Origin: Prescottella agglutinans
GTDB lineage: Bacteria > Actinomycetota > Actinomycetes > Mycobacteriales > Mycobacteriaceae
DNA: 64,000 bases
Assembly: GCF_004011865.1 (NCBI RefSeq)
Contig: NZ_RKLP01000001.1
Coordinates: 62,001 to 126,000, forward strand
Direction of reading: 5' to 3'
Made by a program: the position numbers and the translations under genes. The notes under the pieces were generated by a model. That model was not told the origin of the DNA. It was given only the letters and a program-made list of their open reading frames with translations, and did no database searches. Positions 1 to 64,000 of the stretch are shown here, one piece after another; the stretch's first letter is position 1, and each line of letters opens with the position of its first letter.

Positions 1-1
1 G

Positions 2-640
2 CTCGTCGAGGACGACGACCGTCTCACCGACTTGCTCGACGACCTGCTCTCCGAGGAGGGCTATCGCGTCGACGTGGCCCGGGACGGCCAGACCGGCCTG
101 CACCGGGGCCTCACCCACCGGTACGACGTCATCGTCCTCGACCGGGGCCTCCCGGTGCGCAACGGCATCGAGGTGCTCCGTGCGCTGCGGCGGCGCGCTG
201 TCGACACCCCGGTTCTCGTCCTCACCGCACGCGGCACGCTCGACGACCGGGTCGAGGGGCTGGACGCCGGCGCCGAGGACTACCTGGTCAAGCCGTTCGA
301 GATACCCGAGTTCCTGGCGCGGCTCCGGGCTCTGCGGCGCCGCCGGCTCGACGTCGCGGAGTCGCTTCCCGTCGCGGGCCGGACACTCGACCTCGCGAGC
401 CGGACGGTGATCGGATCCGATGGCGCCGTCGAGTTGTCGGCCAGCGAGTGCGCACTGCTGGCGGCCCTCGCGCGATCCCCCGGTCAAGTGTTCACCCGCG
501 GGCAACTCCTCGACGCCGCCTTCGGCGCCGCCGACACCCCGGGCACGGTCGACACGTACGTCCACTACCTCCGCCGCAAACTCGGCCGCGACGTCGTCCG
601 GACGGTCCGCGGGGTGGGTTACCGGCTGGGGTCGCGATGA
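2..640 (+). CDS. OmpR-family response regulator (5' end outside window)
   Basis: DNA-binding response regulator of a two-component system. The reading frame is already open at base 2 and begins inside the receiver domain, so the true start lies upstream. The receiver carries the phospho-acceptor Asp (codon 140-142, in VIVLDRGLP), the switch Thr in VLVLTARG and the conserved Lys in YLVKPFE. A winged-helix OmpR/PhoB domain follows, with the typical ending VRGVGYRLG. Its stop overlaps the start of the histidine kinase gene by four bases (ATGA), so the two are translated together and form a cognate pair. The signal sensed cannot be read from the sequence. Confidence 0.95.
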   Translation, partial: LVEDDDRLTDLLDDLLSEEGYRVDVARDGQTGLHRGLTHRYDVIVLDRGLPVRNGIEVLRALRRRAVDTPVLVLTARGTLDDRVEGLDAGAEDYLVKPFEIPEFLARLRALRRRRLDVAESLPVAGRTLDLASRTVIGSDGAVELSASECALLAALARSPGQVFTRGQLLDAAFGAADTPGTVDTYVHYLRRKLGRDVVRTVRGVGYRLGSR

Positions 641-1902
641 CGACGCGGACGTTCCGTCGCCGCCCGAGCGTGTCGACCCGGCCGGCGACGGTGATCACGG
701 ACGAGCATCTGCTGAGGCGCGCCGGACGGCTCGCCGCGTTCCAGGCCGCCGCCGCGCTCGCCGTTGTGCTGGTCGTGGTCGGGCTGGTCGTGTTCGTCGT
801 GGACACCCGCGCCCAGTCGCGACAGATCGACGAGACACTGCGGTCGGTCGTCGCGTCCACCGAGGACGTCGACGATCCCCCGCCCGGGACGGCCCTCGCG
901 CTCCGGACCCCGGACGGCGTGACGGAGGTGAGCGCGGGCGCGCCGCCGCAGGCCGCGGCGCTGCTGGACGAACCCTCCGGGTTCACCACCGCCGACGACG
1001 GCGGCCACCGCTATCGCGCGTTCGTCGCCGACAACGCGCACGGCCGTGCCGCCGCACTCGTCGACCTCGAGCCGTTCGAGGCCGGGCGGGATCGGCTCCT
1101 GTCGGCCTTGGCGCTCGCCGAGATCGCCGGCATCGCGGCCTCCGCCCTCGTCATCGTCCTGTTGTCCCGCAGGTCGATCCGGCCGCTGACGCTGGCGCTG
1201 TCGTTGCAGCGACGATTCGTCGCAGACGCCTCGCACGAACTGCGTGCCCCGCTCACCGTCCTGCACACACGCGCGCAGCTGCTCGCCCGGCGGGCGGACC
1301 GGCTCGAGCCCGCCGAGATCACACGTCAGCTCGACGGGATCGTGGACGATACCCGCGCGCTGAGCGAGCTGGTCGAGGACCTCCTGCTGTCGGCGGCGCT
1401 GGAGGCGGGACCGGACACCCGCGAGCCAGTCGATCTGGTCCCGCTGTGCGAGCAGATCCGCGAGAGCGTCGCGGCGCACGCCGCGTCCCTCCGCGTCGCC
1501 GTCGACGTCGAACGGGACACCGACTCGGTGGTCGTGACCGGGTCGCGGCCGGCACTGCGGCGCGCCGTGCACGGACTGGTCGACAACGCCGTCACCCACG
1601 TGCGCCCGGGCGGTCGCGTGACCGTCCACATCGGCCACGACGACGAGCACGCCCGAATCTCCGTGACCGACAACGGCATCGGCATCGCACCCGCCCAGCG
1701 GCGGCATCTGTTCGTCCGATTCGCGCACGGCCCCGACCAGCCGGTCGGGGGGCGCCGATACGGCATCGGGCTCGCCCTCGTCCGGGAGGTCGCGGTCGCG
1801 CACGGCGGCGACGTGTTCGCGGAGTCGACCGAGGGAGCGGGGACGACGTTCACGGTCGTGCTGCCGCGCAGTTCCCAGAAGGCTCCAAGAATCGGCGCCT
1901 AG
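637..1902 (+). CDS. sensor histidine kinase
   Basis: Membrane histidine kinase of 421 residues, partner of the upstream regulator. Two membrane helices (about residues 34-56 and 155-176) flank a short extracytoplasmic sensor of roughly 95 residues. A linker leads into the H box with phospho-acceptor His200 (DASHELRAPLT), followed by the N box (LVDNAVTH), G1 (DNGIGI) and G2 (GIGLALV) boxes of the HATPase domain. The ATG at 637 was chosen because it overlaps the regulator stop. The linker after the second helix is very short and shows no obvious HAMP domain. Confidence 0.93.
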   Translation: MTTRTFRRRPSVSTRPATVITDEHLLRRAGRLAAFQAAAALAVVLVVVGLVVFVVDTRAQSRQIDETLRSVVASTEDVDDPPPGTALALRTPDGVTEVSAGAPPQAAALLDEPSGFTTADDGGHRYRAFVADNAHGRAAALVDLEPFEAGRDRLLSALALAEIAGIAASALVIVLLSRRSIRPLTLALSLQRRFVADASHELRAPLTVLHTRAQLLARRADRLEPAEITRQLDGIVDDTRALSELVEDLLLSAALEAGPDTREPVDLVPLCEQIRESVAAHAASLRVAVDVERDTDSVVVTGSRPALRRAVHGLVDNAVTHVRPGGRVTVHIGHDDEHARISVTDNGIGIAPAQRRHLFVRFAHGPDQPVGGRRYGIGLALVREVAVAHGGDVFAESTEGAGTTFTVVLPRSSQKAPRIGA

Positions 1903-1944
1903 CGTGGCCTCCGGTCGTACACATCCCGACGGAGGCGAGTCATC

Positions 1945-2472
1945 ATGGGCCCCACGACATTCAACGGAATGCCGATCCACCCGCTGTTCGTGCACTTCGT
2001 GGCGGTGCTGGTGCCGATATCCGCTCTGCTGGTGCTGCTGTCGGTCTGCTGGCCGGCCGCACGTCGGCGAATCGGCGTCCTGGCCCCCGTGATCGCACTG
2101 ATCACTCTGATCCTGGTCCCCCTCACGACGCACGCGGGCGAGTGGCTCGAGGAAAGGACGCCCGGCGACCCACTCGTGCGGATCCACGCCGAACTCGGCG
2201 ATCAACTGATCTTCTGGTCGGCCGGAGTCTTCCTGGTCTCCCTGGTGTGGTGGGCCGTCCACGATCCGCGGGTGCGCGCGTGGCGGGAGTCCCGCCGTGG
2301 GCCGTCGCGCGGGCGGACGCCCCGGGCGGTGGTGATCGCGCTGGCCGTCGTCGCGATCGCCGCGTCCGTGGGATCGGTCGTGCAGGTCTACCGAATCGGT
2401 GACAGCGGCGCGGCCGCGGTCTGGAGCGGATCCGGTGCCGGGGACGAGGAATCGGCCGACGTGACGCGGTGA
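1945..2472 (+). CDS. DUF2231-type membrane protein
   Basis: Small integral membrane protein of 175 residues. The opening FNGMPIHPLFVHF and the alternating hydrophobic segments (about four helices) fit the DUF2231 family, whose role is unknown; some members have been suggested to bind haem through the conserved His residues. A good Shine-Dalgarno (GGAGGCGAG) precedes the ATG. It lies 42 bases after the kinase gene on the same strand, so it may be co-transcribed with the two-component system. Its end faces the end of the speE-like gene 22 bases away. Confidence 0.75.
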   Translation: MGPTTFNGMPIHPLFVHFVAVLVPISALLVLLSVCWPAARRRIGVLAPVIALITLILVPLTTHAGEWLEERTPGDPLVRIHAELGDQLIFWSAGVFLVSLVWWAVHDPRVRAWRESRRGPSRGRTPRAVVIALAVVAIAASVGSVVQVYRIGDSGAAAVWSGSGAGDEESADVTR

Positions 2473-2494
2473 CCGTGTCGACGAGGCCTCGTCG

Positions 2495-4060
2495 TCAGCG
2501 CTCGAAGCCGCGTCGCATGTCGTCGACGATGCGCGGCCGGTCCAGGGTCGACGGCTCGAGGTCGCGGCGCTGGCGGTCGAGCGGGAACACCGCGGCCGAC
2601 GCGAGGGTCGCCGGGTCGAGGAACCGGCGCTCGGCGGCGTCCGGTGACAACGTCAGTTGCGGCGCGGGACCGGCCTGCGCGAGGACGTAGCCCCAGTCCC
2701 CGAAGCTCGGCACGTACACGTGGTAGGGCGTCGTGCCCAGTCCCACCGATCCGACGGTGGCGACGGTGCGCCAGAAGGCGTCGGGGGTGGAGTACGGGCT
2801 GCCGGACTGGACCACCAACAGCCCGCCGGGGGCGAGCGCGGTGGCCACCACCCCGTAGAACTCGGTCGAGTACAGCCGGCCGAGTGTCGGGGTGTCCGGG
2901 TCGGGCAGGTCGACGATGACGGCATCGAACTGTCCGCCCGCGCCCTCCCGCAACCACCGGAACGCGTCGTCGACGACGACCGTCACCCGCTCGTCCTCGA
3001 GGGCTCCGCCGTTGAGCGCCCGCAGGCGGGTGTTCGCCAGGTCGAGCACCGCCGGGTCCAGTTCCACCTGGACGATCTCCCGGACGCCGGGGTTGCGCAG
3101 CACCTCCCGGGCCGCGAGTCCGTCGCCGCCGCCGAGGATCAGCACCCGGCCGGGGTTGCGGGCGAGCACCGGGTACACCAGGGCCTCGGTGTACCGGTGC
3201 TCGTCGCGGCTCGAGAACTGCAGATCCCCGTCGAGGTAGAGGCGCACGTCGCCGGCGCGTTCGGTGACGACGATCTCCTGGTACTGCGAGCGCTGGGCGT
3301 ACACGACCGGGTCGGGGTACAGGCGCTGCCGTGATGTCGTCTCGATGTCCGACGCGCGCACCAGCAGCCCACCGAGCAGCGCGGCGGCCAGCAGCAGCGC
3401 GAGCATCGCCGACGCCCGGACCACGGGACGCAGGTGTCCGCGCAGCAGGAACAGCGCCGCGACGGCCGCCGCCACCAGGTTCACCATGCCGGTGAGTGCC
3501 GTCCCCCGGATCAGCCCGGCCGCCGGCAGCAGCACGAACGGCCACGCCAGTCCGCCGACCAGCGCGCCCGCGTAGTCGGCGGCGTTGAGGTTCGCGAGCA
3601 CCTTGCCGGTGTCGGCGGCGTCGCCCTCGCGGCCCGTCTGCAGCAGCGTCATCAGCAGCGGCACCTCGGCGCCGACGAGCATGCCGATCGCCGCAGTCGC
3701 GAGCACCAGCACCCACGTCGAGGAGCCGAGGAACGTGAACGCGACGTACAGCGCGGCGGCGCTGACGCCGCCGACGAGCCCGAGCACCACCTCGACCGCG
3801 ACGAACGACGGCGCGGCATGGCGCAGCAGGGGTTTGGCCGCGAGCGCGCCGAGCCCGAGCGCCGCGACGAACCCGGCCACGATGAGCGAGGTTTCGGTGA
3901 TGCCGCCGCCGGTGAGGCTGGTCGAGAGGGTCAGCAGCGCCAGTTCGTACACCAGGCCGCACGCCGCGCACGCCGCGACGGCCGCGAGCAGCACCACCCG
4001 CGACCGGCGACCCAGCGCGGGCTGCGACCGGGCCGGCTCGACGGGCGCGGTCACCGTCAC
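2495..4060 (-). CDS. speE: membrane-anchored polyamine aminopropyltransferase (spermidine synthase family)
   Basis: Protein of 521 residues. The N-terminal half (about residues 20-235) consists of six to seven hydrophobic helices. The C-terminal half is a spermidine-synthase domain with the signature YLDGDLQFSSRDEHRY (about 275-290), the SAM-type glycine loop ILGGGDG (about 308-314), VELDP and the acidic catalytic stretch VDLPDPDTP (about 383-391). The family transfers an aminopropyl group from decarboxylated SAM to a diamine. Length and architecture match Rv2601 of M. tuberculosis. The GTG start overlaps the stop of the upstream DUF350 gene (GTGA). It is the last gene of a five-gene coupled operon. 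Whether it makes spermidine or modifies another amine is not evident. Confidence 0.88.
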   Translation of the reverse strand: MTVTAPVEPARSQPALGRRSRVVLLAAVAACAACGLVYELALLTLSTSLTGGGITETSLIVAGFVAALGLGALAAKPLLRHAAPSFVAVEVVLGLVGGVSAAALYVAFTFLGSSTWVLVLATAAIGMLVGAEVPLLMTLLQTGREGDAADTGKVLANLNAADYAGALVGGLAWPFVLLPAAGLIRGTALTGMVNLVAAAVAALFLLRGHLRPVVRASAMLALLLAAALLGGLLVRASDIETTSRQRLYPDPVVYAQRSQYQEIVVTERAGDVRLYLDGDLQFSSRDEHRYTEALVYPVLARNPGRVLILGGGDGLAAREVLRNPGVREIVQVELDPAVLDLANTRLRALNGGALEDERVTVVVDDAFRWLREGAGGQFDAVIVDLPDPDTPTLGRLYSTEFYGVVATALAPGGLLVVQSGSPYSTPDAFWRTVATVGSVGLGTTPYHVYVPSFGDWGYVLAQAGPAPQLTLSPDAAERRFLDPATLASAAVFPLDRQRRDLEPSTLDRPRIVDDMRRGFER

Positions 4061-4563
4061 GACAGCGCGGCGGCGTTGACCAGCCCGACCGCGAACAGAG
4101 TCACCGCGACCGCCCATGCGGCGCCGCACATGCGCGGCTCGTCGACCAGCGCGACCAGACGCCCGGGCAGCAGCACGTTCATGATCGCGAGCGCGGCTGC
4201 CTGGAGCACCACGCCGACCACGCCGTACACCAGCGAATCGGTGATGCCCTGCGCGAACCCGTCGGAGCTGGTCAGGATGGCGGTCACCACGATGATCGCC
4301 AGCGCCAGGTGATTGGCCCCGAGCAGCAGCGCCGCGTTGGGGTTCTTCGCGACGTACACCTGATGTCGCAGGTTGCCCGGCGTGAGCGCGTCGAGCATCG
4401 CGAATCCGGCTGTCAGCACTCCGATCCCGACCGCGAAGTAGGCGAGCGTGGCCAGGACGCCACCGACCACCGGCAGGAACTCGACGGTTCCGATCTCGGT
4501 GGCGGCGGCCAGGTTCGTGACGGTCATGTTCGCGCTCCCCGCTAGGTGTGTGTTGGCGGTCAT
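4057..4563 (-). CDS. DUF350 membrane protein
   Basis: Integral membrane protein of 168 residues with four to five hydrophobic helices, matching the DUF350 (YjfL-like) family and the position of Rv2600. Its function is unknown. The chosen ATG overlaps the stop of the DUF4247 gene by four bases. An internal ATG at 4527 is preceded by a GGGGAGCG ribosome site and would give 156 residues, so the start is uncertain. DUF350 genes are repeatedly found next to spermidine-synthase-like genes and stress-related membrane genes, which suggests a shared envelope role (inference). Confidence 0.82.
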   Translation of the reverse strand: MTANTHLAGSANMTVTNLAAATEIGTVEFLPVVGGVLATLAYFAVGIGVLTAGFAMLDALTPGNLRHQVYVAKNPNAALLLGANHLALAIIVVTAILTSSDGFAQGITDSLVYGVVGVVLQAAALAIMNVLLPGRLVALVDEPRMCGAAWAVAVTLFAVGLVNAAALS

Positions 4564-4961
4564 TTCGCGGATCCCGATCCGCCCGAGGTGTTCCCTGCGG
4601 CCGGTGACCCGGGGGTGAACCCAGTGCCCAGGTAGGTGAAATGGCCGCTGCGGTAACGGCCGTCGAGGTCCTCGACGTCGATCGTGCTGCCGCCGCCCGG
4701 CGCGGGCCCGACGGTGACGATGTCGTCGTTGTACCGCAGGTATTCGTTGTTGCCGTCGGCCTTGCGGGCCGCCGGCACGTCATCGCGGACGATGCGCGAG
4801 ACGGTGGTACCGACGGGATCCGGTGAGTAGTAGGTGGCAATGTCGCCCTGGGTGCCACGGTGCGCGAACTTGTCGGCGATGTGGTCGCGCACTCCCCCAC
4901 CGCATCCGCTGGTCAGCAGCACCGCGGCGACGGCCAGGGCGCCGAGCATCCCGCGCCTCAC
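4560..4961 (-). CDS. DUF4247 lipoprotein
   Basis: Predicted lipoprotein of 133 residues. The N terminus has two Arg, a hydrophobic stretch and a Cys at about residue 20 (LLTSGC), consistent with lipid attachment although the residue at -3 is Thr rather than Leu. The soluble part is short and ends in a Gly/Ser-rich tail. It matches the DUF4247 family and the place of Rv2599. The GTG start overlaps the DUF2617 stop (GTGA). It probably sits on the outer face of the cytoplasmic membrane beside the DUF350 protein. Function unknown. Confidence 0.78.
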   Translation of the reverse strand: MRRGMLGALAVAAVLLTSGCGGGVRDHIADKFAHRGTQGDIATYYSPDPVGTTVSRIVRDDVPAARKADGNNEYLRYNDDIVTVGPAPGGGSTIDVEDLDGRYRSGHFTYLGTGFTPGSPAAGNTSGGSGSAK

Positions 4962-5461
4962 GCCCGCCACCTGCTCTCGGTCTCGACCACCGTGCCGGTC
5001 ACCGCGCCCGGATACAGATGCCAGGTCCGCCAGCGCCATTCGCCGTCGACGGCGACCGCCGTCAGCGCGGTCAGGGCGTCACGGTCGCCGGGAAAGGTCC
5101 CGCAGATCCAGTCGTCACCGTCGGCCTGCGCACGCAACTGCGCCGCCCGTGCCCGCAGTTCGGCGGCCGGGACCCGCGCGACCCGCGAGACGAACCGGTA
5201 TCCGGACCGCTCGTCGACCGCCGGGAGGTCGCGTCCGCCGACCCGGCGGGCGTCGCACGAGACCTGCTCGGTGAAGCGCCTTTCCGCGGTGGAGGCGGTC
5301 ACGACGTGCGACGCCCCGAGGACGCCGAGCGTGAGCGCTCCGGCGGCCTCGTCGCGCAGATGCAGTTCCGCGAGGGCCTCGGGGGCCGGGGCGTCGAGCA
5401 CCAGGCCGAGCGCGTCCGCGTCGACGTCCGACGGTGCGACGTCGAGCAGATGCACGCTCAC
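4958..5461 (-). CDS. DUF2617 protein
   Basis: Soluble protein of 167 residues matching DUF2617 and the position of Rv2598. It begins VSVHLLDVAPSDVDADALG and has no membrane segment or signal peptide. The GTG start overlaps the stop of the DUF4178 gene by four bases. The role of the family is not known. Its fixed place between DUF4178 and DUF4247 genes in actinobacteria suggests that it works with the membrane partners and the aminopropyltransferase. Confidence 0.78.
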   Translation of the reverse strand: MSVHLLDVAPSDVDADALGLVLDAPAPEALAELHLRDEAAGALTLGVLGASHVVTASTAERRFTEQVSCDARRVGGRDLPAVDERSGYRFVSRVARVPAAELRARAAQLRAQADGDDWICGTFPGDRDALTALTAVAVDGEWRWRTWHLYPGAVTGTVVETESRWRA

Positions 5462-6054
5462 GTGGCGGGGCCCGCGTGGATGACCGTCAGCTCGCCGCGG
5501 GTGACGGCGCGGCCCGTCGACACCTCCCACGACGCGGTCTTCGCCCATCGCTCGAACGCGAGCAGCCCGGTCTCGTCGGCGGTCGCGTAGTCCGCGTAGT
5601 CCATCGACCCGGACGGCGCGGTGCCGGTGGTGCCCTCGGCGGTGAACCGGGCCGAGCCGGACTCGATCTTCCGGTACACCCGGTCGTCGAGGATCACGTC
5701 GCCACCGGGTTCGAGGCCGGTCCCCTCGCGCCGCATCCACAGCGTCATCTCGAGTTCGCCCTCGTCGTCCTCGACCGTGAGCCAGCGCCGCCCCGTGGAG
5801 CCGTCGAGCAGGTGCTCGTGCCAGCGGTATCCCTCCTGGTCGAGGGTGATGGTGCCGCGGACGACGTGGTCGATGCCGGCGTATGTGACGATGTCGCCGA
5901 CGCCGATCTTGTGCGGGTCGTAGACCTCCGGGTAGTCGGCGAGCGGATCGACCCGCCCGGGTGTGGCGGGAGTCCGTGCGCGCCACACGAATACGGCGAT
6001 GCCGGCGATCACAACCAGGATCAGCAGGACAATCAGAAGAATCAGGACAGTCAT
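5458..6054 (-). CDS. DUF4178 membrane-anchored protein
   Basis: First gene of the coupled operon; 198 residues. One N-terminal membrane helix (residues 2-23) is followed by a cytoplasmic or surface domain with the DUF4178 pattern (KIGVGDIVTYAG, then WLTVEDDEGELEMTLW). It matches the Rv2597 position. The ATG at 6054 starts right at the membrane helix, and no upstream frame makes sense as protein. The divergent gap to the VIT1-like gene (6055-6205) must hold promoters for both directions. Function unknown. Confidence 0.8.
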   Translation of the reverse strand: MTVLILLIVLLILVVIAGIAVFVWRARTPATPGRVDPLADYPEVYDPHKIGVGDIVTYAGIDHVVRGTITLDQEGYRWHEHLLDGSTGRRWLTVEDDEGELEMTLWMRREGTGLEPGGDVILDDRVYRKIESGSARFTAEGTTGTAPSGSMDYADYATADETGLLAFERWAKTASWEVSTGRAVTRGELTVIHAGPAT

Positions 6055-6205
6055 CCGGGCAGCGCTCCCCCTACGTCGATTCGGTGCGACGCCAGACCCT
6101 ACCGGCGCACGGCCACGGACAGCCAGTCGCGTCCGAGCGCGGTTGCAGCTTCGGGCAGCCTTGCATTGCTGGTGGATCGGACTCGCTCGCAATAGCCTTC
6201 GGGTT

Positions 6206-6958
6206 GTGACCTCGAACGCGGAGTCCCCCGATTCGACGCACCGCACCTCCAACGGTCCGCACGCCGCCGAACCCCACGTCGGTGCACTCGCGTCGCGCCT
6301 GAACTGGCTGCGCGCCGGTGTGCTCGGCGCCAACGACGGCATCGTCTCCGTCGCCGGCCTGGTCGTCGGTGTCGCGGCGGCCACCACCGACCGCGGGCCG
6401 ATCCTCACTGCCGGGCTGGCGGGCCTGGCCGCCGGCGCCGTGTCGATGGCCCTCGGCGAGTACGTGTCGGTCAGCACACAACGCGACAGCGAGCGGGCGC
6501 TGCTGGCGAAGGAACGTGTCGAGCTGTCGACCATCCCCGAGGCCGAACTCGACGAACTGGCCTCGCTCTACGAGGACAAGGGGCTGTCGCCGGCGACCGC
6601 GCGGAAGGTCGCCGAAGAGCTCACCGCGCACGACGCGTTCGCCGCGCACGCCGAAGCCGAACTGGGCATCGACCCCGACGAGCTCACCAACCCGTGGCAG
6701 GCCGCGATCGCGTCGGCGATCTCGTTCACGGTGGGCGCGATCCTGCCCATGCTCGCGATCCTGCTGCCACCGGCCAGCGCCCGGATCCCGGTCACCTTCG
6801 TGGCGATGCTGGCGGCGCTCGCGATCACCGGCAGCCTCAGCGCCCGACTAGGCGGCGCCAGCCGACCCCGCGCCGTGCTGCGCGTGGTGACCGGCGGCGC
6901 ACTGGCGATGGCCGTCACCTACGGGATCGGCCAGCTACTCGGCGTCGCCGGCGTCTGA
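6206..6958 (+). CDS. VIT1/CCC1-family transporter
   Basis: Membrane protein of 250 residues of the VIT1/CCC1 family, whose characterised members move Fe2+ or Mn2+ into vacuoles or out of the cytosol. The family motif LGANDGIVSVAGLVVG is present in the first helix, then an acidic amphipathic middle region (about residues 95-160, rich in Glu and Asp and probably metal-binding), then three further helices. The GTG at 6206 precedes a short polar N terminus; there is no strong ribosome site. Its 3' end overlaps the convergent phosphatase gene by 24 bases. Confidence 0.85.
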   Translation: MTSNAESPDSTHRTSNGPHAAEPHVGALASRLNWLRAGVLGANDGIVSVAGLVVGVAAATTDRGPILTAGLAGLAAGAVSMALGEYVSVSTQRDSERALLAKERVELSTIPEAELDELASLYEDKGLSPATARKVAEELTAHDAFAAHAEAELGIDPDELTNPWQAAIASAISFTVGAILPMLAILLPPASARIPVTFVAMLAALAITGSLSARLGGASRPRAVLRVVTGGALAMAVTYGIGQLLGVAGV

Positions 6959-7507
6959 CGCCCGTCCCGCCGACTCGCCCAGCAGCCATTCCTCGAAGGC
7001 CGCGTTGCACAGGCACGCCGGGGACCTCCGCGCCCGCAGCAACGCCACCGCACCGGCCGGGTCCGCCTCCCCGGACAGCACCATCGCCCGCGCCGCGACG
7101 AGACTCGAACGGTTGAGCCCCACCTGGCAGTGCACCAGCACCGGCCCGGTCTCCCGGCACACGTTCACCCACGCCGCGAGCGCGTCGACCTGATCGAACC
7201 CCTGCTCGGCGCTGTCGTACATGCGCACGTACATCTCGGAGTCGATGTTGTGTCGGATGTCGTACTGCTCCCACGGGTAGAGCGACACGAGGTGGACGAC
7301 GAAGTCCGGGAGGACCAGGCCGTCCCGGCAGCCGCCCTGCCACAGGTTCGGGGCGATCTCGCTGATCACCGGAACGTCGAACGGGATGTGCCCGTGCGCG
7401 GTGATCCCGACCAGGTGCTGCCGCATCGGGTCGATCTGGATGTCGATCGCGGTGGGGTCGACCGCCGTGGGGTCGACCGCCGTGGGGTCGACCAAGTCGT
7501 CGTTCAC
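6935..7507 (-). CDS. dual-specificity/tyrosine phosphatase-like protein
   Basis: Soluble protein of 190 residues with the Cys-phosphatase signature HCQVGLNRSS (nucleophile Cys127, Arg133) and a candidate general acid in MYDSAEQG (Asp98). It therefore probably removes phosphate from protein Tyr/Ser or from a small molecule. The N terminus holds three tandem VDPTA units encoded by a 15-base repeat. The GTG at 7507 was chosen because the family fold begins soon after it; the frame stays open to an ATG at 7624, so a longer form is possible. It overlaps the 3' end of the VIT1-like gene. Confidence 0.75.
   Translation of the reverse strand: MNDDLVDPTAVDPTAVDPTAIDIQIDPMRQHLVGITAHGHIPFDVPVISEIAPNLWQGGCRDGLVLPDFVVHLVSLYPWEQYDIRHNIDSEMYVRMYDSAEQGFDQVDALAAWVNVCRETGPVLVHCQVGLNRSSLVAARAMVLSGEADPAGAVALLRARRSPACLCNAAFEEWLLGESAGRASDAGDAE
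7452..7493. repeat. 15-base tandem repeat inside the phosphatase gene
   Basis: Unit GTGGGGTCGACCGCC is present twice exactly, with a third copy matching in its first 12 bases. On the coding (minus) strand it encodes repeated VDPTA at the N terminus of the phosphatase-like protein. Units of a whole number of codons can change copy number without a frameshift. Confidence 0.9.
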
Positions 7508-7645
7508 GCTCGGGTCCGTTCGGGTCGCGGCCAAGACTTCCTGAGGATTCCAGTATCTCCGTTTTCCGCTGAGAGGCGCCGAAAAGCGCACCGAACGGAC
7601 ATGCGGTGGCCGGTAGAGGATCACGCAGTAGGCGCGGGGAGCCCG

Positions 7646-8185
7646 TCACATCGGTGCGTCTTCACCCCAGACGTGCGCCGCGTAGCGCGGGCAGGTCTCG
7701 TCGTCGTCCAGATCGTCGAGACACCTCGCCAGCTCCGGAACGTTGTGCAGTGCAGCGAAGGACATGAGCAGATACCGAAGGTCGCGCTCGTTCCCGATGG
7801 GAAACGCCGACTCGGCGGCGGCCAGTTCGAGCGCGCGGGCGAGGGCTGCTCGATAGGCGGACTCGACGGTGTCCGGTACGGCGAACAGCGGATCCGATCC
7901 GGGCTCCCAATCGGCCGCGATGAGGCCGAACACGGTGACGTACTCGAACCGCGCGCCGGGCGGTAGCGATTCGGCAATGCGCACGAGGTGAGGGAATGCC
8001 GCGATGGCCGCCGGCCACGTCGTGCCTTCCGAGCACAGGGCAGGCCAGCCGTCCGCGAAGTGCGCAGCGTCCGCGGGATCTCGGGAAAGCTCCGTCAGCC
8101 ACTTCGGCACCCAGGAACCGTCGCCCTCCCGTGTCGGTAGCGACGCCCAGGCGGGGTCGTCGAAGGGCAGCGCGGATTGGATCAC
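7646..8185 (-). CDS. hypothetical protein
   Basis: I do not recognise this 179-residue soluble protein. It is acidic and leucine/alanine-rich, with several Trp and no membrane or signal segment. Alpha-helical stretches such as YRAALARALELAAAES and a C-terminal LARCLDDLDDDETC suggest a helical repeat fold of the kind seen in SMI1/immunity-associated or HEAT-like proteins (weak inference). The GTG at 8185 was chosen over upstream codons because GAGGAG lies ten bases before it. It stands alone between the phosphatase and tRNA-Val. Confidence 0.6.
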   Translation of the reverse strand: MIQSALPFDDPAWASLPTREGDGSWVPKWLTELSRDPADAAHFADGWPALCSEGTTWPAAIAAFPHLVRIAESLPPGARFEYVTVFGLIAADWEPGSDPLFAVPDTVESAYRAALARALELAAAESAFPIGNERDLRYLLMSFAALHNVPELARCLDDLDDDETCPRYAAHVWGEDAPM

Positions 8186-8323
8186 GTGTTCGCTCTCCTC
8201 GGAGATTCGGACCGTTCCTGGACGACGATCTCCAGGTCGTCGCGACGGCATCGAGCGCTGCGAGCACCCCAGCGACTGTCGGCAGAATGTCGGCATGCCG
8301 ACGAAGATGGACCCTGGGGAATG

Positions 8324-8361
8324 AAAAACCCCTGGACTGCATGCTCTCTGCAGTCCAGGGG
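8324..8361 (-). terminator. intrinsic terminator after tRNA-Val
   Basis: Perfect 13-bp stem (8329-8341 with 8349-8361) with a 7-base loop, followed on the minus strand by five T (8328-8324). It sits 11 bases past the 3' end of tRNA-Val, so it ends that transcript. Confidence 0.9.
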
Positions 8362-8372
8362 GATTGTTGCCG

Positions 8373-8444
8373 TGGGCGCGGAGGGTTTCGAACCCCCGAC
8401 CGCTGGTGTGTAAAACCAGAGCTCTACCACTGAGCTACACGCCC
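8373..8444 (-). tRNA. tRNA-Val (anticodon TAC)
   Basis: 72-base cloverleaf on the minus strand. The acceptor arm GGGCGTG pairs with CGCGCCC, followed by discriminator A. The D arm GCTC/GAGC and the anticodon stem CTGGT/ACCAG around loop TTTACAC give anticodon TAC. The T arm holds TTCGAAA. The CCA end is not encoded. A terminator follows at 8361-8324. Confidence 0.95.
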
Positions 8445-8476
8445 GAAATCCGGCGACGAATGCCGCCGGAATCGCT

Positions 8477-8941
8477 TCAGGACTTTAGCGCGGTGAGCGC
8501 TTTCTCCCAAGCTGCCTGGTCACGGGGTTCGCCGGGACCGTTCATCTCCGCAAAGCGAATGATGCCGTCCTTGTCGATCGCGAAAGTGCCGCGATTGGCG
8601 AAGCCGAGCTTGTCGTTGAACACCCCGTACGCCTCGGCGACGGCGCCGTGCGGCCAGAAGTCCGACAGCAGCGGGAAGGTGTAGCCCTGCTCGGCGGCCC
8701 AGATCTTGTGGGTCGGCGACGGCCCGACGGAGATCGCGAGGATCTCGGCGTCGTCGTTCTGGTACTTCGGCAACTCGTCGCGCACCCGGCACAGTTCGCC
8801 CTGGCACACACCGGTGAACGCGAGCGGGTAGAAGACGAGGAGGACGTTCTTCTTGCCACGGAAGTCGGAAAGCGTGACTTCCTGGTTGTTCTGGTCCTTG
8901 AGCGTGAAATCGGGCGCGGTGGCGCCCACCTCGAGAGGCAT
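8477..8941 (-). CDS. ahpE: AhpE-like peroxiredoxin
   Basis: Thioredoxin-fold peroxidase of 154 residues that reduces hydroperoxides and peroxynitrite. The peroxidatic Cys46 lies in [12 protein letters not shown], and the [13 protein letters not shown] and [11 protein letters not shown] stretches closely match M. tuberculosis AhpE. That enzyme is a 1-Cys type; here a second Cys occurs at residue 51 where AhpE has Asp. The ATG at 8941 has AGGA nine bases upstream and reproduces the family N terminus ([10 protein letters not shown]). The neighbours (DUF3052 gene, then aceE) are as in Rv2238c-Rv2241. Confidence 0.92.
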
Positions 8942-9029
8942 GCCTGGTCCTAACGTCGGGTACGTCGGCGCATCCTCCACGACAAACCTACGCCGCGCGG
9001 ATGAACGGAACTGGAGTTACGGGGGTCGA

Positions 9030-9452
9030 TCAGCGCTTGGGCGCGCGCGCCTTCGGCTGCACCAACCGGCTGCCGCTCCACGACCCGAGGTTCGCGGCCG
9101 ACGTCTGCGTCAGGCCGGCGGTCGGTGCGGATTCGGCGATCTCGCTGGGCTCGACGTGGCCGGGTCGACCCGTCTTGGGGGTCAGGACCCACACGAAACC
9201 GTCGTCCGACAGCGGACCGATGGCGTCCATCAGCGCGTCGACCAGGTCCCCGTCACCGTCACGCCACCACAGCAGCACGACGTCGACGACCTCGTCAGAG
9301 TCCTCGTCGACCATCTCGCCACCGATGGCCTCCTCGACCGAGACGCGCAGTTCTTCATCGGTGTCCTCGTCCCAGCCCAGTTCCTGAACCACCATGTCGT
9401 GGATAACGCCGAGTTTCTGAGCGTAGTTCTGAGCGTCCTCCGCGGCGACCAC
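9030..9452 (-). CDS. DUF3052 protein
   Basis: Acidic soluble protein of 140 residues of the DUF3052 family, matching Rv2239c in position and sequence pattern (AQKLGVIHDMVVQELGWDED near the start). Two runs of Asp/Glu around residues 28-50 precede a hydrophobic DVVLLWWRDGDGDLVDAL stretch. The function is not known. It is divergent from aceE and lies 88 bases upstream of ahpE on the same strand, with which it may be co-transcribed. Confidence 0.85.
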   Translation of the reverse strand: MVAAEDAQNYAQKLGVIHDMVVQELGWDEDTDEELRVSVEEAIGGEMVDEDSDEVVDVVLLWWRDGDGDLVDALMDAIGPLSDDGFVWVLTPKTGRPGHVEPSEIAESAPTAGLTQTSAANLGSWSGSRLVQPKARAPKR

Positions 9453-9817
9453 GGTGGTGTCCTCCTCTGTTCGGTGGGGCGCGAAATTCGCAGACCCCGG
9501 TCGGGACCGAGCATGTGTCGATCAATAGTGGAAAGCGAACATGGTCGAAGCCTTTAGCGCAAGCCGACGAACCCGAAAATCTCGAGAAAGTGTCGCCAGG
9601 AGGCCCCGTACCGCCCGGATCAGGGCAAATCCCCGACCGAACGGGCGGTCGCGACGCGCCGGGTACCGAACAACCGGAGCGGGGGTGCTCAGTTCGTCTG
9701 GATGGTGAAAGATGAGTGCTGCGCCATATTCATATGGAAACTCGGTAGGTCCTAACAAGGACCGACCGGATGGAGCGGACGCGACACCGCGCGTCCCACC
9801 ACAATGAGGAGCACACC
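9453..9817. other. 365-base divergent intergenic region upstream of aceE
   Basis: No convincing gene is seen here. The region must hold the promoters for the DUF3052 gene (leftward) and aceE (rightward). It contains an AT-richer patch (9727-9738, CATATTCATATG) and the inverted repeat described at 9743-9768. The aceE ribosome site lies at its right end (AGGAG, 9807-9811). Confidence 0.7.
9743..9768. promoter_or_regulatory. inverted repeat upstream of aceE
   Basis: GGTCCT-AACA-AGGACC forms a perfect 6-bp dyad (9748-9763), extended on both sides by CGG/CCG after two unpaired bases. It lies 50 bases before the aceE start, where an operator or the base of a 5' UTR hairpin would sit. No regulator can be assigned from the sequence. 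Confidence 0.5.
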
Positions 9818-12676
9818 TTGTCAGACCTGATCCAGGGGCCCGCGTCTCAACCGAACGCCGACACACCAGGCGTCTCCGGAGGGGCCTCGTCACCCGCTGC
9901 GAACGCGCAGCCCGGCACCGACGGCCGGGTCCGCGTCATCCGCGAAGGGGTGGCTTCCTATCTGCCGGACATCGATCCGGACGAGACCAGCGAGTGGCTC
10001 GAATCGTTCGACGGCCTGCTCGACCGGGCCGGCCACGCCCGCGCCCGGTATCTGATGCTGCGCCTGCTCGAGCGCGCCGGCGAGAAGCATGTCGCGATCC
10101 CCGCGCTCACCTCGACCGACTACGTCAACACGATCCCGACCGAGAACGAGCCGTGGTTCCCCGGTGACGAAGAGGTCGAGCGGCGGTACCGCGCCTGGAT
10201 CCGCTGGAATGCCGCGATCATGGTGCATCGCGCCCAGCGACCGGGTATCGGCGTGGGCGGTCACATCTCGACCTACGCGTCGTCCGCGGCGCTGTACGAG
10301 GTCGGCTTCAACCACTTCTTCCGCGGCAAGGATCACCCCGGTGGCGGTGACCACATCTTCGTCCAGGGGCACGCCTCGCCGGGCATCTACGCCCGCGCGT
10401 TCCTCGAGGGGCGCATCCCGGCCGAGCAGCTCGACGGGTTCCGTCAGGAGGCCAGCCACGCCCAGTCCGGCGGCGGCCTGCCGTCGTACCCGCACCCGCG
10501 TCTGCTCCCCGACTTCTGGGAGTTCCCGACGGTGTCGATGGGCCTGGGGCCCATGAACGCCATCTACCAGGCGCGTTTCAACCACTACCTGCACGACCGC
10601 GGCATCAAGGACACCGCCGACCAGCACGTGTGGGCGTTCCTCGGCGACGGCGAGATGGACGAGCCCGAGTCGCGGGGTCTCGCGCACGTCGCGGCCACCG
10701 AGGGCCTGGACAACCTGACGTTCGTCGTCAACTGCAACCTGCAGCGCCTCGACGGCCCGGTCCGCGGCAACGGCAAGATCATCCAGGAGCTGGAGTCGTT
10801 CTTCCGCGGCGCCGGCTGGAACGTCATCAAGGTCGTGTGGGGCCGCGAGTGGGACTCGCTGCTGCACGCCGACAAGGACGGCGCGCTCGTCAACCTCATG
10901 AACGAGACGCCGGACGGCGACTACCAGACGTACAAGGCCAACGACGGCGCCTTCGTCCGCGAGCACTTCTTCGGTCGGGATCCGCGCACCAAGGCCCTCG
11001 TCGCGGACATGAGCGACCAGGAGATCTGGAACCTCAAGCGCGGCGGCCACGACTACCGCAAGATCTACGCGGCGTACGCGGCGGCGATGGCGCACAAGGG
11101 CCAGCCGACGGTCATCCTGGCGCACACCATCAAGGGCTACACCCTCGGCAAGCACTTCGAGGGCCGCAACGCCACGCACCAGATGAAGAAGCTCACCCTC
11201 GACGACCTCAAGCGTTTCCGCGACATCCAGCGGATCCCGATCTCGGACGCGGAACTCGAGAAGGATCCGTACCTGCCCCCGTACTACCACCCGGGGCCGG
11301 ATTCGCCGGAGATCCAGTACATGCTGCAGCGTCGCAAGTCGCTCGGCGGGTTCCTGCCGTCGCGCCGCACCGACGCCGCTCCGCTCGCCCAGCCGGCGGA
11401 CAAGACGTACGACGTCGTCCGCAAGGGTTCGGGCAAGCAGGAGGTCGCGACGACGATGGCCGTCGTGCGCATCCTCAAGGAACTGTTGCGCGACAAGGAG
11501 ATCGGCAAGCGCATCGTCCCGATCATCCCCGACGAGGCCCGCACGTTCGGCATGGACTCGTGGTTCCCGTCGCTGAAGATCTACAACCGCAACGGCCAGC
11601 TGTACACGTCGGTCGACGCCGAACTGATGCTCGCCTACAAGGAGAGCTCGGTCGGACAGATCCTCCACGAGGGCATCAACGAGGCCGGCTCGACGGCGTC
11701 GTTCACCGCGGTGGGCACGTCGTACGCCACGCACGGCGAGCCGATGATCCCGGTGTACATCTTCTACTCGATGTTCGGGTTCCAGCGGACCGGTGACGGC
11801 CTGTGGGCCGCGGCCGACCAGATGGCCCGCGGCTTCGTGCTCGGCGCGACCGCCGGCCGCACCACCCTCACAGGTGAGGGCCTGCAGCACGCGGACGGTC
11901 ACTCGCTGCTGCTGGCGTCGACCAACCCGGCCGCCGTCTCCTACGATGCGGCGTTCTCGTTCGAGATCGCGCACATCGTCAAGGACGGCCTGCGCCGCAT
12001 GTACGGCGGAACGCCCGGCGTGGACGGGTTCGGCGGAGAGAACATCTTCTACTACCTGACCGTCTACAACGAGCCGTACCAGCAGCCGGCCGAGCCGGAG
12101 AACCTCGACGTCGACGGCCTGCTCAAGGGCATCTACCTGTACAAGCGCGCCGAGAACAGCGGCCCGCGGGCCCAGATCCTGGTCTCCGGCGTGACGATGC
12201 CGGACGGTCTGCGGGCGCAGCAGCTGCTCGCCGACGAGTGGGGTGTCGCAGCGGACGTGTGGTCGGTGACGTCGTGGGGCGAACTGCGCCGCGAGGGCAT
12301 CGAGTGCGAGCGCGAGGCGCTGCACAACCCGGGCATCGACGCACCGCAACCGCACGTCACCCGTGTCCTCTCGCAGGCCCAGGGTCCGTTCGTGGCGGCG
12401 TCGGACTGGATGCGGGCGGTGCCGGACCAGATCCGCCAGTGGGTCCCCGGCTCCTACACCACGCTCGGCACCGACGGGTTCGGCTTCTCCGACACCCGTC
12501 CGGCCGCGCGCCGGTTCTTCAACGTCGACGCCGAGTCCATCGTGGTCGCGGTGCTCTCGGCGCTGGCGAAGTCGGGCGAGGTGGAACGGTCGAAGGCCGT
12601 CGAGGCGGCCGCGCGCTACCGGATCGACGACGTGCTCGCCGCACCGGAGCAGACGTCGGATCCCGGCGTCGCGTGA
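9818..12676 (+). CDS. aceE: pyruvate dehydrogenase E1 component (homodimeric)
   Basis: Thiamine-diphosphate enzyme of 952 residues that decarboxylates pyruvate and acetylates the lipoyl domains of E2, feeding acetyl-CoA to the TCA cycle and lipid synthesis. The TPP/Mg motif [10 protein letters not shown] and the homodimeric E1 stretches [20 protein letters not shown] and [11 protein letters not shown] are present. The TTG at 9818 is preferred: AGGAG is six bases upstream, while the in-frame ATG at 9770 has no ribosome site and adds an atypical N terminus. Order ahpE - DUF3052 - aceE - PucR gene - fabD is conserved with M. tuberculosis. Confidence 0.95.
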
Positions 12677-12725
12677 CGCCGGGCCGATCGAGCTGATCGG
12701 CCGCGGCGAACACGGAACACGCTGA

Positions 12726-12776
12726 ACGCCCGTCGCCGGCACGAGTGTCCTCGGACCTCGTGCCGGCGGCGGGCGT
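12726..12776 (+). terminator. GC-rich hairpin after aceE
   Basis: A 20-bp arm (12726-12745) pairs with 12757-12776 with one mismatch around an 11-base loop. It lies 50 bases after the aceE stop and 13 bases before the next gene. No long T run follows, as is common in actinobacteria. Confidence 0.65.
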
Positions 12777-12788
12777 AAGTTCCTTTTC

Positions 12789-14144
12789 ATGGCCGCGGAT
12801 CAGCCCGAGACGTCGAACCCTTCCCCGCCCGCGCGCGCGGAGCACCCGGCACCGCCGCAGCCCCGCCGCGCGCGCTACCAGCCGCCGGCCCCGAACCCGA
12901 CGGGGAGGCCGAGCCGCGACTCCCTGCCCGACGCGCTGCTGCGCCGCGTCAAGCAGTTCTCCGGCAGGCTGTCCACCGAGGCGATCGCCTCGATGCAGGA
13001 TCAGCTGCCCTTCTTCGCCGACCTCGACGCCGAGCAGCGCGCGAGCGTCCAGATGATCGTCCAGAGGTCGGTGGTCAACTTCCTGGAATGGCTCACCGAC
13101 TCCGACAGTGACATCCGGTTCACCATCGACGCGTTCCAGGTGATCCCGCAGGATCTCGCCCGCCGGCTGACCCTGCGGCAGACCGTCGACATGGTGCGGG
13201 TGGCGATGGAGTTCTTCGAGCAGCGACTGCCCGCGCTCGCCCGGAACGACCGGCAACTGGTCGCGCTCACCGAGTCGATCCTGCGGTACGGCCGTGAGCT
13301 CGGTTTCGCGGCGGCGTCGGTGTACGCGAGCGCGGCCGAGTCGCGCGGCGCATGGGACACCCGACTCGAGGCCCTGGTCGTCGACGCGGTGGTCCGCGGC
13401 GACACGGGATCCGACCTGCAGTCGCGCGCCGCGACCCTGAACTGGAATGCGACCGCACCGGCGACGGTGATCGTGGGTACTCCCCCGCCCGAAGAGAGCG
13501 TCTCGGTGATCGGCACGGTGCACACCACCGCCCAGAAGCATGGCCGGGCCGCGCTCGCGGTGGTCCAGGGCGAGCGGCTCGTGATGGTGGTGAGCGGCGA
13601 GTTGCACGGCAGCAAGGGCGCCCACGAGTTCGTACACGAGTTGATGGAGAGCTTCTCGGACGGTCCGGTGGTGATCGGTCCGACCACCCCGACCCTGGGC
13701 GCGGCACACTTCAGCGCGGTGGAGGCGCTCGCCGGAATCGAGGCCGTCGTGGGCTGGCGGGGCGCGCCCCGACCCGTGTTTGCCGCCGAGCTGTTACCCG
13801 AACGTGCCCTGCTCGGAGATACCGCCGCGGTGGCCGCCCTCAATGAGCGTTTGATACAGCCGTTGTCGACCGCCGGGACCTCGCTCGCGGAGACGCTCGA
13901 CGCCTATCTGGACTCGGGGGGCGCGGTGGAAGCCTGTGCGCGCCAGCTGTTTGTTCATCCAAATACGGTTCGGTACCGATTGAAGCGAATTTCAGAAATC
14001 ACGCGACGGGATCCAACCAACCCGCGTGACGCGTATGTGCTCCGCGTCGCAGCGACAGTCGGCCGACTTGCCCAAACGCGCGTTCAATCTACGACTTCCG
14101 ACTCATCCGTCACAAATTTCACATTCCGGAACGTGGGGGCGTAA
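12789..14144 (+). CDS. PucR/CdaR-type transcriptional regulator of the fatty-acid cluster
   Basis: Protein of 451 residues matching Rv2242. The C terminus holds the PucR-family helix-turn-helix (VEACARQLFVHPNTVRYRLK, about residues 380-400) after a GGDEF-like middle domain; the first 45 residues are a Pro/Arg-rich tail. In Streptomyces coelicolor the FasR protein, a regulator of this general type encoded beside fabD, activates the FAS-II operon; the same role here is inference from position. A 128-base gap before fabD could hold its target site. The ATG at 12789 is the first start after the aceE terminator. Confidence 0.82.
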   Translation: MAADQPETSNPSPPARAEHPAPPQPRRARYQPPAPNPTGRPSRDSLPDALLRRVKQFSGRLSTEAIASMQDQLPFFADLDAEQRASVQMIVQRSVVNFLEWLTDSDSDIRFTIDAFQVIPQDLARRLTLRQTVDMVRVAMEFFEQRLPALARNDRQLVALTESILRYGRELGFAAASVYASAAESRGAWDTRLEALVVDAVVRGDTGSDLQSRAATLNWNATAPATVIVGTPPPEESVSVIGTVHTTAQKHGRAALAVVQGERLVMVVSGELHGSKGAHEFVHELMESFSDGPVVIGPTTPTLGAAHFSAVEALAGIEAVVGWRGAPRPVFAAELLPERALLGDTAAVAALNERLIQPLSTAGTSLAETLDAYLDSGGAVEACARQLFVHPNTVRYRLKRISEITRRDPTNPRDAYVLRVAATVGRLAQTRVQSTTSDSSVTNFTFRNVGA

Positions 14145-14272
14145 CACTGGAGCGTCCGAATCCGATAGCGGCCGCCGACGTGCTTTTTTGTGGGAAACCT
14201 ACAAAACACCTGTCCAGAGTTCATCCTCGACAACATCTCGCGCAGGCGGGGTGAACGTGTTCTCTTGTAGAC

Positions 14273-15190
14273 GTGATTTCGTTGCTAGCCCCGGGTCAGG
14301 GCTCCCAGACACCCGGCATGCTCAGCCCCTGGCTGGAGCTGCCGGGCGCACACGATCGCGTGGCGTTGTGGTCGAAGGCTTCCGGTCTCGACCTCGCGCG
14401 CCTCGGCACCACGGCGTCGGCGGAGGAGATCACGGACACCGCCGTGACTCAGCCGCTCGTGGTGGCCGCCGCACTCCTCGCGTACGAGGAACTCGAACGC
14501 CGCGGGCTCGTCCCGGCGGACACGATCGTCGCCGGCCATTCCGTCGGTGAACTCGCCGCCGCGGCGGTCGCCGGAGTTCTCTCCGCCGACGACGCGGTGA
14601 TGCTCGCCGCGATCCGCGGTGGCGAGATGGCGAAGGCGTGCGCGCTGGAGCCCACCGGCATGTCCGCGGTTCTCGGCGGTGACGAGGACGCGGTCCTGTC
14701 ACGGCTCGAGGAACTCGACCTCACACCGGCCAATCGCAACGCGGCCGGTCAGATCGTCGCGGCGGGTCGTCTGGACGCCCTCGAGCAGCTCGCAGCGAAT
14801 CCGCCGGAGAAGGCCCGCGTCCGCGCCCTGCCGGTTGCGGGTGCGTTCCACACTCGGTTCATGGCACCCGCGCAGGACGCCGTCGCCGAGGCTGCATCGC
14901 GGATCGCACCCAGCGATCCCGTCCGCACCCTGCTCTCCAATTCGGACGGCGCGCCGGTGTCCTCCGGCGCCGACGCCCTGGCTAAGCTGGCCGCGCAGGT
15001 GACCCGACCTGTGCGTTGGGACCTGTGTACCGCGAGCCTGCGGGCCGCTCAGGTCTCGGCGATCGCGGAACTTCCTCCGGCAGGCACCCTCATCGGGATC
15101 GCCAAGCGCGAGATGCGCGGCACACCGACCGTGCCGCTCAAGGAGCCCGGGGATCTTTCCGCACTGACCGAATTCACCGAAGACGGTTAG
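14273..15190 (+). CDS. fabD: malonyl-CoA:ACP transacylase
   Basis: Transfers malonyl from CoA to ACP, supplying extender units to FAS-II. The 305-residue protein has the family opening LLAPGQGSQTPGM, the nucleophile Ser90 in GHSVGEL and the catalytic His near residue 193 (GAFHTRFM). The GTG start at 14273 gives the expected length and N terminus. It is the first gene of fabD-acpM-kasA-accD6, the mycobacterial-type mycolate elongation cluster. Confidence 0.95.
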   Translation: MISLLAPGQGSQTPGMLSPWLELPGAHDRVALWSKASGLDLARLGTTASAEEITDTAVTQPLVVAAALLAYEELERRGLVPADTIVAGHSVGELAAAAVAGVLSADDAVMLAAIRGGEMAKACALEPTGMSAVLGGDEDAVLSRLEELDLTPANRNAAGQIVAAGRLDALEQLAANPPEKARVRALPVAGAFHTRFMAPAQDAVAEAASRIAPSDPVRTLLSNSDGAPVSSGADALAKLAAQVTRPVRWDLCTASLRAAQVSAIAELPPAGTLIGIAKREMRGTPTVPLKEPGDLSALTEFTEDG

Positions 15191-15283
15191 CTCGCCGCGC
15201 GCTCACGATGCGCGTGCCGGGTCGGCCCCGGCTGATCCGAAAACCGAAGACACGAAACATCGAATGAAGAAGGGAGCCACGTA

Positions 15284-15595
15284 GTGGCCGCCAACCAGGA
15301 AGAAATCATCGCCAACCTCGCCGAGATCATCGAAGAGGTCACCGGCATCGAGCCGTCCGAGGTCACGATCGAGAAGTCGTTCGTCGACGACCTCGACATC
15401 GACTCGCTGTCCATGGTCGAGATCGCGGTCCAGACCGAGGACAAGTACGGCGTGAAGATCCCGGACGAGGATCTGGCCAGCCTGCGTACCGTCGGCGATG
15501 TCGTCTCGTACATCCAGAAGGTCGAGGCCGAGGGCGGCGAGGCAGCAGAGACCGTCAAGGCCAAGCTCGAGGCCGCCAAGAACGACGACGAGTGA
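15284..15595 (+). CDS. acpM: meromycolate acyl carrier protein
   Basis: Acidic carrier protein of 103 residues. The phosphopantetheine attachment Ser41 lies in [12 protein letters not shown]. Compared with ordinary ACP (about 78 residues) it has a C-terminal extension rich in Glu, Ala and Lys, as in M. tuberculosis AcpM. The GTG at 15284 has AGGGAG eight bases upstream. It carries growing chains between FabD, KasA and the other FAS-II enzymes, and its stop is eight bases before the kasA start. Confidence 0.95.
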
Positions 15596-15602
15596 GCCAA
15601 CC

Positions 15603-16850
15603 GTGACTTCCGCTTCTACCCGAGGGAGATTCCCCAACATCGTCGTCACCAGCCTCGCGGCTACGACGTCGGTTGCCGGAGATGTGGATGGCACGTGGAA
15701 GGGCCTGCTGGCCGGTGAGAGCGGCATCGACGTGCTCGAGGGCTCGTTCGTGGAGGAATTCGACCTACCTGTGCGTTTCGGTGGCCAATTGAAGGTCCCG
15801 TTCGACGACGCACTGAGCCGGGTCGAGATCCGCCGGATGAGTTTCGTCGAGCGTCTCGCTCTGGTTCTGGGTCGGCAGGTCTGGCAGAACGCCGGCAGCC
15901 CCGAGGTCGACAAGGATCGTCTCGGGGTTGTCATAGGCACCGGACTCGGTGGCGGCGAGGCTCTCGTCGACGCCGTGGACAAGCTGCGGACGGGTGGCTA
16001 CCGCAAGGTGTCGCCGTTCGCGGTTCAGATGGTGATGCCGAACGGACCGTCGGCCACCGTCGGACTCGAACTCGGCGCGCGCGCCGGTGTCATCACGCCG
16101 GTATCGGCGTGTTCGTCCGGGTCGGAGGCCATCGCGCATGCGTTCCGCATGATCGCGATGGGCGACGCGGACATCGTCGTCACGGGCGGAGTCGAGGGCA
16201 GTATCGACTCCGTGCCGATCGCGAGCTTCGCAATGATGCGCGCGCTCAGCACCCGCAACGACGACCCGAAGGCGGCCTCGCGCCCCTTCGACAAGGACCG
16301 GGACGGGTTCGTCTTCGGTGAGGCCGGCGCCATGATGGTCCTCGAGACCGAGGAGCATGCGAAGGCACGTGGGGCGACGATCCACGCCCGACTGCTGGGC
16401 ACGGGAATCACCTCGGACGGCTACCACATCGTGGCACCCGATCCGGCGGGCACCGGGGCGGCTCGCGCCATGACCCGGGCCATCGAGACCGCAGGTCTCA
16501 CCAAGTCCGACATCAAGCACATCAACGCACACGCCACCGCGACTCCGATCGGCGACATCGCCGAGAGTCTCGCCATCAAGGCCGCGGTCGGTACTCACGC
16601 TGCGGTGTATGCGCCCAAGTCGGCTCTGGGCCACTCGATCGGCGCCGTCGGCGCCCTCGAGGCTGTGCTCACGGTCCTGAGTGTGCGTGAGGGCGTCATT
16701 CCCCCCACGCTCAATCTCGACAACCAGGATCCGGAGATCGATCTGGACGTCGTGAAGGGTGAACCCCGGTACGGCGACATCGATTTCGCGATCAACAATT
16801 CGTTCGGTTTCGGTGGGCACAACGTCGCGCTCGCCTTCGGCCGGGCATAA
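15603..16850 (+). CDS. kasA: beta-ketoacyl-ACP synthase (KasA type)
   Basis: Condensing enzyme of 415 residues that elongates acyl-AcpM with malonyl-AcpM. The Cys-His-His triad is complete: Cys170 (SACSSGSEA), His310 ([11 protein letters not shown]) and His344 ([13 protein letters not shown]), with Lys339 in place. Positions match M. tuberculosis KasA within one residue. The GTG at 15603 follows the acpM stop closely. Only one kas gene is present; in M. tuberculosis kasB follows kasA before accD6. Confidence 0.94.
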
Positions 16851-16946
16851 CCCAGCCGAATTCGCTGGATTGCCAGGTGGGGGCCCCGCACCCGGGGTCC
16901 CCACCCCCGAACCTTCGCCCCACGTGGGCTTGCTCAGGAGGACACG

Positions 16947-18380
16947 ATGACCGTCTTGGCTCCCGCGACGCAGTCCGAAGCATCGACCGATCCGCGCGAT
17001 CCGCTCGCGCGTCTCGCCAAGCTGTTCGATGCCGGTACCGTCGCTCCCCTACATGACCGCGACAAGTCCGGTGTGCTCGCCGCCGCCGGCGAGATCGACG
17101 GCGTCCGCACCATCGCCTACTGCTCGGACGCCACCGTCATGGGCGGCGCGATGGGCGTCGAAGGCTGCAAGCACATCGTCGACGCGATCGACACCGCCAT
17201 CGCCGAGAAGGCGCCGGTCGTCGGCCTGTGGCATTCGGGCGGCGCCCGACTCGCCGAGGGTGTCGAGGCCCTGCACGCCGTCGGCCTGGTCTTCGAGGCC
17301 ATGGTGCGCGCGTCGGGTCTGGTGCCGCAGATCTCGGTCGTGCTGGGCTTCGCCGCCGGCGGCGCCGCGTACGGTCCCGCGCTCACCGACGTCGTGATCA
17401 TGGCTCCCGAGGGCCGCGTGTTCGTCACCGGCCCCGACGTCGTCAAGAGCGTCACCGGTGAGCAGGTCGACATGGCGACCCTCGGCGGACCCGACACCCA
17501 CAGCAAGAAGTCCGGCGTCGCGCACATCGCCGCGCGTGACGAGGACGACGCCTACCACCGCGCCCGCCGCCTCGTGTCGATGTTCTGCGAGCAGGGCGAG
17601 TTCGATCTCGCCGCCGCCGAGCACGGCGACACCGATCTGCGTGCGCTCATGCCGGAGTCGGCCAAGCGTGCCTACGACGTGCGCCCGATCGTGCACGAGT
17701 TCCTCGACAACGTCGAGGGCGAGTCGAGCTTCGAAGAGCTGCAGGGCAACTGGGCTCGCAGCATCGTCACCGGCGTGGGCCGCCTCGGTGGTCGCACGGT
17801 CGGCGTGATCGCGAACAACCCGCTGCGCCTGGGTGGTTGCCTCAACTCCGAGAGCGCCGAGAAGTCCGCCCGCTTCGTCCGGCTGTGCAACGCGTTCGGC
17901 ATCCCGCTCGTCGTCATCGTCGACGTCCCCGGCTACCTGCCGGGAGTGAGCCAGGAGTGGGAGGGCGTCGTGCGCCGCGGCGCGAAGCTGCTGCACGCGT
18001 TCGCCGAGGCCTCGGTCCCCCGCGTCACGCTGGTCACCCGGAAGATCTACGGCGGCGCCTACATTGCGATGAACTCCCGCGCGCTCGGCGCGACCGCCGT
18101 GTACGCGTGGCCGGAGTCCGAGGTCGCGGTCATGGGCGCGAAGGCTGCCGTCGGCATCCTCCACAAGCGTGCTCTCGCGGCCGCTCCGGAGGAGGAGCGC
18201 GAGGCGCTGCACGAGCGCCTGGCCGCCGAGCACGAGGCCATCGCCGGCGGTGTCGGCCGGGCCATCTCGATCGGCGTCGTCGACGAGACGATCGATCCCG
18301 CCAAGACCCGCAGCGTCATCACCGCGGCGCTCGCCGCGGCCCCCGCGAACCGCGGTCAGCACAAGAACATTCCGCTGTAA
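16947..18380 (+). CDS. accD6: acyl-CoA carboxylase carboxyltransferase subunit
   Basis: Biotin-dependent carboxyltransferase beta subunit of 477 residues that makes malonyl-CoA (and possibly methylmalonyl-CoA) for FAS-II. The two crotonase-like halves show the oxyanion-hole stretches GFAAGGAAYGPALTD and KIYGGAYIAMNSRALGA. CAGGAGG lies just before the ATG. It needs a biotin-carrying alpha subunit encoded elsewhere. It closes the fabD-acpM-kasA cluster and is followed by a strong hairpin. Confidence 0.94.
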   Translation: MTVLAPATQSEASTDPRDPLARLAKLFDAGTVAPLHDRDKSGVLAAAGEIDGVRTIAYCSDATVMGGAMGVEGCKHIVDAIDTAIAEKAPVVGLWHSGGARLAEGVEALHAVGLVFEAMVRASGLVPQISVVLGFAAGGAAYGPALTDVVIMAPEGRVFVTGPDVVKSVTGEQVDMATLGGPDTHSKKSGVAHIAARDEDDAYHRARRLVSMFCEQGEFDLAAAEHGDTDLRALMPESAKRAYDVRPIVHEFLDNVEGESSFEELQGNWARSIVTGVGRLGGRTVGVIANNPLRLGGCLNSESAEKSARFVRLCNAFGIPLVVIVDVPGYLPGVSQEWEGVVRRGAKLLHAFAEASVPRVTLVTRKIYGGAYIAMNSRALGATAVYAWPESEVAVMGAKAAVGILHKRALAAAPEEEREALHERLAAEHEAIAGGVGRAISIGVVDETIDPAKTRSVITAALAAAPANRGQHKNIPL

Positions 18381-18393
18381 AGACTCCAGCATT

Positions 18394-18427
18394 CCGAAGG
18401 GCCCCGCGTCGACGCGGGGCCCTTCGG
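18394..18427. terminator. perfect 34-base palindrome after accD6
   Basis: Bases 18394-18410 are the exact reverse complement of 18411-18427, giving a 17-bp perfect dyad 13 bases past the accD6 stop. It lies between convergent genes and could stop transcription from either side. No T tract follows. Confidence 0.8.
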
Positions 18428-18468
18428 CGTCCGGAACGGCACGCGGACCCCACAACGATCTTCGCGGT

Positions 18469-18981
18469 CTACCCCACGTTCCGATGCAGCCAGGTGACTT
18501 CCGCCCCTTCGCCACCACTGCGGTAGGGCTCGAGCACGTCGTCCCAGGGGGTGCCCAGCGCATACTCGACGGCGGTCGCGAACTCGTCTCGCCCCTTCGC
18601 CAGCAGCGCGCGCAATTGCATCTCGCCGACCACGACGTCCCCGTTCGCGCTCATGGCACCGCGCCACAGTCCCAGTCCCGGCGCATGCCCGAATCGTTCG
18701 CCGTCGACGCCGTCGCTCGCGTTCTCCGTCACCTCGAAGTACAGCAGCGGCCACGCCCGCAGCGCGCCGGCCAACCGGGCCCCCGTACCTACCGGACCGG
18801 CCCAGTCACAGGTTGCCCGGAGTGTGCCGTCGGATGCGGGCTGCGCGGTCCAGCGCAGGTTGGGGCGGGCATCGAGAATCGAGGCGAGTGCCCACTCGAC
18901 GTGTGGACACACGGCCGCCGGCGACGAGTGGACGTAGATCACTCCGGTCGTCGCGTCCGCGAACTGGTTCAACGAGCGCAC
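18469..18981 (-). CDS. DUF3145 protein
   Basis: Soluble protein of 170 residues with the DUF3145 opening SLNQFADATTGVIYVHSSPA. The family is confined to actinobacteria and has no assigned function. The GTG at 18981 has GGAGGT seven bases upstream, which decides against the ATG at 19020. It lies convergent to accD6. Conserved Cys/His (AVCPHVEWA) and several Trp are visible, but no catalytic motif is recognised. Confidence 0.85.
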   Translation of the reverse strand: MRSLNQFADATTGVIYVHSSPAAVCPHVEWALASILDARPNLRWTAQPASDGTLRATCDWAGPVGTGARLAGALRAWPLLYFEVTENASDGVDGERFGHAPGLGLWRGAMSANGDVVVGEMQLRALLAKGRDEFATAVEYALGTPWDDVLEPYRSGGEGAEVTWLHRNVG

Positions 18982-19124
18982 TGCAACACCTCCAGCCTCG
19001 ACGAGGGACGTCTTCCCCAACGACCTCGCCCGGGAACTGGAGCCTCATGTGCCGCACCGCGACACACAGTGCATCAGTGTGCCCTGTGATGCCACTGTTA
19101 CGCCAGTGATAGCAGTAAATTGAT

Positions 19125-19946
19125 CTACCCGCGTGCCCGCAGCCCCTCCAGCACGGCGTCGCTGACCTCGGGCCACAGCGGCTTGGCCCAGTCGCCGAAG
19201 GCCCGGTCGGTGAGCACGACGCACGCCGCGTCGACCTGCGGATCGACCCAGAGGAATGTGCCGGACTGGCCGAAGTGTCCGTAGGTGTCCGACGAGTTGC
19301 CGACACCGGTCCAGTGGGGGCTCTTGCCGTCTCGGATCTCGAAGCCGAGACCCCAGTCGTTGGGGCGCTGCGGGCCGTATCCGGGGAGCAGGCCCGCCAG
19401 CCCCGGGAACTGCACGGTGGTGGCTTCGGCGTGGGTCTGGGGCGAGACCAGCGTGGGCCTCAGCAGTTCGGCGGCGAATCGACTCAGGTCGTCGACACTG
19501 GCCTGCGCACCGTGGCCGGCCGGCCCGACGAGCGCGGCCGTCGCCATCCCCAGCGGCGCGAACACGGCCTCGGCGACGTAGTCGGCGAAGGGAATGCCGC
19601 TCTCGGCCTCGACGAAGTCCGCCAGCACCTCGAAGCCGGCGCTGGAGTAGATGCGCTTGGCGCCCGGTTCGGCCTGCACCTTGTGTTCGCCGAACGCGAG
19701 GCCCGACGCGTGCGCCAGCAGGTGCCGCACCGTCGAACCAGGTGGACCGGCGGGCTGGTCCAGGTCGATCGCCCCCTCCTCGACCGCGACGAGGGCGGCG
19801 TACGCGCACAGCAGCTTCGTGACCGACGCGAGCGGGTAGACCCGCTGCCGGTCACCGAAATGCGCAACGCCTCGGCCACCGTCGTAGACGACGGCGGCCG
19901 AGGCGTTGTCCACCGGCCATTGCCCGATCCGATCGAGAGTCTGCAC
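19125..19946 (-). CDS. beta-lactamase-fold serine hydrolase
   Basis: Protein of 273 residues of the class C beta-lactamase/esterase (PBP4*) family. The nucleophile motif SVTK is in PLASVTKLLCAYA (about residues 41-44), with HASG and ASSAGFEVLADF further on. Members act as esterases, peptidases or penicillin-binding proteins. There is no signal peptide, so it is probably cytoplasmic. It lies on its own between the DUF3145 gene and the alcohol dehydrogenase gene on the same strand. Substrate unknown. Confidence 0.82.
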   Translation of the reverse strand: MQTLDRIGQWPVDNASAAVVYDGGRGVAHFGDRQRVYPLASVTKLLCAYAALVAVEEGAIDLDQPAGPPGSTVRHLLAHASGLAFGEHKVQAEPGAKRIYSSAGFEVLADFVEAESGIPFADYVAEAVFAPLGMATAALVGPAGHGAQASVDDLSRFAAELLRPTLVSPQTHAEATTVQFPGLAGLLPGYGPQRPNDWGLGFEIRDGKSPHWTGVGNSSDTYGHFGQSGTFLWVDPQVDAACVVLTDRAFGDWAKPLWPEVSDAVLEGLRARG

Positions 19947-19980
19947 CCGATCAGATTACGAGAGATGCCCGATCGGCGAT

Positions 19981-21108
19981 TTACCAGTCCGCTTCGGTGT
20001 AGCGGATGACGCCGCGGATGTTCTTGTTGTCGAGCATGTCCTGGTAGCCCTCGTTGACCTGCTCGAGCGAGTAGGTGTTGGTGACCATGTCCTCGAGGTT
20101 GAGCAGACCGGCGCGGTACAGGTTCAGCAGGTTCGGGATGTCCACGCGGGCGTTGCAGCCACCGAAGATGTTGCCCTTGAGGTCCTTCTGCAGCATCGAG
20201 AGCAGGAACGAGTTGAGCTTGACGTCCATGTCGGCCATGTGACCCATGGCGGTGACGACGCAGCGACCGTTCTTCGCGGTGAGCGTGAGGGCCGGGTCGA
20301 CGTACTCACCCTTCATCTCACCGACCGTGATGATCGTCTTCTGGCACATGCGACCCCACGTGATCTCCATGATCGGGACGATCGCCTCTTCCATCGACGG
20401 GAAGGCGTGCGTGGCACCGAACTTGAGCGCCTGCTCCCGCTTGAACTGCGACGGGTCGATCGCGAACACGTGGCGCGCGCCCGACGCGACGGCGCCCTGC
20501 AGCGCGCTCATGCCGACACCGCCGACACCGATGATCGCGACCGAGTCACCCGGCTTGACCTCGGCGATGTTCGTCGCCGAACCCCAACCGGTGGGGACGC
20601 CGCAGCCGACGAGGGCCGCGAGCTCGAACGGGATGTCCTTCTCGATCTTCACGACGGAGGACTCGTGCACCGTCATGTAGGGCGAGAACGTGCCCAGCAG
20701 GCACATCGGGATCACGTTCTCGCCGCGGGCCTGGATGCGGTAGGTGCCGTCGGCAATGGCCTGACCGCTGAGCAGCCCCATGCCGAGGTCGCACAGGTTC
20801 GAGTGGCCCGAGGAACACGACGGACAGCGTCCACACGCCGGGATGAACGAGAGCACGACGTGGTCGCCGACCTCGAGATCCTTGACGCCCTCGCCGACCT
20901 TGGTGATCACGCCGGCGCCCTCGTGGCCGCCCATCGCGGGGTAGGACGGCATCGGCGTCGCACCGGTGACGATGTGGTGGTCGGAGTGGCACATGCCGGC
21001 GGCTTCCATGCGGATCTGCACCTCGCCGGCGACCGGGTCACCGAGTTCGATCTCCTCGACCGACCACTTCTCGTTGACGCCCCACAGCAACGCGCCCTTG
21101 GTCTTCAT
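19981..21108 (-). CDS. NDMA-dependent alcohol dehydrogenase
   Basis: Zinc alcohol dehydrogenase of 375 residues of the group with tightly bound NAD(H) that can be assayed with N,N-dimethyl-4-nitrosoaniline; relatives include the Amycolatopsis and Rhodococcus enzymes. Catalytic zinc ligands lie in AGMCHSDHH, GGHEGAGV and VGCGVPTGWGSA; the structural zinc ligands are in ACGRCPSCSSGHSNLC. The Rossmann loop is GVGGVGMSA. The ATG at 21108 (MKTKGALLWG) has AGGGCGG upstream. It oxidises primary alcohols or aldehyde hydrates; the physiological substrate is not evident. Confidence 0.92.
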   Translation of the reverse strand: MKTKGALLWGVNEKWSVEEIELGDPVAGEVQIRMEAAGMCHSDHHIVTGATPMPSYPAMGGHEGAGVITKVGEGVKDLEVGDHVVLSFIPACGRCPSCSSGHSNLCDLGMGLLSGQAIADGTYRIQARGENVIPMCLLGTFSPYMTVHESSVVKIEKDIPFELAALVGCGVPTGWGSATNIAEVKPGDSVAIIGVGGVGMSALQGAVASGARHVFAIDPSQFKREQALKFGATHAFPSMEEAIVPIMEITWGRMCQKTIITVGEMKGEYVDPALTLTAKNGRCVVTAMGHMADMDVKLNSFLLSMLQKDLKGNIFGGCNARVDIPNLLNLYRAGLLNLEDMVTNTYSLEQVNEGYQDMLDNKNIRGVIRYTEADW

Positions 21109-21614
21109 TGCAACCGCCCTTCCATACCTGACTACCGGTGGCTGTGACGATAGCCACAAATCTTTCAAATTGAAACATGTTCTAGGTGCTCGAAAGCTGG
21201 GCGGTCATTTCGACGGGAGGTTTGCGCAGGTCACGGCGCTGCAATGCAAACAGGCTCCTTGGCCGGTCGACCGTTCGGACCGCCGTCTGGACAGTTGTCC
21301 TCGGCGTGTCGCCGCGCCGCCTCACGCGTCCGGGCATCCGTCACGGCGGCGCCGCCGGGTCCGGTTCCCAGTAGTGCTCGATGGATCCGGAGGGGTCGTC
21401 GATCGACCTCGGCGACGGATGTCTGTCGTTGGCCGCCCCGTTCCACACCCGGCGACAGCGGGGTGCGGGCGGTACCGCGCCCTGCTGCGGGTTTTCGGGC
21501 CTACCCAGGACGAACTCCTCTGGCGCATAGGGGCGTTCTCCCCTACCTCCGGTGGGCCTATCGGGGGCAAGGTCGTAGGCAGAATGGATTTCGATGTTCG
21601 ACCCGGGGAGGGGC
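21109..21614. other. 506-base region without a convincing gene
   Basis: Upstream region of the alcohol dehydrogenase gene. It begins with an AT-rich patch containing the small dyad TTTCAA-A-TTGAAA (21165-21177) that could carry the dehydrogenase promoter. Beyond it, frames are open on both strands, but none shows protein-like composition or a ribosome site until the GGGGAGGGG before 21615. Confidence 0.6.
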
Positions 21615-21932
21615 GTGAAGAGGTTCCTGCCGTATTTCTCGTGCGCAGCAAGGGCCGAGAGGGTGTATCACGTGTTCGCGGACTGCCCGGTCGGCGTGGA
21701 GATCCCGAAAGCGCATCGCCGACCCGGCGTCGGTCCGGGCGGCGATCTGTACCAGAAGTGCGAGCATTGCCAGGGCTGGGACGCCGAACGGGACCGTCGA
21801 CAGGCTGAGCGTCGTGCGCAGCGGGAACCCGAGTGGGCCCTCGGGTTCCCGGCCCCGACGAACCGCGATCGAGGCCAGGCCCAGGCCGCGGACGACCACC
21901 GCGAACCAAGTGATCCCGAGCCGACGCGCTGA
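21615..21932 (+). CDS. small protein with a Cys-x2-Cys motif
   Basis: I do not recognise a named family. The frame encodes 105 residues. VYHVFADCPVGVEIPKAHRR followed by YQKCEHCQGW holds three Cys that could bind metal with a His, and the C-terminal half is a charged Arg/Glu-rich tail. The GTG at 21615 has GGAGGGG just upstream, which is the main support for the start; an ATG at 21594 is in frame. Protein-like composition in the first 60 residues argues that it is real. It may be a small nucleic-acid-binding protein (weak inference). Confidence 0.5.
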   Translation: MKRFLPYFSCAARAERVYHVFADCPVGVEIPKAHRRPGVGPGGDLYQKCEHCQGWDAERDRRQAERRAQREPEWALGFPAPTNRDRGQAQAADDHREPSDPEPTR

Positions 21933-22179
21933 GGGACCACGGGAGGGGTACGCCCGGAGGCCGGGACAGGCCGTCCCGACCCGCGGAGAAGCCAATACTC
22001 TTGCCGCTCAGGTGAAATCGTCGTTTGGCGGCGCGCCGGCGACGTCATGCGCACTCGCCTCGCACGTACCGTATCGATGCCGACACGGCTCCGATGTCGA
22101 TGTCCCGCGTGCGGGGCGCCGCCGGGCCGCATCGCGATTGCCTCAGCGTGACCGGACGGGCGACGACCACCGAGTGATG

Positions 22180-22253
22180 TGGGGCGGGCGGGGCTCGAAC
22201 CCGCGACCAATGGATTATGAGTCCACGGCTCTAACCGACTGAGCTACCGCCCC
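22180..22253 (-). tRNA. tRNA with CAT anticodon (Met or Ile2)
   Basis: 74-base cloverleaf on the minus strand. Acceptor GGGGCGG pairs with CCGCCCC, discriminator A. The D arm is GCTC/GAGC, the anticodon loop CTCATAA gives CAT, and the T loop is TTCGAGC. CCA is not encoded. It has an elongator-type structure (the first acceptor pair is matched), so it is not initiator tRNA. Whether it is elongator Met or lysidine-modified Ile2 cannot be decided by eye. Confidence 0.9.
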
Positions 22254-22422
22254 GTGCCGCGGCGAGAAACGCCGACAGCGGAATCGTACCGCCCGTATTC
22301 GACAGTTCCCGCCCGCGGGGTCGCGTATGTCGTGCGGAAGTCCGGGACTGTCGGTGGCTCGCAGCAGACTGACGGGCAGCGCCGGCGAGCACCGAGCTCC
22401 GGCGACAGCCGAAGGACCGTGA

Positions 22423-23109
22423 ATGAGTAACTGGACCACCCGACCGATCTGCGCGTTCGATCTGGAAACCACTGGCCGAGATCCGCTCTCGGCGCGCATC
22501 GTGACCGCGTGTGTCGTCACCGTCGACGGCGACGGGCCTCGGCCGCGCAACTGGATGGTCGATCCGGGGGTCGAGATCCCTGCGGGCGCAAGTGCCATAC
22601 ACGGCATTTCCACGGCCCACGCCCGCGAGCACGGCCAGAACTACGCCTCGGGGTACCGGGAGATCCGGGAGGCCCTCACGGAGGCATGGGAGGCGGGTTA
22701 CGCCGTCGTCGCCTTCAACGCCGCGTACGACCTCACCGTGATGGACGCCGAGGGGCGCCGCCTCGGCTTCGGTCCGCTACACGACTACGGACTGGTCCTG
22801 GACCCGTACGTGATCGATCGCGAGGTGGATCCCCGGCGCCGGGGCAAGCGCACGCTCGGCGCCCTGTGCGAGCACTACGGGATCGATCTCGGCTCCGCGC
22901 ACCAGGCGGAGGCGGATGCCCTCGCCGCGGCCGAGTTGGCGCGCCTACTCCCCCAACGGTTCCCGCACCTCGCGGATCTCGACGACATGATGGCCAGCCA
23001 GACGACGTGGCACGCCGAACGCCAGCGCGACTTCCTCGAGTACCTGCGGCGCGAGGGCCGGGACACCTCCGACGTCGACGGCCGCTGGCCGATCCGCACC
23101 GCGGCCTGA
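22423..23109 (+). CDS. DEDDh 3'-5' exonuclease (DnaQ-like)
   Basis: Nuclease of 228 residues with the RNase T/DnaQ fold. Exo I is FDLETTGRDP (Asp and Glu near residues 11-13), Exo II is in VVAFNAAYDLTVMD, and Exo III is SAHQAEADALAAAEL (His and Asp). It may act in DNA proofreading, repair or RNA trimming; it is not the oligoribonuclease Orn, which is shorter and differs in sequence. The ATG at 22423 gives the normal fold start. It lies divergent from the CAT tRNA. Confidence 0.85.
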   Translation: MSNWTTRPICAFDLETTGRDPLSARIVTACVVTVDGDGPRPRNWMVDPGVEIPAGASAIHGISTAHAREHGQNYASGYREIREALTEAWEAGYAVVAFNAAYDLTVMDAEGRRLGFGPLHDYGLVLDPYVIDREVDPRRRGKRTLGALCEHYGIDLGSAHQAEADALAAAELARLLPQRFPHLADLDDMMASQTTWHAERQRDFLEYLRREGRDTSDVDGRWPIRTAA

Positions 23110-23116
23110 CACGCGG

Positions 23117-23137
23117 GCGGGCCGGACACCGGCCCGC
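23117..23137 (+). terminator. short GC hairpin after the exonuclease gene
   Basis: A 9-bp perfect stem GCGGGCCGG/CCGGCCCGC with loop ACA, beginning eight bases after the stop codon. No T tract follows. Confidence 0.6.
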
Positions 23138-23289
23138 TCCTGTCAGGACGGGATCCTGATCGTCGCCTCCCTGCCGATCCTCGGGTCGCTCGTGTGGTTC
23201 ACGCTCGGGAGCAGGCCCGCCGTGCGTGGCAGTCCCGACCGTTCCTAGCGGCCTCACGGTCGTCCGGAACGGCCGGACGACACACACCA

Positions 23290-23330
23290 CAAAACAATGA
23301 AGGCCCCCACCCGTGAGGGTGGGGGCCTTC
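23290..23330 (-). terminator. intrinsic terminator after tRNA-Asn
   Basis: A 14-bp perfect stem (23299-23312 with 23317-23330) with loop GTGA, followed on the minus strand by TTGTTTTG. It lies nine bases past the tRNA 3' end. Confidence 0.88.
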
Positions 23331-23338
23331 CTTGGGAG

Positions 23339-23411
23339 CTCCCCCGGCTGGACTCGAACCAGCAACCGTTCGATTAACAGTCGAATGCTCTGCCAATTGA
23401 GCTACAGGGGA
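23339..23411 (-). tRNA. tRNA-Asn (anticodon GTT)
   Basis: 73-base cloverleaf on the minus strand. Acceptor TCCCCTG pairs with CGGGGGA, discriminator G. The anticodon stem TTCGA/TCGAA encloses loop CTGTTAA with anticodon GTT, and the T loop is TTCGAGT. CCA is not encoded. A strong terminator follows. Confidence 0.95.
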
Positions 23412-23547
23412 TTGTCCTGCTCGGCGCTGCCCTTTCCGGCGGCGCCTGAGAAACTGTAGCCCATACCCCCACCCAAGTACCAAATCGCCTGACCAGAGCC
23501 CGATCGTGCAGGATGTACACAGGCACTTCGACGGGAGGAATCCGGAA

Positions 23548-23796
23548 ATGTTGCGGTTGTTGGTAGGCGTTGCGGCGGGCTACGTCCTGGGCACCCGGGC
23601 CGGGCGGGCCCGGTACGAACAGATCAGCAAGGCCGCCAAGGCCGTGGCGACCAGTCCTGCCACCAAGAAGGCGATCGAGGTGGGCCGACAGAAACTGTCG
23701 GATTCGCTCAACACGCAGCCGAAGCTCGAACCGATGAAGCCGATCGACGAGCAGACGACGATCCTGGTCCCCCAGGACCAGTTGCGCCGGAAGTAG
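23548..23796 (+). CDS. small YtxH-like membrane-anchored protein
   Basis: Protein of 82 residues. One hydrophobic segment with the GYVLGTRAGRARYEQ pattern at residues 1-25 is typical of short YtxH-like stress/envelope proteins of actinobacteria. The rest is a basic amphipathic helix with a polar tail. The ATG at 23548 has GGAGGA nine bases upstream. It lies tail-to-tail with dnaG. Its function is unknown. Confidence 0.8.
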   Translation: MLRLLVGVAAGYVLGTRAGRARYEQISKAAKAVATSPATKKAIEVGRQKLSDSLNTQPKLEPMKPIDEQTTILVPQDQLRRK

Positions 23797-23814
23797 CGCC
23801 GCCGGAGGCGAGGG

Positions 23815-25743
23815 TCAGGCGATGCCCTCGCCGCTGGTGTCGCCGATGGCCTGGTCGAGCAGGCTGCGGCGGTACTGCTCGAGGGCCACGAGATCGCCCA
23901 GCAGGGAATGGAACTCGTCGGAGTCCGTGGTCGGCGAGATGCGCTGCAGCTTGGACTTGAGTTCGGCCACCTGCTCACCGACCCACACCTCCTGCAGTCG
24001 GGCCAGCACGCCCCGGATGTAGCGGGGCGCGGTGTCGTCGTCGGCGGGCAGCGGTTCCACCGCGAGTTCCATCACGATCGACTGCACGACGAGGTCGCCG
24101 GCGGCGCGGCCGACGGCGTCGACCCATTCGGCCCCGCCGAGCCCCGACGAGGTTCCGCCCGCGGCGCCGACCGCTTCGCGCACCGCGACGTAGGCCGGGT
24201 GTGTGAAGGTCTCGGGCGGGAGCGAGTCGAAGACGGTGCCGGCGATCGCGGGGTACTGCAGCGCCGCCTTGAGCGCGTCCCGCTGCGGCCACAGCGCCGG
24301 ATCGTTCGGCCGCGGCCGTGACACCCCCGGCGCCGGACTCGGCGCCGAGGCTGCGGGCGCGACCGCGACGGGACGGCGCTTGGTCGGCGCGGATCCCCCG
24401 CCGCGCGCGAACTTGCGCGCCTCGTCCCGGACCCGGCGGCGCACCGTCGGGATGTCGTCCCATCCGACCCACCCCGACAACTGCACGGCGTACTGATCGC
24501 GCAGCGTCGACTCCTTGATCCGCGCCACCACCGGGACCGTGCGCCGCAGGGCCTCGACACGGCCCTCCGCGGTGTCCAGATCATGTTCGGCGAGAAGCGA
24601 TTTGACGACGAACTCGAACATCGGGGTGCGCCGGGCGACGAGGTCGCGGACGGCCGCGTCACCCGACTGCTGGCGCAGCTCGCACGGATCCATCCCGTCC
24701 GGCGCGATCGCCACGAACGTCTGTCCGGCCATCTTCTGGTCGCCCTCGAACGCCTTCATCGCGGCCGCCTGGCCGGCGGCGTCGCCGTCGAAGGTGTAGA
24801 TCACCTCACCGCGGAAATAGCTGTCGTCCATCAACAGTCGGCGCAGCATCGCGAGATGTTCGTCACCGAACGCGGTGCCGCACGACGCGACCGCGGTCTT
24901 CACGCCGGCCAGGTGCATCGCCATGACGTCGGTATAGCCCTCGACGACGACGGCCTGGTGCCCCTTGGCGATCTCGCGCTTGGCCAGATCGAGCCCGAAC
25001 AGAACGTTCGACTTCTTGTACAGGATGGTCTCGGGGGTGTTGACGTACTTGCCGGGCATGGTGTCGTCGTCGAACAGCTTGCGGGCGCCGAAGCCGATGA
25101 CGTCGCCCGCGAGATTGCGGATGGGCCACAGCAGCCGCCGATGGAACCGGTCGATCGGTCCGCGTCGGCCCTCCTTCGACAGGCCCGCGGCCTCGAGTTC
25201 CTTCGCGTCGAAGCCCTTGGCCATCAGGTGCTTGGTGAGGGTGTCCCAGCCGTCCGGGGCGTAGCCGCAGCCGAACTGGGCGGCCGCGGCGGCGTCGAAG
25301 TTGCGTTCGGTGAGGTAGTCGCGGGCGGCCTGCGCGTCGGGTTCCTTCAGCCGGGCCGCGTAGAACTCCTGCGCGGCGGCGTTCGCGGCCACCAGCCGCG
25401 CCCGGGTGCCGCGGTCGCGCTGGACCGACGGCCCACCGCCCTCGTAGGAGATCTGGTAGCTGATGCGGTCGGCGAGCTGCTCGACGGCCTCGACGAAGCT
25501 GACGTGCTCGATCTTCTGCAGGAACGAGTAGACGTCGCCGCCCTCGCCGCAGCCGAAGCAGTGGAAGTGTCCGTGGTTGGGCCGCACGTGGAACGACGGC
25601 GACTTCTCGTCGTGGAAGGGGCACAGCCCCTTCATGGAGTCGCCGCCCGCGCGCTTGAGCGAGACGTACTCGCCGACGATGTCCTCGATCCGGGTGCGCT
25701 CGCGAACGGCCGCGATGTCTCTGTCAGGAATTCGGCCGGCCAC
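23815..25743 (-). CDS. dnaG: DNA primase
   Basis: Makes RNA primers at the replication fork. The 642-residue protein has, in order, the CHC2 zinc-binding domain (CPFHDEKSPSF then FHCFGCGEGGD, about residues 41-68), the RNA polymerase core with the TOPRIM motif VVVEGYTDVMAMH (about 265-277) and FDGDAAGQAA, and a C-terminal helicase-binding region after a Pro-rich linker. Family start MAGRIPDRDI is kept. It is followed upstream by dgt, as in Rv2343c-Rv2344c. Confidence 0.96.
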   Translation of the reverse strand: MAGRIPDRDIAAVRERTRIEDIVGEYVSLKRAGGDSMKGLCPFHDEKSPSFHVRPNHGHFHCFGCGEGGDVYSFLQKIEHVSFVEAVEQLADRISYQISYEGGGPSVQRDRGTRARLVAANAAAQEFYAARLKEPDAQAARDYLTERNFDAAAAAQFGCGYAPDGWDTLTKHLMAKGFDAKELEAAGLSKEGRRGPIDRFHRRLLWPIRNLAGDVIGFGARKLFDDDTMPGKYVNTPETILYKKSNVLFGLDLAKREIAKGHQAVVVEGYTDVMAMHLAGVKTAVASCGTAFGDEHLAMLRRLLMDDSYFRGEVIYTFDGDAAGQAAAMKAFEGDQKMAGQTFVAIAPDGMDPCELRQQSGDAAVRDLVARRTPMFEFVVKSLLAEHDLDTAEGRVEALRRTVPVVARIKESTLRDQYAVQLSGWVGWDDIPTVRRRVRDEARKFARGGGSAPTKRRPVAVAPAASAPSPAPGVSRPRPNDPALWPQRDALKAALQYPAIAGTVFDSLPPETFTHPAYVAVREAVGAAGGTSSGLGGAEWVDAVGRAAGDLVVQSIVMELAVEPLPADDDTAPRYIRGVLARLQEVWVGEQVAELKSKLQRISPTTDSDEFHSLLGDLVALEQYRRSLLDQAIGDTSGEGIA

Positions 25744-25824
25744 CTCGACAGTCTAGGCGCTCCGCACCCGTGCGCCTTTCTGGTAGCCCACACCACCGAA
25801 AAGGCGCACGGGCAGCCCCGCTGC

Positions 25825-27114
25825 CTACCCCCAGCTGGCCTGGGCCCCGAGGCTCTGCTTGTCGATCCGCTCGAGTCGGCTCTCGGTGCACGAGGCGATC
25901 TGGTCGACGATCACGCGCACCCGGGCGGCGTCGTCGTCCGCCGCGTTCCAGGCCGGCAGAAACAGCGGGTCCAGCCCGGCCGGTGCGGTCCGCAGCAGCC
26001 ACTCCGCCACCCGGTGGACCCGGTCCCGCTGCCGATCCTGACGATTCTTGTGACCGTCGTCGGACATCACGTAGTGCAGCGCCACGGTCTTGAGCAGCGC
26101 CACCTCCGCCGCCACGATCGGCGGGACCTCGAGGTCCGCCTGGTAGCGCGCGAGCGGTCCGGGACCGGTGACGGCCCGGGTGCCGCTCACCGCGGCGGAC
26201 GCGAACCGGCCCACCAGTTCGCTGGTGAGGTTCTTCAGCGCCACCGAACTGCTCAGGGTGCCGTCGTAGTCCCCGACCGCGGCCACGACCGGCAGCCGCG
26301 ACAGTCGGTCGGCCGCCTCGACCAACTCGTCGACGATCAGGCCCCCGAACTGGGCGGCCCCCAATTCGGCGAGCGCCCGCACCTCCACCGGGTCGGCCAG
26401 CACGCGCAGGTCGATGCGGCCGGCGATCACGCCGTCCTCGACGTCGTGGACCGAGTACGCGACGTCGTCGGCCCAGTCCATCACCTGTGATTCCAGACAC
26501 TTGCGCCCGTCGGGGGCGCCGGCGCGCACCCACGCGAGCACGTCCGCGTCGTCGTCGTACGCGCCGAACTTCGCGCCGGGCGCGGGGCGCGTCCACGGGT
26601 ACTTGATCGCGGCGTCGAGCGAGGCCCGGGTCAGGTTGAGCCCGACGCTGCGACCCTGGGAATCGAGAACCTTCGGCTCGAGGCTCGTGAGGATGCGCAG
26701 GTTCTGCGCGTTCCCCTCGAAGCCGCCGCACTTCTCGGCGACCTCGTCGAGGGCCGTCTCCCCGTTGTGGCCGTACGGCGGGTGACCGATGTCGTGGGCC
26801 AGGCCGGCGAGGTCGACCAGATCCGGGTCGAGGCCCAGCCCGTCGGCGATGCCGCGGCCGATCTGCGCCACCTCGATCGAGTGGGTGAGCCGGGTGCGCG
26901 GGGTGTCGCCGTCGCGCGGACCGACGACCTGGGTCTTGTCGGCCAACCGCCGCAGCGCCGCCGAGTGCTGCACGCGCGCCCGGTCGCGGGAGAACGCCGA
27001 TCGGTGCTGGGAGGCCTCCGCCGTCGGCACCAGCCCCGCCGTCTTGGGTGGCTCGGGCACCCGCCGTTCCAGATCGTGCGCGGTGTAGCCCGCGCGTGCC
27101 GCCGGACCGGTCAC
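25825..27114 (-). CDS. dgt: deoxyguanosinetriphosphate triphosphohydrolase-like protein
   Basis: HD-domain dNTPase of 429 residues that splits dGTP (or other dNTPs) to the nucleoside and triphosphate. The HD metal motif is in [16 protein letters not shown] (about residues 110-125), preceded by [15 protein letters not shown] and followed by [15 protein letters not shown] with the distal Asp. The GTG at 27114 overlaps the stop of the DUF218 gene (GTGA). It matches Rv2344c and sits directly upstream of dnaG in transcription order, linking nucleotide pools with replication. Confidence 0.93.
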
Positions 27115-27806
27115 TGTCCCGCCGTGTACGGGAAGTCCGCGGAGAAGTGGGTGAGCTGATACCACAGCAAAGCGCCTGTCTCCCTGGTGATTCCGTGCAG
27201 CTGCGATTCGCGGGTGAGGACCGCGGGGCCCTGCCGGGTCGGCGCCGTCCACGCCTCGATGCCGGCGTCGCGCGCCATCGTCCGGGTCCGCAGCGAATGC
27301 CACGGGTCGCTCACGAGCGCCGCCGAACGCATCCCCTGCTGCCCCATCTCGCGGGCGACGGCCTCGATGCTGAGCAGGGTGTCCGAGCCCTCCTCGACCG
27401 CGGTGATCGCGTCCGCGGGCACACCCTCGTCGATCAGGAAGTTCTTGCCCGACGCGGCCTCGGTGTACTCGTCGCCCTCCTGCTTGCCACCGACCGTGAT
27501 GATGGCCGGGGCCACGCCCTGCTCGTACAGCTGGCGGGCCTGATCCAGTCGGGCCCCGAACACCGACGACGGCGTCCCCGCGTACTGCGCCGCCCCAAGC
27601 ACGACGATCGCGTCGGCCGGGGTGGTGTCGTTGATGCGCGCGACCTGCCAGACCCGGACCGCGGTTCCGCCGACGAGCACGACGCCGATCAGGATCGTGC
27701 CCAGTACCAGTCGGCTGACCCAACGTCCGACCGCGGCACCGAACGAGCGGCGCGGCGCGGGACGTGGGTACAGCTCCGGCGGGTCGTAGCTGGGCGCGGT
27801 ACTCAC
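27111..27806 (-). CDS. YdcF-like DUF218 membrane protein
   Basis: Protein of 231 residues with a Pro-rich cytoplasmic N terminus, one membrane helix (about residues 33-52) and an extracytoplasmic DUF218 domain: [17 protein letters not shown], then [15 protein letters not shown] and [12 protein letters not shown]. The family includes YdcF and the SanA-type envelope proteins and has been linked to cell-wall metabolism, without a firm reaction. The GTG at 27806 has no clear ribosome site and might be read from a leaderless transcript. Its stop overlaps the dgt start. Confidence 0.85.
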
Positions 27807-27987
27807 TCCCCGATTCTGCACTACACCCCTCCCCGTACGCGGTGTGCGGCGCCGTCCCGACAAGTACAACGCCATGGGCCCACTACACGCGGGCCACTCG
27901 CAAGACCGCGCCGCGGCCCGATCGGTCGGCGTCGAATGGTGTTCGAGCACCTCCACAGACAGCCCCGACACTACCGAAGACCTCAAA

Positions 27988-28026
27988 CCACTGCCCCCAC
28001 ACCCGAACCGGGTGCAGGGGCAGTGG
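27988..28026 (-). terminator. hairpin after the small exported protein gene
   Basis: A 10-bp stem, a 2x2 internal loop and a further 5-bp stem around loop GAACC, starting 18 bases past the stop of the gene at 28045. The minus strand continues GGTTTGAGG. Confidence 0.7.
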
Positions 28027-28044
28027 GCGGCTCAGCTCAGCCGA

Positions 28045-28422
28045 TCACCACTGCTGAATGACATCGAAGCGGCTACCCCAGATCGCGGGATCGTTCAGAT
28101 CGAACTGAATGTATCCCCCACGAGCGACCGCCTCGTCGATCAGCTGCTGAGTCGTAGCGTTCGTGTACGGCCACGGAGTGTCGTAGATCGACCCGTCACC
28201 GAGATAGACGGCGACCTGATCCAGGGGCATGAAAGCGTCGATCACGGGGCCGGCGCCCAGATCGCGCAGTACCCGAGTCTCGTTCCGGTCGAACGAGATC
28301 CCCTGGTAGCCCTCCCCCGAGCGCGGGGAAACGGCCGATGCGGTGCCGGCAGCACCCACCATCAGCGCTGCCGCAGCAGCAGAAATCAGAGCAGCACCGA
28401 TCATGCGAGTACGAAGCTTCAA
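28045..28422 (-). CDS. small exported protein
   Basis: I do not recognise a family. The 125-residue product has a clear Sec signal peptide: KLRTR, a hydrophobic core rich in Ala, then GTASA as cleavage site near residue 30. The mature part of about 95 residues is acidic and aromatic (for example YDTPWPYTNATTQQL). The TTG at 28422 was chosen because GGAGGG lies six bases before it and it supplies the basic n-region; the next ATG would cut into it. Function unknown. Confidence 0.72.
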   Translation of the reverse strand: MKLRTRMIGAALISAAAAALMVGAAGTASAVSPRSGEGYQGISFDRNETRVLRDLGAGPVIDAFMPLDQVAVYLGDGSIYDTPWPYTNATTQQLIDEAVARGGYIQFDLNDPAIWGSRFDVIQQW

Positions 28423-28540
28423 GAATTTCCCTCCAGACTCCGGCCGACTTACCGGCCGGTCGGTTTTCAACGGCCTCGCATCGTAGCCCGAACTCCCGGG
28501 TGCAGAGACTGGGGGGGTAGGCGTCCCCGGACACTGGGGC

Positions 28541-28762
28541 TCAGCCGAGACCATCCTCGAACTGTGCCCGTGCACCCTCGACGATCGCGGCGGGATCTTC
28601 ACCGGTCACTCGAGCGACCCGGTTGGCCAGATGCCAGATCATCCCCAACATCTCTTCCACCATCCCGTAGACCTCGCCGGGATTGTCGATCGTCTTGACG
28701 AACTCCTCGAGGTCGAGAAGCTGTCCATCACTACTCGTCATGTGCCCGAACGGACCAGCCAT
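28541..28762 (-). CDS. small hypothetical protein
   Basis: Acidic helical protein of 73 residues with a Leu/Met-rich stretch EVYGMVEEMLGMIWHLANR. It has no signal peptide or known motif. The ATG at 28762 has AGAGGG eight bases upstream; a second ATG at 28741 would shorten it by seven residues. It lies 118 bases upstream of the small exported protein gene on the same strand, and the two may be co-transcribed. Composition supports a real gene, but the evidence is modest. Confidence 0.5.
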   Translation of the reverse strand: MAGPFGHMTSSDGQLLDLEEFVKTIDNPGEVYGMVEEMLGMIWHLANRVARVTGEDPAAIVEGARAQFEDGLG

Positions 28763-28924
28763 CGAAGCCGCCCTCTCGAAGTTGTCGACATTGCCCGCGG
28801 CACAGGCTATCGCGTGGGCGGGCGGTCATCGCTCGCTCGATGCGGTGGCGCCTTCGACCGCGAGAGAAGGCCCTCGCCGCGTCGGGGACACGCCAACCGG
28901 AGCGGTGGAAGAACTCTCTTCGAC

Positions 28925-28982
28925 AATGCCGATGCGGGCAGGGCTACCAGCATTCGCCGGTAGCCCTGCCCGCATCGGCATT
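28925..28982 (-). terminator. 24-bp perfect stem after the exported protein gene
   Basis: Bases 28925-28948 are the exact reverse complement of 28959-28982, with a 10-base loop. It begins 14 bases past the stop at 28997, so it most likely ends that transcript. No T run follows. The stem is longer than most terminators in the window. Confidence 0.75.
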
Positions 28983-28996
28983 CTTCACGAGCTGTG

Positions 28997-29731
28997 TCAG
29001 CTCATGTTGCCGATCACGTTGTTCAGGATTCCGCTGACCACGTTGGTCATCGAACCCTGCGGGTCGGTGACGGATCCGAAGACCTGACCGGATCCGGTGT
29101 TCACCGAACCGAAGCCCAGATCCTCGAGGCTGCCCGAGCCGGCCTCGACGGGGTTCGGCTGACGGATGGTGACGCACACGCCCATCGGGTTGATGTTCCA
29201 GTTGCCGGCCGCGAGCACGATGTTGGTGCCGGCGCCGCTGTCGAGCTGCGCGCCGACCGTGGCGTTGTCCGGAACCTTGTAGGTGGTTTCCAGGGCGATG
29301 ACTCCACCGCCTGCCGTGGTCCACCCGCCGCCCTTGACGATGACGGAATTGTTGGCGACGATGGCGGTACCGGTGACGTCCTCCCACTTCTGGTCCCCGA
29401 TAAGCCATTTGACGTTCAGGCGAGCCTTCACCAACTGGAAGCCTGCCGGGTGGAAGTCACGGATCTCGTTGACGAGCGCTCCCGAACCGGACACCTTGGT
29501 GACGTAGGTGACGGTCTGCCCCGGTGCGACCTTGCCGTCGCCGACCACTTCCTTGCTCACGGTGTAGGGCGTCCAGAGGGAGCCGGCCCACTTGGAAGTG
29601 ACCGACTGGTTGAGCGCGCACGCGGGCGCGGCTTGTGCCACCGAGGCACCGAGACCAACGGTGACGCCGGCCGTGAGAAGAGCCAGGGCGGCGGTTGCGG
29701 CCGCGGCGTGGCGGAGTGAGCGGCGTGACAT
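28997..29731 (-). CDS. exported protein with an Ig-like (DUF11-type) domain
   Basis: Secreted protein of 244 residues. The signal peptide runs from MSRRSLRH through a long Ala/Leu core to AQAAPA (cleavage near residue 34). The mature part opens with VAPGQTVTYVTKVSG, a pattern common in Ig-like surface repeats, and has two Cys (one near each end) that could form a disulfide. The tail is Gly/Asn-rich. It probably resides in or on the cell envelope. It was considered as a porin, but no MspA-like sequence is seen. Function unknown. Confidence 0.75.
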   Translation of the reverse strand: MSRRSLRHAAAATAALALLTAGVTVGLGASVAQAAPACALNQSVTSKWAGSLWTPYTVSKEVVGDGKVAPGQTVTYVTKVSGSGALVNEIRDFHPAGFQLVKARLNVKWLIGDQKWEDVTGTAIVANNSVIVKGGGWTTAGGGVIALETTYKVPDNATVGAQLDSGAGTNIVLAAGNWNINPMGVCVTIRQPNPVEAGSGSLEDLGFGSVNTGSGQVFGSVTDPQGSMTNVVSGILNNVIGNMS

Positions 29732-29912
29732 GTAGAACTCCGTTCATTGGGTTGTACAGATCGTGAAAAGCCCGGGCAGAACTATAGCCAGTTTTCCTGA
29801 ACGAGTGTCCAGTTTTGAGAAATGGCGGCGGCCGGCCGGCTGCCGACTCGTCTCGCCCGGTCGGCCGACCGAGCCGTCGCCGACGACGCGCCGCACCCGA
29901 TAGATTCGTCGC

Positions 29913-31976
29913 ATGGCCCACGCTCCGAGTCCGGCACAGTTCCCACGCGCAAGCCACCGATCCACGCACCGCTCACTGACCGCCACGGTCCTCGGCGCGC
30001 TGCTCTCGCTGGTGATCCTCACGTTCACTCCCGGGGCCGCGTCGGCCGAGACGCCGATGCGACTGCCCGAGCACATCACCGACGTCTCCGGGGTCCTCGA
30101 CGCCGGGCAACGCTCCGACGTCCAGGACGCGCTCGACACCCTGTACGACGAGCACAAGGTGTCGCTGTGGGTGGTGTACGTGGCCGACTTCGACGGACTC
30201 TCCCCCGACGCCTGGACCGAGCGCACCGCCGCCATGAGCGGACTCGGCAACCGCGACGCGCTGCTCGCGGTCGCGACCACGGACCGCTCCTACTACTTCG
30301 ACGTGCCCAAGGCACTGTCGGAGGTCACCAACTCGGAGATCGATTCGATCAACCAGGGCTCGGTGGAACCGGCCCTGCGCGAGCAGGACTGGTCCGGCGC
30401 CGCGATCGCCGCGGCGGGCGGACTCGGGGACGCGATGACCGCCACCCACACGTCGCTGAAGGTCCTCGGCATCGGGGCGGCGGTGCTCGTCGTCGCGGGC
30501 CTCGGCGTCTACCTCTATTCGCGCAAGAAGCGTGGCGAACGGCACGAGCAGTCCGTGGCCGCCGCCCGCGAGGTCGACCCGACCGATGCCGAGGCGCTTG
30601 CGGCGCTGCCCATTCCGACACTCGACACACTGGCGAAGGACGCGCTGGTCGACATGGACAACGCGATCCGCACCAGCGAGGAGGAACTGAACCTCGCGGT
30701 CGGCGAGTTCGGCGCGGACAACACCGCGCCGTTCACCAAGGCGTTCGAGCAGGCCCGCACGACGCTCGCGTCGGCGTTCACGATCCGCCAGCGCCTCGAC
30801 GACGACATCCCGGAGACACCGCAGCAGCAGCGCCAGATGCTCGTCGAACTCGTCACGACGTGCGCCCGCGCCGACAAGGAACTCAATGCCCGTGTGGCCG
30901 AGTTCGACTCGATGCGCGACCTGCTCCTCGACGCCCCGGCCCGCCTGGACGCGCTCACCCAGGCCGTCGTCGCGCTGACGGTCCGGGTCCCGCAGTCGGA
31001 CGCGACGCTGGCCACCCTCCGCACGGAGTTCCCGGCGTCCGTGCTCGCCACGATCGAGCACAACCCGGACATGGCCCGGGAACGGATCACGTTCGCCGAA
31101 CAGAACATTGCGGCCGGGCGTGACGCGGTCGCGCTGCCGGCCGGCAAGCAGGGCCCGGCGGTGGTCGCGATCCGCGCCGCGGAGGGCGCACTCGACCAGG
31201 CCCGCACGCTCCTCGACGCGGTCGACCGCGCCGACACGGACATCCGGCACGCCATCGCGACGCTGCCGGACGCGATGGCGGACGTGCAGCAGGGGATCTC
31301 GACCGCGGCCGGCCTCGCCGCGCAGGGCGGGCAGAAACTCGCCGACGCGAAGTCCGCGGCGGAGGAGGCGCTGCGGAACGCCCAGGCCACCAAGGACACC
31401 GACCCGCTCGGCAGCTTCAGCAAGGTCGTCGAGGCCGACGCGAAACTCGACGCCGTCCTCGCCGAGGCGCAGGAGGCCAGACAGCAGGCCGACCGCGCCC
31501 GGGCCCGACTGAACCAGGACCTCACCGCCGCCCAGTCCCAGGTGACCGCCGCGGCGGACTTCATCTCGACCCGCCGCGGCGCCGTCGGCGCCGAGGCCCG
31601 GACCCGACTGTCCGAGGCGCAGCGGCACCTGCAGGCGGCGCAGCAACTGGCCGACTCGGATCCGTCGCAGGCCCTGCAGCATGCGCAGGCCGCGACCCAG
31701 TTGGGTTCGCGCGCGCTGTGGGCCGCACAGGCGGATGTGAACCGCTACCAGGACGACCAGCGCCCGCCGAGCGGCGGCGTCTCCGGCCGCGGCGGCAACG
31801 CGGCCGGCGCGATCCTCGGCGGCATCCTCATCGACAGCATGCTCCGCGGCGGGATGGGACGCGGCGGAAGCTGGGGCGGACGCGGCAGCGGCGGCTGGGG
31901 CGGCCCCGGCCCCGGTTCGTTCGGCGGTCCGAGCAGTTCGGACCGCATCGGTCGGGGGGGCGGCGGCCGCTTCTAG
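29913..31976 (+). CDS. TPM-domain membrane protein
   Basis: Protein of 687 residues resembling Rv2345. A signal peptide (about residues 1-45) leads to an extracytoplasmic TPM/DUF477 domain (about 50-170), then one membrane helix (183-201) and KKRGER. A long cytoplasmic coiled-coil-like region rich in Ala/Gln/Glu follows, ending in a Gly/Ser/Arg-rich tail (about 615-687). TPM domains have been reported as phosphatases or photosystem/envelope repair factors; which applies here is open. It is adjacent to dnaG-dgt as in M. tuberculosis. The ATG at 29913 gives the full signal peptide. Confidence 0.82.
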   Translation: MAHAPSPAQFPRASHRSTHRSLTATVLGALLSLVILTFTPGAASAETPMRLPEHITDVSGVLDAGQRSDVQDALDTLYDEHKVSLWVVYVADFDGLSPDAWTERTAAMSGLGNRDALLAVATTDRSYYFDVPKALSEVTNSEIDSINQGSVEPALREQDWSGAAIAAAGGLGDAMTATHTSLKVLGIGAAVLVVAGLGVYLYSRKKRGERHEQSVAAAREVDPTDAEALAALPIPTLDTLAKDALVDMDNAIRTSEEELNLAVGEFGADNTAPFTKAFEQARTTLASAFTIRQRLDDDIPETPQQQRQMLVELVTTCARADKELNARVAEFDSMRDLLLDAPARLDALTQAVVALTVRVPQSDATLATLRTEFPASVLATIEHNPDMARERITFAEQNIAAGRDAVALPAGKQGPAVVAIRAAEGALDQARTLLDAVDRADTDIRHAIATLPDAMADVQQGISTAAGLAAQGGQKLADAKSAAEEALRNAQATKDTDPLGSFSKVVEADAKLDAVLAEAQEARQQADRARARLNQDLTAAQSQVTAAADFISTRRGAVGAEARTRLSEAQRHLQAAQQLADSDPSQALQHAQAATQLGSRALWAAQADVNRYQDDQRPPSGGVSGRGGNAAGAILGGILIDSMLRGGMGRGGSWGGRGSGGWGGPGPGSFGGPSSSDRIGRGGGGRF

Positions 31977-31987
31977 GCCCCGAAACG

Positions 31988-32034
31988 CCGAATGTCACAT
32001 GCGTTCAGTCCAGATGAACGCATGTGACATTCGG
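31988..32034. terminator. 20-bp hairpin between convergent genes
   Basis: Bases 31988-32007 pair perfectly with 32015-32034 around a 7-base loop. It lies between the TPM gene stop (31976) and the glyS stop (32043) and can serve both. It is AT-richer than the other hairpins (AATGTCACATGCG). Confidence 0.8.
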
Positions 32035-32042
32035 TCGGGAAA

Positions 32043-33449
32043 TCAGGCGCCGATCAGACGCTGGGCGAGGTAGCCCTCCACCTGGTCGAGGGCGACGCGC
32101 TCCTGCGCCATGGTGTCGCGCTCACGGATCGTGACCGCCTGGTCCTCGATGGTGTCGAAGTCGACGGTGATGCAGAACGGCGTGCCGATCTCGTCCTGGC
32201 GACGGTAGCGGCGGCCGATGGCGCCGGCGTCGTCGAACTCGATGTTCCAGTGCTGGCGCAGCGTCGTCGCGAGATCCTTCGCCTTGGGCGAGAGGTCGGC
32301 GTTGCGGCTGAGCGGCAGCACCGCGGCCTTGACCGGCGCCAGGCGACGGTCCAGCTTGAGCACGGTGCGCTTGTCGACGCCGCCCTTGGCGTTGGGGGCC
32401 TCGTCCTCGGTGTACGCGTCGACGAGGAACGCCATCAGCGAGCGGGTCAGGCCGGCCGCGGGCTCGATGACGAACGGCGTGTAGCGCTCACCGGACGTCT
32501 GGTCGAAGTAGCTCAGGTCGGTGCCGGACGCCTTGGCGTGCGTCGCGAGGTCGTAGTCGGTGCGGTTCGCGATGCCCTCGAGCTCGCCCCACTCGCTGCC
32601 CTGGAACTGGAAGCGGTACTCGATGTCGACGGTGCGCTTCGAGTAGTGCGACAGCTTCTCCTGCGCGTGCTCGTACAGGCGCAGGTTGTCCTTGTTGATG
32701 CCGAGGCCGGTGTACCAGTCCATGCGGTAGTCGATCCAGTACTGGTGCCACTCTTCGTCCTCGCCCGGCTTGACGAAGAACTCCATCTCCATCTGCTCGA
32801 ACTCGCGGGTGCGGAAGATGAAGTTGCCCGGCGTGATCTCGTTGCGGAAGCTCTTGCCGATCTGGCCGATGCCGAACGGCGGCTTCTTGCGCGACGTGGT
32901 GAGCACGTTCGCGAAGTTCACGAAGATGCCCTGCGCGGTCTCCGGACGCAGGTAGTGCAGGCCGGTCTCGCTGTCGACCGGGCCGAGGTAGGTCTTGAGC
33001 AGGCCGGAGAACGCCTTGGGCTCGGTCCACTGGCCCTTGGTGCCGCAGTCCGGGCACACGATCTCGGTCATCGCAACGGCGTCCGGATCGTCGAGCTTGT
33101 TCTTCTCGGCGTACGCCTCCTGCAGGTGGTCCTGGCGGTGGCGCTTGTGGCAGTTGAGGCACTCGACGAGCGGATCGGTGAACACCTCGACGTGGCCCGA
33201 CGCCTCCCACACCTGGCGGGGCAGGATCACCGACGAGTCGAGGCCGACGACGTCCTCGCGGCTGGTGACCATGTTGCGCCACCACTGCTTCTTGATGTTC
33301 TCCTTGAGTTCCACGCCGAGCGGACCGTAGTCCCAGGCCGACTTGGTACCGCCGTAGATCTCACCGCATGGGTAGACGAGTCCACGGCGCTTGGCGAGGT
33401 TGGCGACGGTATCGATCTTGGACTTGGGTGCCACTTGGCTGCTCTCCAT
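32043..33449 (-). CDS. glyS: glycyl-tRNA synthetase (homodimeric class II)
   Basis: Charges tRNA-Gly. The 468-residue enzyme has the alpha2-type GlyRS opening with [14 protein letters not shown], the zinc-like CLNCHKRH and [10 protein letters not shown] pairs in the insertion, motif 2 ([20 protein letters not shown]) and motif 3 near the C terminus ([14 protein letters not shown]). The anticodon-binding domain ends the protein. The ATG at 33449 gives the usual length. It diverges from smtB-zur, as in Rv2357c-Rv2359. Confidence 0.96.
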
Positions 33450-33530
33450 CTGGGTAATAGATGCGTGGTTCACGTGCGGATTTCGCTCGTCCAGCCTATC
33501 GGTAGCCGCGACGGTGTCCCACGCGCCCGG

Positions 33531-33568
33531 TTGACATGCATTTTCGTGCATATCAAAATGGAATTGAT
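33531..33568 (+). promoter_or_regulatory. promoter and candidate operator of smtB-zur
   Basis: TTGACA (33531-33536) and CAAAAT (33554-33559) are separated by 17 bases and form a plausible sigma-A promoter. Two dyads overlap it: ATGCA-6-TGCAT (33536-33551) and ATCAA-7-TTGAT (33552-33568). ArsR/SmtB repressors bind such imperfect AT-rich dyads, so this is the likely autoregulatory site of the downstream gene (inference). The glyS promoter must lie on the other side of the same gap. Confidence 0.55.
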
Positions 33569-33622
33569 TTGCAATAAGGCGGAGCGGTGCGACCCGGTCG
33601 ACCGCATGTGAGGAGCTGCACA

Positions 33623-33991
33623 GTGAGTGTTGCCGACGCGGGCGACCTGCGAGCCGAGACGCACGACCACGGGCCGTGCGCGGAGACGCCCGCGGCACCG
33701 ATGCCGTCGAAGGACACCCTCGTCGCGGCCGGCGAGATCCTGCGCGCGCTGGCCGCGCCCGTGCGGATCGCGATCGTGCTCCAACTGCGCGAATCGCAGC
33801 GCTGCGTGCACGAACTCGTCGGCGCGCTCGGTGTCACGCAGCCCCTGATCAGCCAGCACCTGCGGGTGCTCAAGTCCGCCGGCGTCGTCCACGGCGAACG
33901 CATCGGCCGCGAAGTGATGTATCGACTCGTCGACGACCACCTCGCGCACATCGTCATCGATGCCGTCGCCCATGCCGAGGAAGAAGGATGA
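33623..33991 (+). CDS. smtB: ArsR/SmtB-family zinc-responsive repressor
   Basis: Winged-helix repressor of 122 residues matching Rv2358, which in M. tuberculosis binds its own promoter and is released by zinc. The recognition region is [21 protein letters not shown]. The N terminus has ETHDHGPC and the C terminus HAEEE, with potential metal ligands His/Asp in [15 protein letters not shown] (alpha-5 site). The GTG at 33623 has GAGGAG eight bases upstream. Its stop overlaps the zur start (ATGA). Confidence 0.9.
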
Positions 33992-34425
33992 CCGAGAACG
34001 TGACGGACAGCACCACCCCGCGCGCCCGCGCCGTCGTCGGGGTGCGCTCCACCAAGCAGCGCAGCGCCATCTCGGCCCTGCTCGACGAGATCACCGAGTT
34101 CCGGTCCGCCCAGGAACTGCACGACGAACTCCGCAAGCGCGGCGAGGGCATCGGGCTGACCACCGTGTACCGGACCCTGCAGACGCTCGCCGAGGCCGGC
34201 ACCGTCGACGTCCTCCGCACCGACACCGGCGAATCGGTCTACCGTCGCTGCTCGTCCGGGCACCACCACCACCTGGTGTGCCGCAGCTGCGGCTACACCG
34301 TCGAGGTCGACGGCCCCGCGGTCGAGCAGTGGTCGCAGACCATCGCCGACAGCAACGGCTTCACCGACGTCAGTCACACCGTCGAGATCTTCGGCAACTG
34401 CCGCGACTGCGCACGGGCGCAGTAG
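33988..34425 (+). CDS. zur: Fur-family zinc uptake regulator
   Basis: Repressor of 145 residues (FurB/Zur, matching Rv2359) that represses zinc uptake and alternative ribosomal-protein genes when zinc is sufficient. The DNA-binding helix lies in GIGLTTVYRTLQTLAEAG. The HHHHLVCRSCGYTVEVDGP segment holds the regulatory and structural metal ligands, and the final GNCRDC supplies the second Cys pair of the structural zinc site. It is translationally coupled to smtB, so zinc-bound SmtB release induces zur. Confidence 0.92.
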   Translation: MTENVTDSTTPRARAVVGVRSTKQRSAISALLDEITEFRSAQELHDELRKRGEGIGLTTVYRTLQTLAEAGTVDVLRTDTGESVYRRCSSGHHHHLVCRSCGYTVEVDGPAVEQWSQTIADSNGFTDVSHTVEIFGNCRDCARAQ

Positions 34426-34428
34426 CGG

Positions 34429-34836
34429 CTACGCCAGCAGACCCGTCCGGGCGTCCTCCACACCGGCCAGCACCAGCAGCAGCATCGTCGCGAGCGGCGC
34501 GTCCGCCAGTCCCGTGGCTGGGAAGGTGTACCGCAGCACGACGTCCGCGAGTTTGCCGCGGGCGATCACACTGATCGTGCCGAACTGCGCCTGCGCGTTG
34601 CGCTCCGCTACCCGCTTGTGCAGCGCCGGCTTCAGCGTCCGGTCCCACGCCAGCACACCGGTCAGCGACAGCACGTCCAGGCCGTCGGCGAGGGTGACCG
34701 CCCGCATCGAACACAGAGCGCCGCCGTACTCGAACCGGAGCGAGCCGTCGTCGTCGGCGTCGACGGCCACGAATCCCTCGAGGGCCGCGCGGGTCCGGGC
34801 CTGCAGCACCGCGGCCGCATCCATGTCGTCGCTCAC
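34429..34836 (-). CDS. YbjN-like conserved actinobacterial protein
   Basis: Soluble protein of 135 residues at the place of Rv2360c. It has no catalytic motif. The alternating pattern [22 protein letters not shown] followed by an amphipathic helix resembles the YbjN/type III chaperone-like fold (weak inference). The GTG at 34836 overlaps the uppS stop (GTGA), so it is coupled to uppS. Its end is three bases from the zur end. Function unknown. Confidence 0.75.
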
Positions 34837-35645
34837 TGGTACTTCACGCCGCCGAAGCGACGGTCCCGGGACGCGTACTCGACGCACGCCGCCCACAGGT
34901 CGCGGCGGTCGAAGTCGGGAAACAGCTTCTCCTGGAACACCATCTCCGCGTAGGCGGCCTGCCAGATCAGGAAGTTCGACGTCCGCAGCTCGCCGGAGGG
35001 CCGCAGGAACAGGTCGACGTCCGGCATGTCGGGCTCGTCGAGGTACTTCGCGAACGTGGTCTCCGAGACCTTCTCGGGGTCGATCTCCCCGGCGGCGGCG
35101 CGGCGAGCGATTTCCCGTGCGGCGTCGGCGATTTCGGCTCGGCCACCGTAGTTGACGCACATCGTCAGCGTCATCACCGTGTTGTCCTTGGTGAGTTCCT
35201 CGGCGATCTCGAGCTCCTTGATGACGCTGCGCCACAGTCTCGGTCGCCGTCCCGCCCACCGGACCCGCACACCCATCTCGTGCATCTCGTCGCGACGGCG
35301 GCGGATGACGTCGCGGTTGAAGCCCATGAGGAACTTGACCTCGTCGGGGCTGCGCTTCCAGTTCTCGGTGGAGAACGCATACGCGGACAGCCATTTGACG
35401 CCGATCTCGATGCAGCCCGCGACGGTGTCCATGAGGACGTCCTCGCCGCGCTCGTGTCCGGCGGTGCGGGGCAGACCCCGCTCCTGCGCCCACCGGCCGT
35501 TGCCGTCCATCACGAGCGCCACGTGGTTGGGGATCAACTCGGGCTGCAGGATGGGCGGCCGGGCACCCGACGGGTGCGGGAAGGGCGGGCGGATCTCCCG
35601 GTCAGGCTGAGCTTGCGGTTCGCGTCGTCGAATCACGCTCCCCAT
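34833..35645 (-). CDS. uppS: long-chain (Z)-polyprenyl diphosphate synthase
   Basis: Cis-prenyltransferase of 270 residues that builds the polyprenyl (decaprenyl in mycobacteria) diphosphate carrier for cell-wall synthesis. The catalytic Asp and P-loop are in [20 protein letters not shown], followed by [13 protein letters not shown] and the C-terminal [19 protein letters not shown] with the isopentenyl-binding residues. The ATG at 35645 overlaps the recO end by 44 bases; a GTG three codons later is an alternative. It matches Rv2361c. Confidence 0.94.
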
Positions 35646-36417
35646 CCTGCCTGACCGCCTCGGTGTCCCCCACCGCCGCATGCGGTCGGGATCGTTCGAT
35701 CAGGGGCAACGTGCGCAACTGCCGTTCGAGGTGCCACTGCAGGTGCGCGGCGATGAGCCCGCTGGCCTGGCTGCGCATCGCCGGCGTCGCGGTCTCGGTG
35801 TTCTTCCACTGCCCGTGCGCGAGCGCGTCCATGAAGTCGAGCACCCCGGGCGACGGGGTGGCCGCGCCGGGCGGGCGGCAGTGCACGCACACCGCACCAC
35901 CGGCGGCGACGTGGAAGGCGCGATGCGGACCGGGCGCTGCGCACCGCGCGCAGTCGGTGAGGGCCGGCGCCCAACCCGCATAGCCCATCGCCCGCAGCAG
36001 ATAGGCGTCCAGGATCAGTTCGGCGGGCCGGGCCTGCTCTCCCACCGCCCGCAGCGCCCCGACGGTGAGGCTGTGCAGCCGCGGCGCCGGGGCCCGCTCC
36101 TCACCGGCCAGTCGCTCGGCCGTCTCGAGGATCGCGCACGCGGTGGTGTAGCGGCCGTAGTCGTCGACGATGTCGGCCCCGAACGCGTCGACGGTGTGCA
36201 CCTGGGTGACGACGTCGAGGCTGCGGCCGGGATACAACTGCACGTCGATGTGCGCGAACGGCTCGAGCCGGGCGCCGAACTTGGACTTGGTCCGCCGCAC
36301 CCCCTTGGCAACCGCCCGCACCAAGCCGTGCTGCCGGGTCAGCAAGGTCACGATGCGATCGGCCTCGCCCAGCTTGTGCTGGCGCAGCACCACCGCATAG
36401 TCCCGGTACAACCTCAC
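35602..36417 (-). CDS. recO: DNA repair protein RecO
   Basis: Protein of 271 residues that anneals ssDNA and loads RecA in the RecFOR pathway. The N-terminal OB fold holds [24 protein letters not shown]. The zinc site of the C-terminal domain is seen as CARC and CVHC. The GTG at 36417 gives the family start [12 protein letters not shown]. It is followed by uppS as in Rv2362c-Rv2361c. Upstream lies the end of the accessory class V PLP enzyme gene only 42 bases away, so any recO promoter is within or upstream of that gene. Confidence 0.93.
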
Positions 36418-36459
36418 GTGCCCAGTCTCCCACGTCGCACCGACGGCGCCGGGCAACAC

Positions 36460-37581
36460 TCAACGACGCACGTCACGCCCGTCGATCGCGAGCCGCAGGG
36501 CATCGAGCGTCGTGTCGACGTCCGATTCGTCGTTGAAGTAGTGGAACCCGACCCTCAGCCGGTTGCCGGTGACGGTCGCCGCGATGCGGTGCCGGTGGAG
36601 CGACGCGGCGACGTGTTCACCGTCCGGGGTGTCGACAGCCACGATGTGCGACGGCGCTCCCGCGTTGGCCTCGACGCATCCGAGGGCCGCCGCGCCGTCC
36701 CTGAATCGTTGCGCCAACCCGAGACAGTGCGCCTGTGTCCCGGCGCGGTCGAGACCCGACAGAATCGCCAGCGCCGCTTCGGCGCCGATCCACGACAGCC
36801 ACGCGGGAGACGTGTCGCACCGGGACGCGTCGGGCGCCTCCCGGTAGCCGCCACCGAAATATCCCTGAGGAGAGCCGGTGCTCTTCCAACTCGGCGCCAG
36901 AGGTCTCAGTTCCGCGACCCGATCCGGCCGCGCCGCCAGCCACGCGGTGCCGCGTGGACACAGCATCCACTTGTACCCGTGTACCGCGACGTAGTCGGCG
37001 GCGAGTTCGTCGAGCCGGCTGTCGAGCACACCCAGCGTCTGCGTGACGTTGACGAACAAGCGTGCACCCACGGCGTCCGTCGCCCGCCGCAGCTCCCGCA
37101 GATCGACGCGTTCGCCGTCCAGCGTGATGACCTCGCTCGCCGCCACGAGAGCGGTGTCGGGCCCGATCGCGTCGAGCAGGACGTCGGTGCGCGACCGTCC
37201 GGCCACCCGCGGCGCGACTCGGACCCGGTTGTCGTCACCGAGCAGCCGCATCCACGGGTAGAGGTTGCTCCGGAACTCGTCCTCGGCCACCACGATCTCC
37301 CCGACGGTGATCGTGTGGGCCACCGTTGCGGCCGCCTCCGAGAGCGACCCGAGCGTGGCGACCGTTCCGGCCGCCACGCCGAGGTAATCCGCGAACTGGT
37401 CTCGGGCGCGGGCCGCGGCGCCGTCCCAGTGCAGCCAGTCGAACGTCCCCGAGGACCAGTCCTCCAGCGCCCGAGTCAGTGCCGCGGTCACCGGGAGCGC
37501 GGCGGGGGGCGCTCCCGGTGTGTCGAGCCAGATCCGTTCGCCGAGTGCGGGAAACAGCGCCCTGAACTCCGAGTGGTTCAT
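36460..37581 (-). CDS. class V PLP-dependent aminotransferase-like protein
   Basis: Fold-type I PLP enzyme of 373 residues, nearest to the cysteine desulfurase/isopenicillin epimerase-like group. The PLP lysine is probably Lys204 in AVHGYKWMLCPRG. At the position that normally carries the Asp pairing with the pyridine nitrogen (VDATQ in many members), this protein has Asn178 (FVNVTQTLG), and Tyr rather than His precedes the lysine, so its chemistry may differ or be weak. It is the last gene of the accessory operon; its start overlaps the RidA gene stop by four bases. Substrate unknown. Confidence 0.82.
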   Translation of the reverse strand: MNHSEFRALFPALGERIWLDTPGAPPAALPVTAALTRALEDWSSGTFDWLHWDGAAARARDQFADYLGVAAGTVATLGSLSEAAATVAHTITVGEIVVAEDEFRSNLYPWMRLLGDDNRVRVAPRVAGRSRTDVLLDAIGPDTALVAASEVITLDGERVDLRELRRATDAVGARLFVNVTQTLGVLDSRLDELAADYVAVHGYKWMLCPRGTAWLAARPDRVAELRPLAPSWKSTGSPQGYFGGGYREAPDASRCDTSPAWLSWIGAEAALAILSGLDRAGTQAHCLGLAQRFRDGAAALGCVEANAGAPSHIVAVDTPDGEHVAASLHRHRIAATVTGNRLRVGFHYFNDESDVDTTLDALRLAIDGRDVRR

Positions 37582-37982
37582 TCCGGGATCGCCACCACTG
37601 CCTCGATCTCGACGGCGAGTTCCGGTGCCGCGAGCGCGGCGACGACCGCGGCGGAGTGCGCCGGGAAGACACCGTCCGGATACCACCGGGCGAACACCTC
37701 GTCGCGGGCGAGCGCGAACTCGCGGAACGAATCCTCTCCGACGAGGACGGTGAGCATCTTCACGATCTTGTCCGGGCCGACACCGAGGGCATCGAGAACG
37801 GTCTCGAGGTTCTCGAACGTGCGAGCCGCCTGTGCCCGGCATCCGCCCGGCACGATCGCGCCGGTCGCGTCGGCGCCGACCTGTCCGGAGACGAACGCCA
37901 GCCGGTGCCCGGCGGGAACGACGGCGACGTGGCTGAACTTGCCCATCGGGGGTGCCACGTTCGGCGGATTGAAATTGTTCAC
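37578..37982 (-). CDS. RidA-family enamine/imine deaminase
   Basis: Small protein of 134 residues of the RidA/YjgF/UK114 family, which hydrolyses reactive enamines and imines released by PLP enzymes. Family segments LAFVSGQVGADATGAIVPGG and PAHSAAVVAALAAPELAVEIEAVV are visible. The Arg that binds the substrate carboxylate in classical RidA is not evident near the C terminus, so this may be another Rid subgroup. The GTG start overlaps the upstream MDR stop, and it is coupled to the class V PLP gene, its likely partner. Confidence 0.85.
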   Translation of the reverse strand: MNNFNPPNVAPPMGKFSHVAVVPAGHRLAFVSGQVGADATGAIVPGGCRAQAARTFENLETVLDALGVGPDKIVKMLTVLVGEDSFREFALARDEVFARWYPDGVFPAHSAAVVAALAAPELAVEIEAVVAIPE

Positions 37983-38980
37983 GAGCCGATATTCCTTTCG
38001 GTGGAGAAGACGATCTTGCCGAAGCCTCCGGCGCGCGCCATCTCGGCGAGGGCCGCCGGCGCATCCGTGAGTGGTCGGACCGAGTCGACGACGGGTCGGA
38101 TCGAATGCCGCGCGACGAAATCGAGCATGTCGGCGAACTCCTCATCGCTGCCCATCGAGGTACCGATGATCTCGATCTGGCGGAAGAAGATCTCCCGCAA
38201 CGACATCGGAACGCCCGCGCCCGTGGTGGCGCCGAACGTGACGAGCCGCCCGCCCGGACGCAGGGCCCGCACCGCCGCCGGGAAGGCGGCGGCACCGACA
38301 CTGTCGAACACCACGTCCGCCGGTCGTGCGAGTGCCGAATCGAAGTTCTCGTTCCCGACGAGGGCATGGGTGGCGCCCAGTTCGAGCGCTCGATCCGCAG
38401 CGGCCCGGCTGCGGCTGGTCACCGTCACTTCGGCGCCCGCGGCGACCGCCATCGCCAGCGCGACAGGGGCGACGCCACCGCTGATCCCGGTGATGACGAC
38501 GTGCTCCCCGGCACGCAGGCGCGCCCGCGAGAAGAGTCCACGGTAGGCGGTCAACCCAGCTAGTCCGAGCGCCGCCGCCTCGGGCACGGACAGGTGCGGT
38601 GGCACCGGATGGACGTTCCGCTCCGGCACGCACACGTACTCGGCGAACGTTCCGGGTCGTGGGCCTCCGAGAATCTCCGGAACTTCCGGGACCTCGTCGG
38701 TGCGGAGCCAGCCGAGGCAAGGGTTTATCAAGACGGAACGTCCCCGGAGCCGGTCGTCGACGCCGGCCCCGACCGCGTCGACCGTCCCCACACCGTCGGC
38801 GCCGATGACGAGCGGCACGGATCCCGCTTCGCGCCGGTCGATCAGGAACAACTCGTGACGGTTGAGTCCGGCCGCGGCGAGCGCCACCCGGACCTCGCCC
38901 GCGGCCGGGCTCGGAGTCGGCAGTTCGGTGACGGACATCCCCGCGACGCCTGGCGGTCCGGCATGCGTGGCCGCGATCAC
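37979..38980 (-). CDS. zinc-independent MDR oxidoreductase (quinone reductase-like)
   Basis: Medium-chain dehydrogenase/reductase of 333 residues. The N-terminal GroES-like half lacks the catalytic and structural zinc cysteines; the Rossmann half has GISGGVAPVALAMAVAAGAEV (about residues 155-175). Such proteins are NADPH-dependent enone or quinone reductases. The GTG start overlaps the transporter stop (GTGA) and its own stop overlaps the RidA start. In the operon it would reduce or oxidise a pathway intermediate; which one is unknown. Confidence 0.85.
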   Translation of the reverse strand: MIAATHAGPPGVAGMSVTELPTPSPAAGEVRVALAAAGLNRHELFLIDRREAGSVPLVIGADGVGTVDAVGAGVDDRLRGRSVLINPCLGWLRTDEVPEVPEILGGPRPGTFAEYVCVPERNVHPVPPHLSVPEAAALGLAGLTAYRGLFSRARLRAGEHVVITGISGGVAPVALAMAVAAGAEVTVTSRSRAAADRALELGATHALVGNENFDSALARPADVVFDSVGAAAFPAAVRALRPGGRLVTFGATTGAGVPMSLREIFFRQIEIIGTSMGSDEEFADMLDFVARHSIRPVVDSVRPLTDAPAALAEMARAGGFGKIVFSTERNIGS

Positions 38981-40320
38981 GACGTCACCGCCTCTGGCAC
39001 CTTGCCGGTGCGGAGCGAGACGCCGAGCGTCTCGGGTGTGACGAGCGCTGCAAGCAGGCTGATGAGCGCGCCCGCGGCGAGGTACGCGGCGGGCGCGTAC
39101 GTGGAGTGGGTGTAGTTGACCAACGCGGTCGCGACGAGGGGGCCGGCGCCGCCGAACAGGACGACGCCGAGGTTGTAGCCGATGGCGAGGCCGCTGTAGC
39201 GCCGGGAGGTCGGGAACAGTTCCGAGAACAGCGCCGGCTGGGGCGCGAGCATCATCGCATCGCCGATCAGGATCAGGACGACACCGACGAGGATCGTCGC
39301 GAACGAACGCTGGTGGATCAGAAGGAAGCCGATCGGGGTGGTGACAACCACCCAGGCTGCACCCCAGAGCAGGAAAGGCCTGCGGCCCAAGCGATCACAC
39401 ACTCGGGCGAAGGTGACGACCATGACGACGAGGAAGAGCATTGCCACCAGGCACGCTCCCCGGGCAGTCGACGATTCGATGTCCAGTTCGGCGATGAAGA
39501 ATGTGGGGCCGTACACCAGCAGGACGTAGGTGCACATCGTGGGTGCGCACACGAGGCCGCACACCAGCAGGATCGAGCGCCAGTTCTCCCGGAGCGCGCT
39601 CAGGAGCGGGGACCGCTCCTGGGTGCCGCCGGCGGCCATCTCGGTGTATTCCTCGGACTCCTCGAGCTTGAGGCGCATGTACAGCCCGATCATGCCGAGC
39701 GGCAGCGCGAGCAGGAACGGGATCCGCCAACCCCAGGACTGCAGGTCCTCGGCGCTGAGGCTCGCCGTGAGGATCAACGAACTCAACGCGGCGGTGAACA
39801 TGCCGAGGGAGATGGTGATCGTCTGCCAACTGCCGTAGTAGGCGCGGCGGTGTGCGGGAGCGGATTCGACGACGTACGCCGCAGCGCCCATCCATTCGCC
39901 GCCGGCGGAGATTCCCTGGATGCATCGCAAGATCAGGATCAGCAGCGGCGCCGCCACACCGATGCTCGCGTAGGAGGGCACGACCGCCATGAGTGCGGTG
40001 GCGAACGAGATCATCAGGATGATCGCGGACAGCGTCACCTTCCGGCCGAACCGATCGCCGATGTAGCCGAAGAAGATGCCGCCGAGGGGACGAACGACGA
40101 AGCTGATGCCGAAGACGAGGAACGTGAGCATCAACGAGACCGCGGGATCGCCCTTGTCGAAGAACAGGACGGAGAACGTGGCAGCGAAGTAGCCGTAGAG
40201 GACGAACTCGTACCACTCGAGGAAGTTGCCGATGCAGGCGGCGACGATCGCCTTGCGTTTGGCCGGAGACAAAGTGTCCGAATCCGGTTGTGCGACTGCG
40301 GGGGCGGCAAGTTGGGACAT
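38977..40320 (-). CDS. MFS importer of the metabolite:H+ symporter family
   Basis: Transporter of 447 residues with 12 predicted helices. NFLEWYEFVLYGYFAATFS at the first helix and GYIGDRFGRKVTLSA between helices 2 and 3 mark the MHS branch (relatives of KgtP, ShiA and ProP), which imports organic acids, betaines and amino acids with protons. It lies inside the catabolic operon, 40 bases after the ADC-like gene, and is coupled to the MDR gene. It most likely brings in the substrate of the pathway. Confidence 0.9.
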   Translation of the reverse strand: MSQLAAPAVAQPDSDTLSPAKRKAIVAACIGNFLEWYEFVLYGYFAATFSVLFFDKGDPAVSLMLTFLVFGISFVVRPLGGIFFGYIGDRFGRKVTLSAIILMISFATALMAVVPSYASIGVAAPLLILILRCIQGISAGGEWMGAAAYVVESAPAHRRAYYGSWQTITISLGMFTAALSSLILTASLSAEDLQSWGWRIPFLLALPLGMIGLYMRLKLEESEEYTEMAAGGTQERSPLLSALRENWRSILLVCGLVCAPTMCTYVLLVYGPTFFIAELDIESSTARGACLVAMLFLVVMVVTFARVCDRLGRRPFLLWGAAWVVVTTPIGFLLIHQRSFATILVGVVLILIGDAMMLAPQPALFSELFPTSRRYSGLAIGYNLGVVLFGGAGPLVATALVNYTHSTYAPAAYLAAGALISLLAALVTPETLGVSLRTGKVPEAVTS

Positions 40321-40360
40321 GAGTCACTCCTGGGTCGGGGATGACGCGGGGACGGGAGAA

Positions 40361-41158
40361 CTACCAGACGGGCGATCCGAACGTCGGGATGTCGGTGACG
40401 TGATCGAGGTACGTGCCGTAGTCGATGTCGAGGCGGGCGAGTCCGTACGTTGCGCGGACCTCGCTCGTGACACCGAGCAGATGGACGGGGTCGCTGACGC
40501 AGTGCCGGTGTTCCAGCGTCGCCGACCCCGACTGCGGGGAGTGTTCGGACTCGAACGCGAACGGGATCCGGACGAGACGGCTGATGTCGAATCCGTTCCC
40601 CTCCGCGCTCGGAATGAGCTTGAGGGTGTAGTGGGTGGAGAACCACTCCGGCACGAGTTCGGTTGCCGCGCGGGTGCCGTCGAGGGTCACCCGTCCCGCG
40701 ACGAGGTCGACGCCGGCGGCATTCGTCATCGAGTATTCGATGCCGCCCGGAGTCTCGTCGAGCCGTACTCGACGCGCCTGCTTCTTGGGCAGCCCGAACA
40801 GCTCGCGACCGAGGATTCCGTGGTTCAACCCCTCGACGTAGGTGCCGACGGCATAGGCACCGTCGGTACCGTCGGCGTGGCGGCAGCGAACCGAGATGCC
40901 GCCCTGCATATAGGCGGGACGCACCTCCTTCGTACCGTCCGCAGCGGAGAACTCCGCCCCGATGAACTCCGCGATCCACACCGCGACCTGCGGGCGACCG
41001 CCCGGGTCGAGCGGGGTCGGCAGAATCGCGTCGAGCACCTCGCCGTCCGTCTCGTACACCAGCGACAGCCAGCGAACGCGTACCGATTCGGTCCCCGCCG
41101 CGAACAGGGGCGCGAACGCGGGCATCGCCGTGGCCGCCGCTGCGCGTTCGGGTGTCAT
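40361..41158 (-). CDS. acetoacetate decarboxylase-family enzyme
   Basis: Protein of 265 residues of the acetoacetate decarboxylase superfamily. The Schiff-base lysine pair is kept in GRELFGLPKKQARR (about residues 120-133), so it should form a lysine imine with a keto substrate. Family members include true beta-keto acid decarboxylases and enzymes that catalyse aldol or dehydration steps on pyruvate. The ATG overlaps the E1-beta stop by four bases. In this context it probably processes a keto acid of the pathway. Confidence 0.85.
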   Translation of the reverse strand: MTPERAAAATAMPAFAPLFAAGTESVRVRWLSLVYETDGEVLDAILPTPLDPGGRPQVAVWIAEFIGAEFSAADGTKEVRPAYMQGGISVRCRHADGTDGAYAVGTYVEGLNHGILGRELFGLPKKQARRVRLDETPGGIEYSMTNAAGVDLVAGRVTLDGTRAATELVPEWFSTHYTLKLIPSAEGNGFDISRLVRIPFAFESEHSPQSGSATLEHRHCVSDPVHLLGVTSEVRATYGLARLDIDYGTYLDHVTDIPTFGSPVW

Positions 41159-42159
41159 GCGTACACCTCCGAGTCCTCGACGACGAGAGCGGCTTCGATC
41201 TCGGCGACGATCCGCTCGGCGGTGGGCACGATGGCGTCGACGAGGCTGGGCGCGGCCGGAATTCGGGCGGCCGGAGCACCGATACGTAGCGGCGGCTGCC
41301 GAAGCTCGACACCCGAGCACACCACGTCCGCAACGACTTCCGCGCCGAGGCCGGCGAAGGTGTGAGCCTCGTGCACTACCGCAAGACGTCCGGTGCGCTG
41401 CACGGATCGCTTGATCGCGCCGGTGTCGAGGGGGCGCAGCCATCTGGCGTCGATGACCTCGAGGTCGATCCCCTTGGCAGCCAGGGCGTCCGCCGCCTCG
41501 AGCACACGGAACTGCATCGCGCCCCAGGTGACCACGGTCATCGTGGTCCCGGGCCGACGAGTCACGGCGCCGCCGAGCGGCAGGACCGGACCGCCCAGGG
41601 TGACGGGCAGCTTGGCGCCGTGGTAGAGCGTCCGGTTCTCGATGACGATGGTGGGATCGTCGGACCTGATCGAGGTCAGCAGAAGATCGTGAGCGTCCTG
41701 CGCGGTCGCGGGCATGCACACCTGGAGTCCCGGCACGTGCGCGAAGAGCGCCTCGAGGCTCTGCGAGTGCTGTGCGCACGCTCCCGGCGCGCTCCCCTGC
41801 TGCGTCCGCACCGTGATCGGCGCGGACAGCACGCCCTCGGAGACGTACCGGACGTTGGCAGCCTGGTTCACCAACTGGTCGAGCGCGACCAGGGAGAAGT
41901 CCGCCCACATGATCTCGACGACGGGCCGTCGGCCGAACAGCGCCGAACCGATCGCGCCACCCAGAATCGCCGACTCCGAGATCGGGGTGTCGAACACCCT
42001 GTCTCCGAACGCTTTCCGCAGACCCTTGGTAACTCCGAACACCCCACCGGGGGCGGCGACGTCCTCGCCGAACACGAGGGTGGTCGGGTCTTCGGTGAGC
42101 GCGCGGCGCAGTGCTTCGTTGACGGCGCCGGCGTAGGTCAGGTTCTTGGTGTCAGGCAT
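41155..42159 (-). CDS. 2-oxoacid/acetoin dehydrogenase E1 beta subunit
   Basis: Transketolase-like beta subunit of 334 residues. It shows the E1-beta pattern VFGEDVAAPGGVFGVTKGL, FDTPISESAILGGAIGSAL, the TPP-side Glu region EIMWADFSLVALDQ, and a C-terminal transketolase domain. With the alpha subunit it forms a heterotetrameric TPP enzyme that decarboxylates a 2-oxo acid or cleaves acetoin. The ATG at 42159 overlaps the alpha gene end by eight bases. No E2 or E3 gene lies nearby. Confidence 0.9.
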   Translation of the reverse strand: MPDTKNLTYAGAVNEALRRALTEDPTTLVFGEDVAAPGGVFGVTKGLRKAFGDRVFDTPISESAILGGAIGSALFGRRPVVEIMWADFSLVALDQLVNQAANVRYVSEGVLSAPITVRTQQGSAPGACAQHSQSLEALFAHVPGLQVCMPATAQDAHDLLLTSIRSDDPTIVIENRTLYHGAKLPVTLGGPVLPLGGAVTRRPGTTMTVVTWGAMQFRVLEAADALAAKGIDLEVIDARWLRPLDTGAIKRSVQRTGRLAVVHEAHTFAGLGAEVVADVVCSGVELRQPPLRIGAPAARIPAAPSLVDAIVPTAERIVAEIEAALVVEDSEVYA

Positions 42160-43102
42160 AGAGGTGCTCCAGTGCAGTGTGGGGATCGGCGATCGGATCG
42201 TGCAGCGCCCGGTCGGATGCGTCCGCGACCTCGCGGGCGACATCGGCCACCACTGCGTCGAGATCGACCTGCGTCACACCGGATGCCACCAGCGCCTGCG
42301 CGGTACGAACCAGCGGTTCGTCGGGGGTGACCTGCTCGATCTCGCCGTCGGGTCGGTACTGCTGGGCGTCCCCGATGTAGTGGCCGACGAGGCGATGCGT
42401 CATCGCCTCCAGGAGGACGGGCCCCTTGCCGTCTCGAGCGTGTTCCGCGGCCCGGGACATGGCTTCGGCCATCTTTTCTGGGTCGTTTCCGTCGATCCGC
42501 GCACCGGTGAAGCCGTAGATGCCGGCCCGTTTGAACAGGACGTCGTTCTTCACCATGTCGACGATCGGCGTCATCTCCGAGTAGTGGTTGTTCTCGACCA
42601 CGAAGATCACCGGAAGGTTGCGGATGGACGCGAAGTTCATCGCCTCGTGGACGGCCCCCTGATTCAGGGCACCGTCACCGAAGGCCGCCACTGCGACCCT
42701 GCCCGATCCGTCGAAGGTGGCAGCGAGCGCGGCGCCCGCGGCGATCGGCGCACCGGCCCCCACGATCGAATTCTCGCCGTACATCGCGTGCGCCGGCGTG
42801 GAGAAGTAGGCCGATCCGCCGCGGCCACCGTTCGCGCCGGTGCTCCGGCCGAGGAGCTCGGCGAGCACTTCGTGCACGGAGGCGCCGAGGGCCAGCGCCC
42901 AGCCGTGGCCACGGTAGGTCGGAAACACCGCGTCCCGCGAAAGGTCCAGGCCGGCAGCGCCACCGACATAGATGGCCTCCTGTCCATTGCACAGGTGGAC
43001 CGATCCGACGACGTCACCGGCCTTGCGCAACCGGAGAATCTCGTTCTCGGTCGCACGGATTCTGTGCATCTCGCGGAAATATCGGAGCAGAACTCGAGAC
43101 AT
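42152..43102 (-). CDS. 2-oxoacid/acetoin dehydrogenase E1 alpha subunit
   Basis: Alpha subunit of 316 residues. The TPP/Mg motif GDGALNQGAVHEAMNFAS ending in VVENNHY is complete. HLCNGQEAIYVGGAAGL and FPTYRGHGWALALG match acetoin dehydrogenase AcoA and PDH E1-alpha. GGAGGA precedes the ATG at 43102. It starts 65 bases after the IclR gene, a gap where an internal promoter or operator could lie. Which oxo compound it accepts cannot be told from the sequence. Confidence 0.9.
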   Translation of the reverse strand: MSRVLLRYFREMHRIRATENEILRLRKAGDVVGSVHLCNGQEAIYVGGAAGLDLSRDAVFPTYRGHGWALALGASVHEVLAELLGRSTGANGGRGGSAYFSTPAHAMYGENSIVGAGAPIAAGAALAATFDGSGRVAVAAFGDGALNQGAVHEAMNFASIRNLPVIFVVENNHYSEMTPIVDMVKNDVLFKRAGIYGFTGARIDGNDPEKMAEAMSRAAEHARDGKGPVLLEAMTHRLVGHYIGDAQQYRPDGEIEQVTPDEPLVRTAQALVASGVTQVDLDAVVADVAREVADASDRALHDPIADPHTALEHLYA

Positions 43103-43167
43103 GTGTCCTCCACAGTCTGATGGTGATTCGGTAGTAGATGGGTGTCGGCAGCGCGACACGGGCGGCG

Positions 43168-43974
43168 TCAGCGGCCGTCGCCCACCACACGCAGCGGTGT
43201 AGGTGAGGTGGTGCGAAGGTAGGCCGTGGCCCGGTGCGCGACGTCGCGGACGTGCGTGCTCAGCGAGCCGAGATCACGGTTGAATCGAGCGGTCGGCGCG
43301 GACACCGCATAGGCGCCCGACGGCTTGCCGTCGACGTCGAAGAAGGGCGCTGCCACGCAGGACACGCCGACCTCGTACTCCTCGGCATCGATCGCGTAGC
43401 CACGCTGGGCCACCAATCTGAGCTCCGTGGCAAGCGCGTCGTGGTTCGGGATCGTCTTCGGCGTCAGCTGCGTGAAGCTGTCGTCGGGGAGCATCGCCTC
43501 GACGTCGCGCGCCGGCAGGTGCGCGAGGATCGCCTTGCACGATGCGCGAGCGTGCATGTTGCCGGTGTACCCCACGTCGAGGTTTCCGACGTTCAGCATG
43601 TGCAGCCCGGCGATCCACTCCTGCAGCGTGACGGTGCCGTGGTACCAGCCGGAGATGTACACCGTCTCGCGGGTCAGCCGATGCAGCCGGGACAACAGCG
43701 CCGAGAGCGTCGGATCGGGACGGGTGTGATCGGCCACAGTCTTGCTCAGTCGTGCGGCGCGACTGCCGACGATGTAGGTGCCCTTGGGCAGCCTCGTGAC
43801 GAAGCCGTCCTCCTGCAGTGTGCGCAGGATGTGATAGCAGGTGCTGCGGTTGAGATCCAGCTGTCGCGCAAGACTTTTCGCAGACGCCGTGCCATCCGCA
43901 GCCGCTATGGCCTCGAGGACCTCCAAGCCCCGGGACAGCGTGCGCAACGTCGTCCCCTGGTTCGAGGCAGTCAC
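43168..43974 (-). CDS. IclR-family transcriptional regulator
   Basis: Regulator of 268 residues. The winged HTH at the N terminus (LEVLEAIAAADGTASAKSLA then LNRSTCYHILRTL) is followed by the ligand-binding GAF-like IclR domain, with YTGNMHARASCKAILAHL and a Cys in VGVSCVAAPFF. IclR proteins usually control neighbouring catabolic genes in response to an aromatic or organic acid. The GTG overlaps the M20 gene stop (GTGA). It probably controls the accessory operon and perhaps the divergent aminotransferase. Confidence 0.9.
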   Translation of the reverse strand: MTASNQGTTLRTLSRGLEVLEAIAAADGTASAKSLARQLDLNRSTCYHILRTLQEDGFVTRLPKGTYIVGSRAARLSKTVADHTRPDPTLSALLSRLHRLTRETVYISGWYHGTVTLQEWIAGLHMLNVGNLDVGYTGNMHARASCKAILAHLPARDVEAMLPDDSFTQLTPKTIPNHDALATELRLVAQRGYAIDAEEYEVGVSCVAAPFFDVDGKPSGAYAVSAPTARFNRDLGSLSTHVRDVAHRATAYLRTTSPTPLRVVGDGR

Positions 43975-45254
43975 GAAGTCGTCCGCGACGCGAGGGCGAG
44001 AACTGTTCGCGCCAACACCTCAGCCGACGCAACCACCTCGTCCTCCTCGATCGACTCGTCCGGGCTGTGCGCGAGCGCCGTGTCGCCGGGGCCGTAGATG
44101 ATCGTGGGGATGCCGCGGGGGCCGTACTGTGCGGCGTCCGTGGCGGCGGTCATCCCCACCAGCGGAGTCGCCGACCGACGCACAGCGTCGACGCTCTCCC
44201 GGGCCGCCTGCACGAGAGGGGTGTCGGCATCGGTCTGCCATCCCGGCAACTCGTGCTGCCACACGATCCTGCTCGGTCGCGCGCCCCAGCCGGCGTCGGC
44301 GTCGACCTTGGCCACCAGCGCCTCGATCCCCGCCCGCATCTCGTCGAGATCCTCGCCGGCGGCCACTCCCCAGCGACCGGCCATCTCGGCGGTGTCCGGC
44401 ACCGCCGCCCGCCACGTCCCCGCGCGCACGGTCCCCATGACGAACGGGACGGGAGTAGGGATGTCCGCGAAGTACTCGTTCCGGTGCTCCTCGGCCCGTG
44501 CGTCCGCGAGGTCGGAGAGCGCGGAGTGGATACGCATCAGGTGCAGGAAGGCGTCCTGACCGCGCCACGGTGCCGACGTGTGGGCCGAGACCCCGTCGAT
44601 CTCGACACGGAAGAAGAGCAACCCGGTTCCGGCGGGCGCCGCGATCCCGCACGTCGGTTCGAGAACGATGGCCGCGGCCGGCTGCGTGATCCGTTCGAAG
44701 GCGGCGCGGGTGCCGATCCCCGTCGTCTCCTCGGCGACGACCAACTGGACGGCAACGTCGAAGGGCAGTTCCACGTCCAGGTTTCGCAGTGCCTGCAGCG
44801 CGAAGACCCCGGATGTGACGGGACCCTTCGTGTCGACCGATCCACGCCCGTGAACGCGTCCGCCGCGGCGCATCCCGCTGAACGGCGGCAACGTCCACGA
44901 TTCGACGTCTCCGGGAGGCACGACGTCGATATGCCCGTTCAGCACGACCGTCGGCACGTGGTCGCGGGGCGGGCGCGGCCACGCGACGATGTTGCATCGG
45001 TGGTCTAGCCGCGGCTCCGTGGCCGGATCCGCTGCGCGGCCCGTCGCGGTCAGGTGGAGACGTTGCGTCTCGTGGGTCCAGCCGTTCGCATCGAACCAGC
45101 CGGTGAGGAACCCGTGGATCGTGTCTTCGTCGCCGCTGACGCTGGGGCACCGCACCGCGCCGGAGAGGAACTCGAGCATCGGCTCCCGCAGGTCCTCGAC
45201 CGTCTCCTGCAGCCTTCCCACAACTCGTTCGGTGGGCTCGGTCGTCCGGGTCAT
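43971..45254 (-). CDS. M20-family metallo-amidohydrolase (ArgE/DapE type)
   Basis: Hydrolase of 427 residues that cleaves an amide bond in N-acyl amino acids or similar compounds using two metal ions. Ligands and catalytic residues are visible: His/Asp in VLNGHIDVVPPG, the bridging Asp in GRGSVDTKGP, the Glu pair in VVAEETTG, and a final His in DTALAHSPDE. The ATG at 45254 has GAGGT seven bases upstream; an in-frame ATG at 45275 is possible. It is the first gene of the accessory operon and likely acts on the imported substrate. Confidence 0.88.
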   Translation of the reverse strand: MTRTTEPTERVVGRLQETVEDLREPMLEFLSGAVRCPSVSGDEDTIHGFLTGWFDANGWTHETQRLHLTATGRAADPATEPRLDHRCNIVAWPRPPRDHVPTVVLNGHIDVVPPGDVESWTLPPFSGMRRGGRVHGRGSVDTKGPVTSGVFALQALRNLDVELPFDVAVQLVVAEETTGIGTRAAFERITQPAAAIVLEPTCGIAAPAGTGLLFFRVEIDGVSAHTSAPWRGQDAFLHLMRIHSALSDLADARAEEHRNEYFADIPTPVPFVMGTVRAGTWRAAVPDTAEMAGRWGVAAGEDLDEMRAGIEALVAKVDADAGWGARPSRIVWQHELPGWQTDADTPLVQAARESVDAVRRSATPLVGMTAATDAAQYGPRGIPTIIYGPGDTALAHSPDESIEEDEVVASAEVLARTVLALASRTTS

Positions 45255-45585
45255 CGCAACACCTCGTTCGGTCATCCGTTCGTTCGGTGGACCCACGATG
45301 AACTCCGAGCGATGGTTGGGCAACGAGGACGCCGATCGAGTGTCACTATATGAACTTTCGCCCGATCGGACTACTCCGATCGGCGTCGAAGCCCCCGCCG
45401 AGAAGCCATACGTACCGGTCAGTCCATACCGCGACCCGAGATCGCCCTCGCGAAATTTCAGATACCCGGACTCGGCGCCGAGCGATCTCGATGCCGAAGC
45501 CGGTCGGACCTATCGTGACGCGCCTAGGCACCGCGCCGCGGCGCACCGATCCGCGGCTCCCCACAACCCTGGCAGGAGCTTCAGA
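45255..45585. promoter_or_regulatory. 331-base divergent control region of the accessory cluster
   Basis: No gene is seen. The gap separates the M20 gene (left) and the class III aminotransferase gene (right) and must hold both promoters. CCGATCGG occurs twice (45362-45369 and 45376-45383, 14 bases apart), and CCGATCGA occurs at 45332-45339. An AT-rich ACTATATGAA (45346-45355) lies between the copies and could be a -10 region. These copies are candidate sites for the IclR regulator (inference). Confidence 0.5.
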
Positions 45586-46887
45586 ATGACCGAGGCCACG
45601 CTGTACGACCGGCACCGTTCCGTCATGCCCGAGTGGATGTCCCTGTACTACGACGATCCCCTCGAAATCGTCTCGGGGAAGGGACGACACGTCGTCGGTG
45701 GGGACGGACGCACGTATCTCGACTTCTTCGGCGGTCTGCTCGCGACGATGGTCGGCCACGACATCCCCGAGATCACCGAGGCGATCCGCGCTCAGGCGGG
45801 GCGCATCATGCACTCCTCGACGCTCTATCTGATCCGCGCCCAGGTGGAGCTCGCGGAGAAGATCGCGGCACGGGCGCCGGTCGACGATCCACGTGTCTTC
45901 TTCGTCAACTCCGGATCGGAAGCCGTCGAGACGGCCTTCCTCCTCACCAGTTGTGCGAAATCCTCGAATCAGGTCATCGCACTGCGGGGTAGCTACCACG
46001 GTCGGTCGTTCGGCACCGTCGCGGCGACCGGGATCCGAGGGTGGTCGGCCACCTCGCTCAGTCCGTTGCAGGTGACGTACGCGCACAGCGGGTACAAGTA
46101 CCGGAGTCCGTTCGGGCACCTGGACGACGACGCCTACACCTCCGCGTGCGCCGGGGAACTCCGCACGATGATCGAGACGTCCACCTCCGGGAACGTGGCC
46201 TGTTTCATTGCCGAACCGGTGCAGGGAGCAGGCGGTTTCGCGACTCCCCCGGACGGGTTCTTCCTGGCGATGCAAGAGGTGTTGCGGGAGTACGAGATTC
46301 CGTTCGTCTCCGACGAGGTGCAGTCGGGTTGGGGACGAACCGGCAGGTCCTGGTTCGGAATCGAGCACTACGGCGTCCGTCCTCAGGCGATCACGTTCGC
46401 AAAGGGGCTGGCAAACGGCATGAGCATCGGCGGAGTCGTTGCCGAGGAGTCACTGATGAACTCGCTGACCGCGAACTCGATCTCCACGGCCGGCGGCAAT
46501 CCGATGGCGATGGCCGCAGGGAACGCGGTACTGGACTACCTCGAAAACCACGACCTGCAGTCCAACGCGGACCGCGTCGGCGCGCTGCTCTCTGATGGTC
46601 TGCGTGCCATAGGAGCTCGATGCCCGCTGGTCGGTGAGGTCCGCGGTGTCGGTCTGATGATCGGGGTCGAACTCGTGCTGCCCGGCACCAAGGCTCCCGC
46701 TGCGTCGGCGACCACAGCGGTCCTCGAAGAGGCGCGGGCCTCGGGCCTCCTCATCGGTCGGGGCGGATTGCACGGCAACGTCCTTCGCGTCACCCCACCG
46801 ATGACGGTCACCCCGGACGAGGCCCTCGAAGCTCTCTCGATCCTGGAGGCCGTCCTGATGAAGGTGTCGACCGCGGTCGACGGGTGA
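45586..46887 (+). CDS. class III aminotransferase (AGXT2/omega-type)
   Basis: PLP aminotransferase of 433 residues. The PLP lysine is Lys273 in FAKGLANGMS; Asp243 (VSDEVQSGWGRTG) pairs with the pyridine nitrogen; VNSGSEAVETA and SYHGRSFGTVAATG bind the phosphate. The closest known groups are alanine-glyoxylate (AGXT2-like), beta-alanine and 4-aminobutyrate transaminases, which act on amino groups away from the carboxylate. AGGAG lies eight bases before the ATG. It diverges from the M20-led operon and probably works in the same pathway. Confidence 0.9.
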   Translation: MTEATLYDRHRSVMPEWMSLYYDDPLEIVSGKGRHVVGGDGRTYLDFFGGLLATMVGHDIPEITEAIRAQAGRIMHSSTLYLIRAQVELAEKIAARAPVDDPRVFFVNSGSEAVETAFLLTSCAKSSNQVIALRGSYHGRSFGTVAATGIRGWSATSLSPLQVTYAHSGYKYRSPFGHLDDDAYTSACAGELRTMIETSTSGNVACFIAEPVQGAGGFATPPDGFFLAMQEVLREYEIPFVSDEVQSGWGRTGRSWFGIEHYGVRPQAITFAKGLANGMSIGGVVAEESLMNSLTANSISTAGGNPMAMAAGNAVLDYLENHDLQSNADRVGALLSDGLRAIGARCPLVGEVRGVGLMIGVELVLPGTKAPAASATTAVLEEARASGLLIGRGGLHGNVLRVTPPMTVTPDEALEALSILEAVLMKVSTAVDG

Positions 46888-46959
46888 CGATCGGACCCCC
46901 GTCCCGACCGGGACGGAAGTGGCACGTCCGAGATGCCCGGAGGCACTCCTAGGCCAGGG

Positions 46960-47472
46960 TCAGTCGGCCGCGGGTTCGAGGACCATCACCGGAATCCGAC
47001 GGCCCGCGGCCCGCTTCTGGTACTCCGCCCACGCCGGATAGATCGACAACCCGAGTCGCCACAGCCGCTCGCGCTCCGCACCCGTCACCTCGTGTGCCCG
47101 CACCTGCTGCACCGCACCGCCGGCCACCGAGATCTCGGCCCGCGGGTGGGCGCGCAGGTTGTGGTACCAGGACGGGTTGTCCGCCTGCCCGTAGTTGGAG
47201 GCGATGACGACGATCCGGTCGCCGTCCGGCAGACCGAGCAGCGGGGAGGTGCGGCGGACGCCGGTGCGCGCGCCCGTCGTCGTGAGCATGACCACCGGCA
47301 GATCCGTCAGCATGCTCGTCAGGGTCCGCCGCCCCCGGGTGATCCGGAACACCGGGCGGTCGACGTGGTGCAGCGTGCGCGCGAACACCCAGGACACCGG
47401 CGCCAGGCCGCCGATCGAGCGGAACCCGCGCTGAATCGGGTTGGTCTGACGATACGTTCGCATCCGCGCCAT
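46960..47472 (-). CDS. deazaflavin (F420)-dependent nitroreductase-family protein
   Basis: Protein of 170 residues of the Ddn/F420H2-dependent quinone reductase family. The split-barrel pattern is seen in TTTGARTGVRRTSPLLGLPDG, VVIASNYGQADNPSWYHNL and WAEYQKRAAGRRIPV. Members use reduced F420 to reduce quinones or nitroaromatics at the membrane. The ATG at 47472 has GAGGGAG six bases upstream. It lies 20 bases after the small membrane protein gene on the same strand, so the two are probably co-transcribed. Confidence 0.88.
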   Translation of the reverse strand: MARMRTYRQTNPIQRGFRSIGGLAPVSWVFARTLHHVDRPVFRITRGRRTLTSMLTDLPVVMLTTTGARTGVRRTSPLLGLPDGDRIVVIASNYGQADNPSWYHNLRAHPRAEISVAGGAVQQVRAHEVTGAERERLWRLGLSIYPAWAEYQKRAAGRRIPVMVLEPAAD

Positions 47473-47492
47473 CGGTGTCTCCCTCGCGGCTG

Positions 47493-48014
47493 TCAGTTCT
47501 GGGCGAGCGCGGGTCGCGGACCCGGCTCGGCCCGCGCGGTCCGCCGGTACAGCACCAGGAACACCAGTGCGACCAGCGGTTGCAGGAAATCGGTGGGGAT
47601 CGCCCACACGTTCATCGGTTCGGTGTTGTCGTGCGCCGACCACTGCACGATGTGCCCGATGCCGTCGCCCCAGAAGTAGACGATGACGACGAACACGGCG
47701 GCGCTCATCCAGCCGCCGCGGTTGGCCCTCCACGCGCACCCGACGCCGGCGGCACCGATCGCGATGTCGGCCCAGCCGACCTCCCACTGGAACATCGACT
47801 GGGTGTAGCCGATTCCGTCGGCGATGTCGTCCGATGTCGGGCCGATGTGCCCGATGCCGCCGAGCACCGTCCACGCGCCGCCGCCGACCACGAACCACAA
47901 CGCGATCAGTTCGTAGATCCGGGTGCGGGTCCGCCGGTCCGGGTGCCGGTCCAGCGCGATGTGTGCCGCGGCGCCGACGATCAGCACCGCCCACTGGGTC
48001 AGGAAGTACCCCAT
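47493..48014 (-). CDS. small integral membrane protein
   Basis: Protein of 173 residues with about four membrane helices (first at residues 5-20, last near 145-160) and polar loops. I do not recognise a characterised family. The sequence begins MGYFLTQWAVLIVGAAAHIA and contains GGIGHIGPTSDDIADGIGY. It is followed by the Ddn-like gene and may supply it with a membrane partner (inference from spacing only). It closes the accessory stretch before era. Confidence 0.7.
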   Translation of the reverse strand: MGYFLTQWAVLIVGAAAHIALDRHPDRRTRTRIYELIALWFVVGGGAWTVLGGIGHIGPTSDDIADGIGYTQSMFQWEVGWADIAIGAAGVGCAWRANRGGWMSAAVFVVIVYFWGDGIGHIVQWSAHDNTEPMNVWAIPTDFLQPLVALVFLVLYRRTARAEPGPRPALAQN

Positions 48015-48097
48015 GACATCACCAACTCGGTCCGAGAGGCTCGTACACGTCGAGGCGTCAATCGTCGCACGCACAGGACACCGCCGCGCCGGAAACA

Positions 48098-48133
48098 GTC
48101 GTGCCGCTCCCCCGTTCGGAGGAGCGGCACGAC
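48098..48133 (-). terminator. hairpin after era
   Basis: A 13-bp perfect stem (48098-48110 with 48121-48133) with a 10-base loop, 20 bases past the era stop. On the minus strand it is followed by TGTTTCC. Confidence 0.75.
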
Positions 48134-48153
48134 GAGAACCGGCGCGGCAGAGG

Positions 48154-49071
48154 CTAGAACCCCAAGCGGCCCAGCTGCTTCGGGTCGCGCTGCCAGTCCT
48201 TGGCGACCTTGACGTGCAGGTCCAGGAAGATCTTGACGCCGAGGAGCTTCTCGATCTGCTTGCGCGCCACGGTGCCGACCTCGCGCAGCCGGGCGCCGCC
48301 CTTGCCGATCACGATGCCCTTCTGGCTGGGCCGCTCGACGTACAGCAGGGCGTGGACGTCGAGCATCTCCCCCTGCTTCTCGGTGCGCCCCTCGCGCTCG
48401 CGCACCTCCTCGATCACCACGGCCAGCGAGTGCGGCAGTTCGTCGCCGAGACCCTCGAGCGCGGCCTCGCGGATCAGCTCCGCCATGAGCGTTTCCTCGG
48501 GCTCGTCGGTGAGCTCGCCGTCCGGGTAGAACGCCGGGCCGGGCTCCATCAGACCGGCCAGGAGCTTGACCAGCAGCTCGACCTGCTCGCCAGAGACGGC
48601 CGACACCGGGATCACCTCGGCCTCGGGCCCGAGGAGCTTGGAGACCGCCATGAGCTGGGAGACGAGCGCGTCCTTGCTCACCTTGTCGATCTTGGTGACG
48701 ATGCCGACGAGCTTGGTCTTGGGCGCCATCTGCCGCACCTGCTCGAGGATCCACCGGTCGCCCGGGCCGATCTTCTCGTCCGCCGGAATGCACAGGCAGA
48801 TGACGTCGACCTCGGAGTACGTGTCGCGCACGAGGTCGTTGAGGCGCTGGCCGAGCAGCGTGCGCGGTCGGTGCAGACCGGGCGTGTCGACGAGGATCAG
48901 CTGGGCGAAGTCGCGGTGCACGATGCCGCGGATCGTGTGCCGGGTCGTCTGCGGCCGCGACGACGTGATCGCGATCTTCTCGCCGACCAGCGCATTCGTC
49001 AGCGTCGACTTGCCCGTGTTGGGCCGTCCGACGAAACAGACGAAGCCGGAACGGAATTCGTTGTCGGTCAT
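48154..49071 (-). CDS. era: GTPase Era
   Basis: Ribosome-assembly GTPase of 305 residues that binds 16S rRNA. G1 is GRPNTGKST, G3 DTPG, G4 TKID, and the C-terminal KH domain has GIVIGKGGARLREVG. The ATG at 49071 has AGGAG five bases upstream; a GTG two codons earlier overlaps the CorC-like gene stop. It ends the phoH-ybeY-corC-era run, matching Rv2368c-Rv2364c. Confidence 0.95.
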   Translation of the reverse strand: MTDNEFRSGFVCFVGRPNTGKSTLTNALVGEKIAITSSRPQTTRHTIRGIVHRDFAQLILVDTPGLHRPRTLLGQRLNDLVRDTYSEVDVICLCIPADEKIGPGDRWILEQVRQMAPKTKLVGIVTKIDKVSKDALVSQLMAVSKLLGPEAEVIPVSAVSGEQVELLVKLLAGLMEPGPAFYPDGELTDEPEETLMAELIREAALEGLGDELPHSLAVVIEEVREREGRTEKQGEMLDVHALLYVERPSQKGIVIGKGGARLREVGTVARKQIEKLLGVKIFLDLHVKVAKDWQRDPKQLGRLGF

Positions 49072-49073
49072 CT

Positions 49074-50399
49074 TCACTCCTGGTTCACGTTTCCGTCTTC
49101 GTTCGTTGCGTCGGCGGCGGCCGACTCCTCGCCGAGCACGCGCTCGACGTACACGGTGCTGATCCGTACGCGGCCGCGCACGTCGGCGCCGCCTTCGCCG
49201 CGCAGCCGTAGCCCCGCGGTCACGACCTCCGACCCGGGCAGCGGTACGCGCCCGAGTTCGTAGCCGAGCAGCCCGCCGACCGTTTCGACCTCGTCGTTCT
49301 CGATCTCGAGGTCGAACAGTTCCCCGAGGTCCTCGACCGGCAACCGCGCCGAGACCCGGTAACTGCCGTCGCCGAGATCCTCGACCGGCGGGGTCTCGTC
49401 GGTGTCGTACTCGTCGGCGATCTCCCCGACGATCTCCTCGATCACGTCCTCGATGGTGACCAGGCCGGCGATCCCGCCGTACTCGTCGACGAGGACGGCC
49501 ATGTGGTTGCGGTCGCGCTGCATCTCCGCGAGCAGGCTGTCGAGCGGCTTCGAGTCGGGCACGAACACCGCCGGGCGCATTACCTGCGACACCGTGACGC
49601 TGCGACCGCCGTCGGACGAGTAGTAGGTCTGCTGCACGAGGTCCTTGAGGTAGACCACGCCCAGCACGTCGTCGACGTTCTCCCCGATCACCGGGATGCG
49701 CGAGTGCCCGCTGCGCACCGCGAGCGAGGTGGCCTGGCCGGCGGTCTTGTCGGCCTCGATCCACACCATCTCCGGGCGCGGCACCATGACCTCGCGGGCC
49801 GAGGTGTCGCCGAGTTCGAACACCGACTGGATCATCCGGCGTTCCTCGTCGGCCACCACGCCGCGTTCCTGCGCCAGGTCGACCAGCTCGCGCAGCTCGA
49901 TCTCGGACGCGAACGGCCCGGCCCGGAATCCGCGGCCGGGGGTGAGCGCGTTGCCGACCAGGATCAGCAGGCGGCTGACGGGGCTGAGCAGGGCGCCGAG
50001 CGCGACCAACGGCATCGCCGCGGCGAGCGCGATCGGGTAGGCGTGCTGCCGGCCGAGGGTGCGCGGGCCGACACCGATCGCGACGTAGTCGACGAGCACC
50101 ATCACGACGATCGTGACGACGACGCCCCACACCGGGCCGATCAGTTCGATCAGCGCCCCGGCGAGCAGGACGGCCGCCGCGATCTCGCACAGGATCCGCA
50201 GCAGCACCATGAGATTGACGTAGCGGGGGCGGTCGGAGACGATCCGCACCAGGCGCGCCGCGCCGGGGCGTTCGTCCTTCGCCAGCTCCTCCACCCGGGC
50301 GGGCGAGAGCGTGTTGAGCGCCGAATCGAGAGCCGCGAACAGCCCGCCCAGCGGCACCAGGACGACCGCGAGAACTATGAGGACGACGGCGTCACTCAC
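49074..50399 (-). CDS. CorC/HlyC-type CBS-domain membrane protein
   Basis: Protein of 441 residues matching Rv2366c. An N-terminal DUF21 (CNNM) domain has about four membrane helices. A CBS pair follows (starting near [18 protein letters not shown], with [18 protein letters not shown]) and a C-terminal CorC_HlyC domain ([14 protein letters not shown]). The family is linked to Mg2+/Co2+ efflux or homeostasis. The GTG at 50399 begins directly at the first helix. It is transcribed with ybeY and era. Confidence 0.92.
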
Positions 50400-50423
50400 C
50401 GGCCGATCACCGTCCGCCGGGTG

Positions 50424-50966
50424 TCACTGTTCGGCACCGTCGACGAACCCGGTCTTACCGAGCAGCCGCTGGTCGCGTGCCGCCAGCTCGGCTTCGCGCT
50501 CCGCGCGCCGCAGATCCTCGTACCAGTCCGCCAGCAGCTGGTTCTGCAGGCCGAACATCTCCTTCTCCTCCTCCGGCTCGGCGTGGTCGTAGCCGAGGAG
50601 GTGCAGGACGCCGTGGACCGTGAGCAGCGCCAGTTCGTGATCGAGCGAGTGGCCGGCCTTCTGCGCCTGATCGGCCGCGAACGACGGGCACAGCACGATG
50701 TCGCCGAGCATCGACGGTCCGGGCTCCGGCGCGTCGGGACGTCCGCCCGGCTCGAGCTCGTCCATCGGGAACGACATGACGTCCGTCGGTCCGGGCAGAT
50801 CCATCCAGCGCATGTGCAGGTCCGCCATGGTCGCCGAGTCCACCAGCACCATCGACAGTTCCGCCGCGGGGTGAACGTCCATGCGGGCGATCACGAATCG
50901 GGCGACGCTGATCAGGTCCTCGTCGGAGACTTCCATCCCCGATTCGTTGGAGATCTCGATGCTCAT
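50424..50966 (-). CDS. ybeY: endoribonuclease YbeY
   Basis: Metal-dependent RNase of 180 residues needed for 16S rRNA 3' maturation and ribosome quality control. The zinc site [11 protein letters not shown] (three His) and the conserved TDVMSFPM are complete. The ATG at 50966 gives the family N terminus. It lies 88 bases after phoH and 24 before the CorC-like gene. Position equals Rv2367c. Confidence 0.95.
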
Positions 50967-51054
50967 GTACGTCGCTCTTTCGTCGGTCGCGCGCCGGACC
51001 GTGGCCAGGGTCGCGGGGAAGCTGTCGTGCGGAAACTGTGGGGCGGGAACAACC

Positions 51055-52146
<1,092 letters not shown>

Positions 52147-52241
52147 GTGAGGGCTATGGCCTACTTCCAGGTCCGACGGGTCCGCGACGGGGTTGTCACG
52201 TGCCCAAAGTCTAGCGCCCGCCGGCGACACCGCCCACCGAG

Positions 52242-52907
52242 TTACCCGGCCGAACCCGTGTTCGATTTGCCCGACTCGGCCAGCCACCGCCCGGCCCGCT
52301 CGACCACCTCACCGGCCCGAGCGGGCGGCAGACCGAGCAGGACCAGGCCCGCCGTCGCGAACGTCTCGCCGCGGTCGACGATCGCGCCCCGGTTCGCGTG
52401 CTCGAGCAGCGTCAACGTCATCCCCTCGTACATCGCCACCAGCAGATCCGCCGGCAGGTAGTCCGAGAACACACCCTCGCGCTGCCCCCGCTCGACGTTG
52501 TCGATGCTCGTGGTCCGCAGCGGTTCGAGGAGGGCGTGGATCCGCTCGTCGCCGAGTTCACGGCGGGCGAACGAGAGCAGCACCCGGAACCGGTCGCCGA
52601 TCGGCCAGGTCCGCAGCGCCAGGACCGCGACACCCAGATCGGGCGCCTCCGGCGCCGGCGGACCGGCGCCGAGGGCCTCGGCGATCGCGGTCGACGCCTC
52701 CACGACGAGTCCCTCGATCAGCGCGTCGCGGTTCGGGAAGTGCGAGTACACGGTCCGCCGCACCACCCCCGCCGCCCGCGCCACGTCGTCCATGCTGGCA
52801 TCCGGGTCGGCGGCGAACGCCGAGATCGCGGCCTCGAGAATGCGGGCGCGGTTCACTCGCGCCTGAGCGCGCAGGGGCGGCACAGCGGGAGGCGTCTCGG
52901 GAGTCAC
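52242..52907 (-). CDS. TetR-family repressor
   Basis: Repressor of 221 residues. The HTH is at residues 17-62 (RILEAAISAFAADPDASMDDVARAAGVVRRTVYSHF, given in parts: ILEAAISAF and AGVVRRTVYSHFPNRD). The C-terminal ligand domain is Leu/Ala-rich. The GTG at 52907 has AGAGGA eight bases upstream. It diverges from the MFS exporter gene, with two TTGCACA dyads between them, so it very likely represses both genes until a toxic compound binds. Confidence 0.9.
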   Translation of the reverse strand: MTPETPPAVPPLRAQARVNRARILEAAISAFAADPDASMDDVARAAGVVRRTVYSHFPNRDALIEGLVVEASTAIAEALGAGPPAPEAPDLGVAVLALRTWPIGDRFRVLLSFARRELGDERIHALLEPLRTTSIDNVERGQREGVFSDYLPADLLVAMYEGMTLTLLEHANRGAIVDRGETFATAGLVLLGLPPARAGEVVERAGRWLAESGKSNTGSAG

Positions 52908-52955
52908 CGGTACATCCTCTCCCGCACCCGGGCTGTGATCTACGCCATGCCCTAC

Positions 52956-52973
52956 TTGCACACCGATGTGCAG
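52956..52973. promoter_or_regulatory. TetR operator 1
   Basis: TTGCACA-CCGA-TGTGCAG, a dyad with 7-base arms (extended with one mismatch). Its left end, TTGCAC, is also a good -35 for the exporter, with TAACTT 17 bases further on (52979-52984). Confidence 0.7.
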
Positions 52974-52982
52974 AAAACTAAC

Positions 52983-53000
52983 TTGCACATCAATGTGCAA
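52983..53000. promoter_or_regulatory. TetR operator 2
   Basis: TTGCACAT-CA-ATGTGCAA, a perfect 8-bp dyad 27 bases after operator 1 (centre to centre). It overlaps the -10 region and probable start of the exporter transcript. Confidence 0.75.
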
Positions 53001-53044
53001 GATCTCCGGTGGCGCCCACCGGGATGCGGGGAGGGTTCGAGACG

Positions 53045-54655
53045 ATGACCATGACGCTGTCGCAACTACCGGGGATCGCCACCACCCCCGTCGACCGGAT
53101 GGACCGGCCGTACCCGCGCCGCTGGGCGGCGCTCGGGGTGCTGTGCCTGAGCCTGCTGATCGTCGTGATGGCCAACACCGCGCTCATCGTGGCCGCGCCG
53201 GACATGACCCGGGACCTGCAGCTGACGAGCGCGGACCTGCAGTGGGTCATCGACGGCTACACCGTCCCGTACGCGGCGCTGATGCTGCTGTTCGGCGTCA
53301 TCGGCGACAAGTACAGCCGGCGCGGGGCCCTGTTCGCGGGCCTGCTCGTCTTCGGCGGCGGCGCGGTGTTCGGCAGCCTCGCCGATACCACTACCTTGGT
53401 GATCGCGGCGCGCATGGTCATGGGCGTCGGTGCCGCGATCATCATGCCCGCGACGCTGTCGCTGCTGGTCGCGACCTTCCCCGCCGCCGAACGCGCCCGC
53501 GCCATCGCGGCATGGGCGGCCACCTCCGGCCTCGCGATCGCGCTCGGCCCCCTGCTCGCCGGGTGGCTGCTCGAAAGCCGTTCGTGGCACTCCACATTCC
53601 TGATCAACGTCCCGATCGCCGCAGTCGCGATCGTCGCCGGGCTGATCCTCGTCCCGCCGTCGAAGGCGCACGGGCTGGGCCGCATCGACTGGCTCGGCGG
53701 GCTGTTGTCGGTCGTCACGATCGGCTGCCTCGTCTTCGCGATCATCGACGGCTTCCACTTCGGTTGGGGCGCAGGCGCGCTCGCCGCGGCCGCGGTCGCG
53801 GTCGTCGGGCTCGCCCTCTTCGTCGCGTGGGAGCTTCGGCATCCGCAGCCCCTGCTGAACGTCCGCAAGCTCGGCGAGCGCGCCGTCGGCGGGGCGTCGC
53901 TCGCGGTGATGCTCGTGTTCCTGGCGGCGTTCGGGGCGATGTTCTTCATCGCGCAGCAGTTCCAGTTCGTCCTCGGGTTCGGCGCCCTCGACACCGGTGT
54001 CCGGTTGCTGCCGCTCGCGGCCGCCGTGTCGGTCGGCGCCGCGGCCAGCGCGCGCCTCGCCCCGAGGATCGGCACCCGAGCGATCGTGGCCGGCGGCATG
54101 CTGGTCGCGGCGGCGGGCATCCTGCTGCTCGTCCGCGTCGACGGCGGCTCGACCTACCTCGACTTCGTCCCGACCCTCGTGCTCCTCGGTGTCGGCATCG
54201 GGCTGGCGGTCTCCCCCGCCACCGACGCGATCATGGGCAGCTTCCCCGACCAGGATCTCGGCGCGGCCGGAGGGCTCAACGACACGGCGATCGAACTCGG
54301 TGGCTCGCTCGGCATCGCGATCCTCGGTTCGGTCCTCGCATCGGCCTACAAGGACGGGATCGCCGGCTTCCTCGCGGCGCTGCCGATCCCGAAACTGACC
54401 GGGCCGCAGGCCGATCTGGTGGCCCAGGGGCTGCAGGCGTCGGGCGAGTCGGTCGGCGGTGCCGCGATCGTGGCCGACGAGATGTCGAAGAACATGCTCG
54501 CGGCCGCGCAGGCCCAACCGCTCATGGACGCGGCCACCGTCGCCTTCGCCGACGCGATCTCACGCGCCAGCCTGGTCGGCGGCCTGGCCCTCGCGGTCGG
54601 CGCGGTGGCGGTCGCCGCGATCCTGCCGGGTCGAACGGCCTCGGGTCAGGAGTGA
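53045..54655 (+). CDS. DHA2-family (14-helix) MFS exporter
   Basis: Drug:proton antiporter of 536 residues of the EmrB/QacA type. Motif A is FGVIGDKYSRRGALF, motif D1 is near ITLVVMANTALIVAAPDMTRDL, and the antiporter motif C is seen as SGLAIALGPLLAGWLLE. Fourteen helices fit the length. The ATG at 53045 follows GAGGG. It is divergent from its TetR repressor. The substrate is not evident; the 3' end overlaps the convergent hydrolase gene by ten bases. Confidence 0.9.
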   Translation: MTMTLSQLPGIATTPVDRMDRPYPRRWAALGVLCLSLLIVVMANTALIVAAPDMTRDLQLTSADLQWVIDGYTVPYAALMLLFGVIGDKYSRRGALFAGLLVFGGGAVFGSLADTTTLVIAARMVMGVGAAIIMPATLSLLVATFPAAERARAIAAWAATSGLAIALGPLLAGWLLESRSWHSTFLINVPIAAVAIVAGLILVPPSKAHGLGRIDWLGGLLSVVTIGCLVFAIIDGFHFGWGAGALAAAAVAVVGLALFVAWELRHPQPLLNVRKLGERAVGGASLAVMLVFLAAFGAMFFIAQQFQFVLGFGALDTGVRLLPLAAAVSVGAAASARLAPRIGTRAIVAGGMLVAAAGILLLVRVDGGSTYLDFVPTLVLLGVGIGLAVSPATDAIMGSFPDQDLGAAGGLNDTAIELGGSLGIAILGSVLASAYKDGIAGFLAALPIPKLTGPQADLVAQGLQASGESVGGAAIVADEMSKNMLAAAQAQPLMDAATVAFADAISRASLVGGLALAVGAVAVAAILPGRTASGQE

Positions 54656-55401
54656 CCGCCGAGCAGCAGTTCGCGGGAGAGCTTCCAGCTCCGCGTGTTC
54701 GGGTCGAGGAACGCGAAGTGGTCCTCCCCCTCGATCAGGTGCACGTCCACCGGGTCACCGGCGGCACGGGCCGCGTCGTGGTACCGGGACGCGATCTTCG
54801 CCGGAACCTGGGCGTCCTCGCTGCCGTGGAGGACGACGACCGGCACCCCGATCGGGACCCGATGGTGCGGCGACGCCGACCGGTACAGCTCGGGGTCGTC
54901 CTCGAACGGCACGCCGAACAGGTCCTCGATGTAGCTGACACGTCGACCACGCTCGGCGGCCGACGCGAGGTCCAGCGCACCGGCCTGCGACACGAACAGC
55001 TCCGGGCGGACCGTCGTATCACGTTGCCCGGCAAGCCATACCGCGAGCTGACCGCCCGCCGAGTGCCCGACGACGCGGACCCGGTCCAGGTCGAGCGGCA
55101 CCGGGGACGCCGCGGCGACCGGTCCGGCGATCGCCTCGAGCGCCGCGACGACGTCCGCGGACATCTCCGGCCACCGCCCGCCCGCGCCGATCCGGCGGTA
55201 CTCGACGTTCCACACCGCGACACCGCTGCGGGCCAGTTCGAGCGAGAACGACGTCCCGAGGTTGAGGTGGTACTTCCCGCTCCAGTAGCCGCCGTGGATC
55301 ACCATGACGACCGGAACAGACTCACCCGTCGGGTTCTCGGGCGCGTAGAAGTGGCCGAACTGCTCCGGCTCGGGACCGTATGCGATGCGTGTCCTGGGCA
55401 T
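54646..55401 (-). CDS. alpha/beta hydrolase (esterase/kynurenine formamidase-like)
   Basis: Protein of 251 residues. The oxyanion motif is HGGYWSGKYH, the nucleophile Ser is in GHSAGGQLA, and the acid and base are in HGSEDAQVP and EGEDHFAFLD. The HGG with a small lid resembles kynurenine formamidase and HSL-type esterases. AGGAG lies eight bases before the ATG. It is 16 bases downstream of rsmE on the same strand, so it may be transcribed with the rsmE-dnaJ-hrcA run. Confidence 0.87.
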   Translation of the reverse strand: MPRTRIAYGPEPEQFGHFYAPENPTGESVPVVMVIHGGYWSGKYHLNLGTSFSLELARSGVAVWNVEYRRIGAGGRWPEMSADVVAALEAIAGPVAAASPVPLDLDRVRVVGHSAGGQLAVWLAGQRDTTVRPELFVSQAGALDLASAAERGRRVSYIEDLFGVPFEDDPELYRSASPHHRVPIGVPVVVLHGSEDAQVPAKIASRYHDAARAAGDPVDVHLIEGEDHFAFLDPNTRSWKLSRELLLGGHS

Positions 55402-55417
55402 GTCCGTCGCTCCTGGA

Positions 55418-56179
55418 TCAGTCGAGAGGGGCCGCGGACCAGCGGTCGGTGAGGACGCCGATCGCGCCGAGCGCCACCGCCGCGGCCGTCGACGTCCGCA
55501 GCACGGTCGGGCCCAGCAGCACCGCGGTCGCACCGGCGTCGGTGAGGGCGGCGACCTCGTCGTCGGACAGCCCGCCCTCCGGTCCGACCACCAACGCCAC
55601 CTCCGGGACGTCGCGCAGCGGCAGCGACGCCAGCGGAGCCTGCGCCGACTCGTGCAGCACGGCCACGACGCCGCCGCGACCGACGACCGCACGCACCAGG
55701 TCGAGCACCTGGGCGGTGTGGTGGAGGTCGGCCACGTCCGGCACGAACGACCGCCGCGACTGCTTGGCCGCCGCGATCGCGGCGTTGCGCCAGCGGGCGA
55801 CGCCCTTGTGGGTCTTGGCACCCTCCCACCGCGCGACGCAGCGCGCCGACTGCCACGGCACCACCGCGTCGACACCGGCCTCCGTGGCCAGTTCCACGGC
55901 GAGTTCGGACCGCTCGGCCTTGGGCAGTGCCTGCACCAGCGTCACCGACGGCGTCGGGGGCTGCTGGTCGCGGCGCGCCGTGACCTCGAGGTCGAGCCGG
56001 TCCTTGGCGGCGGCGGTCACCGTCGCCTCCGCGATGCCGCCGCGACCGTCTGCGAGCAGCAGGCGCTCACCCGGCTTGATGCGGCGCACCGTCGCGGCGT
56101 GCCTGCCCTCGGGTCCGTCGAGCACGGCGGGCTGCCCGACGTCGGGCAGCGGATCCAGATAGAAGACCGTCGCGGCCAT
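55418..56179 (-). CDS. rsmE: 16S rRNA m3U1498 methyltransferase
   Basis: SPOUT-fold methyltransferase of 253 residues that methylates U1498 of 16S rRNA. A PUA-like N-terminal domain leads to the knotted domain with ALVVGPEGGLSDDEV and VLLGPTVLRTSTAA, which form the SAM pocket. It lies 18 bases after dnaJ, as Rv2372c after dnaJ2. Confidence 0.94.
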   Translation of the reverse strand: MAATVFYLDPLPDVGQPAVLDGPEGRHAATVRRIKPGERLLLADGRGGIAEATVTAAAKDRLDLEVTARRDQQPPTPSVTLVQALPKAERSELAVELATEAGVDAVVPWQSARCVARWEGAKTHKGVARWRNAAIAAAKQSRRSFVPDVADLHHTAQVLDLVRAVVGRGGVVAVLHESAQAPLASLPLRDVPEVALVVGPEGGLSDDEVAALTDAGATAVLLGPTVLRTSTAAAVALGAIGVLTDRWSAAPLD

Positions 56180-56197
56180 CAGTGCGCCCGGTGCCCG

Positions 56198-57349
56198 TCA
56201 GCGGCCGCTGAACGCGTCGCGCAGACGGGAGAACAGGCCACCGCTGTTCTGCGAACCGGTCGACACGACCTCGGCGTGGTCGCGGTCGCGGTGGTTCTTG
56301 AACTCCTGCAGCAGCTTGCTCTGCTTGCCGTCGAGCCGCGTCGGGATGACCACCTCGAGGTGCGCGTGCACGTCGCCACGGACAGTCGAGCGCAGCTTCG
56401 GCATGCCGTGGCCGCGCAGCACGGACACCGAGCCGGGCTGCGTGCCCGGGTCGACCGTGATCTCGGTCGGTCCGTCGATGATCGTGTCGAGGGTGACGGT
56501 GGTGCCGAGCGCGGCGTCGACCATCGGCACCCGGATCGTGCAGTGCAGGTCGTCGCCGTCGCGCACGAACACGTCGTGCGGCTGCTCCAGGATCTCGACG
56601 TACAGGTCACCGGGGTGGCCGCCGCCCGGGCCGACCTCGCCCTGGGAGGCCAGCCGGATACGCATGCCGTTGCTGACACCGGCGGGCACCTTGACGTTGA
56701 TGTCGCGGCGGGCGCGCACGCGGCCGTCGCCGCCGCACTTGTGGCAGGGGTCGGGGATGGTCTCGCCGGCACCGCGGCACGTCGGGCACGGGCGCGACGT
56801 CATCACCTGGCCGAGGAACGAGCGCTGCACCGACTGGACCTCGCCGGCACCGCCACACGTCTCGCATCGCATCGGCTTGGAGTCGCCGTGGGTGCCCGCT
56901 CCGGCGCAGCCGTCGCACAGGATCGCGGTGTCCACGGTGATGGTCTTGGTGACACCGGTCGCGCACTCCTCGAGCGTGAGCTTGGTGCGCAGCAGCGAAT
57001 CGGCGCCCGGCTGGACGCGGCCCTTCGGCCCGCGCCCACCGCCGCCGCCACCACCGAAGAACGCCTCGAAGACGTCGCCGAGGCCGCCGAACCCGGCGCC
57101 CGCGAAGCCGCCGCCGGCGCCGCCGCCACCGGTCTCCATCGGGTCGCCGCCGAGGTCGACGATGCGCCGCTTCTCCGGATCCGACAGCACCTCGTACGCG
57201 GTGGAGACCTCCCGGAAACGGGCCTGCGCGGACTCGTCCGGGTTGACGTCCGGGTGCAGCTCCCTGGCCAGCTTGCGGTATGCCCGCTTGATCTCCTGAT
57301 CGGTCGCCTTCGGCCCGACGCCGAGTGTGCCGTAGTAATCCCGTGCCAC
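56198..57349 (-). CDS. dnaJ: chaperone DnaJ
   Basis: Hsp40 co-chaperone of 383 residues. The J domain has HPDVN (about residue 32), followed by a Gly/Phe-rich linker (about 70-110). Four zinc-finger repeats are [24 protein letters not shown] and CHKCGGDG, and the C-terminal substrate-binding domains follow. The GTG at 57349 ([11 protein letters not shown]) is the family start. It is the DnaJ2-type gene next to hrcA, as in Rv2373c-Rv2374c, not the one beside dnaK. Confidence 0.95.
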
Positions 57350-57457
57350 TTTGGGTATCTCGTCCTTCTCTACTTCGTTCGCACCACGCGGTGAACCGCT
57401 CCGACGGCACACCGACCGGGTCCTGTGCCCTGTCCGACGCCGCCGACCGGCCACACG

Positions 57458-58501
57458 TTATCGCTCGGCGAGTACCTCGCCGATGTACCTGGCAACGGCA
57501 GCCACCGAGGCAATTGTTCCCGGATAGTCCATCCGGGTGGGCCCGAGGACCCCCACACCACCGAACACCGTCCCGGCGGCACCGTAGCCGGTGGAGATCA
57601 CCGACGTGCCCCGCATCTCCTCGACCTGCGTCTCCTCACCGATCCGGACGGTGACCCGACCGGCATCCTGGGTCGCGGCGAGCAGTTTGAGGACCACCAC
57701 CTGCTCCTCGAGCGCCTCGAGGACCGAGCGTAGCGAGCCGGGCAGCCCGCCCTGGGTCGTGAAGTCGGCGGCGTTGCGGGTCAGGTTCGCGGTTCCCCCC
57801 AGGACCAGTCGATCCTCGGGATGCTCGACGAGGGTCTCGACCAGCACCGTCGCCGAGCGCACGACGGCGTCGCGGATGCTCTCCGGCGCGTCCTCCGCCA
57901 GCTCGGAGACCGCGATCGATGCCGCGGCGAGCCGCTTGCCCTCGAGCGCGCCGCCGAGCAGGGCACGCAGCCGCGACAGGTCCGCGTCGTCGATCACGTC
58001 GCCGAGTTCGACGATCCGCTGGTCGACCCGGCCGGAATCGGTGATCAGGACCAGCAGCAGCCGGGCCGGCGTGAGCGCGACCACCTCGAGGTGCCGCACC
58101 GACGACGCCGACAGGGTCGGGTACTGCACGATCGCGACCTGCCGGGTCAGCTGGGCCAGTAGCCGCACACCGCGCCGCAGGACGTCGTCCAGGTCCACCC
58201 CGGACTCGAGGAACTCGAGAATCGCGCGGCGCTCGGCGGACGACAGCGGTTTGACGTCGGCGATCCGGTCGACGAACTGGCGGTACCCCTTGTCCGTGGG
58301 CACCCGCCCCGAGCTGGTGTGGGGCTGGGCGATGTAGCCCTCGGCCTCGAGGACGGCCATGTCGTTGCGGATCGTCGCGCTGGAGACGCCGAGATTGTGG
58401 CGTTCGACCAGCGCCTTCGACCCGATCGGCTCCTGGGTGGCGACATAGTCGGCGACGATGGCGCGGAGTACCTCGAACCGCCGTTCCTCCGTACTCGACA
58501 C
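57458..58501 (-). CDS. hrcA: heat-inducible transcription repressor HrcA
   Basis: Represses groE-type chaperone genes through the CIRCE element. The 347-residue protein has the winged HTH with [20 protein letters not shown] and [14 protein letters not shown], then a GAF-like regulatory domain. The GTG at 58501 has GGAGGT eight bases upstream. No CIRCE-like dyad was seen upstream, so its targets are elsewhere. Confidence 0.95.
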
Positions 58502-58736
58502 CGCTGTCCACCTCCACTTCGCCACGAGACCGGGATTTCTCGCTGTCACCCCAGGGAACGAGCGCCCCGAGAACGGCACCCACCTCGATACCCAGTCTAA
58601 TGGCCGGTCCCATTGCCAACTGCGCAGCCCGCGCCAGGCATTCGGCACGAGCCGGGCAACCCGGTCAGGCCGTAGGGTTGTCGCCGGGTCGGCGTGCGGG
58701 TCCGACCACCGACGAGGAACACAGGCGGAACACAGG

Positions 58737-59039
58737 ATGATCTTCAGGGGCGTCAGGGACGGCAAGCCGTACCCGGATCACGGATTGACATTGCGGGACT
58801 GGTCCCAGATTCCCCCGCGCCAGGTGCGCCTGGACGAGATCGTGACCACCACCAGGGTCCTCGAACTCGATCGCCTGCTGGACGAGGACTCCACCTTCTA
58901 CGGCGACCTGTTCCCGCACGCGGTGTTGTGGCGCGGCGTGATCTACCTGGAGGACGGCGTGCACCACGCGGTGCGGTCCGCGCTGCGCAACCGGGTCGTG
59001 CTGCACGCGCGGGTCTTCGACTACGACGCGATCGCCTGA
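58737..59039 (+). CDS. conserved small protein (Rv2375-like)
   Basis: Soluble protein of 100 residues at the position of Rv2375. The sequence opens [18 protein letters not shown] and contains [17 protein letters not shown]. No motif is recognised. It is divergent from hrcA. The ATG at 58737 follows an AGGCGGAACACAGG stretch. The family seems limited to mycolic-acid actinobacteria. Confidence 0.8.
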
Positions 59040-59043
59040 GTTC

Positions 59044-59105
59044 CGCCGAGCGGGCGGTCCCGGACCATCGGCCGAGTGCCGACCCTGGCAGCCGCCCGTT
59101 CGGCG
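59044..59105. terminator. long-loop hairpin between convergent genes
   Basis: A 14-bp stem (59044-59057 with 59092-59105, one G-U pair) encloses a 34-base loop. It lies between the end of the Rv2375-like gene and the stop of the gene at 59107. Confidence 0.5.
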
Positions 59106-59106
59106 A

Positions 59107-59517
59107 TCAGCTCAGGATGTCACCAGTTACACGGTCGAACGACTTCCAATCCAGTGCGTCAAGCTCGGTGTAATCGCCTTCGAGCCAGGCCCACAGCAGG
59201 CCCACGATCTGTGCTTCGTCGTTGACGACAGTCTGTCTGCTCGGAGCTGGCGGCGGCGCGTCGGACCATTCGAGGTGGAAGTCGGTGGCGCTGTTGCGAT
59301 AGGTCTGGATGTAACCGGGTTCGTCAGGTCGGTCCACGACCATGAAGGTGTTGCCCCGCTGCAGTGGGATGCAACGCACCCAGTACTCGAGGTGCTCACG
59401 GGTCAGTGTCGTAAGCTCTCGGCCGCCCACACTCACGTAGAGATCGCGGTGGACGACAGGCACCGGATCCGGCAGACGGTCGTCCCACGGTCCGGCGAAA
59501 CGCGAATCAGAACTCAT
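59107..59517 (-). CDS. hypothetical protein
   Basis: I do not recognise this 136-residue protein. It is acidic, rich in Trp and Asp (for example LLWAWLEGDYTELDALDWK near the C terminus), and has no signal peptide or membrane segment. The composition resembles the small immunity proteins of polymorphic toxin systems (weak inference). The ATG at 59517 lies inside the end of the upstream gene (11-base overlap), so the two are co-transcribed. Bases in and around it look less GC-rich than its neighbours. Confidence 0.65.
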   Translation of the reverse strand: MSSDSRFAGPWDDRLPDPVPVVHRDLYVSVGGRELTTLTREHLEYWVRCIPLQRGNTFMVVDRPDEPGYIQTYRNSATDFHLEWSDAPPPAPSRQTVVNDEAQIVGLLWAWLEGDYTELDALDWKSFDRVTGDILS

Positions 59518-59812
59518 CTTCGTACTCCCAGCCGTAGTGCACCTGCGCATGCGACACCAGCCGGGTAGCCCGCGCCGTCAGCATTTTCTCGAAGGCGGGC
59601 GCCCAGCGGTAGAACCCGCTGAAGTTCACCGTGTCATCGCCGGAATCGGCACGCACGGACAGATCCGCCCCCCTGCCGCGCATGCTGACGAACACTTCGT
59701 CATCCAGCTGATGTTCCCGCATGACCTCGGTCAGCAGCCTCGTCATGCCAACCTGCTCCCGGTCGTCGCGCAACCCGGAGATCTCCATGTAGACGCCTAT
59801 ATTCACAGACAC
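59507..59812 (-). CDS. hypothetical protein
   Basis: I do not recognise this 101-residue protein. It contains a helical stretch MTRLLTEVMREHQLDDEVF, then a beta-like VSMRGRGADLSVRADSG, and ends in an aromatic/acidic HYGWEYEDEF. A GTG at 59812 (or 59806) is the likely start; no ribosome site is clear. It overlaps the next gene by 11 bases, and the pair stands alone between an Rv2375-like gene and hemW. No toxin gene lies beside it. Confidence 0.6.
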   Translation of the reverse strand: MSVNIGVYMEISGLRDDREQVGMTRLLTEVMREHQLDDEVFVSMRGRGADLSVRADSGDDTVNFSGFYRWAPAFEKMLTARATRLVSHAQVHYGWEYEDEF

Positions 59813-60073
59813 GCGGCCGACCATATCGACGCCCACCGACAACTACGAGCGACCAGCTCCAGCCCTCGGTGGGGGCACCGCGTCGGTCGGGGAAGCCACC
59901 GGCAGTGACAGCGTGATCGGCCCCGACTGTGGGCCGCCCCTGATGCGGTCGGCAGTCGCAGTGCTTCTCATCGGGACGGGGACCGGCTCCATCGCCGACG
60001 ATTCCCCCTGGCTCGACTGCTACGAATTCGCCGGCCCGAGGAACCCGGGCGGACGGAGTTGCGTATCGAGGGT

Positions 60074-61294
60074 TCAGCTCAGGATGTCGCGGATGACGCC
60101 GTCGGCGAGCAACCTGCCGCGGTCGGTGAGCACCAGGCGGTCATCGATGCGCGAGAGCAACCCATCCGCGACGACCTGCTCGGCGGCCGCTAGCTCACTC
60201 GGGCGCAGGTCCGACGCCGGCAGCCCGGACCGCAGCCGCATCGTAAGCATCACCCGTTCGACATGCCGGTCCTCCGCGGTGAGGGTTTCGCTGTCCGCGG
60301 CGGGCAGGACCCCGGACGCCAGCTCGTCGGCGTAGCGGGCCGGGTGCTTGACGTTCCACCAGCGCACCCCGCCGACGTGGCTGTGCGCGCCCGGTCCGGC
60401 ACCCCACCAGTCGCCGCCGTCCCAGTACCCGATGTTGTGCCTGCACTCCGCGCCGGGCTTCGACCAGTTCGACACCTCGTACCAGCCCAGGCCCGCGTCC
60501 GCGAGGCGGGCGTCGATGCGTTCGTAGCGGGCGGCGAGGACGTCGTCGTCCGGAGCAGGCAGTTCGCCACGCCGGACCTTGCGGGCCAGCGCCGTGCCGT
60601 CCTCGACGATCAGCGAGTACGCCGAGACGTGATCGACGTCGGCGGAGAGCACCGCGTCGAGGGTCGCGTCGAGGTCCTCGTCGCGCTCGCCGGGCGTCCC
60701 GTAGATCATGTCGAGGTTCACGTGCCCGAACCCGGCCGCCCGGGCCTCCTTCGCCGCGGCGACAGCACGGCCCGGCGTGTGGGTGCGGTCGAGGACGCGC
60801 AGCACGTGCTGCGCTGCGGACTGCATGCCGAGCGAGACCCGGGTGTAGCCGGCGCCGCGGATGGTGTCGAAGAACTCCGGCGACGTCGACTCCGGGTTCG
60901 ACTCGGTGGTCACCTCGGCGCCCGGAGCGAGGCCGAAACTCGACCGGACGGCCGCCAGCACGTCCGCCAGCCCGTCGCCGCCGAGGAGCGACGGCGTGCC
61001 GCCGCCGACGAAGACCGTCTGCGCTGCGGGCACGGCCGCGTCCCCTCGCCCCAGCATCGCCGCACCGGCGTCGAGTTCGCGGCGCAGGCCCTCGAGCCAC
61101 GACTGCGGCGACGCCAAGGTGCCGAGTTCGCCCGCGGTGTAGGTGTTGAAGTCGCAGTAGCCGCACCGCGTCGCGCAGAACGGGACGTGCACGTAGATAC
61201 CGAAGGGACGCGACCCGACGCCGGCCAGAGCCGAGGCGGGAAGTTCGAAGGGTGTCGAGGCGACGGCAGGGGTCGAGGCGGCGGATCCACTCAC
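60074..61294 (-). CDS. hemW: radical-SAM haem chaperone/coproporphyrinogen dehydrogenase-like HemW
   Basis: Radical SAM protein of 406 residues. The 4Fe-4S cluster Cys are in VPFCATRCGYCDFN; the SAM segment VGGGTPSLLGGDG follows, with VNLDMIYGTPGE further on. The Cys pattern is that of HemW (haem chaperone), a group often annotated HemN. The GTG at 61294 gives the N-terminal extension common in actinobacteria. It matches Rv2388c and is near nirA-cysH as in M. tuberculosis. Confidence 0.93.
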   Translation of the reverse strand: MSGSAASTPAVASTPFELPASALAGVGSRPFGIYVHVPFCATRCGYCDFNTYTAGELGTLASPQSWLEGLRRELDAGAAMLGRGDAAVPAAQTVFVGGGTPSLLGGDGLADVLAAVRSSFGLAPGAEVTTESNPESTSPEFFDTIRGAGYTRVSLGMQSAAQHVLRVLDRTHTPGRAVAAAKEARAAGFGHVNLDMIYGTPGERDEDLDATLDAVLSADVDHVSAYSLIVEDGTALARKVRRGELPAPDDDVLAARYERIDARLADAGLGWYEVSNWSKPGAECRHNIGYWDGGDWWGAGPGAHSHVGGVRWWNVKHPARYADELASGVLPAADSETLTAEDRHVERVMLTMRLRSGLPASDLRPSELAAAEQVVADGLLSRIDDRLVLTDRGRLLADGVIRDILS

Positions 61295-61409
61295 GTCTCC
61301 AGTGTCCCAGCAACCCGATGTGCCGACACCGACGCCCGCCCATCAGGACATTTCCCGAGAATTTCGGGGAAATACGCTCCCGATGGTCGGCAGAGCGCGA
61401 ATCGCATGG

Positions 61410-61415
61410 CACAAT
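61410..61415 (+). promoter_or_regulatory. possible -10 element for a leaderless transcript
   Basis: CACAAT ends eight bases before the ATG at 61423, the distance expected if transcription starts at the first base of that codon. No good -35 is seen. Confidence 0.4.
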
Positions 61416-61422
61416 GGCCCGC

Positions 61423-61512
61423 ATGACAGATACCGGGGTGCGATTGGTGGCCAGGCGCCACGTCGACCTCAAGCGTGTCTGTAGCTGTTGTTGTCTGCCC
61501 TGCGGCGTGTAG
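61423..61512 (+). CDS. cysteine-rich leader peptide upstream of nirA-cysH
   Basis: A 29-codon open frame ending in CSCCCLPCGV, with five Cys codons in its last ten codons. It lies 164 bases before nirA. It has no ribosome site, and a possible -10 sits at the spacing for a leaderless mRNA. In mycobacteria, leaderless polycysteine short frames have been reported to act as cysteine-responsive attenuators of downstream sulfur genes. The same logic fits here: slow Cys decoding would change the downstream RNA fold and raise sulfate reduction. An in-frame ATG three codons upstream (61414) is an alternative start. Confidence 0.8.
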   Translation: MTDTGVRLVARRHVDLKRVCSCCCLPCGV

Positions 61513-61676
61513 CAGCCCGGCGTTCCCTGCCCTGAAGCAGCGGCGCTCGCCTGCGTTCGTCTCCCCACGTTAGGCCCGTAATCCGGCCGGCCGAGGACGA
61601 CCCCCGCGAGGAAACAGCCCTCCTCTCCCAGTCTTCGACCGGTGCACCGTGAGATTCACGAAATTCAGGAGCACCC
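61513..61676 (+). promoter_or_regulatory. 5' leader between the Cys-rich frame and nirA (candidate attenuator)
   Basis: 164 bases without a gene. The pyrimidine-rich CCCTCCTCTCCC (61618-61629) could pair with the AGGAG ribosome site of nirA (61667-61671), and a small CGTGA/TCACG hairpin (61648-61660) sits just before it. Both could hide the nirA ribosome site in one RNA state. No T-tract terminator is seen, so control of translation is more likely than termination (inference). Confidence 0.5.
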
Positions 61677-63386
61677 ATGACGTCGACCACCGACGCCGAA
61701 TCTGCCGTGAGCCCGCCGGCGCGCACCCCGCGTCCGAAGAAGCGCGCCTCCGAGGGCCAGTGGGCCCTCGGCTACCGCGAACCGCTCAACGCCAACGAGC
61801 AGATCAAGAAGGACGACAACCCGCTCAACGTCCGCGCCCGCATCGAGAACATCTACTCGAAGCAGGGCTTCGACAGCATCGACAAGGCCGACCTGCGCGG
61901 CCGCATGCGCTGGTGGGGCCTGTACACGCAGCGCGAAGAGGGCTACGACGGCACCTTCACCGGCGACGAGAACATCGACCTGCTCGAGGCCAAGTACTTC
62001 ATGATGCGGGTGCGCTGCGACGCCGGCGCCCTGACCGCCCAGCAGTTGCGCACGATCGGTGAGCTGTCGACCGAGTTCGGCCGCGACACCGCCGACCTCT
62101 CCGACCGCGAGAACGTCCAGTACCACTGGATCGAGATCGAGAACGTTCCCGAGATCTGGCAGCGACTCGAGGCCGTCGGCCTCAAGACCACCGAGGCGTG
62201 CGGCGACTGCCCGCGTGTGGTTCTCGGTTCCCCGCTGGCCGGGGAGTCGTTCGACGAGATCCTCGATCCGACCCCGGCGATCGACGAGATCGTCCGCCGC
62301 TACATCGGCGATCCCGAGTACTCGAACCTGCCGCGCAAGTTCAAGACCGCGATCTCCGGGCAGCAGGACGTGGTGCACGAGATCAACGACGTCGCGTTCG
62401 TGGGCGTGAACCACCCCGAGCACGGCCCGGGCCTGGACCTGTGGGTCGGCGGCGGCCTGTCGACGAATCCGATGCTGGCGCAGCGCGTCGGTGTGTGGGT
62501 GCCGCTCGACGAGGTCCCGGACGTGTGGGAGGCCGTGGTCTCGATCTTCCGCGACTACGGCTACCGCCGCCTGCGTGCCAAGGCGCGGCTGAAGTTCCTG
62601 ATCAAGGACTGGGGCATCGAAAAGTTCCGCGAAGTTCTCGAGACGGAGTACCTGAAGCGCAAGCTCATCGACGGCCCGGCCCCGGAGAAGCCCGCCCGCC
62701 CGATCGACCACATCGGCGTCCAGAAGCTGCGCAACGGCCTCAACGCGGTCGGCTTCTCCCCCATCGCCGGCCGCGTGTCGGGCACCATCCTGACGCAGGT
62801 CGCCGACGCGGCGGCGCGGATCGGCTCGGACCGCATCCGCTTCACCCCGTACCAGAAGCTGATCGTGCTCGACGTCGCCGACGACAAGGTCGAGGAGCTG
62901 ATCGCCGAACTGCAGCCGCTGGGCCTGCATGCCCGGCCATCGCATTGGCGCCGGAATCTCTTGGCGTGCAGTGGCATCGAGTTCTGCAAGCTGTCGTTCG
63001 TGGAGACCCGCAAGCGGTCCCAGGTGCTCGCGCCGGAACTCGAGGAGCGGCTCGCGGACATCAACGCGCAGCTCGACGTCCCGATCACGATCAACATCAA
63101 CGGCTGCCCCAACTCGTGCGGCCGGTCCCAGATCGCCGACATCGGCTTCAAGGGCCAGTTGGTCGACGACGGCGAGGGCAACCAGGTCGAGGGCTTCCAG
63201 GTTCACCTGGGCGGCAGCCTCGGTCTCGACAGCGCGTTCGGCCGGAAGCTGCGCCAGCACAAGGTGACCAGCGACGAACTCGGCGACTACATCGACCGGG
63301 TGGTGCGGAACTTCGTGAAGCACCGCAACGAGGGTGAACGCTTTGCACAGTGGGCAGTTCGAGCAGACGAGGGGGATTTGCGATGA
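61677..63386 (+). CDS. nirA: ferredoxin-dependent sulfite reductase
   Basis: Reduces sulfite to sulfide with six electrons from ferredoxin, the last inorganic step of cysteine synthesis. The 569-residue protein has two ferrodoxin-like half-domains and the siroheme/4Fe-4S Cys set ACSGIEFC and NGCPNSCGRSQ (C-x5-C and C-x3-C). It matches Rv2391, named NirA/SirA and characterised as a sulfite reductase. AGGAG precedes the ATG at 61677. Its stop overlaps the cysH start (ATGA). Confidence 0.94.
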   Translation: MTSTTDAESAVSPPARTPRPKKRASEGQWALGYREPLNANEQIKKDDNPLNVRARIENIYSKQGFDSIDKADLRGRMRWWGLYTQREEGYDGTFTGDENIDLLEAKYFMMRVRCDAGALTAQQLRTIGELSTEFGRDTADLSDRENVQYHWIEIENVPEIWQRLEAVGLKTTEACGDCPRVVLGSPLAGESFDEILDPTPAIDEIVRRYIGDPEYSNLPRKFKTAISGQQDVVHEINDVAFVGVNHPEHGPGLDLWVGGGLSTNPMLAQRVGVWVPLDEVPDVWEAVVSIFRDYGYRRLRAKARLKFLIKDWGIEKFREVLETEYLKRKLIDGPAPEKPARPIDHIGVQKLRNGLNAVGFSPIAGRVSGTILTQVADAAARIGSDRIRFTPYQKLIVLDVADDKVEELIAELQPLGLHARPSHWRRNLLACSGIEFCKLSFVETRKRSQVLAPELEERLADINAQLDVPITININGCPNSCGRSQIADIGFKGQLVDDGEGNQVEGFQVHLGGSLGLDSAFGRKLRQHKVTSDELGDYIDRVVRNFVKHRNEGERFAQWAVRADEGDLR

Positions 63387-64000
63387 CGGTTGATCTGACG
63401 ACGGCGACCGAGGACGACCTGCGGGCTTTGGCCGCGCGGGGCGCAGCGGAACTGGACGGGGCCTCCGCCCAGGAACTGCTGCGGTGGACGGAGGACACGT
63501 TCGGGTCCGACTACATCGTGGCGTCGAACATGCAGGACGGCGTCCTGGTTCATCTTGCGGCACAGGTGCATCCCGGCGTGGACGTGCTGTTCCTCGAGAC
63601 CGGCTACCACTTCCCCGAGACCATCGGCACCCGCGACGCGGTGGAGCAGGTGTACGGGGTCAACGTCATCAACGCGCAGGCCGAGGCCTCCGTCGCCGAG
63701 CAGGACGCGGCCGAGGGCAAGGACCTGTTCGCCCGCGAGCCCAACCGCTGCTGCGCGCTGCGCAAGGTGGCACCGCTGAAGGCGACGCTGAAGAACTACC
63801 GGGCGTGGGTCACCGGCATCCGCCGGGTCGAGGCCCCCACCCGGGCGAACGCCCCGCTCATCTCGTTCGACGAGGCGTTCGGACTGGTGAAGATCAACCC
63901 CATCGCCGCGTGGTCGGACGACGACATGCAGGCGTACATCGACGAGCACTCGATCCTGGTGAATCCGCTCGTCGACGAGGGGTATCCGTCCATCGGGTGC
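63383..64000 (+). CDS. cysH: adenylylsulfate (APS) reductase, cut by the window end
   Basis: The first 206 codons of CysH, which reduces APS to sulfite using thioredoxin. The fold is seen in YIVASNMQDGVLVHLA and LFLETGYHFPET. A CC pair (NRCCALRKVAPLK) and the Cys at the very end of the window (YPSIGC) fit the CC-x(~80)-CxxC signature of the 4Fe-4S APS reductases, so it is more likely an APS than a PAPS enzyme. The ATG overlaps the nirA stop, and the C-terminal catalytic Cys motif lies beyond the window. Confidence 0.93.
   Translation, partial: MTVDLTTATEDDLRALAARGAAELDGASAQELLRWTEDTFGSDYIVASNMQDGVLVHLAAQVHPGVDVLFLETGYHFPETIGTRDAVEQVYGVNVINAQAEASVAEQDAAEGKDLFAREPNRCCALRKVAPLKATLKNYRAWVTGIRRVEAPTRANAPLISFDEAFGLVKINPIAAWSDDDMQAYIDEHSILVNPLVDEGYPSIGC

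Follow-up and report, generated by a model that had tools for sequence, protein, structure and literature searches.

A set of ten genes in the window analysed here, a stretch of 64,000 nucleotides from Prescottella agglutinans, recurs complete or almost complete in 16 further loci of the Actinomycetota, i.e., in 17 loci with the window. This recurrence emerged when the ten families were looked for together in other genomes, as an earlier note on this DNA had proposed, and because the set is found in 17 loci the cluster is more than a chance assembly. The ten families are kept together across genera, with catalytic residues that do not vary and a motif common to their promoters. We read the cluster as a mobile catabolic regulon, controlled by an IclR protein and predicted from its sequence to act on an N-acylated (amide-linked) amino compound, and we place this reading slightly short of an even chance. 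The earlier note knew of no described pathway with exactly this gene set. No published description of the set is evident in the literature searched, where coverage is thin for subscription journals.

Layout, recurrence and promoter motif

The genes lie at 36460..46887, nine on the minus strand and one diverging from them, and the coordinates and families named in the earlier note are confirmed. Families were assigned with Pfam and NCBIfam, several scans being made on open frames longer than the listed gene starts. The divergent gene encodes a class III (omega-type) aminotransferase, AT3 (45586..46887, plus strand; PF00202, 1.5e-88). On the minus strand, in the order of reading, follow an M20 amidohydrolase of ArgE/DapE type (43971..45254; PF01546, 1.2e-33), an IclR-family regulator (43168..43974; PF01614 and PF09339), for which the best NCBIfam match is BhcR at a score below the BhcR cut-off, and the ThDP-dependent proteins E1-alpha (42152..43102; PF00676, 4.1e-70; ThDP motif GDGALNQG, loop GHYIGD) and E1-beta (41155..42159; PF02779 and PF02780). 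Then come an acetoacetate-decarboxylase-like (ADC-like) Schiff-base protein (40361..41158; PF06314, 1.2e-35), an MHS metabolite/H+ symporter (38977..40320; TIGR00883, 371 bits, below the cut-off of 443) and a PIG3-like MDR reductase (37979..38980; PF00107 and PF08240). The last two genes encode a Rid-family protein that lacks the deaminase Arg and has His109 (37578..37982; TIGR00004, 5.7e-13, below the cut-off) and a class V PLP enzyme resembling cysteine C-S lyases and desulfurases (36460..37581; PF00266, 5.3e-19; best PDB chain 1elq, E 5.6e-10). The short overlaps of mostly four to eight bases noted earlier are present at six of the eight minus-strand junctions (4, 8, 4, 4, 4 and 4 bases); gaps of 65 and 40 bases separate IclR from E1-alpha and the ADC-like gene from the MHS gene, respectively. 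The recO frame starts at 36459, directly after the class V stop at 36460, and on the other side a TIGR00026 gene and a DUF6790 gene stand between the aminotransferase and era.

Carriers of the set are Prescottella, Rhodococcus (plasmid pRHL1 of RHA1), Hoyosella, Streptomyces, one more genome of the window's family, a decayed copy in Microbacterium and eight loci from a second family. The M20, IclR, E1-alpha, E1-beta, ADC-like and Rid genes occur in all 17 loci, AT3 and the class V gene in 16 each, the MHS gene in 15 (that of P. defluvii being present in pieces) and the MDR gene in 12, being absent from five. These numbers refer to 16-31 kb compared per locus, beyond which partners would be missed, and leave out two loci with ADC only (L107 and L108) and one with E1 only (L087). 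Outside this core, SDR, SnoaL, amidase, NCS1, ABC and alanine dehydrogenase (Ald) genes are optional partners: SDR in 7 of the 17 loci, an amidase/SnoaL pair in five and Ald in two (Microbacterium and Hoyosella). Loci other than that of the window bring an ABC or NCS1 importer, and some loci have a solute-binding protein or an NCS1 permease.

In the cluster promoters of all 17 loci there is a palindromic putative operator with the consensus TTTCA-N-ATAGT-N-GAAA. The window has two imperfectly palindromic copies between the divergent genes, AAATTTCAGATACCCGGACT at 45453..45472 on the plus strand and AAAGTTCATATAGTGACACT at 45339..45358 on the minus strand. At a score of at least 22, a threshold chosen after the scan, with two other places in the window at 20.5 and 20.0, there are 32 matches across the 17 loci, corresponding to 27 distinct places since five palindromes were scored on both strands; simulations at the same threshold gave 0.0 matches. 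When compared with gene positions, every one of these matches falls within a promoter region, that of a cluster gene or, in the case of Hoyosella, that of ald, and the motif is carried by each of the eight loci that had been excluded from the motif model. A scan of the whole genome for AAAKTTCAKATA, allowing at most one mismatch, returned two matches, both inside the divergent promoter. The motif is best read as the putative site of the IclR protein, and ligand binding by this regulator would then open both divergent promoters. A co-regulated catabolic cluster is the prediction that the conserved set and the shared motif support. Rfam models gave no riboswitch match in 35500-48200, and no sigma-70-like promoter was found in 43000-45700.

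Catalytic residues and a candidate route

The metal ligands and the catalytic Glu of the M20 protein (HDDEEEH) are kept in 17 of 17 loci, and the protein passes the ArgE/DapE family score (TIGR01910, 221.8 bits against a cut-off of 217.6). The PLP lysine of AT3, Lys273, is kept in all 16 loci that have the gene. In the ADC-like protein, which has low identity to solved structures (best 3bgt, E 3.9e-8), the Schiff-base lysine, Lys125, is likewise present in 17 of 17 loci. At the position of the decarboxylase Glu, which we take to be that of the catalytic Glu76 in the Clostridium enzyme, all 17 have Gln85, and three of the four PDB chains named as ADC have Glu in this column. The Arg of the Rid protein is replaced by His in ten and by Gln in six of the 16 readable loci. 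According to a 2015 survey, Arg105/107 is essential in the imine deaminases RidA/Rid1-3, and the functions of Rid proteins without this Arg are completely unknown (PMC4433059).

From these properties a route can be sketched. The MHS protein would probably import the amide or its acid, and the amide would then likely be split by the M20 enzyme, in five loci together with the amidase/SnoaL pair. AT3 would probably move the amino group onto pyruvate, the alanine being recycled by Ald where this is linked. The product would be a hydroxyketone or diketone, whose oxidation level may be set by SDR/MDR enzymes and whose C-C bond next to the carbonyl may be cut by E1-alpha/E1-beta without dedicated E2 or E3, in the manner of the E1 component of acetoin dehydrogenase. 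In the ADC-like protein, which keeps its lysine but has Gln in place of Glu, the Schiff-base reaction may differ from plain decarboxylation or be a modified form of it, and the class V/Rid pair may remove an enamine- or imine-type intermediate. That one travelling operon should combine transamination to a hydroxyketone or diketone, its cleavage by a free-standing E1 and retooled ADC-like and Rid proteins is possible, though we would not bet on this detailed version. If the regulon reading is right, plasmid pRHL1 of the laboratory strain R. jostii RHA1 carries a complete, regulated and transferable pathway that is apparently still without an assignment, so that the substrate can be sought directly there, and both the Rid proteins without Arg and ADC-like proteins that may not decarboxylate would gain a physiological setting. 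Two ADC relatives in other clusters without E1 count against the regulon reading, as does the absence of the MDR gene from five of the 17 loci.

Several known systems share parts of this scheme. Ectoine degradation (doeABCD) and similar pathways have an M20 deacylase, a class III aminotransferase, an importer and a dedicated regulator, as does the cluster; the cluster, in contrast, has no ectoine hydrolase or aldehyde dehydrogenase (neither DoeA nor DoeC is among the ten genes), its regulator is different, and its E1, ADC-like, Rid and class V genes are without counterpart. We know of no E1, ADC or Rid set in the caprolactam pathway of Pseudomonas jessenii. When gene lists were compared, the ectoine, pyrimidine (Rut, reductive), pantothenate, taurine/aminoethylphosphonate, caprolactam and aminocyclitol pathways were all dropped, as their defining genes are missing. 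As in the scheme for the cluster, an amide is opened in the P. jessenii pathway (described in PMC6061476) before a class III aminotransferase acts.

The reaction of E1 and alternative readings

No E2 or E3 gene is found among the ten. The earlier note had proposed import, deacylation, transamination and oxidative decarboxylation; the first three agree with the conserved set, the invariant residues of M20 and AT3 and the Ald linkage in two of 17 loci, while for the last the missing E2 and E3 leave little support. In the acetoin dehydrogenase system (AcoABCL), E2 is AcoC and E3 is AcoL. The cluster has an E1-alpha/E1-beta pair with a GHY-x-GD loop and, in seven loci, an SDR partner, but it has neither AcoC nor AcoL and adds amide hydrolase, aminotransferase, ADC-like and Rid genes. 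The E1-alpha loop resembles that of acetoin dehydrogenase by a short motif, which is shared by a gene with the annotation acoA and by relatives linked to an E2. In a tree of E1-alpha with 14 rows, the branching near Thermus acoA is undecided, on a very long branch.

The pair could instead be an ordinary 2-oxo-acid dehydrogenase E1, which borrows E2 and E3 from other complexes of the genome and oxidatively decarboxylates a 2-oxo acid derived from the transamination. This we consider doubtful. The two proteins do match PDH E1 models, with scores below the NCBIfam PDH cut-offs (E1-alpha 273 against 394 and 219 against 411 bits; E1-beta 274 against 321 and 257 against 454 bits); the genome has three PF00198 (E2) matches, all outside the window; and plasmid relatives 40-41% identical to E1-alpha adjoin E2, E2 and E3, or a lipoyl-containing gene. 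Against it stand the lack of E2/E3 in the set, the loop GHY-x-GD where PDH has GHSMSD, and fused E1-alpha/E1-beta relatives, 45-48% identical, in clusters whose incomplete gene tables annotate no E2. Further, a tblastn search with E2-type queries in ten of the 17 loci found a gene beside E1 only in L071 (E2- or lipoyl-like, 13.5 bits, below the Pfam cut-off) and a match about 3 kb from the set in L027; the remaining matches fall on E1-beta. The E2-like gene of L027, from Hoyosella (17786-18565), was not counted in the set in view of this distance and of E1 matches elsewhere in L027. A point against an E1 free of E2 is G777, a genome of the window's own family, where a degenerate lipoyl-like gene lies between E1-beta and AT3.

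Rather improbable is a division into two branches, where M20 splits the amide, the amine, a beta- or omega-amino acid, goes to AT3 and Ald, and E1, ADC-like and MDR proteins act on the acyl half only. The Ald linkage in two loci agrees with such a division, as do the closest plasmid outgroups of AT3, whose neighbour is a C-N hydrolase in Streptomyces BHT-5-2 and an aldehyde dehydrogenase in Nonomuraea; these outgroups are, however, only 51-55% identical to AT3, and the ten genes include no aldehyde dehydrogenase. E2-free E1 carboligases occur in sugar-branching pathways, and a biosynthetic or detoxifying cluster (e.g., for antibiotic self-protection) with E1 as carboligase can be imagined, but it is very unlikely, since uptake is indicated by the IclR regulator and the MHS symporter, to which some loci add a solute-binding protein or an NCS1 permease, since alanine would be recycled, and since the ten genes include no synthetase or export gene. 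The biosynthetic cyclase MppR, which shares PF06314 and the Schiff-base lysine with the cluster protein, is a precedent for such a role and for non-decarboxylase chemistry within a PLP pathway (PMC10367076). The cluster protein differs from it by its catabolic setting and by Gln at the Glu position.

Movement between genomes

Gene orders and insertion sites differ between loci, and the set is therefore a travelling unit. The region between era and recO is one landing site among others, occupied in three of the 14 genomes of the genus; in the 13 with both matches on one contig, the distance from recO to era varies from 13 bp to 16.3 kb. G777 groups with a Streptomyces plasmid in the trees of both E1-alpha (99/100) and the ADC-like protein (100/99), which supports transfer. 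As judged from these comparisons, the cluster has passed from one soil bacterium to another over wide taxonomic distances, and its putative regulatory switch has travelled with it. The mean GC3 of the ten genes is 0.852, against 0.897 (sd 0.046) in 53 other genes predicted by a rough script, and gives weak support to a foreign origin of the cluster.

Gene content and distribution of the cluster

The ten-gene cluster is real, conserved and mobile, and it is probably co-regulated; we infer its function from sequence. All ten genes were found where the earlier note had placed them in the window. With start codons assigned by ribosome-binding site and overlap, the minus-strand genes are those for an M20 amidohydrolase (start at 45254), an IclR regulator (43974), E1-alpha (43102), E1-beta (42159), an acetoacetate-decarboxylase-like (ADC-like) protein (41158), an MHS importer (40320), an MDR reductase (38980), a Rid protein (37982) and a class V enzyme (37581), while the class III aminotransferase AT3 starts at 45586 on the plus strand. 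Overlaps of 4 to 8 bases had been described, and they are 4 or 8 bases at six of the eight junctions, the remaining two being gaps of 65 and 40 bases. The stop of the class V gene directly abuts the start of the recO frame. The source genome comprises 5.4 Mb in 22 contigs.

The ADC-like protein was the bait in the homologue searches, and matches with E up to 1e-30 were taken as strong. At genus level, 3 of 14 genomes gave such a match; the figure was 4 of 397 for the order and 1 of 396 for the phylum, the last being the window's own genome. Among the 121 genomes sampled from the family, 12 matched at E 0.001, with strong matches only in the window's genome and in Hoyosella YIM 151337 (G024). 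When the ADC of genome G825 was the bait for a second family, 10 of 390 genomes matched, eight of these with the cluster. Another Prescottella with a match is P. defluvii (CP121458), and matching plasmid records are R. jostii RHA1 pRHL1, Rhodococcus JS3073 and Streptomyces NBC_00046. The Microbacterium NIBRBAC000506063 plasmid record carries a decayed copy, in which the M20, MDR, ADC and amidase genes are split, AT3, alanine dehydrogenase (Ald) and the promoter motif are still there, and a class V gene was looked for and not found.

The gene families do co-occur elsewhere: the cluster was found in 17 of the 20 loci compared, the 17 including several near-duplicates and not being 17 independent events. 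With score thresholds set gene by gene by the analyst, M20, IclR, E1-alpha, E1-beta, ADC and Rid are each present in 17/17 loci, AT3 and class V each in 16, MHS in 15 (in a 16th, P. defluvii, it is in pieces) and MDR in 12. No description of the set was found in the literature searched, in agreement with the view that it belongs to no described pathway.

Rearrangement, transfer and the recO-era interval

Gene order varies between loci. AT3 is located within the operon in Streptomyces and in genome G777, the class V, Rid and MHS genes are inverted in Hoyosella, and Rid and class V are divergent in G1072. In the E1-alpha and ADC trees, G777, which belongs to the window's own family, clusters with the Streptomyces plasmid (the AT3 tree was built without that plasmid), and this grouping of sequences indicates transfer of the cluster across orders.

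The recO-era interval (35602-49071 in the window) is a variable site in the Prescottella genomes sampled. Where the two matches share a contig, which is so in 13 of the 14 genomes of the genus, the distance between recO and era ranges from 13 bp to 16.3 kb; in the 14th they are on separate contigs. Three of the 14 have the cluster in this interval. In P. defluvii, a TetR-like gene (recognized by eye) and an amidase (tblastn), both absent there in the window, separate the cluster from recO. The interval of G510 spans 8 kb with other predicted genes inside, and in G506 (locus L070, 1677-4684) a PucR-type regulator and a DAO-family oxidoreductase lie between a TIGR00026-type gene and the cluster.

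Active sites, partner genes and proposed reactions

The M20 residues HDDEEEH are conserved in 17/17 loci, and the lysines of AT3 and of the class V enzyme in 16/16 each. In the ADC-like protein R29, E64, Q85, K125 and K126 are all present in 17/17 loci. Of four PDB chains named ADC, three have Glu in the Q85 column, which we take to be that of Glu76, required for decarboxylation. ADC-like relatives in loci L107 and L108 (46-47%) have the same Gln and Lys, with different residues at positions 29 and 64, and MHS-like transporters nearby; L107 also has M20 and M19 peptidases, and E1 was not found within these two stretches. At the RidA arginine position the cluster's Rid protein has His or Gln in 16/16 readable loci; Rid4-7 proteins, which are without this Arg, apparently do not hydrolyse imines (PMC4433059).

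Optional partners are SDR genes (7/17 loci), SnoaL with amidase (5/17), an ABC permease (3/17), a solute-binding protein (2/17), NCS1 (2/17), Ald (2/17) and a degenerate lipoyl-like gene (1/17). A gene between E1-beta and AT3 in G777 (locus L071, 5395-6249) gives a weak lipoyl-domain match of 13.5 bits and no E2 catalytic domain by Pfam. Since Ald adjoins AT3, pyruvate is suggested as the amino acceptor; the genome of the window encodes an Ald of its own (58% identical) at another position. Amidase together with M20 suggests amide bonds in the substrate, and the ABC, NCS1 and MHS importers across loci suggest that a single class of substrate, or what its hydrolysis yields, is taken up by different routes.

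In the scheme of the earlier note, import, deacylation and transamination of an amino compound were followed by oxidative decarboxylation. The cluster likely carries out import, amide hydrolysis and transamination. Our preferred reading of the C-C step is that E1-alpha/beta may cleave a hydroxyketone or diketone with ThDP and without an E2, because the ten genes include neither E2 nor E3 and fused E1-alpha/beta relatives occur in clusters without annotated E2. These relatives (45-48% identical) lie with SDRs, two of the three also with an IolM-type dehydrogenase or Gfo/Idh gene, and no E2 is annotated in the three clusters, for which gene tables are incomplete. It is possible that the E1 pair uses a borrowed E2: E1-alpha relatives at 40-41% are located with E2 or a lipoyl-containing gene, and the loop motif GHYIGD (17/17 loci) is compatible with an E2 partner, since two E2-linked relatives carry GHYCGD and GHYEGD; a gene annotated acoA has GHYVGD.

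A palindromic promoter motif

The word TTTCA-D-ATA is common to the ten promoter regions compared. A 20-base motif model was built from nine loci in two search rounds at a low threshold, with 44 final sites, some of them not in promoters. At a score of at least 22, a threshold chosen after the results were known, the model gives 32 hits across the 17 loci, falling at 27 distinct places, and simulations (ten first-order Markov runs per locus) give 0.0. By gene position, each of these hits is in the promoter region of a cluster gene, or of ald in the case of Hoyosella; window sites scoring 20.5 (14114) and 20.0 (33560) fall below the threshold and were left out. The motif is present in all eight loci outside the model, most of them close kin of training loci, G1072 and G1105 being the most distant.

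Among the sites, the best come close to perfect palindromes, e.g. TTTCAGATAGTCGAAA, and the window's two copies are imperfect ones. With at most one mismatch, the pattern AAAKTTCAKATA has two matches in the whole genome, both between M20 and AT3, and its backwards control has one; since the pattern was picked after the sites were known, conservation across loci is the stronger evidence for the motif. The presence of IclR in 17/17 loci makes it the candidate binder. A Rhodococcus USK10 plasmid (locus L087, 6173-12480) carries another E1-alpha/E1-beta pair (56% and 65%) alongside several SDR-like matches and an IclR (32%); a related palindrome, TTCATATAGTGAAA, lies immediately upstream of E1-alpha.
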